Below, in pieces: positions 1-64,000 of a stretch of DNA of 64,000 bases (within the stretch, counting starts at the first letter, position 1; each line of letters begins with the position of its first letter). Under the pieces are notes generated by a model. It was not told the origin of the DNA, did not search any database, and saw only the letters and a program-made list of their open reading frames with translations. Where the stretch lies: the NCBI GenBank assembly GCA_002841335.1, contig PHEY01000004.1:124001-188000 (forward strand). The letters are read 5' to 3'. The DNA comes from Actinobacteria bacterium HGW-Actinobacteria-2 (GTDB lineage Bacteria; Actinomycetota; Actinomycetes; Propionibacteriales; Propionibacteriaceae). A program made the translations under genes and the position numbers.

Positions 1-1282
1 CGCCGGTATCGGCATGGTCTTTCAGCATTTCATGCTGGCCGACAACTTCACCGTGTTGGAAAACGTGGTCCTCGGCGCGGAGAAGCTGCACGGCATCGGT
101 GACGCCGCCCGCGATGAGATCCGCAGGATCTCGTCCGACTACGGCCTTCACGTCAACCCCGATGATCTGGTCGCCGACCTGGGCGTCGGTGATCGCCAGC
201 GGATCGAGATCCTCAAGGTGCTCTACCGTGGCGCCAAGATTCTGATTCTGGACGAGCCGACCGCCGTTTTGGTGCCGCAGGAAGTGAACGAACTGTTCGA
301 CCACCTGCGCGAACTGAAGTCCGAAGGCCTGACCGTCATCTTCATCTCCCACAAGTTGGACGAAGTGCTTTCGGTCGCCGACGACATCACCGTGATCCGC
401 CGCGGCACCACGGTGGCCGCGGTCAACCCCCAGGACGTCACCGCCCGTCAGCTCGCCGAGCTGATGGTGGGCTCGGAGTTGCCGTCGCCGCAGACCGAGG
501 AATCCACGGTCACCGACAAGGTGATGCTGGAGCTCGCCGGCGTCGAGCTGGCCGCCGCCGGTCGCGCCAATGTGCTGGACGGGGTCAGCCTCACCATTCA
601 CGCCGGCGAGATCCTGGGCATCGCCGGGGTCGAGGGCAATGGCCAGGCCGAACTGGTCGAAGTCATCATGGGCATGCGCCGTCCGACCGCCGGCGAGGTG
701 CGCCTGGAGGACGACGACATCACCACCTGGGGCGTGCGGGAGATCCGCGAAGCCGGGGTGGGCTACATCCCCGAAGATCGTCACCGTCACGGCCTGCTGT
801 TGGAAGCGCCGCTGTGGGAGAACATGATCCTCGGCCACCAGACCCAGGCCCCCAACATCAAGGGCCCCTTGATCGACGCCCGCGCCGCCCGCGCCGACAC
901 CCAGCGCGTGGTGACCGAGTTCGACGTGCGGACGCCGTCGATCCTGGTCACCGCAGCTTCGCTGTCGGGTGGTAATCAGCAGAAGCTGATCATCGGCCGC
1001 GAGATGAGCCATACCCCGCGCGTCCTGATCGCCGCCCACCCCACTCGAGGGGTGGACGTCGGCGCACAGGCTGCGATCTGGGACTTGATCAAACACGCCA
1101 GACGCAACGGCATGGCCGTCCTGCTGGTCTCGGCCGATCTGGAGGAACTGATGGGTCTGTCGGACACGATTCGAGTGATCCTGCGCGGCCGGTTGTCGGC
1201 CGACTTCGATCCCGACGTGGTCACCAAGGAACAGCTGGGTGCCGCCATGACCGGTGCCGACGGCTCGGAGGTACAGCGATGA
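1..1282 (+). CDS. Nucleoside/simple-sugar ABC transporter ATP-binding protein (5' truncated by window edge)
   Basis: Two ABC halves; ILILDEPTAVLVPQE, LSGGNQQKLIIGREM; reading frame open from the window edge; followed by two permeases. Confidence 0.93.
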   Translation, partial: AGIGMVFQHFMLADNFTVLENVVLGAEKLHGIGDAARDEIRRISSDYGLHVNPDDLVADLGVGDRQRIEILKVLYRGAKILILDEPTAVLVPQEVNELFDHLRELKSEGLTVIFISHKLDEVLSVADDITVIRRGTTVAAVNPQDVTARQLAELMVGSELPSPQTEESTVTDKVMLELAGVELAAAGRANVLDGVSLTIHAGEILGIAGVEGNGQAELVEVIMGMRRPTAGEVRLEDDDITTWGVREIREAGVGYIPEDRHRHGLLLEAPLWENMILGHQTQAPNIKGPLIDARAARADTQRVVTEFDVRTPSILVTAASLSGGNQQKLIIGREMSHTPRVLIAAHPTRGVDVGAQAAIWDLIKHARRNGMAVLLVSADLEELMGLSDTIRVILRGRLSADFDPDVVTKEQLGAAMTGADGSEVQR

Positions 1283-2391
1283 AGGCCGACATTCGCAAGG
1301 TCGGGCTCGCGCTCGCCGCGCCGGCGCTGGCCATTCTGGTCGCCTTGGCGCTGACCACGTTGATCCTGATTGCCGCCGGTGACCCGGTGCTGCAGGTGTG
1401 GCAGGTGCTCTTCAAGGCCCCGCTGCCGCGCCAGATCGTATCCATCATCAACGAAGCGTCCGTGCTCTACCTGTCGGCGGTCGCGGTGGCGATCGGCTTC
1501 AAGATGAACCTGTTCAACATCGGCGTCGACGGCCAGTACCGGATCGCCTCCTTCGTGGCCGCGGTCTTCGCCGGTGCCAACTTCCTGCCCGGCTGGCTGA
1601 ACATCATCGTGGCCATCCTGATCTCGATGGCGACCGGTGCGATCTGGGCTTTCATCGCCGGCTTCCTCAAGGTCGGCCGTGGAGTGTCGGAAGTGATCAG
1701 CACGATCATGCTGAACTACATCGCGACCTACCTGGTGGCCTTCTGGCTGAAGCAGGCTGCGGTGAAGGTCGAAGGCTCCAACGCCACCAGCACCGCAGTG
1801 ATCGCCCCGGACTCCCGGGTTCCCGGCATCAACCTGGATTGGCTGCTGGGCACGTCGAAGGAGATCTACGGCCTGATCTTCTTGTCGATCGCGATCGGCA
1901 TCATCTACTGGTTCGTGCTGAACAAGACTCGCTTCGGCTTCGACCTGCGCGCCACCGGTCAGTCGGAAACCGCAGCCGTGGCCAGCGGCATCAACACCAA
2001 GAAGATGGTGCTCATCTCGATGGTGATCTCTGGTGCGGCCGCCGGCCTGGTGGGCATGCCGCTGCTCTTCGGCCAGGACTACGCCTACGGCGACACCGTC
2101 CAGGCCGGTTTGGGTTTCGCCGGTCTTTCGGTGGCCCTGCTGGGACGAAACCACCCCATCGGTATGGCCTTCGCCGCCGTGCTGTGGGGCTACCTCGACC
2201 AGCTCAGTAACGGTCTACAGATCAGCGCGGGGGTCTCCGACCGGCTGGTGCTGATCATTCAGGGCATCATCGTGCTCAGCGTGGTGATCGCCTACGAGGT
2301 CGTGCGACGGGCCGGCTTGCGAATCGAGCAACGCAGGGTGGCCAACCAGTTGGCCCAAGCGGCTCCCGAAGCGAAGGCGGTGGCGGCATGA
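1279..2391 (+). CDS. ABC transporter permease (YufP/RbsC-like, nucleoside)
   Basis: Multi-TM permease; ATGA overlap with upstream ATPase. Confidence 0.92.
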   Translation: MKADIRKVGLALAAPALAILVALALTTLILIAAGDPVLQVWQVLFKAPLPRQIVSIINEASVLYLSAVAVAIGFKMNLFNIGVDGQYRIASFVAAVFAGANFLPGWLNIIVAILISMATGAIWAFIAGFLKVGRGVSEVISTIMLNYIATYLVAFWLKQAAVKVEGSNATSTAVIAPDSRVPGINLDWLLGTSKEIYGLIFLSIAIGIIYWFVLNKTRFGFDLRATGQSETAAVASGINTKKMVLISMVISGAAAGLVGMPLLFGQDYAYGDTVQAGLGFAGLSVALLGRNHPIGMAFAAVLWGYLDQLSNGLQISAGVSDRLVLIIQGIIVLSVVIAYEVVRRAGLRIEQRRVANQLAQAAPEAKAVAA

Positions 2392-3656
2392 GCAACGTGA
2401 CTCTGAGTGCAACCGTGCCGGACGTGACCGCGTCACGGCGGCGTCCGAGTTGGTACTGGCCGGCCATCATCGTCGGCTCCCTGGTGGTGATCGCCACTGT
2501 GCGGGTCGTCACCGGGGCCAACGACATCGATTCCTCCGGCGCGCTGGCGGCAGCCATCGGCCTGGCCATGCCCCTGGCGCTGGCCGGTCTGGGTGGTCTG
2601 TGGTCGGAGCGCTCCGGCGTGGTCAACATCGGTCTGGAAGGCATGATGATCGTCGGCACCTGGGGTGCGGCCTTCTTCGGGTTCTACTTCGGACCGTGGG
2701 CGGGCATCCTGGGTGCGGTGTTGATGGGGGCCATCGGTGGTGCGATTCACGCGCTGGCCACGGTCATCTTCGGCGTCGACCACATCGTCTCCGGTGTCGC
2801 GGTGAACCTGCTGGGTGCCGGTGCCGGTTCCTATCTGGCGGTGCGGACCTTCACCGGTATCCCCGGCGGTGGACCGACCCAGTCGCCGCCACTGCAGAAG
2901 TTGCCCGAGCTGTCGATCCCTGGTCTGGGCGACATCCTGCTCGGCGTGGAGAAGTCCGGGGTCTGGATGCTGGCTGATCTGGCCAGCCTGCTGCGTGCGT
3001 TGACCACCAACGTCAACGTCCTGGTGGTGATCGCGGTGATCCTGCTGGTCGGCTCGTGGTGGCTGTTGTGGCGCACCCCGTTCGGCCTGCGGTTGCGGTC
3101 TTGTGGCGAAGCTCCGCACGCGGCCGAAACCCTGGGCGTCAACGTGCTGCGGCTGAAGTTCCTGGCCGTGGTCGTCTCCGGTGCGCTGGCCGGTCTGGCC
3201 GGCGGCTTCCTGGTGTTGGTGGCCTCCAACTTGTACCGCGAGGGCCAAACCGGTGGCCGTGGCTACATCGGCCTGGCGGCGATGATCTTCGGCAACTGGC
3301 GCCCGGGTGGCCTGGCTGCGGGCGCGATGCTGTTCGGCTACACCGACGCCATCCAGCTGCGCGGTGGTGGCGACGTGATCCACGCCTACCTGCTGCCGGT
3401 CGCGCTGCTGCTGATCGGCTGGGCCGGGTGGCTGCTGATCCGCCGGGCACAGGGCAAGTCGATCGTCGGTGCCCTGTGGCGTCTCGGCCTGGCCGCTGCG
3501 GTGCTGGTCTGGTTCGCCTTCACCAAGGAAGTGCCGCCGGAGTTCACCAACATGACTCCCTACATCGCCACCTTGCTGGTGTTGGCCTTCTCGGCGCAAC
3601 GGCTGCGAATGCCGGCCGCCGACGGCCAGATCTATCGAAAGGGCGAAGCCAATTAG
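2388..3656 (+). CDS. ABC transporter permease (YufQ-like, nucleoside)
   Basis: Multi-TM; motif GLWSERSGVVNIGLEGMMIVGTWGAAFFGF typical of nucleoside permeases; ATGA overlap. Confidence 0.92.
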   Translation: MSNVTLSATVPDVTASRRRPSWYWPAIIVGSLVVIATVRVVTGANDIDSSGALAAAIGLAMPLALAGLGGLWSERSGVVNIGLEGMMIVGTWGAAFFGFYFGPWAGILGAVLMGAIGGAIHALATVIFGVDHIVSGVAVNLLGAGAGSYLAVRTFTGIPGGGPTQSPPLQKLPELSIPGLGDILLGVEKSGVWMLADLASLLRALTTNVNVLVVIAVILLVGSWWLLWRTPFGLRLRSCGEAPHAAETLGVNVLRLKFLAVVVSGALAGLAGGFLVLVASNLYREGQTGGRGYIGLAAMIFGNWRPGGLAAGAMLFGYTDAIQLRGGGDVIHAYLLPVALLLIGWAGWLLIRRAQGKSIVGALWRLGLAAAVLVWFAFTKEVPPEFTNMTPYIATLLVLAFSAQRLRMPAADGQIYRKGEAN

Positions 3657-4059
3657 CGAGGTCGACTTCGAAGCGCTGCGCGCCCGAGCCATCGAGATCT
3701 CGACTCGGGCCTACGCGCCGTACTCCCACTTCCCGGTCGGGGCCGCCGCGCTCGTCGACGACGGACGCATCGTCGCCGGCTGCAACGTGGAGAACGCCGC
3801 CTACGGGGTCGCGTTGTGCGCCGAGTGCGGCCTGGTCAGCGAGCTGATCGCCACCGGTGGCGGACGACTGGTCGCCGTCACCTGCTGCAACGGGCTGGGG
3901 GAGCGGCTGATGCCGTGTGGACGCTGCCGTCAGCTGCTGCACGAACACGGCGGCGACACCCTGCTCGTGGACACCCCACAAGGAGTGCAGCCGATGAGTC
4001 AGGTGCTCCCGCAAGCGTTCGGTCCGGCCGACATCACCCACGTCACGGAGAAGTCATGA
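3652..4059 (+). CDS. cdd: Cytidine deaminase, probable ATT start
   Basis: SEVDFEALRARAIEISTRAYAPYSHFPVGAAALVDDGRIVAGCNVENAAYGVALCAECG...MPCGRCRQLL; zinc-binding motifs intact; AAAGGG at 3638-3643 upstream of ATT at 3652. Confidence 0.88.
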   Translation: MSEVDFEALRARAIEISTRAYAPYSHFPVGAAALVDDGRIVAGCNVENAAYGVALCAECGLVSELIATGGGRLVAVTCCNGLGERLMPCGRCRQLLHEHGGDTLLVDTPQGVQPMSQVLPQAFGPADITHVTEKS

Positions 4060-5120
4060 GCGTCGATCTCGACCTGGCCCGGCGACTGCCCAAGATCGCC
4101 CTGCACGACCATCTCGACGGCGGGCTGCGTCCGGCCACGATCATCGAGTTGGCCACTGAGGTGGGCCACCAGTTGCCCGCCACCGACCCCGACGAGTTGG
4201 GTCGCTGGTTCTACTCCGCGGCCGACTCCGGCTCGCTGGTGCGTTATCTGGAGACCTTCGCCCACACCGTCGCGGTGATGCAGTCTGCTGCTGCACTCCG
4301 GCGGGTCGCCCGGGAGTTCGTCGAGGACCAAGCCGCCGACGGCGTGATCCACGCCGAAGCCCGCTGGGCCCCCGAGCAGCACCTGGCCGGCGGGCTGAGC
4401 CTGGCCGAGACCGTCGAGGCCGTCCGTGACGGGCTGGCCGAGGGCGTGGCCGCGGCTGCGGCAGCCGGACACACCATCAGCGCCACCCAGCTGGTCACTG
4501 CCATGCGGCACGTGCCGAACCCGACCACCGAGATCGCCGAGTTGGCCGAGGCCTACCGCAACGATTCGGTCGCCGGCTTCGACATCGCCGGCGCCGAGGA
4601 CGGCTTTCCGCCCACCCGGTTCGCCGCGTCGTTCGCCTACCTGCGCGACCACGACCTGCCGTTCACCATCCACGCCGGCGAGGCCGCGGGTGTGGAGTCG
4701 ATCAGGCAGGCCGTCGCCGAAGGCGCCTGGCGGATCGGCCACGGCGTCCGCCTGATCGAGGACTTCGGCGCCGACGGCACCCTGGGCGAACTGACCCAGG
4801 AGATCATGAACCGGCGGATTCCGCTGGAGGTGTCGCCGTCGTCCAACCTGCAGACCGGAATCGCCACCCAGATGAAGGATCACCCGTTCGGGCGGCTGGC
4901 CGAGGTCGGCCTCGACGTGACCATCAACTGCGACAACCGGTTGATGAGCGCCACCACCATGAGCCGCGAATTCGCCCTGGTCAGCGAAGCCTTCGACTAC
5001 GACCTGGACGACCTGGAGCAGTTCAGCCTGAACGCCGCCCACGGAGCCTTCCTGCCTGCGCCCGACCGTTTGAAGCTGGTGGAACGGGTCCGGCGCGAGT
5101 TCGCCGCGCTGCGTCACTGA
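4056..5120 (+). CDS. add: Adenosine deaminase
   Basis: LPKIALHDHLDGGLRP, FTIHAGEAAG, IGHGVRL; ATGA overlap with cdd. Confidence 0.95.
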   Translation: MSVDLDLARRLPKIALHDHLDGGLRPATIIELATEVGHQLPATDPDELGRWFYSAADSGSLVRYLETFAHTVAVMQSAAALRRVAREFVEDQAADGVIHAEARWAPEQHLAGGLSLAETVEAVRDGLAEGVAAAAAAGHTISATQLVTAMRHVPNPTTEIAELAEAYRNDSVAGFDIAGAEDGFPPTRFAASFAYLRDHDLPFTIHAGEAAGVESIRQAVAEGAWRIGHGVRLIEDFGADGTLGELTQEIMNRRIPLEVSPSSNLQTGIATQMKDHPFGRLAEVGLDVTINCDNRLMSATTMSREFALVSEAFDYDLDDLEQFSLNAAHGAFLPAPDRLKLVERVRREFAALRH

Positions 5121-5224
5121 CGTCGGTCTTTGACGCCGACCACCCACCGGGTGGTCAGGAGATGTTCACCTTCTGGTGAACTCGCGTTGCCGATCTCGGC
5201 ATCGGGGCCACCTAACGTCAAAGC

Positions 5225-6493
5225 GTGATTGAACCTGAGCGGCGAATCGGCTCGGTCGCTGTCCTTGCCGACACCGACAGCCGATGGAAGTGGGGCCTGG
5301 GGCTGGCGCGTCGCCTGAACCCCGAGGCCATCGTCGGCTTCCAGTTCGCCGGGGCGGACCTGCCCAGCGAACGCCAACTCGCCGAGGTCTCGATCAGTGC
5401 CGATGCCATCACCGAGGTCTCCACCGCAGAGCTGCTGACCACACTGGCCAGTCGCCCGGTAGACGTCCTGGTGGTGTCGTTGCCCGGGGGCGGCGTGCAG
5501 TCGATCCTGCAGCTGCTGGCGGCCAACCCACTGCCGCACCGCCCGTTGATCATCACCGGCTACGTCGGTGTGGTGTACGAGCGGATCATCGAAGGCCTGC
5601 TGCTGCGCGTCGGCGCGGACGTGATCGCGGCCAACAGCCCCCACGACCTCACCCAGTTCGCGCACACTTTGTCCGGACTCGGTGTTTCCACCGATGCCCT
5701 CACCCTCACCCGCCTGCCATTCCTGCACGGGCCGGTCTCTGCACCCCGGGACCGCTTCACCGTGACCTTCGCCGGTCAGCCCACCGTGCCGTCCAGTCGT
5801 CCGCAGCGTCGTTACTTGGTGGAGCGGCTGGCCGAACACGCCCGGCGCCACCCCGACCGGGATGTGGTGATCAAGCTGCGCAGCATGCCCGGCGAGCGCG
5901 CCACCCACACCGAGCCCTACCCCTACGACGAACTCGTTCGCGGGCTGGGCTCGGCGCGTCCGGCCAACCTCAAGGTCGTCGGCGGCGACATGGGGCAGAT
6001 GCTGAACCGCACCGACTTGCTGATCACCGTCAGCTCCACGGCGGCCGTCGAAGCCATCCATCGGGGGATCTCGACCGCGCTGTTGACCGACTTCGGTGTC
6101 CGGGAGGGGCTGGGCAACACCTACTTCATCGGCTCGGGCTGCCTGACCTCTTTCGACCAACTGGACGCCGGCCTGTTGCCGACCGCTGCGCCTGAGTGGT
6201 CCCGCGAGCACGGACTCGGCCCCCAGGACGATCCGCTGCCGGCTCGGGTCGCTGAACTGGTGGCCGCCGGCAACCTGCCGCCGGTCAGGCCGTTCTACAC
6301 GGTCAGCAATGCTCAAGCCTTCCTGCCCACCCTGCTGGCCGACTACGGCGTGGGCACCGATGGACGGCCGCTGCCGAAGCTGTCGCTGGCGCCCGGCTCG
6401 GTGCGCCGAGCAGTGCGACGCGGGGCTCGAAAGATGTACCGCCAGGGCACCGAAGTGGTCGCGCCCATGCTGCGCCGGTGGGCCGCGCTGTGA
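5225..6493 (+). CDS. Putative glycosyltransferase (DUF6716-like)
   Basis: GTG start; GT-B-like C-terminal half (DLLITVSSTAAVEAIHRGISTALLTDFG); coupled to neuA. Confidence 0.6.
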   Translation: MIEPERRIGSVAVLADTDSRWKWGLGLARRLNPEAIVGFQFAGADLPSERQLAEVSISADAITEVSTAELLTTLASRPVDVLVVSLPGGGVQSILQLLAANPLPHRPLIITGYVGVVYERIIEGLLLRVGADVIAANSPHDLTQFAHTLSGLGVSTDALTLTRLPFLHGPVSAPRDRFTVTFAGQPTVPSSRPQRRYLVERLAEHARRHPDRDVVIKLRSMPGERATHTEPYPYDELVRGLGSARPANLKVVGGDMGQMLNRTDLLITVSSTAAVEAIHRGISTALLTDFGVREGLGNTYFIGSGCLTSFDQLDAGLLPTAAPEWSREHGLGPQDDPLPARVAELVAAGNLPPVRPFYTVSNAQAFLPTLLADYGVGTDGRPLPKLSLAPGSVRRAVRRGARKMYRQGTEVVAPMLRRWAAL

Positions 6494-7647
6494 CCGCGCC
6501 GGCCGTGGCCGTGGTGCTCGCCCGAGGTGGCTCGAAGGGTGTTCCCGGAAAGAACGTCGCCAGAGTGGGTGGCGTACCGCTGGTGGCGCGGGCTGTCGCC
6601 GCGGCCCGCGCTGCCAGCGCGATCGAGGTCGTGGCGGTGTCCACCGATGACGCCGCCATCGCCGAGGCGGCTACGGCCGCAGGCGCGGTGGTGATCGACC
6701 GTCCCATCGCTCTCGCCGATGACCAGGCCAGCAGCGAGTCCGCCCTGGCCCACGCGGTGCTGGCCCTCGACCTGCCGGAGCTGCCGAGCGTCGTGGTGAT
6801 GATCCAACCCACCAGCCCGTTCATCACCTCCGCCGAACTGGACGCCCTGGTAGCCGCGATCACTGACGGCGCCGACAGTGCCTTCACCGCAGCACCCTTC
6901 CACGGCTTCGTGTGGCGGCAGGACGAGGTGGCCACCGGGGTCAACCACGACCATGCCCACCGACCCCGGCGCCAGGATCGCGAACCGGAGTGGCTGGAAA
7001 CCGGGGCGGCGTACGCGATGCGTACCGACGGCTTCCTCCAGGTCGGGCACCGCTTCTTCGGTCGGGTGCAGTTGGTGCCCACCGATCCGGACCGGGTGCT
7101 GGAGATCGACGAGCCCGCCGACCTGGCGCGCGCCCGGGCGCTGGCACCGCTGCTGGACCCGCCGGTACGTCCGCGCAGAGACGACATCGAGGCGGTCGTC
7201 CTGGACTTCGACGGTACCCAGACCGATGACCGGGCCTGGCTCGCCGCGGATGGCAGTGAACGCGTCGCGGTGCATCGCGGAGACGGTATGGGCGTTTCCG
7301 CGATGCGCCGTGCCGGGCTGCCGGTGCTGATCCTGTCCACCGAGGTGAACCCGGTGGTGGCAGCGCGGGCAGCCAAGCTCGGGGTGGAGTGCCGCCACGG
7401 CATCCGCCGCAAGGGCGAGGAACTCGCCGGATGGCTGTCCGAACGCAGCCTGAACCCTGACCGGGTTCTCTATGTGGGAAATGACGTCAACGACCTGCCG
7501 TGCTTCGGCCTGGTCGGCTGGCCGGTGGCAGTCGCCTCGGCCCAACCCGCGGTGCGAGCAGCCGCTCGCACCGTCACCACCGTGCCCGGCGGGCACGGCG
7601 CCGTCCGCGAGATCGCCTCGTGGCTGCTTGAGGAGGATCAACTATGA
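6490..7647 (+). CDS. neuA: Acylneuraminate cytidylyltransferase fused to a HAD phosphatase-like domain
   Basis: N-term VAVVLARGGSKGVPGKN; C-term VVLDFDGTQTDD, ILSTE, VGNDVNDLPC; GTGA overlap with upstream CDS. Confidence 0.88.
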   Translation: MTAPAVAVVLARGGSKGVPGKNVARVGGVPLVARAVAAARAASAIEVVAVSTDDAAIAEAATAAGAVVIDRPIALADDQASSESALAHAVLALDLPELPSVVVMIQPTSPFITSAELDALVAAITDGADSAFTAAPFHGFVWRQDEVATGVNHDHAHRPRRQDREPEWLETGAAYAMRTDGFLQVGHRFFGRVQLVPTDPDRVLEIDEPADLARARALAPLLDPPVRPRRDDIEAVVLDFDGTQTDDRAWLAADGSERVAVHRGDGMGVSAMRRAGLPVLILSTEVNPVVAARAAKLGVECRHGIRRKGEELAGWLSERSLNPDRVLYVGNDVNDLPCFGLVGWPVAVASAQPAVRAAARTVTTVPGGHGAVREIASWLLEEDQL

Positions 7648-8573
7648 GCACCATCAACCCCCGACTCCGCAGGCTCGGTGACCGCCTGGTCGGGCCCGGA
7701 CATCCCGTCTACGTGATCGGCGAGATCGGGATCAACCACAACGGCGACCTCGCCAACGCGCTGGCTCTGATCGACCACGCCAAGGCGGCCGGCATGGACG
7801 CGGTGAAGTTCCAGAAGCGCACCCCCGAGGTGTGCACCCCGCGTGACCAGTGGGAGATCGAGCGCGACACTCCCTGGGGCCGGATGACCTACCTGGAGTA
7901 CCGGCACCGCGTCGAGTTCGACGCCGAGGCCTACCGCCAGATCGACGAGTACTGCCGCGAGGTCGGCATCGACTGGTTCGCCTCCCCGTGGGACGTGGAG
8001 AGCGTCGAGTTCCTCTCGGCCTTCCACCCGGTGACCTTCAAGGTGGCCTCCGCCTGCCTGACCGACGACGCGCTGCTCACCGCGCTGCGCGAGACCGGAC
8101 GGACGGTGATCCTGTCCACCGGCATGTCGACCATGGAGCAGATCCGCCACGCGGTCGAGCTGCTGGGCAGCACCCGCACGGTGCTCATGCACGCCACCAG
8201 CACCTACCCCGCACCGGCCGAGCAGCTGAACCTGCGGATGATCAACACCCTTGCCGACGAGTACCCCAACGTACCGATCGGCTACTCCGGCCACGAGGTC
8301 GGCCTGCAGACCACGCTGTGCGCGGTGGCGCTCGGCGCCTGCATGGTCGAGCGGCACATCACCCTCGACCGGGCGATGTGGGGCTCGGACCAGGCCGCCT
8401 CGGTCGAGCCGGAGGGCATGCGTCGCCTGGTGCGTGACATCCGGGTGCTCGAATCGTCCCTGGGTGACGGCGTCAAGCAGGTCTACGACTCCGAACGCGC
8501 CGCGATGAAGAAGCTGCGTCGGGTCGCCGGGGTGGTCGCCGAGGGCCAGACGGATTCGGGGCAGGTGGCGTGA
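7644..8573 (+). CDS. neuB: N-acetylneuraminate/nonulosonate synthase family protein
   Basis: VIGEIGINHNGD, AVKFQKRTPE, GYSGHEVGLQTTLCAVALGACMVERHITLDR. Confidence 0.92.
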   Translation: MSTINPRLRRLGDRLVGPGHPVYVIGEIGINHNGDLANALALIDHAKAAGMDAVKFQKRTPEVCTPRDQWEIERDTPWGRMTYLEYRHRVEFDAEAYRQIDEYCREVGIDWFASPWDVESVEFLSAFHPVTFKVASACLTDDALLTALRETGRTVILSTGMSTMEQIRHAVELLGSTRTVLMHATSTYPAPAEQLNLRMINTLADEYPNVPIGYSGHEVGLQTTLCAVALGACMVERHITLDRAMWGSDQAASVEPEGMRRLVRDIRVLESSLGDGVKQVYDSERAAMKKLRRVAGVVAEGQTDSGQVA

Positions 8574-9607
8574 CCAGGCCGACTGTCGCGCTCGTCGAGA
8601 GCCCGGCACAGCTGCTTCACCTGCTGGAGTGGGTGCACCATGAGGACAACGCCGAGGACGTCCTGGCGGTGGTGTTGGCTCCCCGGGAGCCGACCAGCAT
8701 GGCGCAGTTGCGGACGATGCTCACCTTCGCTGAGGAGGAGGAGATCGAACTGCTCTGGCAGGAGCCGCGGCGCTCCTCGGTGGCATGGTTTCAGACGCTG
8801 GCCACGGTGGCGCCCCTGGTCAGCCAGGCGCGACGGTTGGTGATCGGAGACCCGTTCTCCGGGCTGATCCAGGCGCTGCTGGTGGCCGCTCATCCGCGCG
8901 AGGCTGTGGTCGTCGACGACGGGACCGCCACGATGGAGTTCGCCAGCCAGCTGGGGGCGCGCAAGCCGCTGCAGCGCTGGGACGCGCCCACCACGCCGCG
9001 CAGCCTGCTGCGCGCACCGCTGGCCGATCACGCCCGTCGGTTCTTCGAGGCCGAGCACGTCCGGTTGTTCACGGTGATGCCGGTGACCGGGCTACCGCCG
9101 AGCAAGACCCAGCGGCACGGCTACGACTGGACGCGGCGGCGCTTCGGCACCCCGCAGGTCGTGCCCGGCCTGGACATCATCGGGTCGTCACTGGCCGAGT
9201 CGAAGGTGGTGCGCCGCCGGGCCTACGTGACTGCGGTGAGCGCACTCGTGGCAACCGCGCAAGGGCCCTGCCGGTACCTGGCCCATCGCAAGGAGGATCC
9301 TGACAAGCTCGCCGAGATCGCTGCCCTGGGGGTGGACGTGTGCCGTCCCGAAGTCCCGGTGGAGATCGAACTGCGCCGAGGTCCGACCGCGACCCGACTG
9401 GCCAGCTTCCCGTCCTCGGTGGGCTACACCCTGCCGTTGGTGCTGGCGGGCCTGCCCACCCGGATCGAGCCGCAGTCGGTGCCGACCACGATGTTCCTTC
9501 CCGAGGTCGGGTTGGGTGCGCGACGGTTCCTGGAACGGATTGCCACCGACATGCACGTGATTGCCGGCAGTAGCGCCCGGGTGGCTCCGATCAGTGCTTT
9601 GGGGTGA
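8570..9607 (+). CDS. Putative glycosyltransferase / polysialyltransferase-like protein
   Basis: Coupled (GTGA) to neuB; C-term GYTLPLVLAGLPTRIEPQSVPTTMFLPE; call rests mainly on context. Confidence 0.45.
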   Translation: MTRPTVALVESPAQLLHLLEWVHHEDNAEDVLAVVLAPREPTSMAQLRTMLTFAEEEEIELLWQEPRRSSVAWFQTLATVAPLVSQARRLVIGDPFSGLIQALLVAAHPREAVVVDDGTATMEFASQLGARKPLQRWDAPTTPRSLLRAPLADHARRFFEAEHVRLFTVMPVTGLPPSKTQRHGYDWTRRRFGTPQVVPGLDIIGSSLAESKVVRRRAYVTAVSALVATAQGPCRYLAHRKEDPDKLAEIAALGVDVCRPEVPVEIELRRGPTATRLASFPSSVGYTLPLVLAGLPTRIEPQSVPTTMFLPEVGLGARRFLERIATDMHVIAGSSARVAPISALG

Positions 9608-9890
9608 AGATCGGGATCACGCCGTTGAAGGTGACGTTGATGCCGAGACCGTGCAGCACGATGTAGGCGATCCCGAGCAGGACGGCGATGATGTCGATGC
9701 CGAACGCCGCATAGGCCACGATCCGACCGCGTAGCGGCGGACGCACTCCCGGCGTCGGGGCTCCGTCCGTGCCGCCCCAGGCCAGTGCGCGGACGCCGAC
9801 GGCGAACAGTGTCGGCAGGCCGGCACCCAGCAGGATGCCGATGAGCAGGATGCGCCAGGTGGCGTCGAGAGCGGCCAGTACTTGATCCAT
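9591..9890 (-). CDS. Small membrane protein, adjacent to phosphate permease
   Basis: 99 aa with hydrophobic segments; abuts Pit gene. Confidence 0.7.
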   Translation of the reverse strand: MDQVLAALDATWRILLIGILLGAGLPTLFAVGVRALAWGGTDGAPTPGVRPPLRGRIVAYAAFGIDIIAVLLGIAYIVLHGLGINVTFNGVIPIFTPKH

Positions 9891-11137
9891 CAGTTGGCCC
9901 CTCCTGCGACACCGGCCGGTGCGTCGACGCCCTCATTGTCAGTCGACGTATCGGCGCCGTCGTTCCACTCATCGTTGACGTTGTCGTGGCTGACCGGATC
10001 CTGCTTGGAGTGCCACCACAAGTAGGCCGCGACCGCGCACATGATCGCGAAGATGGCAGCGCCGCCGCCTAAGCCGCCGATCAGGTGAGCGGTCCACCAC
10101 ATCGCGGCACCGACCAGGCCGGCTGCCGGAAGCGTCACGATCCAGGCCAGACCCATCCGGGCAGCCACCAGCCAGCGGACAGTGGCGCCCTTGCGTCCGA
10201 GCCCGGAGCCGATGATCGAGCCGGTGCACACGTGAGTGGTCGACAGGGCGAAGCCCAGCTGGCTGGACGTCAGAATCACTGCGGCCGAGGCGCTGTCGGC
10301 CGCCATGCCCTGGGGAGAGAAGACCTCCACCAGGCCGCGGCCCATCGTCCGGATGATTCGCCAGCCGCCGATGTAGGTGCCCGAGGCAATGGCCAGGGCG
10401 CAGGCGAACTTCACCCAGAGCGGGATCTCGGTGGTGGACGTCCAGTAGCCGCTGCCGATCAGCGCCAGGGTGACCACGCCCATGGTCTTCTGCGCGTCGT
10501 TGGTGCCGTGGGACAGCGAGAGCAGGGACGCGGTGGCCACCTGCCCCCAGCGGAAACCCGACTCCTGGTAGCGGCGGGAGAGTTTCGCGGTGATCCAGAA
10601 GACCAATCGGGTGCCGATCATGGCCACGACCATCGCCACCAACGGCGAGATCAAGGCCGGCAGCACCACCTTGCCGACCACGCCGTCCAGCTTGGTGCCT
10701 TCCCCGATCCACTTCACTCCGGCCCAGCCGAGGCTGGCCACGGTCGCGCCGACCAGGCCGCCGAACAGGGCATGAGATGAGCTGGACGGCAGCCCGAGCC
10801 GCCAGGTGAGCACGTTCCAGGTGATGGCACCGGCCAAGCCGGCCATCAGGATCAGCAGCAGGGCGTAGCCGCCGTCGGCGACCAGATCAGCGCGCGGTGT
10901 CCCGTCCGGGTTCTGAATGCGAATGACGGCGTTGGTGACCGTCAGGGCCACCTCCACCGAGAGGAAGGCACCGACCAAGTTGAGGATGGCCGACAGTGTG
11001 ACAGCGGCCTTCGGTGACAACGCCTTGGTTGCGATCGAAGTGGCCATCGCGTTCGCCGTGTCATGAAAGCCGTTCGTGAAATCGAAGGCCAACGCTGTGA
11101 CAACGACAAGCGACAGGAGTATGAACTCGGGGGTCAC
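9890..11137 (-). CDS. pit: Inorganic phosphate transporter, PiT family
   Basis: DFTNGFHDTANAMATSIATKAL; SHGTNDAQKTMGVV. Confidence 0.95.
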   Translation of the reverse strand: MTPEFILLSLVVVTALAFDFTNGFHDTANAMATSIATKALSPKAAVTLSAILNLVGAFLSVEVALTVTNAVIRIQNPDGTPRADLVADGGYALLLILMAGLAGAITWNVLTWRLGLPSSSSHALFGGLVGATVASLGWAGVKWIGEGTKLDGVVGKVVLPALISPLVAMVVAMIGTRLVFWITAKLSRRYQESGFRWGQVATASLLSLSHGTNDAQKTMGVVTLALIGSGYWTSTTEIPLWVKFACALAIASGTYIGGWRIIRTMGRGLVEVFSPQGMAADSASAAVILTSSQLGFALSTTHVCTGSIIGSGLGRKGATVRWLVAARMGLAWIVTLPAAGLVGAAMWWTAHLIGGLGGGAAIFAIMCAVAAYLWWHSKQDPVSHDNVNDEWNDGADTSTDNEGVDAPAGVAGGAN

Positions 11138-11170
11138 GATGACATGGTAGGGGTATCGGGGCCGCTTTAC

Positions 11171-11830
11171 CTACGCGGCCGAGTTGGTAGTCGTATTGGA
11201 CGTGCGACCCGGTGCTGGTGGGGTACTATCCGCCCTTCGTGTGGCGGCGATGGTCGCGACCCGGGCCAAAGCCGCCCGCATCCGCATCGGGGTGAAGCCG
11301 GCGGCCAGGGCACGTCGCCGCAGCCCGGCTTGCGCCTTGGCCAACGCCCAGCCGCGACGGATGGCGATGTGTGCCGGTTTGCGCTTGCCGGCCAGGTCGC
11401 GGCGCAGGCGCAGCAGATAGACCAGCGCCGCCGGACGGTCGAGATAGATCGCCTCGGTGGCCAGGCCGGCATCGCGGCACCGCTGCAAGAACTCGATCGC
11501 GAAGATGCCTTCCGCGCCCAGACAGGACGAGCCGTGCAGATCGACCGGATGGGTGCCCACCCGTCGGCTCAGCGAGATCGAGTAGTCGGGGGCATCGGTG
11601 TGGCCGGTGTGGATCAGTTCGGTCAGTCCGGCCATCGCGGCCTCGGCGTCCCAAGACAGCGGATCGTCCCAGTCGGTGATGCCCAACGAGGTCGTCGGCA
11701 TGCCGGGATGGTCCGCGTCGTAGTAGTAGTCGTCCAGGCGCAGGCAGGGCAGCCCGGAGGCGTGCATCAGGCGCGACTTGCCGCTGCCGGACGGGCCGGC
11801 GATCAGGAACAGGTGAGCCGGCGTGCTCAC
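11171..11830 (-). CDS. Uridine kinase-like P-loop protein
   Basis: VSTPAHLFLIAGPSGSGKSRL; LRLDDYYYD; GTG start overlapping the mutase stop. Confidence 0.75.
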   Translation of the reverse strand: MSTPAHLFLIAGPSGSGKSRLMHASGLPCLRLDDYYYDADHPGMPTTSLGITDWDDPLSWDAEAAMAGLTELIHTGHTDAPDYSISLSRRVGTHPVDLHGSSCLGAEGIFAIEFLQRCRDAGLATEAIYLDRPAALVYLLRLRRDLAGKRKPAHIAIRRGWALAKAQAGLRRRALAAGFTPMRMRAALARVATIAATRRADSTPPAPGRTSNTTTNSAA

Positions 11831-13464
11831 AGTCCCAGGACCGCCGTGACGTCGGAGCGCAGCTGGGCCAACTTGGCCGCGGCCGCCGCCCGCGCTGGGG
11901 CGAGCTCCCCGGGGGCGGTCACCTGCAGGTAGCACTTCAGCTTGGGCTCGGTACCCGACGGCCGCACCACCACCCGGACGCTCGCGCCGGTGAACGCCAT
12001 GCCGTCGGTGGGCGGCAGGTCAGCCGACCCCTCGGCCAGGTCGACCGCGGTGACCGGCTCGCCGGCCAAGGACGTCGGCGGATTGGTGCGCACCCGAGCC
12101 ATCGCCTCGCTGATCAGCCGCAGATCGGCCACTCGGAAGGACAGGCCCGAGTTGAGGTACACCCCGTAGGTGGCGGCGATCTCGTCCAGCCGGTCGGCGA
12201 CGGTGCGTCCCTCGGCCTTCAGAGAGGCGGCCAGGGCCAGGATCCGCACCAAGGTGGTGATCCCGTCCTTGTCGGGGACGGCGGACGGATCGCTGCAGTA
12301 GCCGATCGCCTCCTCGTAGCCGAAGGCCAGACCGGGGACGCGTCCGATCCACTTGAAGCCGGTCAAGGTCGTGGTGAAAGGCTGGCCGTGGGCGGCAGCC
12401 ATCGCCGACAGCATCGTGGAGGACACGATCGAGCAGGCGTAGGTGCCGGTGGTGCCGCGGCGCAGCGCGTCGTCGGCGAGCAGGATGCCCAACTCGTCAC
12501 CGGTGAGCATCCGCCAGCCGTCGGCGAACGGCGCGGCCAGGGCGCAGCGATCAGCGTCGGGGTCGTTGGCGATGGCGATGTCGGCATCCACCCGTGCGGC
12601 CAGCGCCAGCGCCAGATCGATCGCGCCCGGCTCCTCGGGATTGGGGAAGGCGACGGTGGGGAAGTCCGGATCGGGATCGATCTGCTCGGTGACCCGGTGC
12701 GGGTCGTCGAAGCCGGCGGCCTTCACCACGGCGTCGACCACCGAGGCGCCCACGCCGTGCATCGCGGTGTACACCCAGCGAACCGGACGCGGTGCGTCCG
12801 CGGCCACCAGTCCGGCTGCCCGGGCCACGTAGGCGTCGACCAGCTCGGCGTCGACGCGGCGGTAGTCGGTGCTGCGCGGAATCTGGTCGATCGGGGCGGC
12901 GGACACGATGGCGATCTGGGCGGCGATGTCGGCATCGGCCGGCGGCACGATCTGGGAGCCGTCGCCGAGGTAGACCTTGTAGCCGTTGTCCTGCGGCGGA
13001 TTGTGGGACGCGGTGACCACCACGCCCGCGGCGCAGCCGAAGTGCTTGATCCCGAAGGCGACCACCGGGGTGGGCAGCGGACGGGCGCACAGCAGCGGCA
13101 CCAGGCCGGCGCCGGCCAGGATCTCGGCGGTGTCGGCGGCGAACACGTCGGAGTTGTGGCGGGCGTCGTAGCCGACGATCACCGGTCGTCCCTGCTGGCC
13201 GGTGTTGACCAGATAGCGCGCCAGGCCGGCGGCGGCCTGGGCAACCACGACCCGGTTCATCCGGCCCGGGCCGGGACCGAGCTTGCCGCGCAGCCCCGCC
13301 GTGCCGAAGGTCAGCGGTCCGGCGAAGGCGTCGGCCAACTCGGCCTGGGCGTCGGCGTCCCCGGCGTCGGCACGGGCGATGAGCTGATCCAGCTCAGCCA
13401 CCGTGGCCGGGTCGGGATCTTGGGCTCGCCACGATCGCAGCTGATCCTCGGTGATCATCGGCAC
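11827..13464 (-). CDS. Phosphoglucomutase/phosphomannomutase (phospho-sugar mutase)
   Basis: FGTAGLRGKLGPGPGRMN, TASHNPPQDNGYKVY, NDPDADRCALA, PSGTEPKLKCY. Confidence 0.95.
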   Translation of the reverse strand: MPMITEDQLRSWRAQDPDPATVAELDQLIARADAGDADAQAELADAFAGPLTFGTAGLRGKLGPGPGRMNRVVVAQAAAGLARYLVNTGQQGRPVIVGYDARHNSDVFAADTAEILAGAGLVPLLCARPLPTPVVAFGIKHFGCAAGVVVTASHNPPQDNGYKVYLGDGSQIVPPADADIAAQIAIVSAAPIDQIPRSTDYRRVDAELVDAYVARAAGLVAADAPRPVRWVYTAMHGVGASVVDAVVKAAGFDDPHRVTEQIDPDPDFPTVAFPNPEEPGAIDLALALAARVDADIAIANDPDADRCALAAPFADGWRMLTGDELGILLADDALRRGTTGTYACSIVSSTMLSAMAAAHGQPFTTTLTGFKWIGRVPGLAFGYEEAIGYCSDPSAVPDKDGITTLVRILALAASLKAEGRTVADRLDEIAATYGVYLNSGLSFRVADLRLISEAMARVRTNPPTSLAGEPVTAVDLAEGSADLPPTDGMAFTGASVRVVVRPSGTEPKLKCYLQVTAPGELAPARAAAAAKLAQLRSDVTAVLGL

Positions 13465-13467
13465 TCC

Positions 13468-14250
13468 TTACAGACGTTCCAGCAGCCCGCCGAGCAGGCC
13501 GCGCAGGCGAGGTTCGGCGGCCTTGCCGGCCTCAATGACTTCGCTGTGTTCCAGGGGGGTGGGGGAGATGCCGGCGCCCAGATTGGTCACCAGCGAGATC
13601 CCCAACACTTCCAGGCCGGCTTCACGGGCGGCGATGGTCTCCAAGGTGGTGGACATGCCGACCAGGTCGCCACCGAGGATCTTGGCCATCTTCACCTCGG
13701 CCGGGGTTTCGTACTGCGGCCCGCGGAACTGGACGTACACGCCTTCGGGCAGCGTGGGATCGACCTGGTGGGCCAGTTCGCGCAGCCGCGGGGAGTAGGC
13801 CTGAGTCAGATCGATGAAGGTCGCGCCCTCCAGCGGAGTGGCGCCGGTCAGGTTGATGTGGTCGCGGATCAGCACCGGCGTCCCGGGGGACCATTCGGGG
13901 TTGAGGCCTCCGCAGCCGTTGGTGAGCACGATCATGCCGGCGCCGGCCGCCGCCGCGGTGCGCACGCCGTGAACGACCGGGCCGGTGCCGCGACCCTCGT
14001 AGAAGTGGGTGCGTCCGTTGAACAGCGCGGCCACCTTGCCGGTCGCGGTGCGGATCAGTCGCAGCGAACCGCCGTGTCCGGCGACCACCGGCTTGGCGAA
14101 GCCGGGCAGATCGGCGAGCTCGCATTCGCCGATGGTTTCACCGAGTCCGGCCGAGGCGCCGGCCCACCCGGAGCCGAGGACGAGGGCGAGATCGATCGCG
14201 GGGACATTGAACCTGGTGAGCAGCGCCTGTGCTGCCTGGTGATGACTCAT
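13468..14250 (-). CDS. Purine-nucleoside phosphorylase
   Basis: LALVLGSGWAG, VLTNGCGGLNPEWSPGTPVLIRDHINLTG, RGPQYETPAEVKM. Confidence 0.93.
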   Translation of the reverse strand: MSHHQAAQALLTRFNVPAIDLALVLGSGWAGASAGLGETIGECELADLPGFAKPVVAGHGGSLRLIRTATGKVAALFNGRTHFYEGRGTGPVVHGVRTAAAAGAGMIVLTNGCGGLNPEWSPGTPVLIRDHINLTGATPLEGATFIDLTQAYSPRLRELAHQVDPTLPEGVYVQFRGPQYETPAEVKMAKILGGDLVGMSTTLETIAAREAGLEVLGISLVTNLGAGISPTPLEHSEVIEAGKAAEPRLRGLLGGLLERL

Positions 14251-14257
14251 TCGATGA

Positions 14258-14755
14258 CTATAACGAGGCGTCCGGGTCGACGGCAGCCGCTTCGGCCTCG
14301 TCGGCGGTCCGGGGGGCATCTTCGGTGATGTCGGTGGAGTCTTCTTCGAGGTCGGCGACCTCCGCCAAGGCGAACCATTCGGTCCGGGCGGGTGTCTGCA
14401 ACGCGATCGCGATCAGCAACACGATCAGCAAACCGACGAACACCAGGAACTGTCCGAACTGAACGGCTGCCTGAGCCGACAGCGGCAGGGACACCACCAT
14501 CATCATCAAGCCGATGCCGGCGAGGATGCCGCCACCGATCATCGACCAGCGCATCAGGGCCGTCGGCGTCCGCTGGGCCCGCTGCAGCAGCATCAGGGCG
14601 CCGGCGGCGACCGACACCGACAGCGGGAGAGCGCTGAGGCTGAGCGCGACCGCCTGTCCAGCAGTGGCTTCGGGCAGGCCGTAGATCACCAGCGCGACGC
14701 TGAGCGCGACGCCGACGGCGGCGACAATTGCTAGGGGGAGGATTCGTGGGTGCAC
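14258..14755 (-). CDS. Small multi-pass membrane protein
   Basis: VHPRILPLAIVAAVGVALSVALVIYG...; several hydrophobic helices; GTG start chosen over the 14824 ATG. Confidence 0.6.
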   Translation of the reverse strand: MHPRILPLAIVAAVGVALSVALVIYGLPEATAGQAVALSLSALPLSVSVAAGALMLLQRAQRTPTALMRWSMIGGGILAGIGLMMMVVSLPLSAQAAVQFGQFLVFVGLLIVLLIAIALQTPARTEWFALAEVADLEEDSTDITEDAPRTADEAEAAAVDPDASL

Positions 14756-14823
14756 CCCTGCGACCTTAGTCTCCTGGCCGATCGGCGACGGTGAGGACGC
14801 CCCGCGCTGGACCGCGTGAAACA

Positions 14824-16236
14824 ATGCACGGCGTGACGGACGTGGTGATTCTGGGCGGAGGCCCTGGTGGTTATGAGGCGGCCCTGGTCGCTCGCCAGCT
14901 GGGTGGAGATGTGACTTTGGTGGAGCGGCGCGGATTGGGCGGCTCAGCCGTCCTGACCGATGTGGTGCCGTCCAAGACCCTGATCGCGGCCGCTGAGGTG
15001 ATGACCAAGATCGGCAAGGCCGAGGAACTCGGGTTGCGCCTGGAGGGCGAAAACTGCCGACTGGTGGATGCGGTGAAGGTCGACATGGCCAAGGTCAACG
15101 CCCGGATCATGGCGCTGGCCGAGGCGCAGTCCGAAGACATCGGCGTCCGGCTGGCCGCCGACGGGGTGAACATCCTCAACGGCACCGGCCGCCTCGACGG
15201 CACCCGCGCGGTGATCGCCGAGACCGCCGAGGGAACCCAGCGGTTGAGCGCCGACATCATCCTGGTGGCCACCGGCGCGCATCCGCGTGAGTTGGACGCG
15301 GCCAAGCCCGACGGGCTGCGGATCTTCAACTGGGCGCAGATCTACAACCTCACCGAGATTCCCGAACACCTGATCGTGGTCGGCTCCGGCGTCACCGGCG
15401 CGGAGTTCGCCAGCGCCTACGCCGCGCTCGGGGTGAAGGTGACCCTGATTTCGTCCCGAGACAAGGTGCTGCCCGGTCAGGACGGCGACGCCGCTGACGT
15501 GATTCAGCAGGTCTTCGAAGCCAGCGGCATGACCGTGCTCAGCCGGGCCCGCGCCGTCGCGGCGCAGGTGCGCGGCGAGCAGGTGGTGGTCACCCTGGCC
15601 GACGGTGCCGAAGTGGTCGGCTCGCACTGCCTGATGGCGGTCGGCGCGATCCCCAACACCGCCGGAATCGGTTTGGCCGAGGCCGGGGTGGAGCTGACCG
15701 AGTCGGGCCATATCGTGGTCGACCGGGTCTCCCGGACGGCCGCTCGCGGCGTCTACGCCGCCGGTGACTGCACCGGGGTCAACGCGCTGGCCAGCGTGGC
15801 CGCCATGCAGGGTCGGATCGCCATGTGGCACGCCCTGGGTGATTCGGTGAGCCCGCTGGATCTGCGCACGGTGTCGGCCAACGTCTTCACCTCGCCGGAG
15901 ATCGCCACGGTCGGGATCAGCGAGGTTGAGGTGGCTCAGGGCAACCTGAACGTGGCAACGGTGATGTTGCCGCTGGCCGGCAACGCCCGGGCCAAGATGC
16001 AGGCCCTCGACCACGGCTTCGTCAAGCTGTTCGCCCTGCCCACCACCGGCATCATCATCGGCGCGGTCGTGGTGGCGCCGTCGGCCTCGGAGCTGATCCA
16101 CCCGCTGGCGATCGCCGTCCGGCAGAAGCTGACGGTCGACCAGCTGGTCGAGACCTTCACCGTCTACCCGTCGCTGTCCGGCTCGATCGCCGAGGCGGCC
16201 CGCCAGCTGCGCGGCGTCTCCGACCTCACCTACTGA
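14824..16236 (+). CDS. FAD-dependent NAD(P)H quinone/disulfide oxidoreductase (LpdA-like)
   Basis: DVVILGGGPGGYEAALVARQLGG; lacks the CxxxxC redox motif (GLGGSAVLTDVVPSK); C-terminal dimerisation domain. Confidence 0.88.
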   Translation: MHGVTDVVILGGGPGGYEAALVARQLGGDVTLVERRGLGGSAVLTDVVPSKTLIAAAEVMTKIGKAEELGLRLEGENCRLVDAVKVDMAKVNARIMALAEAQSEDIGVRLAADGVNILNGTGRLDGTRAVIAETAEGTQRLSADIILVATGAHPRELDAAKPDGLRIFNWAQIYNLTEIPEHLIVVGSGVTGAEFASAYAALGVKVTLISSRDKVLPGQDGDAADVIQQVFEASGMTVLSRARAVAAQVRGEQVVVTLADGAEVVGSHCLMAVGAIPNTAGIGLAEAGVELTESGHIVVDRVSRTAARGVYAAGDCTGVNALASVAAMQGRIAMWHALGDSVSPLDLRTVSANVFTSPEIATVGISEVEVAQGNLNVATVMLPLAGNARAKMQALDHGFVKLFALPTTGIIIGAVVVAPSASELIHPLAIAVRQKLTVDQLVETFTVYPSLSGSIAEAARQLRGVSDLTY

Positions 16237-16280
16237 GCCCCGCCCGCGCCGACCCCCGCAAGAGCCGACGCCGTCGTCCA

Positions 16281-16397
16281 CCCCCTGAGGGCTCGCCTTA
16301 GCCACCGGCGGCTCGCCTTGAGCGCCGAAGACTCGCCGTAGCTATCGAGGGCGCTCGTCGGGGCGAGCTTCCGACGATGAGGCGAGCTCTCAGTGGG
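16281..16397. repeat. Imperfect long inverted repeat with internal GCTCGCC-type repeats
   Basis: Arms 16281-16302 and 16376-16397 match at 18/22 positions when one is reverse-complemented; internal copies near 16311 and 16331. Confidence 0.6.
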
Positions 16398-16458
16398 TGG
16401 CCCGACAGGGGGCCGCTGGGGTTTGGTGGCTGGCCGCGAGTATCGGCCCACAACGGGA

Positions 16459-16495
16459 AACGCCGCCGACCAGGGCGAACCTGGCCGGCGGCGTT
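16459..16495 (-). terminator. Rho-independent terminator-like hairpin downstream of the acyl-CoA carboxylase alpha gene
   Basis: AACGCCGCCGACCAGG-GCGAA-CCTGGCCGGCGGCGTT, 16-bp stem with one mismatch. Confidence 0.75.
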
Positions 16496-16510
16496 CTCGC
16501 TGGCTCGTAC

Positions 16511-18274
16511 TTACGCGGGATCGACGATCTCACACAGCGCCTGACCGGAGGTGACGGTCTCGCCGGCCTTGGCCTTCAAAGACGCGATCACACCGGCGCG
16601 GTGCGCGTTGATCGGCTGCTCCATCTTCATGGCCTCCAGGACCACGATCAGGTCGCCCTCGTTCACCTCATCGCCCTCGACCACGGCGACCTTGACGATG
16701 GTGCCCTGCATCGGCGCCTCGAGGGTGTTGGTGGAGGCGGCCTTGGCCTTCGCGCCACCGGTGCTGCGTCGGGTCGGACGCTTGGCAGAGGCGGCCTTGG
16801 CCATCGGGGCCGACAAGGTGTTCGGCAGCTTGACCTCGACCCGGCGGCCGTTCACCTCGACCACGTAGGTGGTCGCCTCGACCGGCTCGGTCTCACCCAT
16901 GGTGCCGGTGTAGGGCTCGACATTGTTCTCGAACTCGGTCTCGATCCAGCGGGTGTGCACCTTGAAGTTGCCGTCCTCGGCTGCGAAGTCGGGCTCGGCC
17001 AGCACCGCCTTGTGGAACGGGATCACCGACGGCATGCCTTCCAGCACCGTCTCGGCCAGCGCGCGCTTGGCCCGGGCGATCGCCTGCGGCCGGTCGGCGC
17101 CGGTGACGATCACCTTGGCGACCAGCGAGTCGAACGAGCCGGGGACGGCCATGCCGGTCAGGTAGCCCTCGTCCACCCGGACGCCGGGGCCGGTGGGCGC
17201 ATGCCAGGAGGTCACCGTGCCCGGTGCCGGCATGAAGTTACGTCCGGCGTCCTCGGCGTTGATCCGGAACTCGATGGAGTGACCGCGGATCTCGGGATCG
17301 TCGAAGCCCAGCTCCTCGCCTTCGGCGATGCGGAACATCTGACGCACCAGATCGAGGCCGGTGACCTCTTCCGACACCGGGTGTTCCACCTGCAGACGGG
17401 TGTTCACCTCCAGGAAGGAGATGGTGCCGTCCTGGCCGATCAGGAACTCACAGGTGCCGGCACCGATGTAGCCGGCCTCCTTCAAGATCGCCTTACTGGC
17501 CGCGTACAGCCGGGCGCGCTGATCCTCGGTGACGAAGGGGGCCGGAGCCTCCTCGACCAGCTTCTGGTGGCGGCGCTGCAGCGAGCAGTCGCGGGTGGAG
17601 ACCACCACGACGTTGCCGTGGGCGTCGGCCAGGCACTGGGTCTCGACGTGGCGGGGACGATCCAGGTAGCGCTCGACGAAGCACTCGCCGCGCCCGAATG
17701 CGGTGACCGCCTCACGGGTGGCCGACTCGAACAACTCGGGCACTTCCTCCAGGGTGCGGGCGACCTTCAGGCCGCGTCCACCGCCGCCGAAGGCAGCCTT
17801 GATGGCGATCGGCAGGCCGTGCTCGGTCGCGAAAGCGACCACCTCGTCGGCGTCGGCCACCGGGTCGGGCGTGCCGGGCACCAGCGGGGCGCCCACTTTC
17901 TGGGCGATGTGGCGGGCCTTGACCTTGTCGCCGAGCGCGTCGATAGCGGCCGGCGGCGGGCCGATCCAGATCAGTCCGGCGTCCAGCACGGCCTGAGCGA
18001 AGCTCGCGTTCTCGGCCAGGAAGCCGTAGCCGGGGTGGATGGCGTCCGCACCGGCCCGGGCCGCGATGTCCAGGATCTTGGCGACATCGAGGTAGGTTTC
18101 GGCCGGCGTCATGCCGTTCAGGGCGAACGCCTCGTCGGCGAGCTTCACAAAAAGCGAATCCGCGTCCGGGTCGGCGTAGATGGCTACGCTGCCGATGCCG
18201 GCGTCACGAGCGGCACGGATCACGCGAACGGCGATCTCTCCGCGATTGGCAACCAGCACTTTGGTAATCGGCAT
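16511..18274 (-). CDS. Acetyl-/propionyl-CoA carboxylase alpha subunit (biotin carboxylase + BCCP)
   Basis: [22 protein letters not shown]; biotinylation motif VLEAMKMEQ. Confidence 0.95.
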
Positions 18275-18460
18275 GGGATTCCTCTCAAGGTCTGAGGCGA
18301 CAACGCAGCGGAGTCTAGTGAGTGAATGGCGATGTGGGCACTATCTGGGTGAACAGATTCCGTAGTTGGGACGAGTTCGGCCTTTGTCCGGTCAAATCCC
18401 GCACCACTAGGTGTGTCGACAATACGGCTTCGTGAGCGAGCATGGGTGCATGCTGGGAGC

Positions 18461-19453
18461 GTGAACAGCTGCCGCAGCCTCGCCTGGCGGGACGGGGTCG
18501 AAATATCTCGCGATTTCCCGCTGGCCGATCTCGACAAGTGGTTGGCCCAGCCCGAGGTGCTGGTCTGGCTCGACCTGGGCGACCCGGACCCGTTGGTGCT
18601 CAACGAGTTGGCGACCGAGCTGCAACTCGATCCGCTCGCGGTCGAGGACGCGGTCGAGCCGATGGAGCGGCCCAAGGCGACCCGGCATGCCAAGCACACC
18701 TTTCTGACCTGCTACTCGACGGCGGCCGTCCGGTCGGACCAGGGCGGCGTGGATCTCCAGCTCGGACGCATCTCGGCGTTCGTGCTGCCCAACGCGCTGA
18801 TCACGGTGCGCACTGGCGAGCTGGTCGAGTTGGATCCGATTGTGACCCGATGGCGCGATGACGGACTGCTGTCCCACGGGGTCGCGGCATTGGTGCACGG
18901 CATGTTGGACGAGATCATCGACGGACACTTCAACACCATCACCACCCTCGACGATGAGGTGGATCGCCTGGAGGAGTTGCTGTTCGACTCGACGCGCAGA
19001 CCTGCTGAGGTGCAGCAGCGAGTGTTCGGTTTGCGAAAGTCGCTGGTCGGCCTGCGCCGGGTGGTGCTGCCGATGCGGGAGGTGGTCACCGCGGTGATGC
19101 GATTCCGCGACGAGCGTTCCAAAGTGCTGGCCAGTGAGTTGGACGGCTACTTCAACGACTTGTACGACCACGCCATCCGGGCCGCGGAATGGACCGAGAG
19201 CCTGCGCGACATGGTTTCCAGCATTTTCGAGACCAATCTGAGCCTGCAGGACGCCCGGCTGAACGAGATCATGAAGAAGCTCGCCGCCTGGGCCGCCATC
19301 ATCGCCGTCCCCACCGCGGTCACCGGCTGGTTCGGCCAGAACATCCCCTTTTTCGGCTTCGGCGACCCGGGCGGCGTGACCATCAGCGCGGCGCTGATCG
19401 TGATCGGCTCGGTGGGCCTATACCTGGTCTTCCGCAAGTTCGACTGGATCTAG
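18461..19453 (+). CDS. corA: CorA-family magnesium/cobalt transporter
   Basis: C-terminal IAVPTAVTGWFGQNIPFFG (GxN motif) with two TM helices; in-frame start also possible at 18413. Confidence 0.9.
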   Translation: MNSCRSLAWRDGVEISRDFPLADLDKWLAQPEVLVWLDLGDPDPLVLNELATELQLDPLAVEDAVEPMERPKATRHAKHTFLTCYSTAAVRSDQGGVDLQLGRISAFVLPNALITVRTGELVELDPIVTRWRDDGLLSHGVAALVHGMLDEIIDGHFNTITTLDDEVDRLEELLFDSTRRPAEVQQRVFGLRKSLVGLRRVVLPMREVVTAVMRFRDERSKVLASELDGYFNDLYDHAIRAAEWTESLRDMVSSIFETNLSLQDARLNEIMKKLAAWAAIIAVPTAVTGWFGQNIPFFGFGDPGGVTISAALIVIGSVGLYLVFRKFDWI

Positions 19454-19463
19454 CTCCCAACGT

Positions 19464-19618
19464 CCCTCCCCCCCCCGCCCGCCCCCCGCCCCCGCCCGCG
19501 GCCCCTCCGCCCCTCCGGCCCGCCGCAGCGGCCCCCGAAACGCGCAACTGCTACCGAAATTTCGGGGGCGGCTGCGCAATTCGGGGGCAAACGGCGGCGT
19601 GGGTGGGGCGGGTGGGGC
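19464..19618. repeat. Strand-asymmetric C-rich then G-rich intergenic element with central nested palindrome
   Basis: C-runs 19464-19512; 12-nt palindrome CCGAAATTTCGG 19554-19565 inside arms 19532-19546/19573-19587; GGGTGGGGCGGGTGGGG from 19601. Confidence 0.7.
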
Positions 19619-19672
19619 GGTGGCGGAGTGGGCTGGGGTCGGGTGGGGGAGTTGGCGCGTAGCATCCGGTCC

Positions 19673-20299
19673 ATGACGTTGACCCAGTCGCTGCTCGGGT
19701 TCGGGCTGTTGGCCGCCGTGCTGGCGCTCACCCCGGGCCTGGACACGGTGTTCGTGCTGCGTCAGGCGCTGCGGTCTGGACGCGCGGCAGCCTTTGCTGC
19801 CGGGGCCGGTGTCTGTGTAGGGACGCTGGTGTGGGGCGTGGCCTCCGCGGTCGGGGTGGCCGCACTGTTGGTGGCCTCCCAGCTCGCCTTCACCGCGCTG
19901 CGCTGGGTCGGGATCGCCTACCTGTGCTGGCTGGCTTTCGGCTACCTGCGGTCGGCCTGGCGAGGACTCCCACCCGCCGAACTGGGCACTGACGGTGCCG
20001 AATCGGTGCGGACGGCGGCGCTGAAGGGCATGGCGACCACGCTGACCAATCCCAAGATGGCGGTCTTCTACCTGACCGTGCTGCCGCTGTTCCTGCCGGC
20101 CGGTTATCCGCCGGCGCTGGCCGGCGCCATGCTCGCCCTTTTGCACGCGATCATCGGGATGGCCTGGTTCGTGGTGGTCATCATCGCTGCGCGTTCGGTG
20201 CGTGGCTTCCTCAACAGCCGTCGCGGCACCCGGGTGGTCGACGGGACCGCCGGGGTGGCCATGCTGGGTTTCGCGGTCGCCCTGGGTGTCGAACGCTAG
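19673..20299 (+). CDS. LysE family translocator
   Basis: ALTPGLDTVFVLRQALRSGRAAAFAAGAGVCVGTLVWG. Confidence 0.9.
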   Translation: MTLTQSLLGFGLLAAVLALTPGLDTVFVLRQALRSGRAAAFAAGAGVCVGTLVWGVASAVGVAALLVASQLAFTALRWVGIAYLCWLAFGYLRSAWRGLPPAELGTDGAESVRTAALKGMATTLTNPKMAVFYLTVLPLFLPAGYPPALAGAMLALLHAIIGMAWFVVVIIAARSVRGFLNSRRGTRVVDGTAGVAMLGFAVALGVER

Positions 20300-20967
20300 G
20301 GCGTCACCCGCAAGCTCGGCACCACCGCGGACGTGCCCAGCTCGACGACCAGCTTCACCGCCTGTGCGACCGCGGACGGCTGCAAATACTTCGACGGATC
20401 GTAGGGACGTCCCTCCAGCAGATGCAGTTCGGCCTGCATGTCGGTGGACACCCGTCCGGGATGCACCGAGGTGACCCGCAGACCGCGCTCCTCGGCGCGC
20501 AGCGAATCGGCCAGCGCGGTGAGGGCGAACTTCGAAGCCGCGTACACGCTCCAGCCGGCCGAGGCGCTCAGCCCGGCGCCGGAGTTGATGAACACCACCA
20601 GTCCGGACGCAGCGCGCAGCGCCGGAAGCAGGAGTCTGGTGAGAGTGGCGGGGGCGATCACGTTCACCGCGAGCACCCGCTCCCACTGCTCGGCGTCGGC
20701 CTCGGCCACCGGGCCGTAGGCGATCACCCCGGCCGAGTGCACCAACACGTCGAGGCGCTCGATGTCGGCCACTGACTGGGCCAGGGTGTCGGCATCGGTC
20801 AGCTCGGTGAGGAACGGCTCGGCCGACTCGCAGGCGGCGACCACCTCAGCGACGGCAGCAGCGTCCCGTCCACCGATCAGCAGGTGGTGGGTGGGCGACA
20901 GCGCTTCCGCGATGGCCCGTCCGATGCCTCGGGAGGCACCGGTGATCAGGGCGACCGGACGACTCAT
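20296..20967 (-). CDS. SDR family oxidoreductase
   Basis: VALITGASRGIGRAIAEAL; YAASKFAL. Confidence 0.92.
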   Translation of the reverse strand: MSRPVALITGASRGIGRAIAEALSPTHHLLIGGRDAAAVAEVVAACESAEPFLTELTDADTLAQSVADIERLDVLVHSAGVIAYGPVAEADAEQWERVLAVNVIAPATLTRLLLPALRAASGLVVFINSGAGLSASAGWSVYAASKFALTALADSLRAEERGLRVTSVHPGRVSTDMQAELHLLEGRPYDPSKYLQPSAVAQAVKLVVELGTSAVVPSLRVTP

Positions 20968-21872
20968 CCGAAGACCGCGACTGCCATCGGGATCGCCCAC
21001 AGCACCCCGAACGCCTGCAGAATGCGGTCGCCGAGCACCACGTCCTCCGGTTCACCGGCCTTGCCCTGATCGACCTTGAACGCGTAGCGCAGCAGCGCCA
21101 GGGTGAACGGTGCGATCGAGATCGCACTCCACGACACCCCCAGCGGCTGCGGGCCGGGCAGTTCGAAGGCCCACAGGCTGTAGGACATGATCACGATGGC
21201 GATCGAGATCGACCACACCTCGCGCAGGTAGGACGTGGTGTAGCGCTCCAGGCTTGCCCGGGTGCCGGCCTCGTTGCCGAGTTCCTTGAGTTCGGAGTAT
21301 CGCTTGCCGGCCACCATGAACAGCGACCCGAAGCTCGCCACCAGCAAGAACCACTGGCTCAGCACCAGGCCGGACGCCACACCACCGGCCACCGCGCGCA
21401 GCAGGAATCCGGCCGAGACCATCGCCAGGTCGATGATCGGCTGATCCTTCAGGAAGAAGGAGTAGGCGACCTGCAGGATCCAGTAGAAGCTCAGCACAGC
21501 GCCCAACAGGATGCTGGTCGAGTAGCCCACCGCCAGGGCCGCGACCAAGGTGATCGCCGCCAGCCCCCACGCCAGCTTCGGCGACAACTCGCCGGCCGCG
21601 ATCGGGCGGAACCGCTTCTTGGGATGCAGCCGGTCCACGTCGGCGTCGCGGATGTCGTTGATCAGGTAGATCGAGGCGCTGATCAGGCTGAATCCCAGGA
21701 ACGCCCAGGCGGTCGAGATCAGCACGGCCGGATTGAACAGCTGACCGGCGGCCACGGGCGCGGCCAGCACCAGGACGTTCTTCACCCACTGCTTGGGACG
21801 CATCGCCCGCAGCCAGGCGGGCAGCACGCTGCGCGGACGGTCGATTTCGGTGATCTGATCGTGTTCAGCCAT
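20964..21872 (-). CDS. UbiA-family decaprenyl-phosphate phosphoribosyltransferase-like protein
   Basis: RAMRPKQWVKNVLVLAAPVAA; YLINDIRDADVDRLHPKKRFRPIAAGELS resembles Rv3806c. Confidence 0.85.
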   Translation of the reverse strand: MAEHDQITEIDRPRSVLPAWLRAMRPKQWVKNVLVLAAPVAAGQLFNPAVLISTAWAFLGFSLISASIYLINDIRDADVDRLHPKKRFRPIAAGELSPKLAWGLAAITLVAALAVGYSTSILLGAVLSFYWILQVAYSFFLKDQPIIDLAMVSAGFLLRAVAGGVASGLVLSQWFLLVASFGSLFMVAGKRYSELKELGNEAGTRASLERYTTSYLREVWSISIAIVIMSYSLWAFELPGPQPLGVSWSAISIAPFTLALLRYAFKVDQGKAGEPEDVVLGDRILQAFGVLWAIPMAVAVFG

Positions 21873-21922
21873 AGCGGCTCAAGGTTAGCGTCCCGGCAAT
21901 GACCCCACCGTGGGGCGTGCGG

Positions 21923-22540
21923 TCAGCCTCCCCAATCGCCCAAGGCCCCCTCCAATGCGCCGAGGGCGGCCTCGCGCAGGGGCTCGCGTTCGTCCGGGGA
22001 GCAGCCGTGCTCGACCCAGCGCAGGCAGGCCTGGTCGAGGAAGCCGAAGTAACCCCACAGTGCGTACTCGTGGCGCGCCCAGTCGGACGGCTGGAGCAGC
22101 TCGCGCAGCGCCTGGACGTAGGCGGCGCGCGCCTGGGTGCGGACGCTGATCGCTTCGGGGGGTTCCTCGCCGCCGATCAGTGGTGCTGCCCAGGTGTGGG
22201 GATGGGTGGCGATGTGGTCGAGGTAGATCGAGATCGAGGTGCTCACCCGATCGCGCTTCGAGGTTCCGGGCGGGAGCGCCTCGACGGCGGCACGTTGGGC
22301 GGCGGCGAGCCGGTCGATCGCGTCGGCCACCACAGCGGCGTACAGCTCGGCCTTGGTGCCGAAGTAGTGGAAGACCAGGGCAGGGGAGGCCTGTGCGGCG
22401 GTGGCGATCTGAGCTACCGAGACCTCGGTGTAGGTGGCACCGGCGTAGCACTCGCGGGCCGCGTCGAGGATGGCCGCGCGGCGCGAGGTGACGTCGAGCC
22501 GCTGGCGGCGGCGCGGGGAAGTGGTGCTCACGCTCGCCAT
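21923..22540 (-). CDS. TetR family transcriptional regulator
   Basis: N-terminal HTH: RRAAILDAARECYAGATYTEVSVAQIATAAQASPALVFHYFGTKAELYAAV. Confidence 0.92.
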   Translation of the reverse strand: MASVSTTSPRRRQRLDVTSRRAAILDAARECYAGATYTEVSVAQIATAAQASPALVFHYFGTKAELYAAVVADAIDRLAAAQRAAVEALPPGTSKRDRVSTSISIYLDHIATHPHTWAAPLIGGEEPPEAISVRTQARAAYVQALRELLQPSDWARHEYALWGYFGFLDQACLRWVEHGCSPDEREPLREAALGALEGALGDWGG

Positions 22541-22600
22541 CCTAGCGTTATTGATCTATAGTCAGTAAGCAGTATTGAGTCTGAGTTAATAAGAGGTCTG

Positions 22601-23806
22601 ATGAGCCTTCTCGATCACGCCATCTGGTGGCAGGTCTACCCGCTGGGTGCCGTCGGCGCGCCCACGCACGCCGACGGCGCCGACCCGCAACCTCGACTGG
22701 CGCGCCTGGAAGCCTGGCTCGACTACGCCATCGAGCTGGGCTGTTCGGGTCTGCTGCTGGGGCCGATCTTCGCCTCGAGCAGCCACGGCTACGACACTCT
22801 CGACCACTTCCGCATCGACCCTCGTCTCGGTGATGACGCCACCTTCGACCACTTCGTCGACCAATGCCGCCGCCGGGGCCTGTCGGTGATGTTGGACGGC
22901 GTGTTCAATCACGTGGGCCAGGCCCACCCACTGGTGGCCGAAGCGCTCGCCGGCACTTCGTCCCTGGTCCGGATCGACGGCGACCGTCCGGCCGCCTGGG
23001 AGGGGCACGGCGACCTGGCCGAGCTCGACCACGCCAATCCGGCGGTGGCCGACCTGGTGGTCGACGTGATGCTGCATTGGCTGCGCCGCGGCATCGCCGG
23101 CTGGCGGTTGGACGTCGCCTATGCGGTGCCGACCGCCTTCTGGGCCGAGGTCACCGATCGGGTGCGCGCGGAGTTCAGTGACGCGGTCTTCCTCGGTGAG
23201 GTGATCCACGGCGACTACGTCGAGATCGTCCGCGACGGACACCTGGACACCGTCACCCAGTACGAGCTGTGGAAGGCGATCTGGAGCTCGATCAATGACC
23301 GGAACTTCTGGGAGCTGGCGTGGGCGCTGGAGCGCCACCAGGAGTTCACCGACGCCTTCCTGCCCCAGACCTTCGTCGGCAACCACGACGTGAACCGGAT
23401 CGCCGATCAGGTCGGTCCGGACGGTGCGGCGCTGGCAGCGGTCGTGCTGGCCACTCTGCCGGGAATGCCGAGCATCTACTACGGCGACGAGCAGGGCTTC
23501 ACCGGCCACAAGGGGGAGGGCTTCAGCGCCGATCTCCCGCTGCGTCCGCCGCTGCCGGACAGTCCCGCCCAACTGGCCGCTGAAGGCTGGTGGCTCTACC
23601 GGCTCCACCAGGACGTGATCGGCCTGCGTCGGCGCCACCCGTGGCTCACCCGCGGCCAGATCGAGGTGCTGGACAAGACCAACACCGAACTGACCTATCG
23701 GGTCAGCGGTGAGGGGCGCGCGGCGGTCGTCCGGCTGTGGCTGGACCCGCAGCCTCGTGCCCAGATCGAGGTGGACGGCCAGCCCATGTTCTCCTGGCCG
23801 GGCTGA
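22601..23806 (+). CDS. Alpha-amylase family (GH13) glycosidase
   Basis: SVMLDGVFNHVG, GWRLDVAYAVP, FVGNHDVNRI. Confidence 0.92.
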   Translation: MSLLDHAIWWQVYPLGAVGAPTHADGADPQPRLARLEAWLDYAIELGCSGLLLGPIFASSSHGYDTLDHFRIDPRLGDDATFDHFVDQCRRRGLSVMLDGVFNHVGQAHPLVAEALAGTSSLVRIDGDRPAAWEGHGDLAELDHANPAVADLVVDVMLHWLRRGIAGWRLDVAYAVPTAFWAEVTDRVRAEFSDAVFLGEVIHGDYVEIVRDGHLDTVTQYELWKAIWSSINDRNFWELAWALERHQEFTDAFLPQTFVGNHDVNRIADQVGPDGAALAAVVLATLPGMPSIYYGDEQGFTGHKGEGFSADLPLRPPLPDSPAQLAAEGWWLYRLHQDVIGLRRRHPWLTRGQIEVLDKTNTELTYRVSGEGRAAVVRLWLDPQPRAQIEVDGQPMFSWPG

Positions 23807-23811
23807 GGGTT

Positions 23812-24056
23812 TCGACACGGCCGCTGTGCGGCCTGCTCAACCAGCGGTGTTGCGTTGGTTGAGCAGCGGCGTAGCCGCGTGTCCCTTCGTTGGTTGAGCA
23901 GCGGCGTAGCCGCGTGTCGAAACCGCTGGTGGCTGTGTCGCGTTGGTTTCGACAAGCTCAACCGGCGGGTCGCACCCTTCGGTAGCCGCGTGTCGAAACC
24001 CCTGGTGACTGCGTCGCCTTGGTTTCGGCAAGCTCAACCAGCGGCGCAGGAGGCTG
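23812..24056. repeat. Cluster of dispersed palindromic intergenic repeats (TGGTTGAGCAGCGGCGTAGCCGCGTGTCGAAACC family)
   Basis: At least six full or partial copies in both orientations. Confidence 0.85.
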
Positions 24057-24059
24057 GAA

Positions 24060-24695
24060 TCAGCTTCCCGCGGGGTTCGCCCACAGCGTGTGCCAGGCGA
24101 CGCCATGCTCGGCGAACATCCGGCGCAGTAGCGGAAGGCTGATGCCCACGACGTTGTGCGGATCGCCGCACACCGTGGTCACGTACGCCCCACCCAGCCC
24201 GTCGATGGTGAACGCACCGGCCACGCGGAGCGGCTCGCCGGTGGCCACGTAGGCCTCGATCTCGGCGTCGTCGATATTGGCGAACACCACCTCGGTGGTG
24301 GCCACGGCCGTGGTGGCGTCCACGACGCCGTCGATCCGGGAGATCACATGGTGGCCGCTGTGCAGCCAGCCGGTCCGCCCGCGCATCCGACGCCAGCGCT
24401 CGACTGCCTGCTCGGGACTGCCCGGCTTGCCCATCGGCTCGCCGTCCATCTCCAACATCGAGTCGCAGCCCACCACCAGCAACGCCGGATCGGTGAGCGT
24501 GTCGAACACTGCCGACGCCTTGGCCTTCGCCAATGCGGCTACCAGTGCGACCACGCTGGGCGCGGTGTAGGCGTCCTCGTCGACGGCGGAGACCACCACA
24601 TCGGGATGGAGTCCGGCCGAGGTGAGCGTCTGCCGTCGCCCCGGCGAGGCCGAGGCGAGAACCAGGCGAGGACGAACAGCGGAGCGGCTGGTCAT
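24060..24695 (-). CDS. maf: Maf family nucleotide pyrophosphatase
   Basis: LVLASASPGRRQTL; VVGCDSMLEMDGE. Confidence 0.92.
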   Translation of the reverse strand: MTSRSAVRPRLVLASASPGRRQTLTSAGLHPDVVVSAVDEDAYTAPSVVALVAALAKAKASAVFDTLTDPALLVVGCDSMLEMDGEPMGKPGSPEQAVERWRRMRGRTGWLHSGHHVISRIDGVVDATTAVATTEVVFANIDDAEIEAYVATGEPLRVAGAFTIDGLGGAYVTTVCGDPHNVVGISLPLLRRMFAEHGVAWHTLWANPAGS

Positions 24696-24696
24696 G

Positions 24697-24936
24697 TCAG
24701 CGGCGGAAGGTGCTCCGCCAGGCCTCACGTCCGGGCAGGAGCGGGTTTCGCACCGTGTGCCAATACGAGCGCCAGCCACCGGCCACCGTCCCGGTGTACG
24801 GGGCGTGCGGGGCCGGGCGGGCCCGGCGGGAGGCGACGACCACCGCAGTGACGGCCGCCAACTCCTCCTCGCTCGGGTTGCCGGAAACGACCTGCAACAC
24901 GGTGGCTGCAGGCTGGACCTCGTCGGCGCCGGTCAC
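24697..24936 (-). CDS. accE: Acyl-CoA carboxylase epsilon subunit
   Basis: [20 protein letters not shown]...W...RNPL. Confidence 0.8.
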
Positions 24937-26537
24937 AGCGGGATGTTCCCGTGCTTCTTCGGCGGCAGCTGCTGACGCTTGGTGCGCAGCAGTCGCAGCA
25001 CGCGGATCACCTGGGCGCGGGTCTCGTGGGGGTAGATCACCTTGTCCACGTAGCCGCGCTCGGCGGCGACGTACGGATTGGCGAGGGTGTCGTTGTACTC
25101 CTCGATCAACTCCGTACGGCGGGTCGCCGGGTCATCGGTCTCGCCGAGTTCCTTGCGGTAGAGGATGTTCACCGCGCCCTCGGCGCCCATCACCGCGATC
25201 TGGGCGGTCGGCCAGGCCAGGTTCACATCGGCACCCAGCGGCTTGGAGCCCATCACGCAGTACGCGCCGCCGTAAGCCTTGCGGGTGATCACCGTCACCA
25301 GAGGCACGGTGGCCTCGGCGTAGGCGTAGATCAGCTTCGCGCCGCGCCGGATGATGCCGTCCCACTCCTGATCGGTGCCGGGCAGGAAGCCGGGCACGTC
25401 CTCGAAGGTGAGGATCGGGATATTGAACGCGTCACAGGTGCGGACGAAGCGCGCGGCCTTCTCCGAGGCCTTGATGTCGAGGCAGCCGGCGAAGACCATC
25501 GGCTGGTTGGCGATGACGCCGATCGCGCGCCCCTCGACTCGACCGAAGCCGCAGATGATGTTCGGCGCATACAGGCCGTGCACCTCGAGGAAGTCGTCGT
25601 CGTCCAGGACGCGCTTGATCACTTCGTGCATGTCGTAAGGCTGGTTGGCGCCGTCGGGGATGACGGTGTCGAGCGCCAGATCGTGCTCGGTGATGGTCAG
25701 ATCGACTTCTTCTTCCTCGTAGACCGGCGGGTCTTCGAGGTTGTTCTGCGGCAAGAAGGTGATCAGCTGGCGGGTGTACTCCAGCGCGTCGTTCTCATCG
25801 GCGGCCAAGTAGTGGGAGTTGCCCGACTTGGTCGAGTGGGTGCGTCCACCGCCGAGCTCCTCCATGGTGACGTCCTCGCCGGTCACGGTCTTGATGACCG
25901 CCGGGCCGGTGATGAACATCTGGGAGGTCTGGTCGACCATGATCACGAAGTCGGTCAGGGCGGGGGAGTACACGTGGCCACCGGCTGCCGCACCCATGAT
26001 CAGCGAGATCTGCGGGATCACGCCGGAGGCCAAGGTGTTGCGCCGGAAGATCTTGGCGTACAGATCGAGGGAGACCACGCCCTCCTGGATCCGTGCGCCG
26101 CCACCTTCGTTGATGCCGATGATCGGGCATCCGGTCTTGATGGCGAAGTCGAGGATCTTGACGATCTTCTCGCCGTACACCTCACCCAGCGCGCCACCGA
26201 ACAAGGTCACGTCCTGGCTGAACACACACACCGGGCGTCCGTGGATCGCGCCGACGCCGGTGATCACACCGTCGGTGTAGGGGCGCTTTGCGTCCATTCC
26301 GAACGCGGTGCTGCGGTGGCGGGCGAACTCGTCGAATTCGGTGAAGCTCCCTTCGTCCAACAGAGCGAGGATGCGCTCGCGGGCGGTCATTTTGCCCTGA
26401 GCGTGCACCTTCTCTACGGCGGCGGGTGCTGCGGGGTTTTTCGCTTGCTCGATGCGATCGCCCAAGGCGGCGATCTTGCCCCTAGTAGTGTGAATGTCCG
26501 GCTGCATGGGGGGAACCATAGCGGGACCAGCCACCAA
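24933..26537 (-). CDS. Acyl-CoA (propionyl-CoA) carboxylase beta subunit
   Basis: Carboxyltransferase motifs: [38 protein letters not shown]; start may be 26507. Confidence 0.95.
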
Positions 26538-26555
26538 ACGTCATAGGGTCGTGAC

Positions 26556-27329
26556 GTGAATTTCATTGTGGGGGCCGATTGGGCGGCGGTTAATGCCCAA
26601 GTGTCCGCACCCTGGACACAAGTGCTCAGGGTGGCCGAGACCGACTCGACCAATGCCGACCTGGCTACGGCGGCTCGTTCAGGGGCTGGTGCAGGCACGG
26701 TCGTGGTGGCAGATCATCAGCGTGCCGGACGGGGGCGACTCGGTCGGAGGTGGACCGCGCCGCCGGGAACGTCGGTGGCGATCTCGGCGCTGCTGCGTCC
26801 GCCTGCTTCGGTGCCGGCCGAGCGCTGGCTGTGGCTGCCGCTGGTGGCGGGAATGGCGGTCAGTGAGGCCGTCGCCGAACTGGGCGCCGGTGAGGTCGCG
26901 GTCAAGTGGCCCAACGACGTGCTGATCGGCGATCGCAAGGTGTGCGGGATTCTCAGCGAGCGAGTGATCGATCAGAACGCTGCGGTGATCGGCATGGGGA
27001 TCAACACCACTCTGAGCGAGGATCAGCTGCCGGTGCCGACGGCGACCTCGCTGGCGCTGGCCGGGGCTCGCAGCGACGCCGTCGAGGTGGTCGTGGCCGT
27101 GCTGGGTGCGTTGGGCCGGTGGTATCAGCGGTGGGCCGACGGCGAGGATCTCGCCCCGGCGTTCAGCCAGCGGTGCGGGACCCTGGGACGGACGGTGCGC
27201 GTCGAGCGGGGACCGTCCGGGGACGTCACCGGGGTGGCCGAGGGGGTTGATGCGGAGGGCCGCCTGCTGGTGCGGACGTCGGCGGGACTTCAGGCGTTTT
27301 CGGCCGGAGATGTCGTGCACTTGCGGTGA
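26556..27329 (+). CDS. birA: Biotin--[acetyl-CoA-carboxylase] ligase
   Basis: TDSTNADLA, QRAGRGRLGRRWTAPPG, VKWPNDVLIGDRKVCGIL. Confidence 0.94.
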   Translation: MNFIVGADWAAVNAQVSAPWTQVLRVAETDSTNADLATAARSGAGAGTVVVADHQRAGRGRLGRRWTAPPGTSVAISALLRPPASVPAERWLWLPLVAGMAVSEAVAELGAGEVAVKWPNDVLIGDRKVCGILSERVIDQNAAVIGMGINTTLSEDQLPVPTATSLALAGARSDAVEVVVAVLGALGRWYQRWADGEDLAPAFSQRCGTLGRTVRVERGPSGDVTGVAEGVDAEGRLLVRTSAGLQAFSAGDVVHLR

Positions 27330-27352
27330 ACGCCCTGTGTCACGATTAGCGC

Positions 27353-27868
27353 ATGGGACTTCCTGCTGACCTGCTGGGCGAAGGCGAGGTGGAGGAGCTG
27401 CATCTGCGCTCCCACGCCAAGGCCCTGATCGCGCCGGTTCTGGTGTTTGTGCTCGTCGCGGTGCTGACCGGCTTCGCCGAAGCGCTCGTGCCGCCGGTGA
27501 CCCAGCCGTGGTCCGGCTGGACGATCGCCGTGATCGCGCTGGTGGCCGTGGTGATCTGGACGGTCGTGCCGTTCCTGCGCTGGTGGACGACCACCTACAC
27601 CTTCACCAATCGCCGGATCATCACCCGTCGCGGGATCATCACCAAGACCGGCCACGATCTGCCCCTGACCCGGATCAACAACGTCGCCTACGAACGCTCC
27701 CTGATCGACCGGATGTTCGGCTGCGGGACCCTGCAACTCACCACGGCAGCCGACGAACCGGTCACCCTGGAAGACATTCCTGATGTCGAGCGGGTGCATG
27801 TGGTGATGACCGAGCTGCTGTTCTCCGGCAGCGATCCGATCAAGCAGCCGCGGCTGAAGGACGAATGA
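27353..27868 (+). CDS. PH domain-containing membrane protein (bPH2-like)
   Basis: TM region then YTFTNRRIITRRGIITKTGHDLPLTRINNVAYERSLIDRMFGCGTL. Confidence 0.9.
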   Translation: MGLPADLLGEGEVEELHLRSHAKALIAPVLVFVLVAVLTGFAEALVPPVTQPWSGWTIAVIALVAVVIWTVVPFLRWWTTTYTFTNRRIITRRGIITKTGHDLPLTRINNVAYERSLIDRMFGCGTLQLTTAADEPVTLEDIPDVERVHVVMTELLFSGSDPIKQPRLKDE

Positions 27869-28317
27869 GCCAGCCGGACGCCGCAGTATCGCAGCCAGAG
27901 CCTGGACAGCCCACGGGCCCCCGTCCGCAGCTGGGCACCCAGCTGTTCCGCTTCGTGCTGACCGGTGGGCTGTCGGCGATCGTCGACTTCGGTCTGCTGG
28001 TGGCCTTGATGAACCTGTTCGGCCTCGATCACAACCTGGCCAAGGCGATCTCCTTCATCGCCGGCACCACCACCGCCTATTTGATCAACCGGCGCTGGAC
28101 GTTCGTGGCCGAGCCGTCCAAGCGACGCTTCGTGGCGGTGATGGCCCTGTACGGCATCACCTTCGCCCTGCAGGTGGGCTTGTTCGCACTGCTCTATCCG
28201 TGGGTGTTGGCCACCTGGGGCAGCATCACCATCGCCCAAGTGGCCGGCTTCGTGGTGGCCCAAGGCGTGGCGACCACGGTGAACTTCATCGTCCAGCGCA
28301 CCGTGATCTTCCGCTGA
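27865..28317 (+). CDS. GtrA family protein
   Basis: LFRFVLTGGLSAIVDFGLLV; KAISFIAGTTTAYLINRRWTF. Confidence 0.9.
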   Translation: MSQPDAAVSQPEPGQPTGPRPQLGTQLFRFVLTGGLSAIVDFGLLVALMNLFGLDHNLAKAISFIAGTTTAYLINRRWTFVAEPSKRRFVAVMALYGITFALQVGLFALLYPWVLATWGSITIAQVAGFVVAQGVATTVNFIVQRTVIFR

Positions 28318-28340
28318 GCAGCGTCCCTCACCTCGTCGGG

Positions 28341-28506
28341 CGAGTGGTTTCGAGACGCGGCTGCGCCGCTCCTCAACCAGCGGGCCCCAGGTCGTTGGTT
28401 GAGAAGTCCCCCCACGTCGTTGGTTGAGAAGTCCCCCCAGGTCGTTGGTTGAGAAGTCCCCCCACGTCGTTGGTTGAGCAGCGAGCGGAGCTCGCGTGTC
28501 GAAACC
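28341..28506. repeat. Palindromic intergenic repeat split by a 25-bp tandem array
   Basis: GTCGTTGGTTGAGAAGTCCCCCCA(C/G) at 28391, 28416, 28441 and partial at 28466. Confidence 0.9.
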
Positions 28507-28508
28507 CC

Positions 28509-30608
28509 TTAGCGCACCTTCACCTTCACCGTCTTGGACGTGCTGGTCGCGAGCTGGGAAGAGCCGTTGAAGGTGGCCTGATAGCTCTTCTTGCCCTTCG
28601 GCTGTCGCTTCACGGTGATCGTGGCCTTGCCCTTCACCAGCTTGGCAGTGCCCACGATGACCGAGCCGCGGCGAATCGTCACGGTGCCGGACGCGCGAAC
28701 CGCGGCGCTGACGCTGAGGGTCAGACGCACCTTTTTCTTGCCCAAGGCCTTCGCCTTCAGCGTGGTCTTGCTGGCGAGCTTCGCCGGGCTCGCCGGCACG
28801 GGCACAGGCACCTGTACCGTCACCGTCTTGGTGAAGGTGTGGCCGAAGCCGGAGTTGGTTGCGTTGACCGCATACTCCACAGTCGCGCCGGCGTCGGCCG
28901 GCGTGGGCTGATAGGACGACGCGGAACTCAGCACGGTGCCGCCCCGCGTCCAGGTGGTGGTGACGGTGGTGCCGGTCTCCAGGTTCCAACTCCCGGTGGT
29001 GCCGGTCACCGTCCCGCCCACCGCGGACGTCCCGGTGACAGTGGGTGCGCTGACCGCCGCGAGGTCGGAGTGCAGGCTGACCGTCGATCCGGCAACGTCA
29101 TCGCCGGCGGCCAGGGTGAGCGTGGGCGCAGCGTCGAAGGAGGCGGCGTTGCCGTACCACCGGGGCAGGAGTGCGTTTCCGTTGTACTCCCCGGCGACGA
29201 GCAGCTTGTAACTGCCCGGACGCAGCAGGGGATTGCCCTGGTAGTCGGCTGGGGTGGACGGCAACGCGGCGCCGCCGGTGGTGTACGGCGTCCAGACGGC
29301 GTTCACCGCATCGGAGCTGCCGCTGGGATTGACGGCCGCTGTCAGCCGCGCCGAGCGGGAGAGTGTCAGGTCCAGCCCGTCGGTGACGCTGGCACCGCTG
29401 ACCTGCACCGCTGTGGCCAATTCGGGGGTATCAGCCACCCCCGAGGTGGCGTAGTACTGCGGGTACCACGGTGTTTCGTTGTCCAGCGACTGCAGGGTGA
29501 CGCTGGCCTCAGCGCGGATCGTCCACGACCCGTCGCCGGTGCTCAGTGCCCAGCGTCCGTTGCGGTCGGTGATGGTGGGGACCTGGGTGACGCCGTCGTC
29601 GGCCGTCATCGAGACGCCGGCCAGAGGAGTGCCGGTGGTGCTGGTCACGGTGCCCGCGAGCGAATGGGGGTAGTCGGCGGGGTTGGGGAAGGTCGCGGCC
29701 TCGTTCCAGGTCACATCGCTGGCGGCCGCGACGGTCTTTGTGGTGGCGGTGTCTGAGGACCAGGCACTCCCACTCCACCAGTAGCTGCGCAGGCTTCCAC
29801 CCAGCGGGTCTTCGAAGCGCAGGGCGTAGGTGGCCCCGGGAAGCCCATCGAGGTGGAAGTGCCCAGAAGCGTCGGTGGTGGTGCTGTTGACGTAGCTGAC
29901 GGTGGGCAGGGTGTACGCGGCGACGGTGACCCCGCCCAGCGGCGCGGCGTTGGCGGCGTTGGTCACCGTGCCGTCGATGCTGGCGCCTCGGGAGAGAACG
30001 AAGTCCTGGGTGATGGTGTTGCTGGTCGGCACGGTCACCGGAGTCGCTGCCGCCGCGACCCAGGCGCCCGAGCTGCCCGTGGACATGGTGATGTTGCCCG
30101 CACGCATGTAGCCGAAGTTGTAGTGGCCGTCGGCATCGGTGGTGGCGTTCTTGACCATGCCCCCACGGTTGACCAGAACCGCCAGATTGGGCAGCGGATC
30201 GCCGTCGCTGGTGGTGACGGTGCCGGACAGCGTCGCGAGCCGCGGGAACTGCAAGGTGATCGTCAAGGTCTGTCCGCCGGCGAGCTGGGTGGGCGCCGGT
30301 TGGGTGGGTGAGCCGGAGGCCGTGCCGTCGTACCAGAGTTGGTAGCCGTCCATGGAGTCGGAGCGGACCGAGAAGGTGTAGTCGCCGTCGGCGACGTTGT
30401 TCCAGGTGAGTTCACCAGTAGTGGACGAGTTGCCCGAGCTGTTACCACCAACGTGAATCGAGCCGGTGAAGGCGATCGGGGCACCGTCCGGGTCGGTGAC
30501 GTGATAGATGACGGTGTTGGTGCCAGCCGCGTGGGCGGGTGGCGCGATGAGGAGGCCGCCGATCAGAGCGACGACGAGAGCGAAAATGAGGCGCAGGGTG
30601 CGGGCCAT
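28509..30608 (-). CDS. Secreted multi-domain protein with carboxypeptidase-regulatory-like and Ig-like repeats
   Basis: Signal peptide MARTLRLIFALVVALIGGLLIAPPAHAA; repeated GTVT..DG.PL.gV; basic C-terminus. Confidence 0.8.
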   Translation of the reverse strand: MARTLRLIFALVVALIGGLLIAPPAHAAGTNTVIYHVTDPDGAPIAFTGSIHVGGNSSGNSSTTGELTWNNVADGDYTFSVRSDSMDGYQLWYDGTASGSPTQPAPTQLAGGQTLTITLQFPRLATLSGTVTTSDGDPLPNLAVLVNRGGMVKNATTDADGHYNFGYMRAGNITMSTGSSGAWVAAAATPVTVPTSNTITQDFVLSRGASIDGTVTNAANAAPLGGVTVAAYTLPTVSYVNSTTTDASGHFHLDGLPGATYALRFEDPLGGSLRSYWWSGSAWSSDTATTKTVAAASDVTWNEAATFPNPADYPHSLAGTVTSTTGTPLAGVSMTADDGVTQVPTITDRNGRWALSTGDGSWTIRAEASVTLQSLDNETPWYPQYYATSGVADTPELATAVQVSGASVTDGLDLTLSRSARLTAAVNPSGSSDAVNAVWTPYTTGGAALPSTPADYQGNPLLRPGSYKLLVAGEYNGNALLPRWYGNAASFDAAPTLTLAAGDDVAGSTVSLHSDLAAVSAPTVTGTSAVGGTVTGTTGSWNLETGTTVTTTWTRGGTVLSSASSYQPTPADAGATVEYAVNATNSGFGHTFTKTVTVQVPVPVPASPAKLASKTTLKAKALGKKKVRLTLSVSAAVRASGTVTIRRGSVIVGTAKLVKGKATITVKRQPKGKKSYQATFNGSSQLATSTSKTVKVKVR

Positions 30609-30756
30609 GCCGGATCTCCGTGGGTGCTAGTCGGTTCTGCCACTAACTCCGCACCCCTGCGTCGTGAAGATCCCGATCACTGAAGAACCTACCGGTGCGT
30701 TCAACAGCGCGCCCAGTCGATAAAAATCTCTTTCCCCGCGGACGGTTGCATGAAAA

Positions 30757-30784
30757 GGGCGGCCGAGGAACACCCCGGCCGCCC
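30757..30784 (-). terminator. Rho-independent terminator of the peptidase-E-like gene
   Basis: GGGCGGCCG...CGGCCGCCC with TTTT tract on minus strand (plus-strand AAAA at 30753-30756). Confidence 0.85.
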
Positions 30785-30796
30785 TGTTCGGTCAGC

Positions 30797-31513
30797 TCAC
30801 AAAATGGTCATCTGCTGCGGCTCGACCAGCACCCCGGACGAGGTGGGCAGTTCCGAAGGCATGACCTTGTAGACCCGCTTGCCGCGGGTCTCGGCGACGA
30901 AGTTGGTCGCCACACCGTCGATGAAGTGAATGCCGGCGCCGTCGTCGGCACCGTAGCCACCCGGCAGGTCGCCGGCTGCTACCGCGTCGGTGAACGCCGG
31001 GGCCCGGCCCGCTTCACCGTCGAAATGCGGGCAGAAGCTGCCCTCGACCAGGCCCAGCCCGCCGCGCCAGGGGGTGTAGTCACCGAAGGTGTCGGTGATG
31101 CAGCCGCCGTACCAGCATGCGCCGCCGGCGCCGACGCCAGCCAGCACCACGTCACCGCGCTCAGCGCGCGCCTTGATGGCCTTGGAGACCCCGTGGGCCT
31201 TCCACAGCGCCAGCAGGTTCACCGTGTGGCCGCCGCCGACCAGGACGATGTCAGCCTCAGCCATGCGCTTGATCGAGTCCTGCGACCCGCCGTCCCAGAC
31301 GGTCAGCACCATGGTGCGCACCCCGAGAGTGCCGTAGGCGAGCAAGAACTTGTTGATGTACTGCGGATCGTCGGCCGACGCGGTCGGGGCGAAACAAACC
31401 AGCGGAGCAGCTTTGCCGCTGATCTCCAGCAGGTAGCGATCGAGATTGGTGGGGGCTCCGTGGTCGGACATCGAGAAGCCGCCACCACCCATGGTCACGA
31501 TATGCGCAGTCAT
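30797..31513 (-). CDS. Peptidase E / S51-like protein with atypical nucleophile region
   Basis: IVTMGGGGFSMS; IVLVGGGHTVNLLALWKAHGV; GVGAGGACWYGGCITDTFGD; FCPHFDGE. Confidence 0.85.
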   Translation of the reverse strand: MTAHIVTMGGGGFSMSDHGAPTNLDRYLLEISGKAAPLVCFAPTASADDPQYINKFLLAYGTLGVRTMVLTVWDGGSQDSIKRMAEADIVLVGGGHTVNLLALWKAHGVSKAIKARAERGDVVLAGVGAGGACWYGGCITDTFGDYTPWRGGLGLVEGSFCPHFDGEAGRAPAFTDAVAAGDLPGGYGADDGAGIHFIDGVATNFVAETRGKRVYKVMPSELPTSSGVLVEPQQMTIL

Positions 31514-31669
31514 GACAGCAATTCTGACAGAGCAAATGGGTAGGTGTCGCCGTTTCGGCCCTGCTGGGACCAGTCATCCCACTGCGCGGACACCCGCGAC
31601 GTGGACGAGGCCCAACCGGTGGGGGATGATGGCTCAGACTTCAGTGCAGAGCGCGACGATAGGAGACAG

Positions 31670-32164
31670 ATGAGCGACACGCCGCTGGTGGGCATTGTGA
31701 TGGGTTCGGACTCCGACTGGCCGGTGATGAGTGCTGCCGCCGAGGCGTGTGCGGAGTTCGGGATCGCCTACGAAGCCGACGTCATCAGTGCTCATCGGAT
31801 GCCGGATGACTCGATCAACTACGGACGCACGGCGCGTGAGCGTGGCCTGAAGGTGATCATCGCCGGCGCCGGCGGTGCCGCCCACCTGCCCGGAGTGCTG
31901 GCTGCCGTCACCCCGCTGCCGGTGATCGGCGTGCCGGTGCCGTTGAAGGTGCTGGACGGCATGGACTCGTTGCTGTCGATCGTGCAGATGCCCGCCGGGG
32001 TGCCGGTGGCCACCGTCGGCATCGGCAATGCCCGCAATGCCGGCCTGTTGGCCGTGCGGATGCTGGCCACCGGCGATCCTGACCTGATGGACAAGATCGT
32101 CGACTTCCAGGCTCAGCTTCGCGACGCCGCCCGGGCGAAGGGCGCCAACGTCCGGGGTCGCTAG
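31670..32164 (+). CDS. purE: 5-(carboxyamino)imidazole ribonucleotide mutase
   Basis: [32 protein letters not shown]. Confidence 0.95.
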
Positions 32165-32254
32165 GCGCGTCTTGGCGGCGCGGCTGATCGCCGTGGTTGG
32201 TCGTCGGGGTAATACTGAAACTGCGGAAAGTTGACCCCACAAGCCAGGAGTCTG

Positions 32255-33772
32255 ATGAGCGCCACTGTCGCCGGTCCATCGGTGGCCTTGCCGTCCCCGC
32301 GGGTACGGAGCCAGGGGATCGCGTTGCGCCGCGGCATCGTGCTGGTGCTGTTCTCCTTGCTGGTGCCCGGAAGTGCGCAACTGGCCGCCGGTAATCGGAC
32401 GCTGGGCCGCTGGGCGGTGCGGATCTGGGCCACCATCCTGGGGATGATCGTGGTGCTGGGGTTGTTGGCCTTGCCGTTCCGCGCTTTCGTGATCGGCCTG
32501 CTGGCCAACCAGATCACCTTGTTCATTCTGCAATGGGGTGTGCTGATCTATGGCGTCGGCTGGGCGCTGCTGTTGCTGGACGCCTGGCGGCTGGCCAACC
32601 CGCTCGCCATGTCGAAGGCAGGCGCGATCATCTCCGGAGTGCTGGCGCTGGCGCTGGCCTTCACCGGTGGGGGATTGGCGTGGGGCGCCTCGGGAATCAT
32701 CGAGGCCCAACGTTCCCTGTTCGGCCAGGTCTTCGAGGGCGGTGGCAACGCCCAGGCCCAGAACGGCCGCTACAACGTCCTGCTGCTCGGCGGTGACGCC
32801 GGTGCCGACCGCACCGGGTTGCGTCCCGACTCGATGACGGTGGCCAGCATCGACGCCGAAACCGGCCGGACGGTGCTGTTCAGCCTGCCGCGCAACATGC
32901 AGAGGGTGCCGTTCCCGGTCGACTCGCCGTTGCACAAGCTCTACCCGAACGGCTACTACTGCCCGGAGAAGTCGCTGGCCGACCAGTGTCTGCTGAACGG
33001 GGTGTTCACCCTTGCCACCCAGCACAAGAACCTCTTCCCGGGGGTGAAGTACCCCGGTGTGGAGGCCACCCGGAGCGTCATCGAGGAGACTCTCGGGCTG
33101 AAGATCAACTACTGGGCGATGATCGACATGAAGGGCTTCGAGAAGCTCATCGACGCCGTCGGTGGCATTCGCCTGGACGTCGGCAAGAAGGTCGGCATCG
33201 GCTCCGAGCACGGCAAGAAGGGCGTCTACGACTGGATCATGCCGGGCAAGAACCAGCTGCTCGACGGCTGGCACGCGCTGTGGTTCGCGCGATCCCGGGT
33301 GGCGTCCAACGACTACGAGCGGATGCTGCGGCAGAAGTGTGTGATGAGCGCCATGCTCAAACAGCTCGATCCGGCCACGGTGCTCACCAAGTTCCAGGCG
33401 TTGGCCGAGGCCGGTAAGCAGGTGGTGGCCACCAACGTCCCGTCCGACCAGTTGGGCACGCTGCTGGAGTTGGCGATGAAGGGCAAGGCGGTGCCGATGT
33501 CGTCGGTCAGCTTCACTCCGCCGCTGATCACCCCGATGAACCCTGATTTCGCCAAGATCCGCACGCTGGTCACCGACGCGATCAACGCCAGTGAGGCTGC
33601 GGACAAGGCCGCGGCAAATCCGCCGGCCCAGCAGCCGCAGCAGCCCCAGCAACCGCAACAGCCGGCCTCTCAGGCGCCAGCGAGTCAGGCGCCCAGTTCC
33701 ACCAAGCCGTCGACCAAGCAGACCAGCAAGACGCGCACCGACAACCTTGAGGCTGTCTGCAAGGTCAGCTGA
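32255..33772 (+). CDS. LCP (LytR-CpsA-Psr) family protein
   Basis: NVLLLGGDAGADRTGLRPDSMTVASID...RTVLFSLPRN; Q/P-rich C-terminal tail. Confidence 0.92.
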   Translation: MSATVAGPSVALPSPRVRSQGIALRRGIVLVLFSLLVPGSAQLAAGNRTLGRWAVRIWATILGMIVVLGLLALPFRAFVIGLLANQITLFILQWGVLIYGVGWALLLLDAWRLANPLAMSKAGAIISGVLALALAFTGGGLAWGASGIIEAQRSLFGQVFEGGGNAQAQNGRYNVLLLGGDAGADRTGLRPDSMTVASIDAETGRTVLFSLPRNMQRVPFPVDSPLHKLYPNGYYCPEKSLADQCLLNGVFTLATQHKNLFPGVKYPGVEATRSVIEETLGLKINYWAMIDMKGFEKLIDAVGGIRLDVGKKVGIGSEHGKKGVYDWIMPGKNQLLDGWHALWFARSRVASNDYERMLRQKCVMSAMLKQLDPATVLTKFQALAEAGKQVVATNVPSDQLGTLLELAMKGKAVPMSSVSFTPPLITPMNPDFAKIRTLVTDAINASEAADKAAANPPAQQPQQPQQPQQPASQAPASQAPSSTKPSTKQTSKTRTDNLEAVCKVS

Positions 33773-33775
33773 GGA

Positions 33776-34633
33776 TCACAGCGGAGCAGAGTTGAGCACC
33801 CGGTAGATCCAGGTGCCCACCGTCGAGGTGAGTTCGCGGCCGGTAGGGAAGTCGACGTCACGGGTCATCACGCAGGCCTGGTAGAGCCCGGTGCCCTTGA
33901 GGTCGATCTGGCCCATCGAGTTGACCGCCCACAGGTTGTCGGTGGATTTGAACTGCACCCACCCGTTCTTCAGATGGACGCCGACGTCGGCCGATTTCGG
34001 CGCGCCGATGCCCCAGGTCTGGTCGGGGATCACCTGGCCCATCAGGTCCCACAGGAACCGGCATTGCTCAGGGGTGAGGGCTTTGGTCTTGCCCGAGGAG
34101 AGCGCGGCCACCAGCTTCACCTGGTCGGCGGGCGTCGTCCAGGTCCAGCTCCACTGATCGGCCTTGTTGGGGTCGAGGTGGGTGCTGGTCATGCCCAGAT
34201 CCGCGGCCAGCGAGGTGTATCCCTGGTAGCCGGCGTAGGTCCACAGGGCGCTGGCGGCGTCGTTGTCGGACTCGGTGATCGCTTTGCGGGCGAGTTCGGC
34301 CTTCTCGGCATCCAGCAGGCCACCGGCCTTGCGCAGCGCCATGGCCACGATCATCGGCTTGGCCATGGACGCGCTCTGGCTGGCGTAGTCGCCGTGGAAG
34401 CTGTAGGCCTTTCCGCTGCGCAGATCGGTGATCGCCACCCCGAACTTGTCGCTACCGGCCGAAATCGTCTGTAGCACCTGATCGAGCTGATCCTTGATCG
34501 GCCCGGTCGGGGAGGCGCTCGGCTGCGGGATGCTCGGGTTCGCTGAGCACGCCGCCAGCCCGGTGGCCGCAATGCCGCCGACGATGACCGTGGTGGTGGC
34601 CAGCAGCGAGCGGCGTGAGATCAGTGCGTCCAT
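33776..34633 (-). CDS. Serine hydrolase (class A beta-lactamase-like) lipoprotein
   Basis: Lipobox-like GLAACS; SASMAKPMIV; ITESDNDAAS. Confidence 0.85.
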   Translation of the reverse strand: MDALISRRSLLATTTVIVGGIAATGLAACSANPSIPQPSASPTGPIKDQLDQVLQTISAGSDKFGVAITDLRSGKAYSFHGDYASQSASMAKPMIVAMALRKAGGLLDAEKAELARKAITESDNDAASALWTYAGYQGYTSLAADLGMTSTHLDPNKADQWSWTWTTPADQVKLVAALSSGKTKALTPEQCRFLWDLMGQVIPDQTWGIGAPKSADVGVHLKNGWVQFKSTDNLWAVNSMGQIDLKGTGLYQACVMTRDVDFPTGRELTSTVGTWIYRVLNSAPL

Positions 34634-34950
34634 TCCTTCGTCCTCCCCAGGTGCCACGCTTTGGCCGCCATCATGCCAGCTTGCTCCCAAGGTGCTGCCG
34701 GACGCGCGTCAACGGGTCGGCGCACGTGCGTCACCCAGGTGATAGGTGGCGTCCATCCAGGTCCATCAATGGTGAGGTCTCCGCGATTACTGAAGATCCA
34801 GCTTTGTGTCATCTATGTGTCAGCTTTGCGGGAGTCATGGCGAGTCTATTGCGGCCAATTTGCGAGCTGTGCTTTGATATGCGCGACCCCCCAGGAGTCC
34901 GGCGTCATTCACTCGAGACGTCCGTCGCGTCAGTTATCGAGGATGGTTCT

Positions 34951-37371
34951 ATGTCTCGCCGGATGTGGGTTGTGCCTGCCCTAGCACTGATTTGGATGGG
35001 CGCAATTTGGAGCCCGCCAAGTGCGGTTGCGAGTCCGTCGGAGTTGCTTGATGAAGCGCAGGCAATGGATTTGGCGCGTGAGACAGGCGCTCCGGTGGTA
35101 GTCACGGCCAAGACCGACGAGACGACTCTCATTACCGCAGACCCAGTCACTGGCAACTTCACCGCCGAGTTGTCCGCACGGCCGGTGCGCGTCCGTGACG
35201 GCAACGGTGGTTGGCGGGCGGCGTCGGCGCGCCTGGTGAAAGCGCCGGACGGGTCCTGGCGGACCGAGGCCGGAGTTGCCGAGGTGACCGTTTCCAATGG
35301 CGGAGCGGCGGGCGTGGTGGCGTCTCTTCGTAGTGACTCGGTGTCGGCCTCCGTGTCGTGGCCCGATGCGTTGCCCGTGCCGGTGGTGGAGGACACCACC
35401 GCGACCTATCCGGAGGTTTACCCCGGTGTCGACTTGGTGGTTCGAGCAGACGTCGACGCAGTCGAGACCTTCTTGGTGGTGAAGACCCCATCTGCGGGCA
35501 GGAATCCCAAGGTGCGTGAATGGTCGATGCCGATCTCGACACCTGGCTTGACCACCAAGACGCTGGAGAACGGTGTGAGGTCGCTTGTCGATGGCAGTGG
35601 AACTGCGCGCATGGTGATCCCACCCGCGGTGATGTGGGACTCGGCGGGCAAGACGTCGAACCTGACTCACGCTGCTGACCGCTTGGAAGAGCTCGCCCAA
35701 ACAAAGTCGGCGCCGGTCGGGTTGAAGGTGGCATCCAATCGACTTACCGCCTCGCCCGAGGACTCATTCCTCGATGATCCGGCGACGGTCTACCCGGTGG
35801 TGATTGACCCGGTTCTGCAGTCCATCGACCAAACCCACGTGCTGCGGGTCACCGACGATTGGTCGAAGTGGGACAGTGCGGTGGGGTCTCAGGGAAAGAT
35901 CGGCTACAACGGCTGGACTTCGCCTTACTACCGCTCGCGGATGTTCTATCAGTTTGCCTGGCCGGCGAGCGGCCTGCTTCCTCAGCAGGTGATCCAGGGC
36001 CAGTTCCAGTACAAGCAGGTGCATTCCGTTCAACACTCGCCTTGCCTGTCGACGTCTTCGACCTATCCAACGGTCAAGGCGCGACTGGCGAACGCGATCT
36101 CCAGCACTGATACCTGGTCCGACCGTACTGGCACTAGTTGGCATGACCAGGCCAGCGTGGCGCCGAACACGACAATGGCGGTGGGGCACATCGACTATTG
36201 CGGCAAGACCTACACCGAAGTGTGGGATCTGACCAGCACGTTGAGAACGGAACGTCAGAACTACGCGAGCCGAACCACAGTGACCGTGGGGCTCTACTCC
36301 GCTGATGAGGGCAACAAGAACGGCTGGAAGTACTACTCCAACAGCGACGGAAACTCACCCAAGCTGCTTCTCACCTACCAGGTCGGGCTGCCAACGATTA
36401 GCGGTCTGGGGTTCTCACCCGCCTTGGATGTCAGTACGACCAACTCCACCGCACCAACGCTCTCTGCCACTGTGTCACTGTCAAGTGGGGGCATGTGCGT
36501 GACGACGGCGGCCTGTTTGAAAGCACGCTTCAGCGTTAGCGGACCCGGTGTGAGCGCGACCTACGAATCGGCGCCCGTAGGGAATGGTTCGCTCGCGTCG
36601 GTAACGCTTCCGAGCAACCTGTCCGACTTGTCGAACTACCAGATCAGCGTGAATGCTGTGTCGTTGGACACAGGCCTGGTGTCGCCAGTGAGTCAGCGTT
36701 CGATATATGTCCTCTTGCCCACGCCGCCAAGTGCGCCTTCGGGTGTGAAGTTGCTGGACGGCGCAGGTAACGATGTGGTGGGCACTGTCGCTTATGACAC
36801 GAACCTGGGCATCGGTGCAACCATGCCGAGCGGCGCGCTGTGTAGGGCCGAGGCCCCGAGTTGTCTTTCGGCGAAGCTCTGGTTCAAGGACGGCCAACAG
36901 GAGGTCGCCTCGTGCACTCTGAGCGGTCTACCCCCGGGGCAGTACGGGCAGTGCAGGCCCCCGGTGGCGCTGTCCGGAGGCCACAACTATGAGGTATGTG
37001 CCGCCACTCTCAAGGGCTCGAATGGAACTTGGTCTCCGGCTGTGTGTTCCACCTTCAATGTGTTCCGCACTCCTGAACCACCAACGCTAACGGGCTTGGA
37101 CCCCGAAGGGTTGGTGGCCAGATTCCAGGTCTCCGACCTCGATGCGGGAGTCACCACGGTCAGCTGGCTTGGAACCTGGAATCCGGCCAGCGGAGAGTCC
37201 GAGAGTGTGGTAGGAGAGGTGCCGATGGCCGAGGACGGTGTGCTGGAGATCCCTGTGAATGGGCCAGGCACGCTCGACATTAAGGTGATCGCCGGAAGGC
37301 CAGACAGCGGGGGTAAGATCGTCTATGGTGCCGAATCTGACGGGGCTGCTTGCTTGGTTGGGGAGCAGTGA
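34951..37371 (+). CDS. Exported DNRLRE-like domain protein coupled to RHS toxin
   Basis: Signal peptide MSRRMWVVPALALIWMGAIWSPPSAVAS; YPEVYPGVDLVVRADVDAVETFLVVK; YYRSRMFYQFAWP; GTGA overlap with next CDS. Confidence 0.8.
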   Translation: MSRRMWVVPALALIWMGAIWSPPSAVASPSELLDEAQAMDLARETGAPVVVTAKTDETTLITADPVTGNFTAELSARPVRVRDGNGGWRAASARLVKAPDGSWRTEAGVAEVTVSNGGAAGVVASLRSDSVSASVSWPDALPVPVVEDTTATYPEVYPGVDLVVRADVDAVETFLVVKTPSAGRNPKVREWSMPISTPGLTTKTLENGVRSLVDGSGTARMVIPPAVMWDSAGKTSNLTHAADRLEELAQTKSAPVGLKVASNRLTASPEDSFLDDPATVYPVVIDPVLQSIDQTHVLRVTDDWSKWDSAVGSQGKIGYNGWTSPYYRSRMFYQFAWPASGLLPQQVIQGQFQYKQVHSVQHSPCLSTSSTYPTVKARLANAISSTDTWSDRTGTSWHDQASVAPNTTMAVGHIDYCGKTYTEVWDLTSTLRTERQNYASRTTVTVGLYSADEGNKNGWKYYSNSDGNSPKLLLTYQVGLPTISGLGFSPALDVSTTNSTAPTLSATVSLSSGGMCVTTAACLKARFSVSGPGVSATYESAPVGNGSLASVTLPSNLSDLSNYQISVNAVSLDTGLVSPVSQRSIYVLLPTPPSAPSGVKLLDGAGNDVVGTVAYDTNLGIGATMPSGALCRAEAPSCLSAKLWFKDGQQEVASCTLSGLPPGQYGQCRPPVALSGGHNYEVCAATLKGSNGTWSPAVCSTFNVFRTPEPPTLTGLDPEGLVARFQVSDLDAGVTTVSWLGTWNPASGESESVVGEVPMAEDGVLEIPVNGPGTLDIKVIAGRPDSGGKIVYGAESDGAACLVGEQ

Positions 37372-40300
37372 TCGGGGTGAGGCACTCGAAGGCCGTACTA
37401 TCGACGCTAGTTGGGGTATCGCTAGCGTGGGGCGCGCTCGTCTCGGCTCCTCTCCCGGCCGCCGCAGATGACTGGAAGGATCCGGCAGCCCAGGAGTTCG
37501 CGTTCGTTGATACGCGCTCTCCAAAAGTCAGGAAGACGGCTGCCCCGGCCGTCCGGAGGGCGTCTTCGCCCGCGGCCGCTTGGCCGGAGGCGGGCTCCGG
37601 ATCGGTCAGTGGGCTCCGGGCGGGTGACCGTCCGGCCCAAGTGGGGGCGCTTCCGGTGAGTATCGGGGTGCCGTCGAAAGCGAAGAAGCCGGTGAGCGCC
37701 GCTGAGGTCCGAGTCATGGACCGAGTTCACAGCGAGAAGCTGGTGGGCCCCGGTGTGGTGTTTGCAGTCACTGGTGAGCAGGCCAGCGCAGCTCAGGTCT
37801 CGCTCGACTACAGCTCCTTTGCGAGTGCGGCCGGTGGTGGCTTCGGTGCGCGACTGCGGCTCGTTCAACTGCCCGAATGCGCCCTGAGTGATCCGGCGAA
37901 CCCTTCTTGCCAGGCGGCGACGCCGCTGAAGTCGACGCGCTCTGAGGAAGACTCGACTGTGAGCGCTTCGGTCGCCCTACCCGCTGTTACTACGGCGACC
38001 AGCACCATGGTGCTAGCGGCCGTGGCAGGCGCCTCCGGCGATCAGGGCAACTACGCGGCCTCACCGTTGAGTTCCGCTTCTTCCTGGCAGTCCGGTGGCT
38101 CAACGGGCTCCTTCAGCTGGTCTTACCCCATGCGTACGCCGCCCGTGGCGGGAAGCGTGGAGCCGGAGATCGAGCTGAGCTATGACTCCGGCAGCACCGA
38201 CGGCGAAGTGGCTGCATCGAACAACCAAGCATCGTGGGTGGGCGAAGGCTTCAATCTCCCGATCGGCTTCATTGAGCGCACCTACACCCCGTGTGCAGGC
38301 GACAAACCAGACAAGGGGTCGGCCCCGGCTGCCGCCACCGATGCTTGTTGGTACACCGACGGCCGCAAGTCCAACGACCGCAAGTGGGACAACGCCACTG
38401 TCAGCTTCAAGGGCCATTCAGGCACCCTCGTAAGGGTCGGGAACACCGACCAGTGGCGCTTGAAAGCAGACGATGGCACACGCTTTGAGCGTGTGGGCAG
38501 TGTCGGTTCAGCGGGGCAGGCCAGCACCGAGTACTGGAAGATGACCACCTCCGACGGGGTGCAGTACTTCTTCGGAAAGGGCAAGGCCGACGGTGCGTCG
38601 GCGACTGCAACTAACTCGCGTTGGATGCTCCCCGTCGCGGCAAATCAGGCTGGTGAGCCCGGGTACAACGCCGACTTCGCTCAGTCCTTCCAGAACCAGG
38701 CATGGCGCTGGAATCTCGACTACGTTGTCGACCCGAGCGGCGACACCATGACGGTGTACTACGACAAGGAAACCAACAAGTACAAGCAGAACGGTCAATC
38801 GCTGGTCAGCTACGACCGTGGCGGCATCATCAATCGGATCCAATATGGTGAGCGTCGAGGCGAAGAGTCGGTGACCCCTGCGGCCAAGGTCACCTTCGTT
38901 GCGAAGGAGCGTTGCGACACGACGGTGTCCGCAACTTGTGAGTCGACCCAACCGACCGCGGCAACGGTGACGGCGTGGCCCGATGTACCTACCGATGCGA
39001 TCTGTGACGACACGTACTGCCCCAGCCCCAAGAACTCGCCCACCTACTTCAGCCGCAAGCGCCTCGCCGAGGTGCACACCTGGACCAGGAACGCGTCCAA
39101 CAATGGCTACGACCCGGTGGACACCTGGAATCTTACGAGCACTTTTCCGGCAACGAACGATGGCACGTCGACCCCGACGCTATGGCTGTCCTCGATCACC
39201 CACGTGGGTGAGGGCGGCACTTCCGTCACGCTGCCCGCAGTAACGCTGGAGCCCGCGGTGATGCGCAACCGCATCTCGGGTCCGACCGGCACCTACGGCA
39301 TGAGCCGCCCGCGCCTGTGGCGAATCACGGACGAAGCGGGTGCTCGCACCACTGTGAGCTACAGCGGAGAGGACTGCACTCCCACGACGCTGCCGCAGAA
39401 CCCCGCCACCAACACCACCAGGTGCTTTCCGTCCTACTACAGCCCGGACGCGAACACCGCGCCGTCGGTGTATTGGTTCGCCAAGTACGTCGTGGAGAAG
39501 GTCGAGGTGTACGACCGGTCCACCGAGACCATTGGACTTCCAGCGGTGAGTGGAGTCGGGCTCGCGACGTCCGAGGTGACCACCTACGCCTACGGAGGCG
39601 GTGCGGCGTGGCATTGGGATGATTCGCCATTGCTGCCTGATGACTTCCGCACGTGGAGTGAGTGGCGGGGGTACGAGAAGGTCACGGCCATCGAAGGCAA
39701 CACCGACGCGCCCCGCTCAGTGACCGAGACGACCTGGTTCCGAGGCATGAATGGAGATCGCAGCGACGTCGGAGGTACCCAGACCAAGTCGGTAACCGTT
39801 TCCGACAGCGCCGGCGGCTCTGTGGCAGACGATGATGTGCTTGCGGGCCAACTGCGAGAAACCCGGGTATTGAAGAGCGTCGGTGGCGACCCCGTGGGCC
39901 GCTCGATTGAAGACCCATGGGTAAGCCCAACTGCGGCGGCGTCTGACGGCCGCGATCAGGCGATCATGGTCGATACCGCAAAGGTCACCAACACGCAGTT
40001 CCTGACGTCCGGTAGCCGTTCGCAAACCCAGACGATCAAGGAGCGCGACGCGTGGGGCCAGCCCACCGTTACCGAGGACACGGGCGACACGGGGCTGAGC
40101 GGCGACGAGAGTTGCACCCGCACGGCCTACGCCACCCCCACCGGGAACGCGCTCGCAACGGACCTCATCTCTGAGCAGTCGATCATGCCTGCGCTCTGCT
40201 CACAGAACCCCACAGAGGCGGCGGTGCTTGGTTGGGCACGCCACTACTACGACGGCTCCAACCAGCTCGGACAGGTCACCGGACCTGGGTTCGAGACACA

Positions 40301-43300
40301 AACGAAGGTGCTCTCCGGTTCCGCGAATCGGCAGTGGGTTACCAGTGCGACTTCGGCATACGACATTCATGGACGCAAGACCAGCGGCACTGATGCCCTC
40401 GGGCGCACCGGCACGATCGCCTACTCCCCAACGACAGTGGGAGCGGCCCGCCAGATTACGACCACTAGTCCAGACCCGGACGGTGCTGGTCCGGGGGCGC
40501 CCTTGGTGTCGCAGCTATACCTGGATCCGCGCTGGGGTGCGGTTACCAAGGCGGTCGCCGCTTCCGGAGTGACTGCGGAGTCCACTTTGGACGCGCTCGG
40601 TCGAGTCACGGCTACCTGGTTGCCCGGACGGGACAAGGCCACTCAGAGCGCATCGGTCAAGTACACCTATGTGGTCAACCAGGGCTCTGCCGGAATCAAC
40701 GCAACCAAGACCGAGTCCTTGCTGCCAAGTGGCAGCGGCTACGCCACGCAGTGGTCGATCTTGGATTCGCTGCTCCGCGTGCGGCAGGTCAAGACCCAAG
40801 CCTTGTCTGCGGGAACGCAGGTACAGGACACCCGATACGACTCTCGTGGCAACGCCGCGTTGGTTGATGAGTACATCGTGAGCGGAGACCCGACCTCGAC
40901 CCTCATTGCTCCCACCTATCGCGCCAACATCAAGCGCTCGGTTCGGACGACCTATGACTATGCGAGTCGCCCGTTGGTCAATGGACTGTACAAGGCTGAG
41001 ACGCTGCAATGGCAGACGACTAAGAGCTACGTCGGAGATCGGGTGTCCGTCGATCCTCCTCAGGGTGGAACTCCAACTACAACCGTCACCGATATCCATG
41101 GGCGCACGACTCAGCTGATTCAACACCTGGGTGAGGACAACTCGGGCACTGCAGTTACGACGAGCTACAACTACAACCCGGCGGGCTTGTTGGATTCGAT
41201 GACCGACGCCAAGGGCAACAAGTGGAGCTACACCTACGATCTCCAAGGGAATCGGCTCACGGTCTCTGACCCCGACGCTGGTGTGTCGACCAGTACCTAC
41301 GACGTGCTTGGCCGCTTGATCTCCTCGACTGACTCGCGGGGCAAGGGCACGCGGTTTGCCTACGATGACCTCGATCGGCTAACTGGAACCACCAGCCTGG
41401 ACGGTGCCACCCAGTTCACGTCAACGGTCTATGACACGGTGAAACCAGGTCTGGTTACGTCATCGTCGAGGTTCGTCGCCGGCTCCGAGTTCAAAAGCGT
41501 AGTAAACGCCTACGACTCGGCCGGCCGGTCCACGAGCAGCTCAATGGTGGTGCCCACGGTGGCAGGCCTCGTGCCGGCGGGTATCGCTGGCACCTACACA
41601 TCGACCCGCACGTTCAAGCCGGATGGCTCGATAGACACGGTTTCGCTGCCTGCCACCGGCCCGGTGGCCGCAGAGACATTGACGTATGGCTACACAAGCC
41701 GAGGAGCAACAACGAGCCTGACTGGCGCGGCGGCGATTGTGAAGACGACCGCGTACACCCAATGGGACACAATCTCGTCGTTGTCGATGGGGGCGGTGAC
41801 AGGGCAGTCGATCAGCGAGTCCTTCACCCGTGACGAAACGACGCTACGTCTCACTCAGCAGCGCACCTATCGGCAGGTGTCGGGGAGCAGCGCTGACGAA
41901 GACATGGTGTACACCTACGACCCGGCGGGCAACCTGACGCAGTTGAAGGCGAGCTTGAAATCCGGGCCGGTCGACAACCAGTGTTTCAAGTACGACTTCC
42001 AGGGGCAGTTGGTCGAGGCGTTCACCGCCGCTTCTTCGACAGTTTGCTCACCGACAACCACGCCGAGTCAGACGACTTTGGGTACGGGGCCGGCGCCGTA
42101 CTGGACGAGTTGGTCCATCGACACGATCGGTAAGACCACTCAGCGGGTCGATCGGACGGCTTCGACGAGTTCGACCACGGCGTTCACCTACGCAGCAGAT
42201 GGTGCCAGCTCGGTGCGCCCTCATGCCGTGGCCAGTGCGGTCACGACCGGTGCGGGTGCGGTGACTCGGTCGTATGTGTATGACGCCGCGGGTAACACCA
42301 CAGAGCGGCCGGGTCCGTCTGGCGTGACTCAGACCGTCGCTTATGACGATGAGGGCTTGCCCGTGTCGGTGTCGAGTGGCGGCAATGAGGTTGCCCGCAT
42401 GGTCTATGACGCTTTCGGTGAGCGGATCCTCAAGAAGGAAGGAACGCTCACGACGCTGAGCGTTGCCGGCACCGAGTTGAGCGTGGATGCCACCAGTGGT
42501 GTCGTGTCAGCGACCCGCTACTACGAGTACGGCGGTCAGACGGTGGCGACCCGGACAGGCAACACGAATGCCGACTTGTTCACCGTGATCACGGATCACC
42601 AAGGCAGTGCCCATCATCAGATTCGCAACAGTGACAGTCGGTTGGTGACGACGTGGCAGGGTCCGTTCGGGGTTCCGCGGGGTAGTGCTGCCAGCAGTTG
42701 GGTTGGGCAGCGCGGCTTCGTCGGTGGCACGAACGATGCGACTGGCCTGGTGCGGTTGGGTGCCCGGGATTACGACCCGTTGTTGGGCAAGTTCCTGACG
42801 GTTGATCCGTTGCAGAACTTGGGCGATCCGCTGCAGTGGAACGCCTACATCTATGCCAACAACTCGCCGGTAACGCACTCTGACCCGTCGGGGCTGATGT
42901 TGCCTTCCGACCCGGGGTCCGGTTGCATGGACTTGATGTCTGCGGGCTCCAGTTCGGGGTGCCCTGGCGATTCGCCATCGAAGCCGACAAAGCCGAAGAA
43001 GCCGAAGCCCCCTGTCAAGAAGAAGGTGAAGCCCGCCCCACGCCACGACGGGCCGACCCCGCACAAGCCCACGCCCACGAACCCGAAGCTGCCAGCGCCC
43101 AATCCGTTGCCATCGCCGATGCCGGACGTTGATCTGCCTCCGGGGTTCTGGGAAGCATTTGGCCACACAGTTTTGGATCTAGCGGGTCTGATACCCGTGG
43201 TGGGGATCGTGTTCGACGTCGCAAATGCCATCTGGTACGCCGCAGAGGGTGACTGGCTCGATGCTGGCATCTCACTTCTCGGAGTCGTGCCCGTGCTCGG

Positions 43301-43730
43301 TGAGCTAGGCGTGGCGGCCAAGATCGGCAGCAAGATCGCGAAGACGTTCAAGATTGGCGAGGAGGCGATCCCGGCCGCGAAGGCGCTGATTCCGGACGAG
43401 ACGGTCATCGCACGCGGAGGCGTGAACGACATTCCTGGGCCGGGCGAGGTGTTCTCTGGGGCGCAAGGAAAGTCCGTCGAGGAAGCTGCGGCCGGGCTCA
43501 AGCACGGCACCATGCGGACAACCACGGCAGGAGATATCCGAAGGAGCGGTGGAACGGTCGAGGCGGCGCCAGAGTTTGATCCGCGCGTTGGCGAGGTCAA
43601 CTACCAGCATGTGGATGTGTGCCTGGGGCCGGGGGTGTGCAAATGGAGTGACCTGACACCGAACCCTGTGCCGAAGGCTAACCGCTTTGGGGGGCTTGGA
43701 TACCCCTACTATGGAGGATTCCCGGGATAA
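37368..43730 (+). CDS. RHS/YD-repeat polymorphic toxin with pre-toxin helix and C-terminal toxin domain
   Basis: Signal peptide; many YD repeats; core end GARDYDPLLGKFLTVDPL...NSPVTHSDPSGL; PVVGIVFDVANAIWYAAEGDWLDAGISLLGVVPVLG; C-terminal module. Confidence 0.9.
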   Translation: MIGVRHSKAVLSTLVGVSLAWGALVSAPLPAAADDWKDPAAQEFAFVDTRSPKVRKTAAPAVRRASSPAAAWPEAGSGSVSGLRAGDRPAQVGALPVSIGVPSKAKKPVSAAEVRVMDRVHSEKLVGPGVVFAVTGEQASAAQVSLDYSSFASAAGGGFGARLRLVQLPECALSDPANPSCQAATPLKSTRSEEDSTVSASVALPAVTTATSTMVLAAVAGASGDQGNYAASPLSSASSWQSGGSTGSFSWSYPMRTPPVAGSVEPEIELSYDSGSTDGEVAASNNQASWVGEGFNLPIGFIERTYTPCAGDKPDKGSAPAAATDACWYTDGRKSNDRKWDNATVSFKGHSGTLVRVGNTDQWRLKADDGTRFERVGSVGSAGQASTEYWKMTTSDGVQYFFGKGKADGASATATNSRWMLPVAANQAGEPGYNADFAQSFQNQAWRWNLDYVVDPSGDTMTVYYDKETNKYKQNGQSLVSYDRGGIINRIQYGERRGEESVTPAAKVTFVAKERCDTTVSATCESTQPTAATVTAWPDVPTDAICDDTYCPSPKNSPTYFSRKRLAEVHTWTRNASNNGYDPVDTWNLTSTFPATNDGTSTPTLWLSSITHVGEGGTSVTLPAVTLEPAVMRNRISGPTGTYGMSRPRLWRITDEAGARTTVSYSGEDCTPTTLPQNPATNTTRCFPSYYSPDANTAPSVYWFAKYVVEKVEVYDRSTETIGLPAVSGVGLATSEVTTYAYGGGAAWHWDDSPLLPDDFRTWSEWRGYEKVTAIEGNTDAPRSVTETTWFRGMNGDRSDVGGTQTKSVTVSDSAGGSVADDDVLAGQLRETRVLKSVGGDPVGRSIEDPWVSPTAAASDGRDQAIMVDTAKVTNTQFLTSGSRSQTQTIKERDAWGQPTVTEDTGDTGLSGDESCTRTAYATPTGNALATDLISEQSIMPALCSQNPTEAAVLGWARHYYDGSNQLGQVTGPGFETQTKVLSGSANRQWVTSATSAYDIHGRKTSGTDALGRTGTIAYSPTTVGAARQITTTSPDPDGAGPGAPLVSQLYLDPRWGAVTKAVAASGVTAESTLDALGRVTATWLPGRDKATQSASVKYTYVVNQGSAGINATKTESLLPSGSGYATQWSILDSLLRVRQVKTQALSAGTQVQDTRYDSRGNAALVDEYIVSGDPTSTLIAPTYRANIKRSVRTTYDYASRPLVNGLYKAETLQWQTTKSYVGDRVSVDPPQGGTPTTTVTDIHGRTTQLIQHLGEDNSGTAVTTSYNYNPAGLLDSMTDAKGNKWSYTYDLQGNRLTVSDPDAGVSTSTYDVLGRLISSTDSRGKGTRFAYDDLDRLTGTTSLDGATQFTSTVYDTVKPGLVTSSSRFVAGSEFKSVVNAYDSAGRSTSSSMVVPTVAGLVPAGIAGTYTSTRTFKPDGSIDTVSLPATGPVAAETLTYGYTSRGATTSLTGAAAIVKTTAYTQWDTISSLSMGAVTGQSISESFTRDETTLRLTQQRTYRQVSGSSADEDMVYTYDPAGNLTQLKASLKSGPVDNQCFKYDFQGQLVEAFTAASSTVCSPTTTPSQTTLGTGPAPYWTSWSIDTIGKTTQRVDRTASTSSTTAFTYAADGASSVRPHAVASAVTTGAGAVTRSYVYDAAGNTTERPGPSGVTQTVAYDDEGLPVSVSSGGNEVARMVYDAFGERILKKEGTLTTLSVAGTELSVDATSGVVSATRYYEYGGQTVATRTGNTNADLFTVITDHQGSAHHQIRNSDSRLVTTWQGPFGVPRGSAASSWVGQRGFVGGTNDATGLVRLGARDYDPLLGKFLTVDPLQNLGDPLQWNAYIYANNSPVTHSDPSGLMLPSDPGSGCMDLMSAGSSSGCPGDSPSKPTKPKKPKPPVKKKVKPAPRHDGPTPHKPTPTNPKLPAPNPLPSPMPDVDLPPGFWEAFGHTVLDLAGLIPVVGIVFDVANAIWYAAEGDWLDAGISLLGVVPVLGELGVAAKIGSKIAKTFKIGEEAIPAAKALIPDETVIARGGVNDIPGPGEVFSGAQGKSVEEAAAGLKHGTMRTTTAGDIRRSGGTVEAAPEFDPRVGEVNYQHVDVCLGPGVCKWSDLTPNPVPKANRFGGLGYPYYGGFPG

Positions 43731-43735
43731 GGAGA

Positions 43736-44221
43736 TTGATGGACCTAGTCAGCTATCGTCAAGTGGTCGACCTACTTGCCGCGGTTGAGGACGTCGAATG
43801 GCATCTAGAGCGCGTGGCAGCAGGCGCGAGCCGACTTGTGGGCGTCCTCGGAGGTGCTGCTTTTGAACTTGAGGTCAGCCGAGATCGAGAGCCTGCGTCG
43901 GAGGGGGACCTCCAGTTTGTGGGTGCCTCGCTGGGTGACTTGAGGCGACTTGTAGCACTGCGCGAGACAGGGGCAAGGCTCGACCCAGAAGAGGCTTTGC
44001 TGATCCGCGAGCGATACGAGGCCGCAAGTCCGGGTCCGTGGGTCGCCTCTATCGAGGCCGATGGGGGTTTGGCGGGGTGCGATGTGATCCTCGTGAGCGA
44101 TCGCGACGATCAAGCCGACATGTACCTGTGGGTCGATGGCGAGCTTGCCCCTTCACGCCTGTTCAGGGTTGTTGCTTTTGCGCGGCAGGCTATTCCTGAT
44201 TTGCTTGAGCATGCCCGCTGA
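43736..44221 (+). CDS. Putative cognate immunity protein
   Basis: 161 aa ORF starting 5 nt after the RHS gene; AASPGPWVASIEADGG...FARQAIPDLLEHAR. Confidence 0.7.
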   Translation: MMDLVSYRQVVDLLAAVEDVEWHLERVAAGASRLVGVLGGAAFELEVSRDREPASEGDLQFVGASLGDLRRLVALRETGARLDPEEALLIRERYEAASPGPWVASIEADGGLAGCDVILVSDRDDQADMYLWVDGELAPSRLFRVVAFARQAIPDLLEHAR

Positions 44222-44455
44222 CGGGTTTCCGACTCCGCCTCTGCGTGGCCGTATCCGGAGCCGACCGACGGCGTGTCCGCAGTGCCGGGGCTGGGTCAGA
44301 CTCCGCCCGACGACGGCGAGTCGGGCCGCTGGGCTTCTTGGCATTCGCGTTTTGACCTTGCTGGCTCCGCCTTCTGAAGGACATGGGCCCACCCCATGGG
44401 GTCAGCCCAAAACGTCAAACTAACGGGATTCACGTGGCGGTGATTGGATAGCGCA

Positions 44456-44920
44456 GTGATTTACTACACCACGACGAGAACGGATGGATCGGAGTATGAC
44501 CGGATTCTTCGGATGTGTCGGAAGTTCGCGACGCTCGCTGGCTTGATGGTGGACTCTCCGGACCACTTCGCAAGTGGGTTCTTGGAGTCCATTGACAAGT
44601 TCGTGGTTCGAGAGGAGCCAGTCGGGGACTCTCCGGCTGGAAGATGCCCGACTCCGACGCGAAGGCTGATTTGCACGTACGACGATGAGTTCATTGAGGT
44701 GATTGAGGGGTTCAGCTCGGGACTTCTTTCTTGGCACGGGCCGCAGCTACCAGCCGACCTGCACCTTCTGCGGCCCGACGGATCCACCGTGCTCGGAACT
44801 GTGGTGGCGGAGTACCACGTCTATCTTGAGTTGACGGACCGCGAGGCCGCGGAATGGCTGCGTGAATGGCCACACAGCTTGATCGCGCAAGACGTCTGGG
44901 ACGCGGGCGCGCCCCTATGA
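44456..44920 (+). CDS. Putative immunity-family protein, copy 1 of tandem pair A
   Basis: GTG start inferred from paralogue alignment; LPADLHLLRPDGSTVLG...WLREWPHSLI. Confidence 0.7.
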   Translation: MIYYTTTRTDGSEYDRILRMCRKFATLAGLMVDSPDHFASGFLESIDKFVVREEPVGDSPAGRCPTPTRRLICTYDDEFIEVIEGFSSGLLSWHGPQLPADLHLLRPDGSTVLGTVVAEYHVYLELTDREAAEWLREWPHSLIAQDVWDAGAPL

Positions 44921-45050
44921 CTTCGCGAAGCGTGTTTGGAAGAGCCGTCGGTTCCTTGCTGGCCTTCGGGGTGCGTAACTCGCAGAGCCCCGTCCTAAGT
45001 CGCGCACCGGGGACCTCGGGTGGCACTCCGCGAGCGATTGGAGGGTTGAG

Positions 45051-45494
45051 GTGATTCACCATTTCGCGGTTGACGTTGATGGGCCGAACTATGGCCGCAT
45101 CCTAAGGCTGGGTGTGCGGTTTGCGTCGCTCGCGTGTGTCGTGCGCGAGCCGATCGGCCCGTGGGAAGGATCCTCCTTCATGGAGGAGGCTGAGGAGTTC
45201 TGGTTGTGGGATCGGGAGGTGTATGAAACCCCTGGGCGAACCTACGACCGATCGAGGTTGATGTGGGTGTATGAATACAACAACGAGTTCGTCGGTCTCC
45301 TCGAACGACATAGCCACGGCCTGCTGGATCGGCTCGGATCAAGGCTGCCGACAGACTTTTATCTGATGCGTGAAGATGGCTCGGCTGTGTTGGGGGCAAT
45401 AGCTGACGAGCGCTGTTGCTACGTTGACTTGAATGAAGTCGAAACCGCCGACTGGCTTCGGGAGTGGCCCGGAAGCTTGATCTCTGTGGAGTAG
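45051..45494 (+). CDS. Putative immunity-family protein, copy 2 of tandem pair A
   Basis: LPTDFYLMREDGSAVLG...WLREWPGSLI, paralogous to the preceding ORF. Confidence 0.7.
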   Translation: MIHHFAVDVDGPNYGRILRLGVRFASLACVVREPIGPWEGSSFMEEAEEFWLWDREVYETPGRTYDRSRLMWVYEYNNEFVGLLERHSHGLLDRLGSRLPTDFYLMREDGSAVLGAIADERCCYVDLNEVETADWLREWPGSLISVE

Positions 45495-45571
45495 GTGTCG
45501 GAACGGCTACGAGCGGCCAAAGCCTCCGGGCAATCGGCTACTGCTCGGCATGTGGGAAGGCGAGAGAGGCC

Positions 45572-46006
45572 ATGTTGCGCCAGGCGAGCGTGAGGATGCA
45601 GTCGCGCGTGCTGACCGCCGCGCAGATCACCGAGTTGGCGGGGGTCTCACCGACAAGGTATGTCAACGTCGGTGATCCCGTGAGTTCCCGCTTGTCGGAT
45701 GGGCCGAGACACAAGGTCACCACCTGGTCACGTTCGTCGATGGAGTCCAGCGACGTGCTCGCTGATCACGTTGTGGCGCTTCAGCCGATCCTCAACGTGG
45801 TCGGTCGGGTTCGCCAAGCCGACCCGGAGTTGTACGTGGACATTGTCATCATGCTGGAGGCGGCCTCGTTGGGGGCCATGATCGACGTGGAGGCCGCGCA
45901 CGTGGCGCTTCTTGCCCGCGCAGGCTGTGGGATCGTGATTGATGCCTATGAGGCAGACTCCCCGGAGCGGGTGCAGGCAGGAGAAGGACGAGTGGAGTTC
46001 CGATGA
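45572..46006 (+). CDS. DUF4279-like protein
   Basis: LTAAQITELAGVSPTRYVNVGDPVSSRLSDGPRHKVTTWSRSS...LADHVVALQPIL pattern. Confidence 0.6.
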   Translation: MLRQASVRMQSRVLTAAQITELAGVSPTRYVNVGDPVSSRLSDGPRHKVTTWSRSSMESSDVLADHVVALQPILNVVGRVRQADPELYVDIVIMLEAASLGAMIDVEAAHVALLARAGCGIVIDAYEADSPERVQAGEGRVEFR

Positions 46007-46539
46007 CCGACGTCCCACAAGAAGCGCTTCTCGCGTGGTGTCGTGGCCGCTTGAAGGAGGGCCTGTCCTTGGCGCAGTACCTCGCGGCGGCGGTTCTGGA
46101 TGACGCATGTGAAGCGCTGTTGGTTGTCGACAGTTCACCGGACCCCGAGTTGCGCTGGGGGCGAGGTGGTCGGGCTCAGTGGGCGCGACTGGCGGACCTC
46201 ATCATCGGCGACTTTCCGAATGCTGTGTTGGTCGTAGAGCTCCCGTTGGTGCGCCCCGGCGACCTGCCCGCTGGAGGCGTCGTCGTGCACTTCTGCGATG
46301 GCGAGGCATTTGCGGTCACACCGGTCGGCGACGGCAAGTCGGCGGTGGTCGAGGCACTGACCAGCGCTGATCCTTCCTCGCTCTATGTCGTGGCGATTGT
46401 GCAGCCTGACGACACGGTCGCCGACGCCGGTGGTCTTGTTCAGCGGGTGAAGGACGGGGCGGTGGAAGTCTTGGCCACGGTGGTCGGCGCTTACGATGGC
46501 GAAGGGTTCGTTTACTGCACGAGAACCGCTGCCCGATGA
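46003..46539 (+). CDS. Hypothetical protein in RHS-downstream array
   Basis: 178 aa, ATGA overlap with DUF4279-like ORF. Confidence 0.65.
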   Translation: MTDVPQEALLAWCRGRLKEGLSLAQYLAAAVLDDACEALLVVDSSPDPELRWGRGGRAQWARLADLIIGDFPNAVLVVELPLVRPGDLPAGGVVVHFCDGEAFAVTPVGDGKSAVVEALTSADPSSLYVVAIVQPDDTVADAGGLVQRVKDGAVEVLATVVGAYDGEGFVYCTRTAAR

Positions 46540-46745
46540 TGGGCCATCCGCGCACCACAAGAGTTGGGGATGTGATCCTTCTCTCCTCCTCAGGAGAACT
46601 GCCGCCGATTGCGACCAGCCTCTTCGGACGACTGCGCTGTCTGCGACGAGCGCTGCTCACCTTCCGCGCGCGGGGTGTGAGGTCGTGCCTAATGGCTGTC
46701 TGGCAGGCTCCACAGCAAGCGCGCGAGGGTGGCACTGACGGGTGA
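46536..46745 (+). CDS. Possible small ORF bridging two array genes
   Basis: Start overlaps upstream stop; its own stop overlaps downstream GTG; basic unrecognised 69 aa product. Confidence 0.3.
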   Translation: MMGHPRTTRVGDVILLSSSGELPPIATSLFGRLRCLRRALLTFRARGVRSCLMAVWQAPQQAREGGTDG

Positions 46746-47215
46746 GGGACATGACTGATTTGCTGAGCACCGCGCTGATGGCCGCTTCCGATGATCTTCG
46801 CGGTCAGCCAGTGTGGAGAGCGTGGGTTGGGGTCGGCAGCTTCATCGTGCTGGAGATGGGTGGGCGCCGGCGCAGCGGATCTGAGGACATCGGTGAGTAT
46901 CACCTGTGGGTCTGTGGAATGGATTGGGAGCTGTCGCTGAATGGGGTGGTGGTGGCGACCGACATCGACGACCGCGACACGATGGTGATGGCGGTGGAGG
47001 GGTTCACCGGACGGGTCGTGACTCGATTCGACTTCGACCCGAAGACCCTCGGATTCGTGCTGGAGGCCAACGGCGGGCTGCATCTTCGAGTGTTCCCGAG
47101 CATCTACGTCAGCATGAACGAGTGGATGCTGTTCATGCCGGATGGGATGGTCTGGAGTGTTGAGGATGGACGGCTGCTCCATGAGCATGAGTCGTCGGAC
47201 AAGGCGCCACTGTGA
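46742..47215 (+). CDS. Putative immunity-family protein, copy 1 of tandem pair B
   Basis: WELSLNGVVVATDIDDRDTMV...VTRFDFD...GFVLEANGGLHLRVFP...MNEWMLFMPDG. Confidence 0.7.
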   Translation: MRDMTDLLSTALMAASDDLRGQPVWRAWVGVGSFIVLEMGGRRRSGSEDIGEYHLWVCGMDWELSLNGVVVATDIDDRDTMVMAVEGFTGRVVTRFDFDPKTLGFVLEANGGLHLRVFPSIYVSMNEWMLFMPDGMVWSVEDGRLLHEHESSDKAPL

Positions 47216-47266
47216 GGGGCAGCGATCTGGCCTGTTCGCGCGCCTGTCTGGAGACCGGGGGTAGAC

Positions 47267-47719
47267 ATGGATGAGACGCTGCGCGCCGCGCTGGACGATG
47301 CCTGTGGCGAGCTGGTCGGCAAGGTGGTGTGGACGGCCAGGAACGGGGTGGGCTGCCGGGTGCAGTTGGGCCTGGGTGAGTCCCATTACGACGGAACCGA
47401 TGAGATCTCCCCGTACTTCTTGTGGCTCAGAGGGATCGGGTGGGAGCTGTCGAAGGATGGGGTCGTGCTGGCGACTGACGCCGATCGTCGAGACGTGATG
47501 GTTCGAGGAATCGAGCGACTCGTGGACGTTGCCATAACGCGCTTCGAGATGGACCTCCCCGGCGCCGGTTTCGTCCTCGGGGCCGAGAATGGCCTCAGGC
47601 TGGCCGTGCTCCCCGGCGATGACCCTGACCTCAATGAGTGGATCTGCTTCCTCCCCGGTGAACGGTACTTCGGGGCCGAGTGCGGTCAGCTTCGCCACCG
47701 CCTGGACAGCCCGGCGTGA
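47267..47719 (+). CDS. Putative immunity-family protein, copy 2 of tandem pair B
   Basis: WELSKDGVVLATDADRRDVMV...ITRFEMD...GFVLGAENGLRLAVLP...LNEWICFLPGE. Confidence 0.7.
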   Translation: MDETLRAALDDACGELVGKVVWTARNGVGCRVQLGLGESHYDGTDEISPYFLWLRGIGWELSKDGVVLATDADRRDVMVRGIERLVDVAITRFEMDLPGAGFVLGAENGLRLAVLPGDDPDLNEWICFLPGERYFGAECGQLRHRLDSPA

Positions 47720-47758
47720 AAGCGCCCTGCGCCTGAGCGATTGGAGGGCGCACGTTCG

Positions 47759-48439
47759 CTATCCCGTGATGCGCTCGGAAGCGATCAGCCGGTTGAGGTC
47801 ATCGCCGCTGCGCTTGCCCTCGACCACCACGGAGGAGCCGCCGCCGAGGATCGGCGCGATTACGGCGTCGGCGAGGGTGTGCCAGGCATCTTGCGGGCGG
47901 ACGAGGACGCGTCCGGCTTGTGGCGCGATGTCCAGCTGAGCGTGGGTGAGTGGGCGATCATCACCAGCCCAGGCGATCGCGTCGGGTTCGACGGGCATGA
48001 TGATCGGCGCATCGGGACGGGCCAATGCTTCGCTGGTGAAGTCCAACACCCCGGACGGCAGGTCGCGGAGCCCCAGCCCCAGCGGGTGCAGCGAACAGGC
48101 GAAAGTCACCGCTCCTGGCACCGCAGCCGGCGACTCCGGCCCGATCACCGCGACGGTGCCAGGACCGTCCAGGACGTAGCTACCTCCGGCCTGCCAGGTG
48201 GCCAGCGGCCAGATCAGGCTCATCCAATGGCCGGGGTGCTCGCGGCTGACCAGGCCGGCCACGACGAGGTCGTCCAGGTCGAGATCGAGCAGCAGGTTGG
48301 CGGTCTTGTCGACCCAGTTGGTGAAGCTGCGCACGCTCAGCTCGGTGCGGGCGCCGTCGGCGCCGTACCAGGTCAGCAGCGGCGCGCTGCCGCGCGAACG
48401 GGCGGCGCGGTGGAGGGCGACGACGACGGGATTTGTCAC
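47759..48439 (-). CDS. TIGR03089-like protein (actinobacterial, ANL-related)
   Basis: LTWYGADGARTELSVRSFTNWVDKTANLLLDLDLDDLVV...HWMSLIWPLATWQAG. Confidence 0.8.
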   Translation of the reverse strand: MTNPVVVALHRAARSRGSAPLLTWYGADGARTELSVRSFTNWVDKTANLLLDLDLDDLVVAGLVSREHPGHWMSLIWPLATWQAGGSYVLDGPGTVAVIGPESPAAVPGAVTFACSLHPLGLGLRDLPSGVLDFTSEALARPDAPIIMPVEPDAIAWAGDDRPLTHAQLDIAPQAGRVLVRPQDAWHTLADAVIAPILGGGSSVVVEGKRSGDDLNRLIASERITG

Positions 48440-48492
48440 GGGTGCATCCTAGGCATACCCCGGTTGCTGGAGTGGTGCCCTAGGCTCAAGAC

Positions 48493-49569
48493 GTGCGTTA
48501 CGTGGTGATCATGGCGGGGGGATCCGGCACCCGCTTGTGGCCGTTGTCCCGGCAGGGCATGCCCAAGCAGCTGTTGGACTTGGTGGACGGCAAGAGCCTG
48601 CTGCGGCTCGCCTTCGAACGCTCGCTGGCCTCGGTGCCCGCTGAGCAGATTCTGGTGGTCACCGGTGCGGCCTATGCCGACGCGGTGGCCGCCCAGCTTC
48701 CCGAGCTGCCAGCGTCCAACATCATGGGTGAGCCGGTTGGACGCGACTCCCTCAACGCCGTCGCCTGGCCGGCCGCCGTGCTGGCCGCCCGTGACCCGGA
48801 AGCGGTGATCGCCCAGGTCACCGCCGATCACTTGATCGAGCCGCTGGCCGAGTTCGCCGCCCGCCTGGAGACCGCCTTCGCCATCGCCGAGGCCGACCCG
48901 TCCGCACTGGTGACCCTCGGCGTGGTGCCGACCAGCCCGCACACCGGCTACGGCTATCTGCATCGCGGCGCGCCGCTGGAGGGTTTCGCCGACGCCTATG
49001 AAGTCGCCGAGTTCGCCGAGAAGCCCGCCCGAGAGGTGGCCGAGTCCTACCTGGCCTCGGGGGAGTACTGGTGGAACGCCGGCATGTTCGTCTGGCGTGC
49101 CGAGACCCTGCTCGAGCAGTTGCACCTGCTGCTTCCGCAGACTCATGCGGCGGTGCGCGAGCTGGCCGCCCAGCCCGATCGGTTGAACGAGATCTTCCCG
49201 ACCTTGTTCAAGACCTCGGTCGACTATGCGGTGATGGAGCCGGTCTCGACCGGACAGGGCGACGCCCATGTGGTCGCGGTGGCGCTGGACATCACCTGGC
49301 GCGACATCGGCGGCTACGCCAGCCTGGCCGAGATTCTGGCCCAGGACGCCGACGGCAACGCCACCTCCGGCCGGACGGTGAACCTGGACGCCGGCGACAA
49401 CATCGTGTTCAACGCCGATCCTGACGCCGTGGTGGCCCTGCTCGGCGTTCACGACCTGGTGGTCGTCCGGACGCCGACCGCGACCATGGTGGCGCACCTC
49501 GACGATGCGGAGCGGGTCAAGCAGTTGGTGGCCGCCGTGGCCGAGCAGGTCGGACCAGCGTTCGCGTGA
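48493..49569 (+). CDS. Mannose-1-phosphate guanylyltransferase
   Basis: VVIMAGGSGTRLWPLSRQGMPKQLLDL; FAEKPA; YWWNAGMFVW; DITWRDIGGYASL. Confidence 0.93.
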   Translation: MRYVVIMAGGSGTRLWPLSRQGMPKQLLDLVDGKSLLRLAFERSLASVPAEQILVVTGAAYADAVAAQLPELPASNIMGEPVGRDSLNAVAWPAAVLAARDPEAVIAQVTADHLIEPLAEFAARLETAFAIAEADPSALVTLGVVPTSPHTGYGYLHRGAPLEGFADAYEVAEFAEKPAREVAESYLASGEYWWNAGMFVWRAETLLEQLHLLLPQTHAAVRELAAQPDRLNEIFPTLFKTSVDYAVMEPVSTGQGDAHVVAVALDITWRDIGGYASLAEILAQDADGNATSGRTVNLDAGDNIVFNADPDAVVALLGVHDLVVVRTPTATMVAHLDDAERVKQLVAAVAEQVGPAFA

Positions 49570-49630
49570 GTTCGTCCGCTCTGGAGCGGGACGATAGCCT
49601 GAGATCACCCCAATCGAGGCGAGGCGAAGC

Positions 49631-50284
49631 ATGATCGAAAACCTGAAGCGATTCCGCGAACCGCTGGCATGGCTGGCTATCGCGCTGGCGCTATTGGAGA
49701 TCGGTCTGACCGCCTGGCGACTGGTGACCAACCTCGGCCAGGGTCCGGTGACCGAGGCCTTCCAGGACGTCGGCGGCAGCTGGTTGAACACCCCGCTCAC
49801 CTTGGTGGTCGTGGTGATCGTGCTGAGCTGCTCGCTGGTGACTCCGGCATTGCGCCGGGCGCTGGTGCTGACCCGGGTGGCGGCCGGAGTGTTGGGCGCC
49901 GGCGTGCTGCTCACCTTCGCGAGTGTGCTGATGGGCATGTGGGCTTCGGCCGGTGTGGGGGTCGTCCTCGATCTGCTGGGCGGGCTGCTCGATGCGGCGT
50001 TCAAGGCGCTGGTGGCGGCCACCTTGTGGATCTTCCTTCGCGGGGTGCGGGCCGGCCGGATCGAGACCGCGCCGACGACCGCCCCGATGCCCCAGCTCAA
50101 CACCGAGCCGGCGGGGGCTGCCGCGGCCGATCCTGAGCCGCACGCGACCACCTGGGCCCGGGACGAAGCCGCCGGCAGCGTCTGGTGGACGGCCAACGAC
50201 GCCGCAGCCGGCGCTCCCGGCAAGGATCGGATGCCCGAAGTAGCGGACCCGGCACCGTCCGAGTGTCCGCAAACCGACCAGTAA
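49631..50284 (+). CDS. Hypothetical membrane protein
   Basis: 217 aa with hydrophobic helices and polar C-terminus. Confidence 0.7.
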   Translation: MIENLKRFREPLAWLAIALALLEIGLTAWRLVTNLGQGPVTEAFQDVGGSWLNTPLTLVVVVIVLSCSLVTPALRRALVLTRVAAGVLGAGVLLTFASVLMGMWASAGVGVVLDLLGGLLDAAFKALVAATLWIFLRGVRAGRIETAPTTAPMPQLNTEPAGAAAADPEPHATTWARDEAAGSVWWTANDAAAGAPGKDRMPEVADPAPSECPQTDQ

Positions 50285-50338
50285 GCAGCCTCGAAGAGGT
50301 AAATCCGCTCGCGACGCGCGATGTTAGCTCACCCGGGG

Positions 50339-50368
50339 TTGACTTCCGGGTAATGACAAGCGTGTAAT
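50339..50368 (+). promoter_or_regulatory. Sigma70-like promoter upstream of WhiB gene
   Basis: TTGACT - 18 nt - TGTAAT, about 48 nt before the ATG. Confidence 0.5.
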
Positions 50369-50415
50369 TCAGTACATGGTTCGCAGTTGTCTGCGGACGG
50401 GTCGAGGAGAATCAC

Positions 50416-50679
50416 ATGCAGGAACTGTTCCTGATCGTGGAGCCTGAGGGCGAAGAGGGACTGCTTGGTTGGCAGTCTCGTTCGTTATGCGCTCAGACCG
50501 ACCCTGAGGCGTTCTTCCCGGAGAAGGGCGGCTCTACCCGTGAGGCCAAGAAGGTCTGCCTGTCGTGCGAAGTTCGCTCCGAGTGCCTGGAATACGCCCT
50601 GGCCAAGGACGAGCGGTTCGGCATCTGGGGCGGACTGAGCGAGCGGGAGCGTCGGCGTCTGAAGAAGCGCGCAATCTGA
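50416..50679 (+). CDS. WhiB family iron-sulfur transcriptional regulator (WhiB2-like)
   Basis: Four Cys: SLCAQTDPEAFFPEKGGSTREAKKVCLSCEVRSEC; GIWGGLSERERR. Confidence 0.95.
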   Translation: MQELFLIVEPEGEEGLLGWQSRSLCAQTDPEAFFPEKGGSTREAKKVCLSCEVRSECLEYALAKDERFGIWGGLSERERRRLKKRAI

Positions 50680-50743
50680 GGGTTCGCGGCGTCACGGTAG
50701 GCTGGGACTCCGGTGTGGGGGTTCCGGGTCCGAAAGGTTGCGC

Positions 50744-53680
50744 GTGAGCGAAGGCGTTGACGAGTTCGGTCTCGATCCGTGGGGTTGGCTGCATGAGCTC
50801 GATGAAGCCCAAGACGCCGACCTGAGCGGTTTTCAGGTCACGGCGGTGATGGTTCCCGCAGACGGTGACCCGTCCCGATGCACCGCAGCCCTCAACGATC
50901 AAACCGTCGACGTCACGACGATCACCACCCAACTCAACGCCGAACAACCCGGCGACTGGCTGTGGATCGTCCCCGACGACACCGTGCCCGAGCCGGACGC
51001 CCTGGAGCGGCTGCTGCTTCGCGTCCTCGCCGACCGGGAGTCCTCGGTGGTCGGATGCCTGCTGATCGAGCCGCGCCGCCGCGGCGCCGGCAAGCTGGTC
51101 AGTGACTGGGCACAGACGATCTCCGGCAACGGCCGCATGCACCTGCTCACCGACCCCGGTGAGTTGTACCAAGGTCAGCTGTCCGCGATCCGTGCGCTCG
51201 GCGTCCCCGCAGCCGGCATGTTGGTGCGCGGCGATGTCTGGCGCTTCCTCGGCGGGTTCAACACCGACCTGCCGCGCAGCCACTGGGGCCTCGACTTCGG
51301 CTGGCGCGCCAATCTCACCGGCTATCGGGTGATGGCCGACCCCGAGGCCCAACTGACCAACTACGCCGCGTTCAGCGACCCCGCGATCGACCGGGCCGCG
51401 GGCCTGGCGCTGACCGTGGCCAACACCAAACGGATATGGCGCTGGGCGGCGGTGCTGCGGCTGACCGTGGCGACCCTGATGGTCGCGCTGGGATACCTGC
51501 TGGGCAAGGACCTCACCCGCGCCGGCGAAGAGTTCGGCGGTCTGTGGCAATGGATGCGCAACGGGCGGATGCGGCGCGACCTGAACCGCGAGCTGGCCTC
51601 GCTGCCGGTCAAACCGGGCACCGCGGCCACCACCCGGGCGTTGCGTCCGGCCCCCGGCTCGGCAATCCGGCGCGCCGCCTCCCTCACCGCCACCCGCTTC
51701 GGCGCCTGGCTGGAGACTTTCTCCGGACGGGGCGACGCGGCCAGCTTCGACGAGATGACCGGCGACGACTTCGCTGACGTGGGCGACAGCCGCCAGAGAG
51801 TGCCGCTAGCCGCCACCGTGGGGGCTGTGCTTGCACTCGGCGCGGTGCTGGCATCCCGAAACAGCTTCGAGGCCGGGCTGCTCTCGGCGGCGCAGCTGCT
51901 GCCCGCACCGGACACCTCAGCGGCGCTGATCGACTCCTACTTGCAGCCGGTGGCCGGCGGCGCCAGCACCGGGTCGCCTTGGGCGGCGATCGTGGGCATC
52001 GTGTCCCTGATCACCTTCGGGCACCCCGACTGGCTGGTGACGATCCTGGTGTGTCTGGCCGTCCCGCTGTCCTGGCTGCTGTCCTTCCGGATCTTCCGCG
52101 TGCTGGTCGCTGAGCGCTACCTGGCCGGGCTAGCCGCGTTCGCGTACGCCATGATCCCGGCCGTGATCGGCGGGTTGAACGTCGGCAGCCTGGGGGTGGC
52201 CACGCTCAGCGTTGTGCTCCCGGTGCTGGCCTACAGCGTGCGGCATTGGCTGGTTGTCACCGACTGGAGCTGGCGCGCTGCCGGGGCGGTCTCGTTCTGG
52301 CTGTTGCTTGTGGTCGCGCTGGTGCCCGGATTCTGGGTGATCGCGCTGGTCGGAGCCATCGTGCTCGGGCTGCGCGCCGGACGTCCGGCGATCTGGCTGC
52401 AGGTCGGCCTGGTCACCCTGGCACCACTGCTCACCCTGATCGGGCCGTGGGGCGGCCTCATGCTGCGCTACCCGGGTCGGCTGCTGACCGGGATCGAGCC
52501 GAGCCTGGCGCCGACTGATCCGGTGGCGCCGTGGTTGATCGTGCTCGGCCACCCGCTGGACGTCGGCGCACCGGCCTGGCTGGGGATCGGACTGTTCGCC
52601 GTGCTCTGGCTCGCCGCGCTCGCCGGGGCGTGGCGCCGTCCGGCTCAGGCCGTGCCCGGCCTGGCCTTGGCCGCCGCAGCGATGGTGATCGCAGTGGTGA
52701 TCACCCGCGTCGTGGTGCAAGTGCCGCCGGGAACCTGGGCCCGTCCGCAAGGTCTGGAGTGGCTGGTGCTGGCTGCCGGTGGGCTGCTGCTGGCTGCGGC
52801 GCGCGGCCTGGAAGGCGTCACCGCCGAGCTCTCGGGCAAGAACCTGGGGTTGCGTCACCTCGGCCTCCTCGGCCTAGCCGTGGCCACCGCAGCGGCGCTG
52901 CTCACCAGCGTCGGCTGGTGGGTGTTGGCCGGCCAACTCGGCCTGACCCGCGGCCCGGCTGAGACCGTGCCCACTTTCGTCGCCGACGCGCAGGTCTCCG
53001 CCACCCCGGGCCGCACGTTGACCATGGCTGCCGGAGCCGACCAGGTCGGCTGGGCGCTGTCGGAGCACCACTTCTCCCGGCTGGGCGATTCCGAGCGTGG
53101 CCTGGCCTTCGGCGGCAATGCCGAGGCCAAAGCGTTGGCCGGATCGGTAGTGACCCGCTTGGTGGGGGAGAGCGCCGACGAGGCGATCGTGCCCGACCTG
53201 GTGCGGCTGGGAGTCTCCTATGTGACCCTGTCCGGCGGCGAGGCGTCCCAGCGGATCTCGATCAACAACACCCCCGGCCTGAGTCTGGGCACCGGCACCG
53301 ACGCCCAGTTCGTCTGGCCGGTGCCGAACTCGGCGATCGCGGTGGTCGTCGACGGAACCAAGCGGACGATCACCGGCAACGGCGAACAGATCGCCGCCGG
53401 CGGACCCGACCGGGTGCTGCAGCTGGCGGCCCCGGCCGACTCCAGGTGGGTGGTCGAAGTCGACGGTCAGCGCCTGGAGTCGATCGCCGCTGAGGGCCCG
53501 GGCGTGGCCTATCAGCTGGGTGCCGCTGGTGGCACGCTGCGCTATCACTTGCAGAGCGAGGGCCCGTGGTGGGCCTGGCTGCAGCTGGCCGCCCTGGCCG
53601 CATTGGCTCTGTTGGCAGCGCCGTCGGTACGCCGCCGTCCGCCCACCCAGCCGCGGCGCATCGTCGGAGGTGAACTGTGA
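50744..53680 (+). CDS. Family-2-like glycosyltransferase with C-terminal multi-TM region
   Basis: WIVPDDTVPEPDALERLL; GMLVRGDVWRFLGGFNTDLPRSHWGLDFGWRANLTGYRV; many TM helices; TTG at 50738 is alternative start. Confidence 0.8.
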   Translation: MSEGVDEFGLDPWGWLHELDEAQDADLSGFQVTAVMVPADGDPSRCTAALNDQTVDVTTITTQLNAEQPGDWLWIVPDDTVPEPDALERLLLRVLADRESSVVGCLLIEPRRRGAGKLVSDWAQTISGNGRMHLLTDPGELYQGQLSAIRALGVPAAGMLVRGDVWRFLGGFNTDLPRSHWGLDFGWRANLTGYRVMADPEAQLTNYAAFSDPAIDRAAGLALTVANTKRIWRWAAVLRLTVATLMVALGYLLGKDLTRAGEEFGGLWQWMRNGRMRRDLNRELASLPVKPGTAATTRALRPAPGSAIRRAASLTATRFGAWLETFSGRGDAASFDEMTGDDFADVGDSRQRVPLAATVGAVLALGAVLASRNSFEAGLLSAAQLLPAPDTSAALIDSYLQPVAGGASTGSPWAAIVGIVSLITFGHPDWLVTILVCLAVPLSWLLSFRIFRVLVAERYLAGLAAFAYAMIPAVIGGLNVGSLGVATLSVVLPVLAYSVRHWLVVTDWSWRAAGAVSFWLLLVVALVPGFWVIALVGAIVLGLRAGRPAIWLQVGLVTLAPLLTLIGPWGGLMLRYPGRLLTGIEPSLAPTDPVAPWLIVLGHPLDVGAPAWLGIGLFAVLWLAALAGAWRRPAQAVPGLALAAAAMVIAVVITRVVVQVPPGTWARPQGLEWLVLAAGGLLLAAARGLEGVTAELSGKNLGLRHLGLLGLAVATAAALLTSVGWWVLAGQLGLTRGPAETVPTFVADAQVSATPGRTLTMAAGADQVGWALSEHHFSRLGDSERGLAFGGNAEAKALAGSVVTRLVGESADEAIVPDLVRLGVSYVTLSGGEASQRISINNTPGLSLGTGTDAQFVWPVPNSAIAVVVDGTKRTITGNGEQIAAGGPDRVLQLAAPADSRWVVEVDGQRLESIAAEGPGVAYQLGAAGGTLRYHLQSEGPWWAWLQLAALAALALLAAPSVRRRPPTQPRRIVGGEL

Positions 53681-55047
53681 AGCCCTGGATCTACCCGGTC
53701 GGTCTGACCGCGGTCGTCGGTGCGGCAGTGCTGGCCACCAGCCTCAGCGGAGCCGTCGCGCTGCCTGCCGAACAGGTCCGTGAGTCGGCCACCCGCGTCT
53801 CGGTGGTGTGCCCGGCCTTCGGCTCGGCCGCCACCCGGATCCGGGTGGCCGCCCAGAGCGTCAACGAGAAGGTCCGCACGGCCAAGCTGTCGACCCCGCA
53901 GAAGACCACCGACACCGAGGGCCTGGCCGTGGTGGCCGACCCCGGCGAACCGGTGCGGGTGTCAGTGTCGGGATCTCAGCTGTTCGGCGCCACCACCTCG
54001 GCCAGCGCGGGTGAGGGCCCGGGGCGCGGACTGTCGTTGACCAGCTGTTTGGCCCCATCCGCGGAGTTCTGGTTCTCCGGTGTTGACGTGACCGATGCTG
54101 CACAGTCGGACTTGATCCTGGTGAATCTCGATTCCACCGACGCGGTGGTGGATCTGGTCGCTTACGGCGCGGGCGGACGTCTCTCCGCGCCGCGCGGCCT
54201 GACCGTGAAGGGCAATGCGTCCAGTTCGGTGGCCTTGGGGGCGATCTCCCGCCATCCCGATCCGATCACGATCAAGGTGTCCACCTCGCAGGGTCGGGTG
54301 GCGGCCTTCGTTCGGCAGATCACCTGGCAGGGCAACACCCCGTTGGCGGCCGAGTGGGTGCCGTCCGGGGTCGGGCCAGCCAGCGATCAGGTGTTGCCCG
54401 GCATTCCCGCCGGAAATGGCAAAAGGCTGCTGTTGGTCACCAACCCTGGTGAGCTGACCGCGGAAGTCGGTATCGACATTCTCGGCGCGTCCGGACGCAG
54501 TCAGTTGGCCGAGGCGGACCGCGTCCAAGTTCCGCCCGGGGTGACCTCGGTGGTGGATCTGGGTCCTGGTCTGGCTGGTCAGGCGGCAGCGGTGCAGCTC
54601 ACGTCGAACCATCCGGTGGTGGCCGGCTTGGCCGCCGACAACGGCCTTGCTCCGGTGAAGTACGACACCGTGTTGGACGGTCCGGCGCCGCCGGTTCCCT
54701 CCGATGCGCTCTGGCCGGTTGCGTTGGGCAAGCAGAGTGTGGGCACGCTGCAGTTGGTGAACCCCACCGACGCCGATGTGGTGGTGAACGTGAGCCTGAC
54801 TGCTGGACCGAAGGGAACCCCGCAGCTCACCCCGGTGACGGTGCCCGCCTCCTCGACCGCTCAGCTGCCCCTGCCCAAGGCGGACGCGGTGAGTATCCGC
54901 ATCCAGACTGAATCAACCGCGGTGCGGGCAGCGGTGCTGGCGAATGGCTCGCTCAACACGGTGAAGGGGACCGCCGTGCTCGACCTGGTGGCCAACGAGA
55001 GTCGGGCGCATCGATCCCAGGTGATCTTCAACCCGCATCTGGGGTAG
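53677..55047 (+). CDS. DUF5719 family protein
   Basis: Exported protein coupled to the glycosyltransferase; actinobacterial context. Confidence 0.75.
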   Translation: MKPWIYPVGLTAVVGAAVLATSLSGAVALPAEQVRESATRVSVVCPAFGSAATRIRVAAQSVNEKVRTAKLSTPQKTTDTEGLAVVADPGEPVRVSVSGSQLFGATTSASAGEGPGRGLSLTSCLAPSAEFWFSGVDVTDAAQSDLILVNLDSTDAVVDLVAYGAGGRLSAPRGLTVKGNASSSVALGAISRHPDPITIKVSTSQGRVAAFVRQITWQGNTPLAAEWVPSGVGPASDQVLPGIPAGNGKRLLLVTNPGELTAEVGIDILGASGRSQLAEADRVQVPPGVTSVVDLGPGLAGQAAAVQLTSNHPVVAGLAADNGLAPVKYDTVLDGPAPPVPSDALWPVALGKQSVGTLQLVNPTDADVVVNVSLTAGPKGTPQLTPVTVPASSTAQLPLPKADAVSIRIQTESTAVRAAVLANGSLNTVKGTAVLDLVANESRAHRSQVIFNPHLG

Positions 55048-55055
55048 GGCGATCC

Positions 55056-55493
55056 CTAGTCGTCCTCGCCGGTCTCGCCGGTGGGGTCGAGTTCGCTCAG
55101 GGGGATCCCGGTAAGCGCCGACAACTGCTCCAACAGGGCGCGATGCACCAAACGACCGAGTTCGGCACTGGAGGTGGCCCGGTGCTCCAGCGGACGCCGG
55201 AACAGCACCACCGCGGCCGGACGTCCGGGCCCGGCAGCCGTGGCGATCGCCAACGGCACCTGATCCGACCACCAGCCGACGAGATTCGACGGTACTTCCT
55301 CAAAGCCGATGTCGACGCCGACGAAAGCGCGAGGACATTGGCGCTCGGCCCGTTGTACCGCCTCGCGCAGCAGATCGGCGAACAACTCCGCCCCACGCGG
55401 ACGGCGCGGTACCCGCACCGGTGCGCCGGTCAGCGGATTGGGTGCGGCCAGCGGGCCGCGCAAGCCACGTCCGTGTCGGTCCCGTCTGCGCAC
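55056..55493 (-). CDS. Metallopeptidase-family (zincin-like) protein lacking a clear HExxH
   Basis: FVGVDIGFEEVP; VVLFRRPLEHRATSSAELGRLVHRALLEQLSALTGI; position matches Rv3259. Confidence 0.75.
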   Translation of the reverse strand: MRRRDRHGRGLRGPLAAPNPLTGAPVRVPRRPRGAELFADLLREAVQRAERQCPRAFVGVDIGFEEVPSNLVGWWSDQVPLAIATAAGPGRPAAVVLFRRPLEHRATSSAELGRLVHRALLEQLSALTGIPLSELDPTGETGEDD

Positions 55494-55594
55494 CCCGCCA
55501 GCCTAACCCGGTTGCGGCGGTACTCCTGCGGTGAACCGGGCGACACCGGGCCGGACTACCGCGACCCAGGCTGCGGCGGCGGTAGCGTGGGCGG

Positions 55595-55957
55595 GTGATC
55601 AATCGGCGGTGTTCGCGGACGGCCTGCAGTCGTCCGGCGGTGGCGACATTGACTTTCGCCTACGCCGATTCCACCGCCGTTCTGGGGCCGCTGGCGTTGC
55701 GCGCCGAGCCGGGCACCTACGATCTGTGCGCCGAGCATTCCAGCCGCCTCAGCGTGCCGCGCGGGTGGGAGGTCGTTCGACTTCCCGGAGAGCTCAGCCC
55801 ACGGGCGTCGGCCGACGACCTGATGTCGCTGGCCGATGCGGTGCGCAAGGCGGGGTTGGGAGATACCGATCCGCCGGCGGAACCGCAGGTGACCCGACGG
55901 CGTGGACACCTGGCCGTCCTTGCTGATCCCGATGATTCGGAAAGTTGGTCGCAGTGA
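55595..55957 (+). CDS. DUF3499 family protein
   Basis: RRCSRTACSRPAVATLTFAYADSTAVLGPLA...YDLCAEHSSRLSVPRGWEVVRL. Confidence 0.9.
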   Translation: MINRRCSRTACSRPAVATLTFAYADSTAVLGPLALRAEPGTYDLCAEHSSRLSVPRGWEVVRLPGELSPRASADDLMSLADAVRKAGLGDTDPPAEPQVTRRRGHLAVLADPDDSESWSQ

Positions 55958-57306
55958 TTCGTCCGGAGATCTTCAAGGCCAATGACATCCGTGGGGTGTT
56001 CACTGGCCCCGAGGTCGAATGGGATCTCGACGGTGCGCGCGCGATCGGAGCCGCGTTCGCGGTGGCCTTCAACCTGGCCGACGCGGAGTTCGTGATGGGG
56101 CGCGACATGCGCACCGGTGGCCCCGAACTGGCCGCCGCCTTCGCCGAGGGAGCCGTCGGACAAGGCGCCAGCGCGATCGACATCGGTCTGGCGTCCACCG
56201 ACGAGTTGTGGTTCGCCTCCGGGCATCTGGACATTCCGGGCGTGCAGTTCACCGCGTCCCACAACCCGGCCAAATACAACGGGGTGAAGTTCTGCCGGGC
56301 TGCGGCCGCGCCGATCACTCCCGAACAGATGGCTCGGATCACCGAGCTCAGCTTTGTGGCGCTGCCACCAGTGGCCCGGGTCGGGTCGCGCCGGGAACTG
56401 GACCTGCTCGGCGCCTACGCCGATCGCCTGCACTCGTTGGTCGACACCACGGGGATGCGGCGGCTGAAGGTCGTCGTGGACGCCGGCAACGGCATGGCCG
56501 GGCACACCACGCCGGCGGTGTTGGCCCCGCTGAACGTCGAGTTGATCGAACTGTTCACCGACCTGGACGGCAGCTTCCCGAACCATCCGCCGAACCCGCT
56601 GGAGCCGGCGAACCTGGTCGATGCCCAGCGCGCCGTCCGCGAGCACGGCGCCGACATCGCCCTGGTCTTCGACGGTGACGCCGATCGGTGTTTCATCATC
56701 GACGAGCGTGGTGAGGTGGTCAGCCCGTCCTCGATCACCGCGCTGATCGCGCGAGCCGAACTCGCCCGCGAACCGGGCGGCACGATCGTGGTCAACTCCA
56801 TCACCTCCCGCGCGGTCGCCGAAGTGGTCACCGCTGCCGGCGGGCAGGTCGCGGTGAGTACGGTCGGCCACACCAAGATGAAGGCGCTGATGGCTCAGAC
56901 CAATGCGATCTTCGGCGGCGAACACTCGGCTCACTACTACTTCCGCGACTTCTGGCGGGCCGACACCGGCATGCTTGCCGCGCTGCATGTGCTGGCGATG
57001 CTGGGACGTGCGGGGTCAGTATCCGCCCTGGTGAGTGAGCTACCGACTTATGCCGCCTCCGGTGAGATCAACACCAGTGTTTCGGACCCGCGAGGGACAA
57101 TGGAACAGGTCGCCGATGCCCTCGGTGGCCGAGGTGAGGTGTCGTGGAGCGACGGCCTGCTGATCAATGCCGAAGACTGGTGGGTCAGCGTCCGGGAGTC
57201 CAACACCGAGCCTCTGTTACGGCTCAATGTTGAGGCGAAGGATGAGGCCACTGTCGCCGCATTGCGCGACGCCGCACTGGCCATCATCCGGAAGGAACGA
57301 GGATGA
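55954..57306 (+). CDS. manB: Phosphomannomutase/phosphoglucomutase
   Basis: IFKANDIRGVF, TASHNPAKYNGVKF, FDGDADRCFIID, RESNTEPLLRLNVEA. Confidence 0.93.
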   Translation: MIRPEIFKANDIRGVFTGPEVEWDLDGARAIGAAFAVAFNLADAEFVMGRDMRTGGPELAAAFAEGAVGQGASAIDIGLASTDELWFASGHLDIPGVQFTASHNPAKYNGVKFCRAAAAPITPEQMARITELSFVALPPVARVGSRRELDLLGAYADRLHSLVDTTGMRRLKVVVDAGNGMAGHTTPAVLAPLNVELIELFTDLDGSFPNHPPNPLEPANLVDAQRAVREHGADIALVFDGDADRCFIIDERGEVVSPSSITALIARAELAREPGGTIVVNSITSRAVAEVVTAAGGQVAVSTVGHTKMKALMAQTNAIFGGEHSAHYYFRDFWRADTGMLAALHVLAMLGRAGSVSALVSELPTYAASGEINTSVSDPRGTMEQVADALGGRGEVSWSDGLLINAEDWWVSVRESNTEPLLRLNVEAKDEATVAALRDAALAIIRKERG

Positions 57307-57473
57307 ACGAGGTGCCCGCAGACCTCCTGGAGTTACTGGTCTGCCCGTCCTGCCACACCAAGCTGGCATGGGCTTATGAGTCGGCCGAGCTGGCCTGTGA
57401 CGGCTGCAGTCTGGCCTATCCGGTGCGCCAGGGCATTCCGATACTGCTCGTCGACCAGGCTCGCCGGGGCTGA
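57303..57473 (+). CDS. Trm112 family protein
   Basis: MNEVPADLLELLVCPSCHTKLAWAYESAELACDGCSLAYPVRQGIPILLVDQARRG; below the ORF-track length cutoff. Confidence 0.9.
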   Translation: MNEVPADLLELLVCPSCHTKLAWAYESAELACDGCSLAYPVRQGIPILLVDQARRG

Positions 57474-57475
57474 GT

Positions 57476-58483
57476 GTGGAATTCGAGGACGCACGACTTG
57501 AGGACGCAGCCGGCCTGGCTGCTGCTGACTATCTGCTGAGACCGCTCGCCGAATCCGGTGCGCGCGTGCGTCGCGAGGCCATGCTGGCCGAAGGCCCGCT
57601 GGCTGCCATCCGGCCCGAGGAACAGATCAGGGCACTGATCACCTTCGGACCAGAGGCTCGCCTGCTGCGTGCTGTTCTCGAACCGACCTGCCCGGTGCCC
57701 CTGGTGGCTTGGCCGCGGCTCGGACTGCCCGGCTGGGTGGGGCCGCTGGATGTGGTGGTGGTGCTCGGCGGTGGTGACAAGGCCACCTTGGCGGGCGCCT
57801 TCGAAGCCGTCCGGCGGGGCTGTCGACTGTTGGTGGCTGCCCCGGAGGATTCGGTGCTGGCCCGCCAAGCAGGCTCCTCGGCGACCACGCTGTTGCCCAC
57901 GGCGACCGGTGATCCGCTGGCCGCGGCGATCGTCGCCTTGGCGGGGCTGCAGCGTTTGGGGCTGGGGCCGGACATCTACATCGACCAAGTGGCCGATGCG
58001 ATGGATCTCGTGGCCACCGAATCGGCAGCGACGGTCGACATCGCCCAGAACCCGGCCAAGGCGATGGCCCTGGAACTCGCCGACGCCGCTCCGATGGTGT
58101 GGGGCGGGTCCATCCTGGCCGCGCGAGCGAGTCGGCGGATCGCCGAGGCGCTGCGTTCGGCCACCGGACGAGTGGTGCTGTCGGCCGACGCCGGCGCGCT
58201 GGAGCCGTTGCTGGCCGCGACGGTGCCGCGAGACCCCTTCGCCGATCCGTTCGAGGAAGGGCCGATCACCCGACGTCCCGGCCTGGTGATGATCGACGAC
58301 GGACGCGACGACGAGCAGGCCGCCGAAGAGCGGCAGCGGTTGCGCGCACTGGCCTTCACCCAGGAGGTGATGGTCTCCAGCTTGAGTCACACCGAGGGCG
58401 ACCCGGTGCAGCGCTACGCCAGCGTCCTGCTGAAGGGACTGTTCGCCGCGGCCTACCTGAAGATCGGGCTGGGTCGGGCCTAG
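57476..58483 (+). CDS. SIS-domain protein (TobH / phosphomannose isomerase-like)
   Basis: Position after manB/Trm112; VVVVLGGGDKATLAGAFEAVRRGCRLLVAAPEDS. Confidence 0.75.
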   Translation: MEFEDARLEDAAGLAAADYLLRPLAESGARVRREAMLAEGPLAAIRPEEQIRALITFGPEARLLRAVLEPTCPVPLVAWPRLGLPGWVGPLDVVVVLGGGDKATLAGAFEAVRRGCRLLVAAPEDSVLARQAGSSATTLLPTATGDPLAAAIVALAGLQRLGLGPDIYIDQVADAMDLVATESAATVDIAQNPAKAMALELADAAPMVWGGSILAARASRRIAEALRSATGRVVLSADAGALEPLLAATVPRDPFADPFEEGPITRRPGLVMIDDGRDDEQAAEERQRLRALAFTQEVMVSSLSHTEGDPVQRYASVLLKGLFAAAYLKIGLGRA

Positions 58484-58530
58484 CGAGACGAATGTGGCGG
58501 ATTCCGCCCGTTCTGGCAGGATCATTGGCC

Positions 58531-59502
58531 ATGAGCAGCCACGGGGGAACCAAGGCGGTTATTGCCGCACTCAGCGCCAATCTTTTCATCGCCGCGACCA
58601 AGTTCGGTGCCTGGGCCTTGACCGGGGCATCGTCGATGCTGGCCGAGGGGGTGCACTCGGTCGCCGACTCCGCCAATCAGGTGTTGCTGCTGCGCGGCGG
58701 GGCCACAGCGAAGAAGGAGGCCACCGCCGAGCATCCCTTCGGGTATGGCCGCGCGCGCTACATCAGCGCCTTCCTGGTCTCGGTGATCCTGTTCAGCTTG
58801 GGCGGCCTGTTCGCCCTGTACGAGGCCTTCCACAAGTTCGAGGAACTGCACGCCGGACACGGCGACGACCTGCTGAACGGTCCATGGTGGTGGGTGCCGC
58901 TGGCCGTCCTGGGGGCAGCGATCATCGCCGAGAGCTTCAGCCTGCGGACCGCGATCGCCGAATCGACGCCGAGCAAGGGCACCCAGTCGTGGGTGCGGTT
59001 CATCAGAACCGCCAAGTCGCCAGAGTTGCCGGTGGTCCTGTTGGAGGATCTCGCTGCGCTGCTCGGCCTGGCGTTCGCCCTCGGTGGTGTCGGCCTGACG
59101 CTGCTGACCCACAATGCGATCTGGGACGTCGTGGGCACTGCGCTGATCGGGCTGCTGCTGATCGCAGTAGCGGTCGTGCTGGCGGTCGAGACGCGCAGCC
59201 TGCTGCTGGGGGAGGCGGCCTCGGAGGAGGCTGTGGCCAAGATCACCGCGGCCCTGGCCGGGGCTGAGGGCGTACAGCGAGTGATTCACCTCAAGACGCT
59301 TCACCTGGGTCCGGAGGAGATTCTGGTGGCGGCCAAGATCGCCGTGGAGCCGACCGAGTCGGCCGTCCGGGTGGCCGAGATCATCGACAGCGCCGAGCTG
59401 ACAATCCGTGCGGCCGAGCCGTGGGTGACCGCGCTGTACTTGGAGCCCGACATCGATCGCTCGGTCGAGGTTCGTACCCCGGACGTAGCCGGGTCCAAGT
59501 AG
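58531..59502 (+). CDS. Cation diffusion facilitator family transporter
   Basis: GASSMLAEGVHSVADSANQVLLLRGG; HPFGYGRARYISAFLVSV. Confidence 0.93.
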   Translation: MSSHGGTKAVIAALSANLFIAATKFGAWALTGASSMLAEGVHSVADSANQVLLLRGGATAKKEATAEHPFGYGRARYISAFLVSVILFSLGGLFALYEAFHKFEELHAGHGDDLLNGPWWWVPLAVLGAAIIAESFSLRTAIAESTPSKGTQSWVRFIRTAKSPELPVVLLEDLAALLGLAFALGGVGLTLLTHNAIWDVVGTALIGLLLIAVAVVLAVETRSLLLGEAASEEAVAKITAALAGAEGVQRVIHLKTLHLGPEEILVAAKIAVEPTESAVRVAEIIDSAELTIRAAEPWVTALYLEPDIDRSVEVRTPDVAGSK

Positions 59503-59536
59503 CGGCCTGGCTCGGAGGGCGGAGACTCCGCACGAA

Positions 59537-59677
59537 GTCGGGATATCACCGGCTTGGCATGGCGCGACGCGTGAAGGTCCACAGTTAGTCGGGTTATGAG
59601 CCCGTCTGAGGGCCGCATAACCCGACCTTCTGCGGACTCTCCTGGCATTGGCGCCTTCACCGGCGTCATAACCTGCC
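59537..59677. repeat. Four degenerate copies of GTCGGGTTATG in both orientations
   Basis: 59537-59547 (direct), 59588-59598 and 59616-59626 (perfect 11-bp inverted repeat), 59667-59677 (inverted). Confidence 0.7.
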
Positions 59678-59795
59678 TTTCGGGCCACGCAGATGCCGTC
59701 GGCCCAGACAAGCGGGCTGCCGCCGTCCTGGCATGCTTCAGCAATTGCGCACCAGCACCGACCGGAGTCGGCGTCACGTCCTACGCTGAGCGGCT

Positions 59796-60257
59796 GTGAG
59801 CGATTCGTTGCAGATCAGCCTGCCGTTGGAGCCGCGCGGCCCGGCTGGCGCCTTCATCCTGACCGACACGCAGGTGGCCGCCCTCGGTGGCGGGGCCAAG
59901 ACCTTTCCGGTCACCGTGGCAGTCAACGACGTCGTGTTGCGACTGCGGCTGGCCCGAATGGGCGGGGAGAACCTGATCGGGCTGAACAAGGCCGCCCGCG
60001 CTCAAGCAGGCGTGGAGCTGGGGGAGACCGTGGCCATCACCATCTGTGCTGATACCGAATTGCGCACCGTCGAGGTCCCCGACGACCTCGCAGCGGCGCT
60101 GGCTGCGCAGCCGGACGCGGCGGCCGCTTTCGAGAGGCTGGCCTACTCCCATCGCAAGGAGTTCGTCCGCTGGATCAGCGAAGCCAAGCGTGAACAGACC
60201 CGCGCCGATCGAGTGGCCAAGGCCGTCGAGATGGTGCGCGCCGGGCATGCTCGCTGA
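59796..60257 (+). CDS. YdeI/OmpD-associated family protein (DUF1905-like N-terminus)
   Basis: LRLARMGGENLIGLNKAARAQAGVELGETVAITI; AFERLAYSHRKEFVRWISEAKREQTRADRVAKAVEM. Confidence 0.9.
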   Translation: MSDSLQISLPLEPRGPAGAFILTDTQVAALGGGAKTFPVTVAVNDVVLRLRLARMGGENLIGLNKAARAQAGVELGETVAITICADTELRTVEVPDDLAAALAAQPDAAAAFERLAYSHRKEFVRWISEAKREQTRADRVAKAVEMVRAGHAR

Positions 60258-60331
60258 TCGCTTCGAGCGTCCCGATTCTGACCTGACTCCACCAGAGGTG
60301 GGGTCAGTGCCGGCCTGACACGTTTAGGCGG

Positions 60332-61495
60332 TTACCGTCCGAAGATGTGGGTGAGGACCGTGCTGCCGGCCCCACCAACGCTTTGCAGAAGTCCGAGTTT
60401 CGGATCCGGTAGCTGATTCGCCCCGGCCGCGCCGGTGAGCTGTTGGACGATCTCGCAGGTCTGGTAGATCGCCGACGCGCCGATGGGGTGTCCGCGCCCC
60501 TTCAGCCCGCCCATCGTGGAGATGGGGACCGAGCCGCCATGCGTGATCTCACCCTCGGCGGCCAGCCGCCAGCCCTGGCCCTGCTCGGCATAGCCGACCG
60601 CTTCCAGGATGAGCGCGGCCATGATCGAAAAGGCGTCGTGCACCTCGAACAGGTCGACGTCGTTGCGGTGGATGTTTGCCCGCTTGAATGCCTCGCGAGC
60701 TGAGCGCGCCGAGGCCTCCAGCCGCAGCGGATCGGGACGATCGGCGATGCGGAATCGGTCGGTGACCACGCTGGCAGCCAGCATCTTGATCGGCTGGTGG
60801 TGGAAGGCCCGCGCCTGCTTGGTGCGGGTGAGGACCACCGCCGCAGCGCCGTCACAGATCGGCGCGGCATCGAAGCGGCGCAGCGGAGCCGAGACCACCG
60901 GGGCGGCATCGATGGCCTGCTTGGTCACCACTCGGTCGTGGAACAGGGCATTCGGATTGCCGTTGGCGTTGGCGTGGGCGTTCAGCGCGAAGCCGTCGAA
61001 GGCGTCGATCGACAGGCCGTATCGCTCCAGGTAGAGCCGCATCAACATCGCGTTCTGGCTCAGCAGGGTGGCCCCGGTCGGTACTTCGGTCTCGGCGTCG
61101 AGCGCTTTGGCCAATGCCGAGATCACATGCTCGCGGTCGGTGCTCATCTTCTCCACACCCAGCGCGATCGCCACTTCGGCCTGGCCGGACGCGACCGCCA
61201 GGTAGGCCATCCGCAGGGCGGCGGCCCCGGTCGCGGTGGCGGCCCGCACTTGGAGGGCTTCGGCCCAGCGCAGCCCGGCCTCGTCGGCGATCAGGCTGGC
61301 CAGGTGCTTTTGGCCCTGCAACTCGTCGGCGAGCATGTTGCCGACGAAGATCGCATCGGCGTGGTCGATGCCGGCGTCGTCCATGGCTGCGTGGACGGCC
61401 GCGGCGCCCAGCTGGCGCAGGCTCAACGGGCTCGCCGCAACCACCGGCACCTGACCGATACCGACGATGCTGACCTCAGCGCCAAATCTGTCCAC
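60332..61495 (-). CDS. Thiolase family protein
   Basis: [59 protein letters not shown]. Confidence 0.9.
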
Positions 61496-61610
61496 GCGAC
61501 CTCCCCTGTTGCGCCGATGGTATTGCACGGGCCCTCGCCGCTGGAGTGCGCGCTGCCCGTTGTGGGCGTCGAAATCGGCGTTGACAGGGGTGACCGCGTA
61601 CAGTTCTGGG

Positions 61611-63026
61611 GTGGATTATCGCGTTGCAGACCTGACGTTGGCCGCCGCCGGACGAGAGCAGATCCGGCTGGCAGAGCACGAAATGCCCGGCCTGATGGCC
61701 TTGCGGAAGCGCTTCGGTGACAGCCAGCCGCTGGCCGGAGCACGGATCGCCGGTTCTTTGCACATGACCGTGCAGACCGCCGTGCTGATCGAGACCCTGG
61801 TCGCGCTGGGCGCGCGGGTGCGCTGGGCGTCGTGCAACATCTTCTCCACCCAGGACGAAGCCGCTGCGGCCATCGTGGTCGGCCCGAACGGGACCCCCGA
61901 AGACCTCCAGGGGGTGCCGGTGTTCGCCTGGAAGGGCGAGACCCTGGCCGACTACTGGTGGTGCACCGAGCAGATCCTCGACTGGGGCGACGAGCTGCCC
62001 AACCTGATCCTGGACGACGGCGGCGACGCGACTTTGCTGGTGCATTCCGGGGTGGAGTTCACCAAGGCCGGGGCGGTGCCCGAAGCCGGCCCGGACGATT
62101 CGGCCGAGTGGGCGGTGGTGCTGGACACGCTGCGGGCCTCGAAGCTGCACTGGCCGACGCTGGCCACGGCGATCTTCGGCGTGACCGAGGAGACCACCAC
62201 CGGCGTCCATCGGCTCTACGAGATGGCCAAGAACCGCACCCTGCTGTTCCCGGCGATCAACGTCAACGACTCGGTCACCAAGTCCAAGTTCGACAATCGC
62301 TACGGCATCCGCCACTCGCTGATCGACGGCATCAACCGGGGCACCGACGTGCTGATCGGCGGCAAGACCGCCGTTGTGTGTGGCTACGGCGACGTGGGCA
62401 AGGGGTGCGCGGCGTCCCTGGCCGGCCAGGGTGCGCGGGTGATCGTCACCGAGGTCGACCCGATCTGCGCTCTGCAGGCTGCGATGGACGGCTACCAGGT
62501 GGCCACCTTGGACGATGTGGTGGCCAGCGCGGACATCTTCATCACCGCGACGGGCTGCCTGAAGGTGATCACTGCCGAGCAGATGGGCCGGATGAAGAAC
62601 CTGGCCATCGTGGGCAACATCGGTCACTTCGACAACGAGATCGACATGGCCGGGCTGGAGAAGCTGGACGGCATCACCAAGACCACCGTCAAGCCACAGG
62701 TGGACCGCTGGACCTTCGCCGACGGTCATTCGATCATCGTGCTCAGCGAAGGTCGTCTGCTGAACCTCGGCAATGCCACCGGCCACCCGAGCTTCGTGAT
62801 GAGCACCTCGTTCGCCAACCAGGTGCTGGCGCAGATCGAGCTGTTCACTCGCACCGAGCACTACCCGATCGGCGTCTACACCCTCAGCAAGGAGCTGGAC
62901 GAGTACGTCGCTCGCCTCCACCTGGACGCTCTCGGTGTCCGGCTGTCGGAGCTGACCACCGAACAGGCCGACTACCTCGGCGTGTCAGTGAAGGGCCCGT
63001 TCAAGGCCGAGCACTACCGCTACTGA
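61611..63026 (+). CDS. ahcY: Adenosylhomocysteinase
   Basis: [51 protein letters not shown]-term [11 protein letters not shown]. Confidence 0.96.
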
Positions 63027-63036
63027 GCTCACCCCG

Positions 63037-63080
63037 CTGGTTGAGCAGCGCGCGGAGAAGCCGGGCTCCGCTGGTTCAAG
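63037..63080. repeat. Degenerate copy of the TGGTTGAGCAGCG intergenic repeat
   Basis: CTGGTTGAGCAGCGCGCGGAGAAGCCGGGCTCCGCTGGTTCAA. Confidence 0.55.
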
Positions 63081-63106
63081 GGTCCGCCGACAACGGCTGG
63101 CGCGCC

Positions 63107-63604
63107 TCAGCCGCGGGCGATTTCGAAGCGCTCGAGCTTCGCCTTGCCTTCCTTCAGCGACTTCCAGGTGCCGGAGAACGTGAGGACGGCCAGGCCGCAG
63201 GTGGGGAACTTCTTGGCCACCTTCTCGGTGAGGTCATTGGGCTTTGCCAGTAGCAGGATCAGGTCTGAGACGCCGGGCTGGTGACCCACCAGCAATACGG
63301 TGTTGTCCGACTCGCCGAGCTTCCCCAGCTGCTTCAGCAGAGCCTCTTCGTTGCCCTGGTAGATGGCCTTGATGGCGCGGACATCCTCACACTCGGCACC
63401 GCCGGACTCCGCACCTTCCCAGGTTTCCTGCACCCGGACGGCCGTGGAGGCCAGCACCACGTCGAGGTCGTACTCGGCGAGAATCTCACCGGCGGCGACG
63501 GCATCGCGCTCACCGCGCTCGGACAGTCCACGCAGCTGATCGGCGTCCGTGGTCTGCCAACTCGATTTGGCGTGACGCAGCACGATGAGGGTCTTCTTAG
63601 CCAT
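63107..63604 (-). CDS. SixA-like histidine phosphatase
   Basis: TLIVLRHAKSSW (RHG-type); VLLVGHQPGVSDL. Confidence 0.9.
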   Translation of the reverse strand: MAKKTLIVLRHAKSSWQTTDADQLRGLSERGERDAVAAGEILAEYDLDVVLASTAVRVQETWEGAESGGAECEDVRAIKAIYQGNEEALLKQLGKLGESDNTVLLVGHQPGVSDLILLLAKPNDLTEKVAKKFPTCGLAVLTFSGTWKSLKEGKAKLERFEIARG

Positions 63605-63653
63605 GGGCACATCCTAAGTGGATCGAGGCCGAGCCGGTGACGAACGGACGTCC

Positions 63654-63914
63654 TCACTCATCGCCTGGACGCATCGTCTCCCAGATCTCTTTGCATTCAG
63701 GGCAGACCGGGAACCGATCAGGGTTGCGCGACGGCACCCACACCTTGCCGCACAGGGCGATCACCGGGGTACCCATCACCATGGCCTCGGTCAGCTTGGC
63801 CTTCGGCACATAGTGCGAGAACCGTTCGTGATCGCCTTCCTCGGGACGCAGGTCGAGGCGTTCCTCAGTGCGTTCCTTCACAATGGTGACCCGCTGCGGG
63901 CTCTCCGTCGTCAT
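63654..63914 (-). CDS. DUF3039 family protein
   Basis: GDHERFSHYVPKAKLTEAMVMGTPVIALCGKVWVPSRNPDRFPVCPECKEIWE. Confidence 0.9.
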   Translation of the reverse strand: MTTESPQRVTIVKERTEERLDLRPEEGDHERFSHYVPKAKLTEAMVMGTPVIALCGKVWVPSRNPDRFPVCPECKEIWETMRPGDE

Positions 63915-64000
63915 CAGCGTCTTCCCTTGAGTTGACCGTGTAGAACTCCAAAGCTACCAATGGCGGCAGCTTCCACGTAGAGCAACTGTGACACCTGCTG

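What the first reader, a model, noticed from the sequence alone, without database searches (positions are those of the whole stretch)
34951..47719. Two-gene exported RHS toxin locus with a long downstream immunity-like gene array
Seen: two large exported proteins coupled by GTGA (34951-37371, 37368-43730), the second an RHS/YD-repeat protein, then about eight small same-strand ORFs, several overlapping or closely spaced. Established: polymorphic toxin loci often carry cognate plus orphan immunity genes downstream. Inference: this is a polymorphic toxin locus with an immunity repertoire larger than one toxin tip needs. Nothing here resembles an IS or phage gene.
Basis: partly seen in the sequence, partly recalled or inferred. 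Interest (0 to 1): 0.8.

Follow-up and report, generated by a model that had tools for sequence, protein, structure and literature searches.

The report
RHS toxin with leftover immunity genes
An actinobacterium carries a 13 kb inserted block that encodes a large exported weapon protein, the gene that protects against that weapon's poisonous tip, and six further small genes, at least some of which look like protection genes kept after older tips were lost; this kind of locus is already known, but its tip and most of its protection genes belong to families not yet catalogued.

Summary
34951-37371 and 37368-43730 are two long ORFs coupled by GTGA, both with Sec-type N-termini; the second is an RHS protein. 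Seven (not eight) credible same-strand genes, a-g, follow to 47719.

Comparison with relatives supports the reading. In the genus, RHS homologues stay 45-56% identical up to the end of the core (about residue 1842) and then carry unrelated tips. The window tip recurs in an Intrasporangiaceae MAG at 66% identity on a core only 36% identical, followed by a gene-a homologue and none of b-g: tip + a is a mobile toxin-immunity cassette. Homologues of b/c sit behind RHS proteins with three other tips. The homologue of d (DUF4279) sits 4 bp behind a displaced HINT-toxin fragment at an RHS locus. So b, c and d are best read as immunity genes whose toxins are absent here. For e, f and g the only support is position.

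Eleven same-genus genomes have the empty site, so the whole block is an insertion.

This is a known kind: a polymorphic toxin locus with an orphan immunity array. The tip and families a, b/c, e and f/g match no Pfam or NCBIfam model. Toxicity and neutralisation are untested.

The parts
34700..47755 (.). Inserted RHS island (approximate limits), lower GC (about 0.61-0.65 against mostly 0.65-0.72 outside), between a beta-lactamase-like gene and a TIGR03089-like gene
   Evidence: Eleven same-genus genomes have bla near ManC, ten of them with the TIGR03089-like gene between, and no RHS or array; GC profile
34951..37371 (+). ORF1 (N): 806-aa exported partner protein upstream of RHS
   Evidence: ORF and start; similar two-gene layout in L076, L079 and L095; no Pfam or NCBIfam family
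37368..43730 (+). ORF2: 2120-aa exported RHS/YD-repeat polymorphic toxin; core ends with DPSG at residue 1842
   Evidence: TIGR01643, PF05593, TIGR03696; core conserved and tips variable among relatives
43374..43730 (+). C-terminal toxin tip, 118 aa, unclassified family
   Evidence: 66% identical tip on an otherwise 36% identical RHS in L093; 45% relative in an orphan module of L050/L094; no Pfam, NCBIfam or PDB match
43736..44221 (+). Gene a: cognate immunity gene of the present tip
   Evidence: Homologue directly follows the homologous tip in L093 (43%, 3e-31) and, as a shorter C-terminal relative, in L050; stand-alone homologue in G004, 56%
44444..44920 (+). Gene b: orphan immunity-type gene
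   Evidence: Family members behind RHS genes with three other tips in L047, L096 and L097; no such tip here
45051..45494 (+). Gene c: diverged sister of b
   Evidence: 38% identity to b; b and c are sisters at 100/100 support
45572..46006 (+). Gene d: DUF4279 (PF14106) orphan immunity gene
   Evidence: PF14106 7.6e-6; homologue in L095 lies 4 bp behind a displaced PT-HINT toxin fragment; a Rhs-Ntox33/DUF4279 pair is reported in Salmonella (PMC13304343); paralogue on own contig C8
46003..46539 (+). Gene e: 178 aa, coupled to d by ATGA; immunity role inferred from position only
   Evidence: Coding score; no convincing relative
46751..47215 (+). Gene f: immunity role inferred from position only
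   Evidence: Paralogue of g; only stand-alone relatives elsewhere: G007 L048 and a weak one in L106
47267..47719 (+). Gene g: paralogue of f
   Evidence: 41% identity to f, 1.5e-35

Best explanation
This is a polymorphic toxin locus of RHS type that arrived as an insertion, followed by an array of immunity genes of which only the first matches the present toxin. ORF1 and ORF2 are made together and exported by Sec (inferred from N-termini). The RHS core forms a shell around its C-terminal tip and cuts it free at the DPSG site (inferred from known Rhs proteins, PMC8636562). The freed 118-aa tip poisons neighbouring cells (inferred), and gene a neutralises it in kin (inferred from linkage in three loci). 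Genes b-d, and probably e-g, are immunity genes left behind as earlier tip-immunity cassettes were replaced at the 3' end of the RHS gene, plus local duplications (b/c, f/g). They would still protect against kin or rivals that carry the older tips.
For: RHS homologues in G008, G009, G026 and G007 are 45-56% identical up to the core end, then have tips unrelated to the window's. The window tip is 66% identical in L093 on a core only 36% identical, with gene a's homologue starting inside the RHS stop region and no b-g; a third tip/a-like pair lies in an orphan-module string in L050. b/c family members stand behind RHS genes with three unrelated tips, 3 of the 5 loci found outside the window. The d homologue lies 4 bp behind a PT-HINT (5.9e-11) toxin fragment downstream of a two-gene RHS locus in L095, which looks like a displaced module. 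Downstream genes differ in number and kind among relatives. The whole block is missing from the site in 11 relatives. Arrays made by sequential displacement are documented for Vibrio T6SS (PMC5361080).
Against: No toxicity or neutralisation data. For e, f and g no homologue lies beside a toxin; f/g relatives stand alone. No recognisable tip remnants remain in the gaps between array genes. Both predicted structures are of low confidence (pLDDT 41), so the toxin's chemistry is unknown. Some homologues of a (G004), b/c (G094, G087) and d (own contig C8) stand without RHS, which fits orphan immunity genes but also other roles.
Confidence: 0.82

Rival explanations
1. Only gene a (and perhaps b-d) are immunity genes; e, f and g are unrelated cargo or house-keeping genes that happen to lie in the same island.
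For: e has no convincing relative; f/g relatives in G007 and weakly in G198 stand alone. g ends close to the island's right edge.
Against: e overlaps d by ATGA, all genes share one strand and size class, and all seven are missing from the empty site in relatives, so they came with or after the RHS gene.
Confidence: 0.3
2. The whole array was acquired in one piece together with the RHS gene from another species rather than built up here by repeated tip replacement.
For: The entire 13 kb block fills a site that is empty in 11 relatives. Kirchberger et al. describe block transfer of ready-made arrays as well (PMC5361080).
Against: Does not explain how the array first formed; no donor with the same array was found in the genomes searched.
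Confidence: 0.4
3. The small genes serve expression, folding or export of the RHS protein (accessory factors) rather than immunity.
For: b/c-type genes follow RHS proteins with different tips, which would also fit a tip-independent helper.
Against: No b/c relative was found in the RHS loci L076, L077, L079, L080 or L093, so they are not needed; the d family goes with a toxin fragment that has no shell.
Confidence: 0.08
4. The RHS protein is a structural or adhesive surface protein, not a toxin.
For: No known toxin family in the tip; the tip's fold could not be predicted with confidence.
Against: The tip is swapped between homologues and moves with one small gene, and related tips occur as stand-alone orphan modules; this is the hallmark of polymorphic toxins.
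Confidence: 0.07

Closest known systems
Heterogeneous polyimmunity loci (Zhang et al. 2012, PMC3482391)
   Same: Tandem, same-strand, unrelated small genes with no toxin cassette between them; content differs between relatives; known also from actinobacteria
   Different: Attached directly behind a full toxin gene, whereas that paper sets polyimmunity loci apart from regular toxin loci; most families here are not in Pfam or NCBIfam
Orphan immunity gene arrays from effector displacement (Kirchberger et al. 2017, PMC5361080)
   Same: One current effector-immunity pair followed by immunity genes of other types; 3' replacement model
   Different: Described for T6SS in Vibrio; here a Sec-exported RHS protein of a Gram-positive, and no effector remnants seen between the genes
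Rhs/YD-repeat polymorphic toxins including WapA-type Gram-positive exporters
   Same: YD repeats, Rhs_assc_core, DPxG site, variable tip, Sec-type N-terminus (my reading)
   Different: Split over two genes (ORF1 + ORF2); no T6SS parts seen; relation of ORF1 to the WapA N-terminus was not tested
DUF4279 immunity proteins (Salmonella Rhs-Ntox33 pair, PMC13304343)
   Same: Gene d belongs to the family (7.6e-6) and its relative sits behind a toxin fragment
   Different: No Ntox33 match in the window; the L095 fragment matched PT-HINT but not Ntox33

Membership tests
RHS polymorphic toxin | YD/RHS repeats and Rhs_assc_core before the variable end | tested here: met
   TIGR01643 1.9e-17, PF05593 4.3e-13, TIGR03696 3e-15
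RHS polymorphic toxin | Conserved core, unrelated tips in close relatives | tested here: met
   Core 45-56% identical in four same-genus loci; similarity ends at residues 1842-1948; no tip match except L093
RHS polymorphic toxin | Tip moves with a cognate immunity gene | tested here: met
   L093: tip 66% and a 43%, core 36%; third pair in L050
RHS polymorphic toxin | DPxG autocleavage site at the core end | tested here: met
   SDPSG at residue 1842, also in relatives; cleavage itself not testable
RHS polymorphic toxin | Tip is toxic and the immunity protein neutralises it | not testable with these tools
   Needs expression experiments
Heterogeneous polyimmunity locus | Four or more tandem same-strand immunity genes of unrelated families | tested here: inconclusive
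   Seven same-strand genes in five sequence families; immunity linkage shown for a, b/c and d only
Heterogeneous polyimmunity locus | No toxin cassette between the immunity genes | tested here: met
   Gaps of 51-222 bp; the longer ones without coding signal, none with convincing tip similarity
Heterogeneous polyimmunity locus | Content differs between related genomes | tested here: met
   Downstream genes of G007, G008, G009 and G026 loci differ from the window and mostly from each other
Heterogeneous polyimmunity locus | Separate from regular toxin loci | tested here: not met
   The array begins 5 bp behind the RHS gene; hence better called an orphan immunity array of a toxin locus
Effector-displacement immunity array | Downstream genes are cognate to effectors carried by other strains | tested here: inconclusive
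   By gene order, b/c lie behind three other RHS tips and d behind a toxin fragment in L095; not shown for e, f, g, and cognate action is untested
DUF4279 (PF14106) | Profile score above the curated cut-off | tested here: met
   26.6 bits, cut-off 25

The most novel reading that the evidence does not exclude
The tip and gene a are a previously uncatalogued toxin-immunity family pair, and b/c, e and f/g are further uncatalogued immunity families, so the array is a record of successive tips that this Propionibacteriaceae lineage, or the donor of the island, has carried or met.
Probability: 0.45. Interest if true: 0.5.

Novelty: new member of a known kind. Interest (0 to 1): 0.38.

Why it matters
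It gives a clean, testable case of tip swapping and immunity retention in a Gram-positive, Sec-exported RHS system, where such arrays are less studied than in T6SS. It offers one toxin-immunity pair with support from another bacterial family, and candidate immunity families with named partner tips in other genomes. It does not change the general picture.

Tried and rejected
Family searches (Pfam and NCBIfam for all; PADLOC for ORF1 and a-g; PDB sequences for the tip only) gave no family for the tip, ORF1, a, b, c, e, f or g. AlphaFold models of the tip (3 sequences) and of f (2 sequences) had mean pLDDT 41, so no fold search was made. Tip searches in plasmids, phages and viral contigs found nothing. 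The single genome-contig scan used narrow peptide patterns and found only two relatives, so the tip's true spread is probably underestimated. Remnants of old tips in the gaps: none convincing; a 24-aa match in gap b-c (E 0.001) fell in an ORF that does not look coding. e relatives: one hit is antisense to a pyruvate-oxidase-like gene (L063), another did not hold up in L109, and a weak one in L110 is to part of a 287-aa hydrolase-like ORF. Site repeats at the island edges: only a 9-base match. Promoter and terminator scan: nothing above chance. Whole-RHS search of the genus failed once and was repeated with a fragment.

Full report
Observation. ORF1 (34951-37371, 806 aa) and ORF2 (37368-43730, 2120 aa) overlap as GTGA and both begin with Sec-like signal sequences by eye. 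ORF2 matches the YD-repeat, RHS-repeat and Rhs_assc_core models, and no other RHS gene was found in the genome. Behind it lie seven credible same-strand genes, a-g. In every one the annotated frame gives the best codon score of six (narrowly for a), whereas the larger gaps do not look coding. b/c and f/g are paralogous pairs.

The block is an insertion. In eleven same-genus genomes the beta-lactamase-like gene and the ManC gene lie close together, in ten of them with the TIGR03089-like gene between, and no ORF1 or RHS match is found there. In the window the beta-lactamase-like gene and the TIGR03089-like gene are 13 kb apart, and the whole block of ORF1, RHS and a-g fills the gap. (The TIGR03089 name is my own recollection; the Pfam scan gave no family for that ORF.) The GC of the block is about 0.61-0.65 against mostly 0.65-0.72 around it. 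No clear site repeats were found. The array genes are thus not ancestral neighbours; they came with, or were added behind, the RHS gene.

The tip is swapped. RHS homologues in G008, G009, G026 and G007 are 45-56% identical to ORF2, but similarity ends between residues 1842 and 1948, at or soon after the DPSG that closes the core; their tips are unrelated to the window's, and their downstream genes differ. In L093, from an Intrasporangiaceae MAG, the reverse is seen: the core is only 36% identical while the last 118 residues are 66% identical. A recombining tip is the defining mark of polymorphic toxins.

Gene a goes with the tip. In L093 the tip is followed, with overlapping ends, by a 43% identical homologue of a and by none of b-g. 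In L050/L094 a 45% related tip sits in a string of orphan modules, two of which share the same leader sequence, and is followed by a shorter protein related to the C-terminal half of a. In G004, a sister species with no RHS match in the genus search (assembly 89% complete), a 56% homologue of a stands alone, as expected of an orphan immunity gene. That a neutralises the tip is inferred, not shown.

The other array genes. Members of the b/c family lie behind RHS genes with three further, unrelated tips: G008 (L047), G210 (L096, after about 400 bp) and G150 (L097, after one 73-aa gene). Two more members, in G094 and G087, have no RHS neighbour. In a survey of 295 other class genomes the family was found in only two, both behind RHS. 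b and c are sisters (100/100), so one probably arose from the other by duplication. Gene d is a DUF4279 protein. Its relative in L095 lies in the region behind a two-gene RHS locus, 4 bp after a fragment that carries a pretoxin HINT domain (PF07591, 5.9e-11) and a toxin-like end: it looks like a displaced tip with its immunity gene. DUF4279 has been reported beside a Rhs-Ntox33 toxin in Salmonella (PMC13304343). For e no reliable relative was found, and for f/g only stand-alone relatives; their immunity role rests on position alone.

Mechanism. The best reading is that ORF1 and ORF2 are exported, the RHS shell encloses the tip and releases it by aspartyl autocleavage (established for other Rhs proteins, PMC8636562; only the motif is shown here), the tip acts inside a neighbouring cell, and a protects kin. 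Replacement of the 3' end of the RHS gene by incoming tip-immunity cassettes leaves old immunity genes downstream, the process argued for Vibrio T6SS arrays (PMC5361080). Whether the array was built in this lineage or arrived ready-made cannot be told; no donor with the same array was found.

Known or new. Tandem immunity arrays were defined as polyimmunity loci in 2012, also for actinobacteria (PMC3482391); there they are set apart from toxin loci, so the present case is closer to an orphan immunity array of a toxin locus. The kind is known. What is not catalogued is the tip, its immunity gene a, and families b/c, e and f/g, none of which matches Pfam or NCBIfam. The chemistry of the tip remains open because the structure models were poor.

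Noticed in passing
L050 (G019:C16) / L094 (DLGC01000006.1): A string of orphan modules at a contig end: the same leader (MLGSSVLGAVSGLFGG...) stands before two different toxin tips, each with its own small downstream gene; one further ORF in the string looks, from memory only, like a TNT-type toxin.
   Followed up: partly
L095:9136-10327 (G163): A displaced HINT-toxin fragment and a DUF4279 gene lie between a two-gene RHS locus and a set of transposition-like genes; the first 27 residues of the fragment are repeated (89%) behind the DUF4279 gene.
   Followed up: partly
L093 (JAJPIW010000006.1), 7687-12022: The RHS gene with the window's tip is followed by conjugation-like (TraD/VirD4-type) and primase-like genes, so that copy may sit on an integrative element.
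   Followed up: no
L076 reverse 10927-11235 and 11468-11764; L079 reverse 10209-10454: Small membrane proteins of one family recur behind RHS loci of G008 (two tandem copies) and G026; candidate immunity proteins against membrane-acting tips.
   Followed up: no
L077 reverse 9093-9752 and L050:6711-7331: A 47% identical small gene is shared by the G009 RHS array and the G019 orphan-module array: another travelling array gene.
   Followed up: no
L046:5185-6461 (own genome, contig C8): A second DUF4279 gene (45% to d) with a 215-aa neighbour overlapping it by a few bases, no RHS gene near: a stand-alone candidate orphan immunity gene in the same genome.
   Followed up: partly
window 46003-46539 and L110:1504-1740: The C-terminal half of e is 41% similar over 87 residues to the N-terminal part of a 287-aa hydrolase-like ORF in G344; weak, origin of e unclear.
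   Followed up: partly
window 22691-22764: ARAGORN reports a tRNA with an undetermined four-base anticodon (acgc) inside a region of long ORFs; probably spurious.
   Followed up: no
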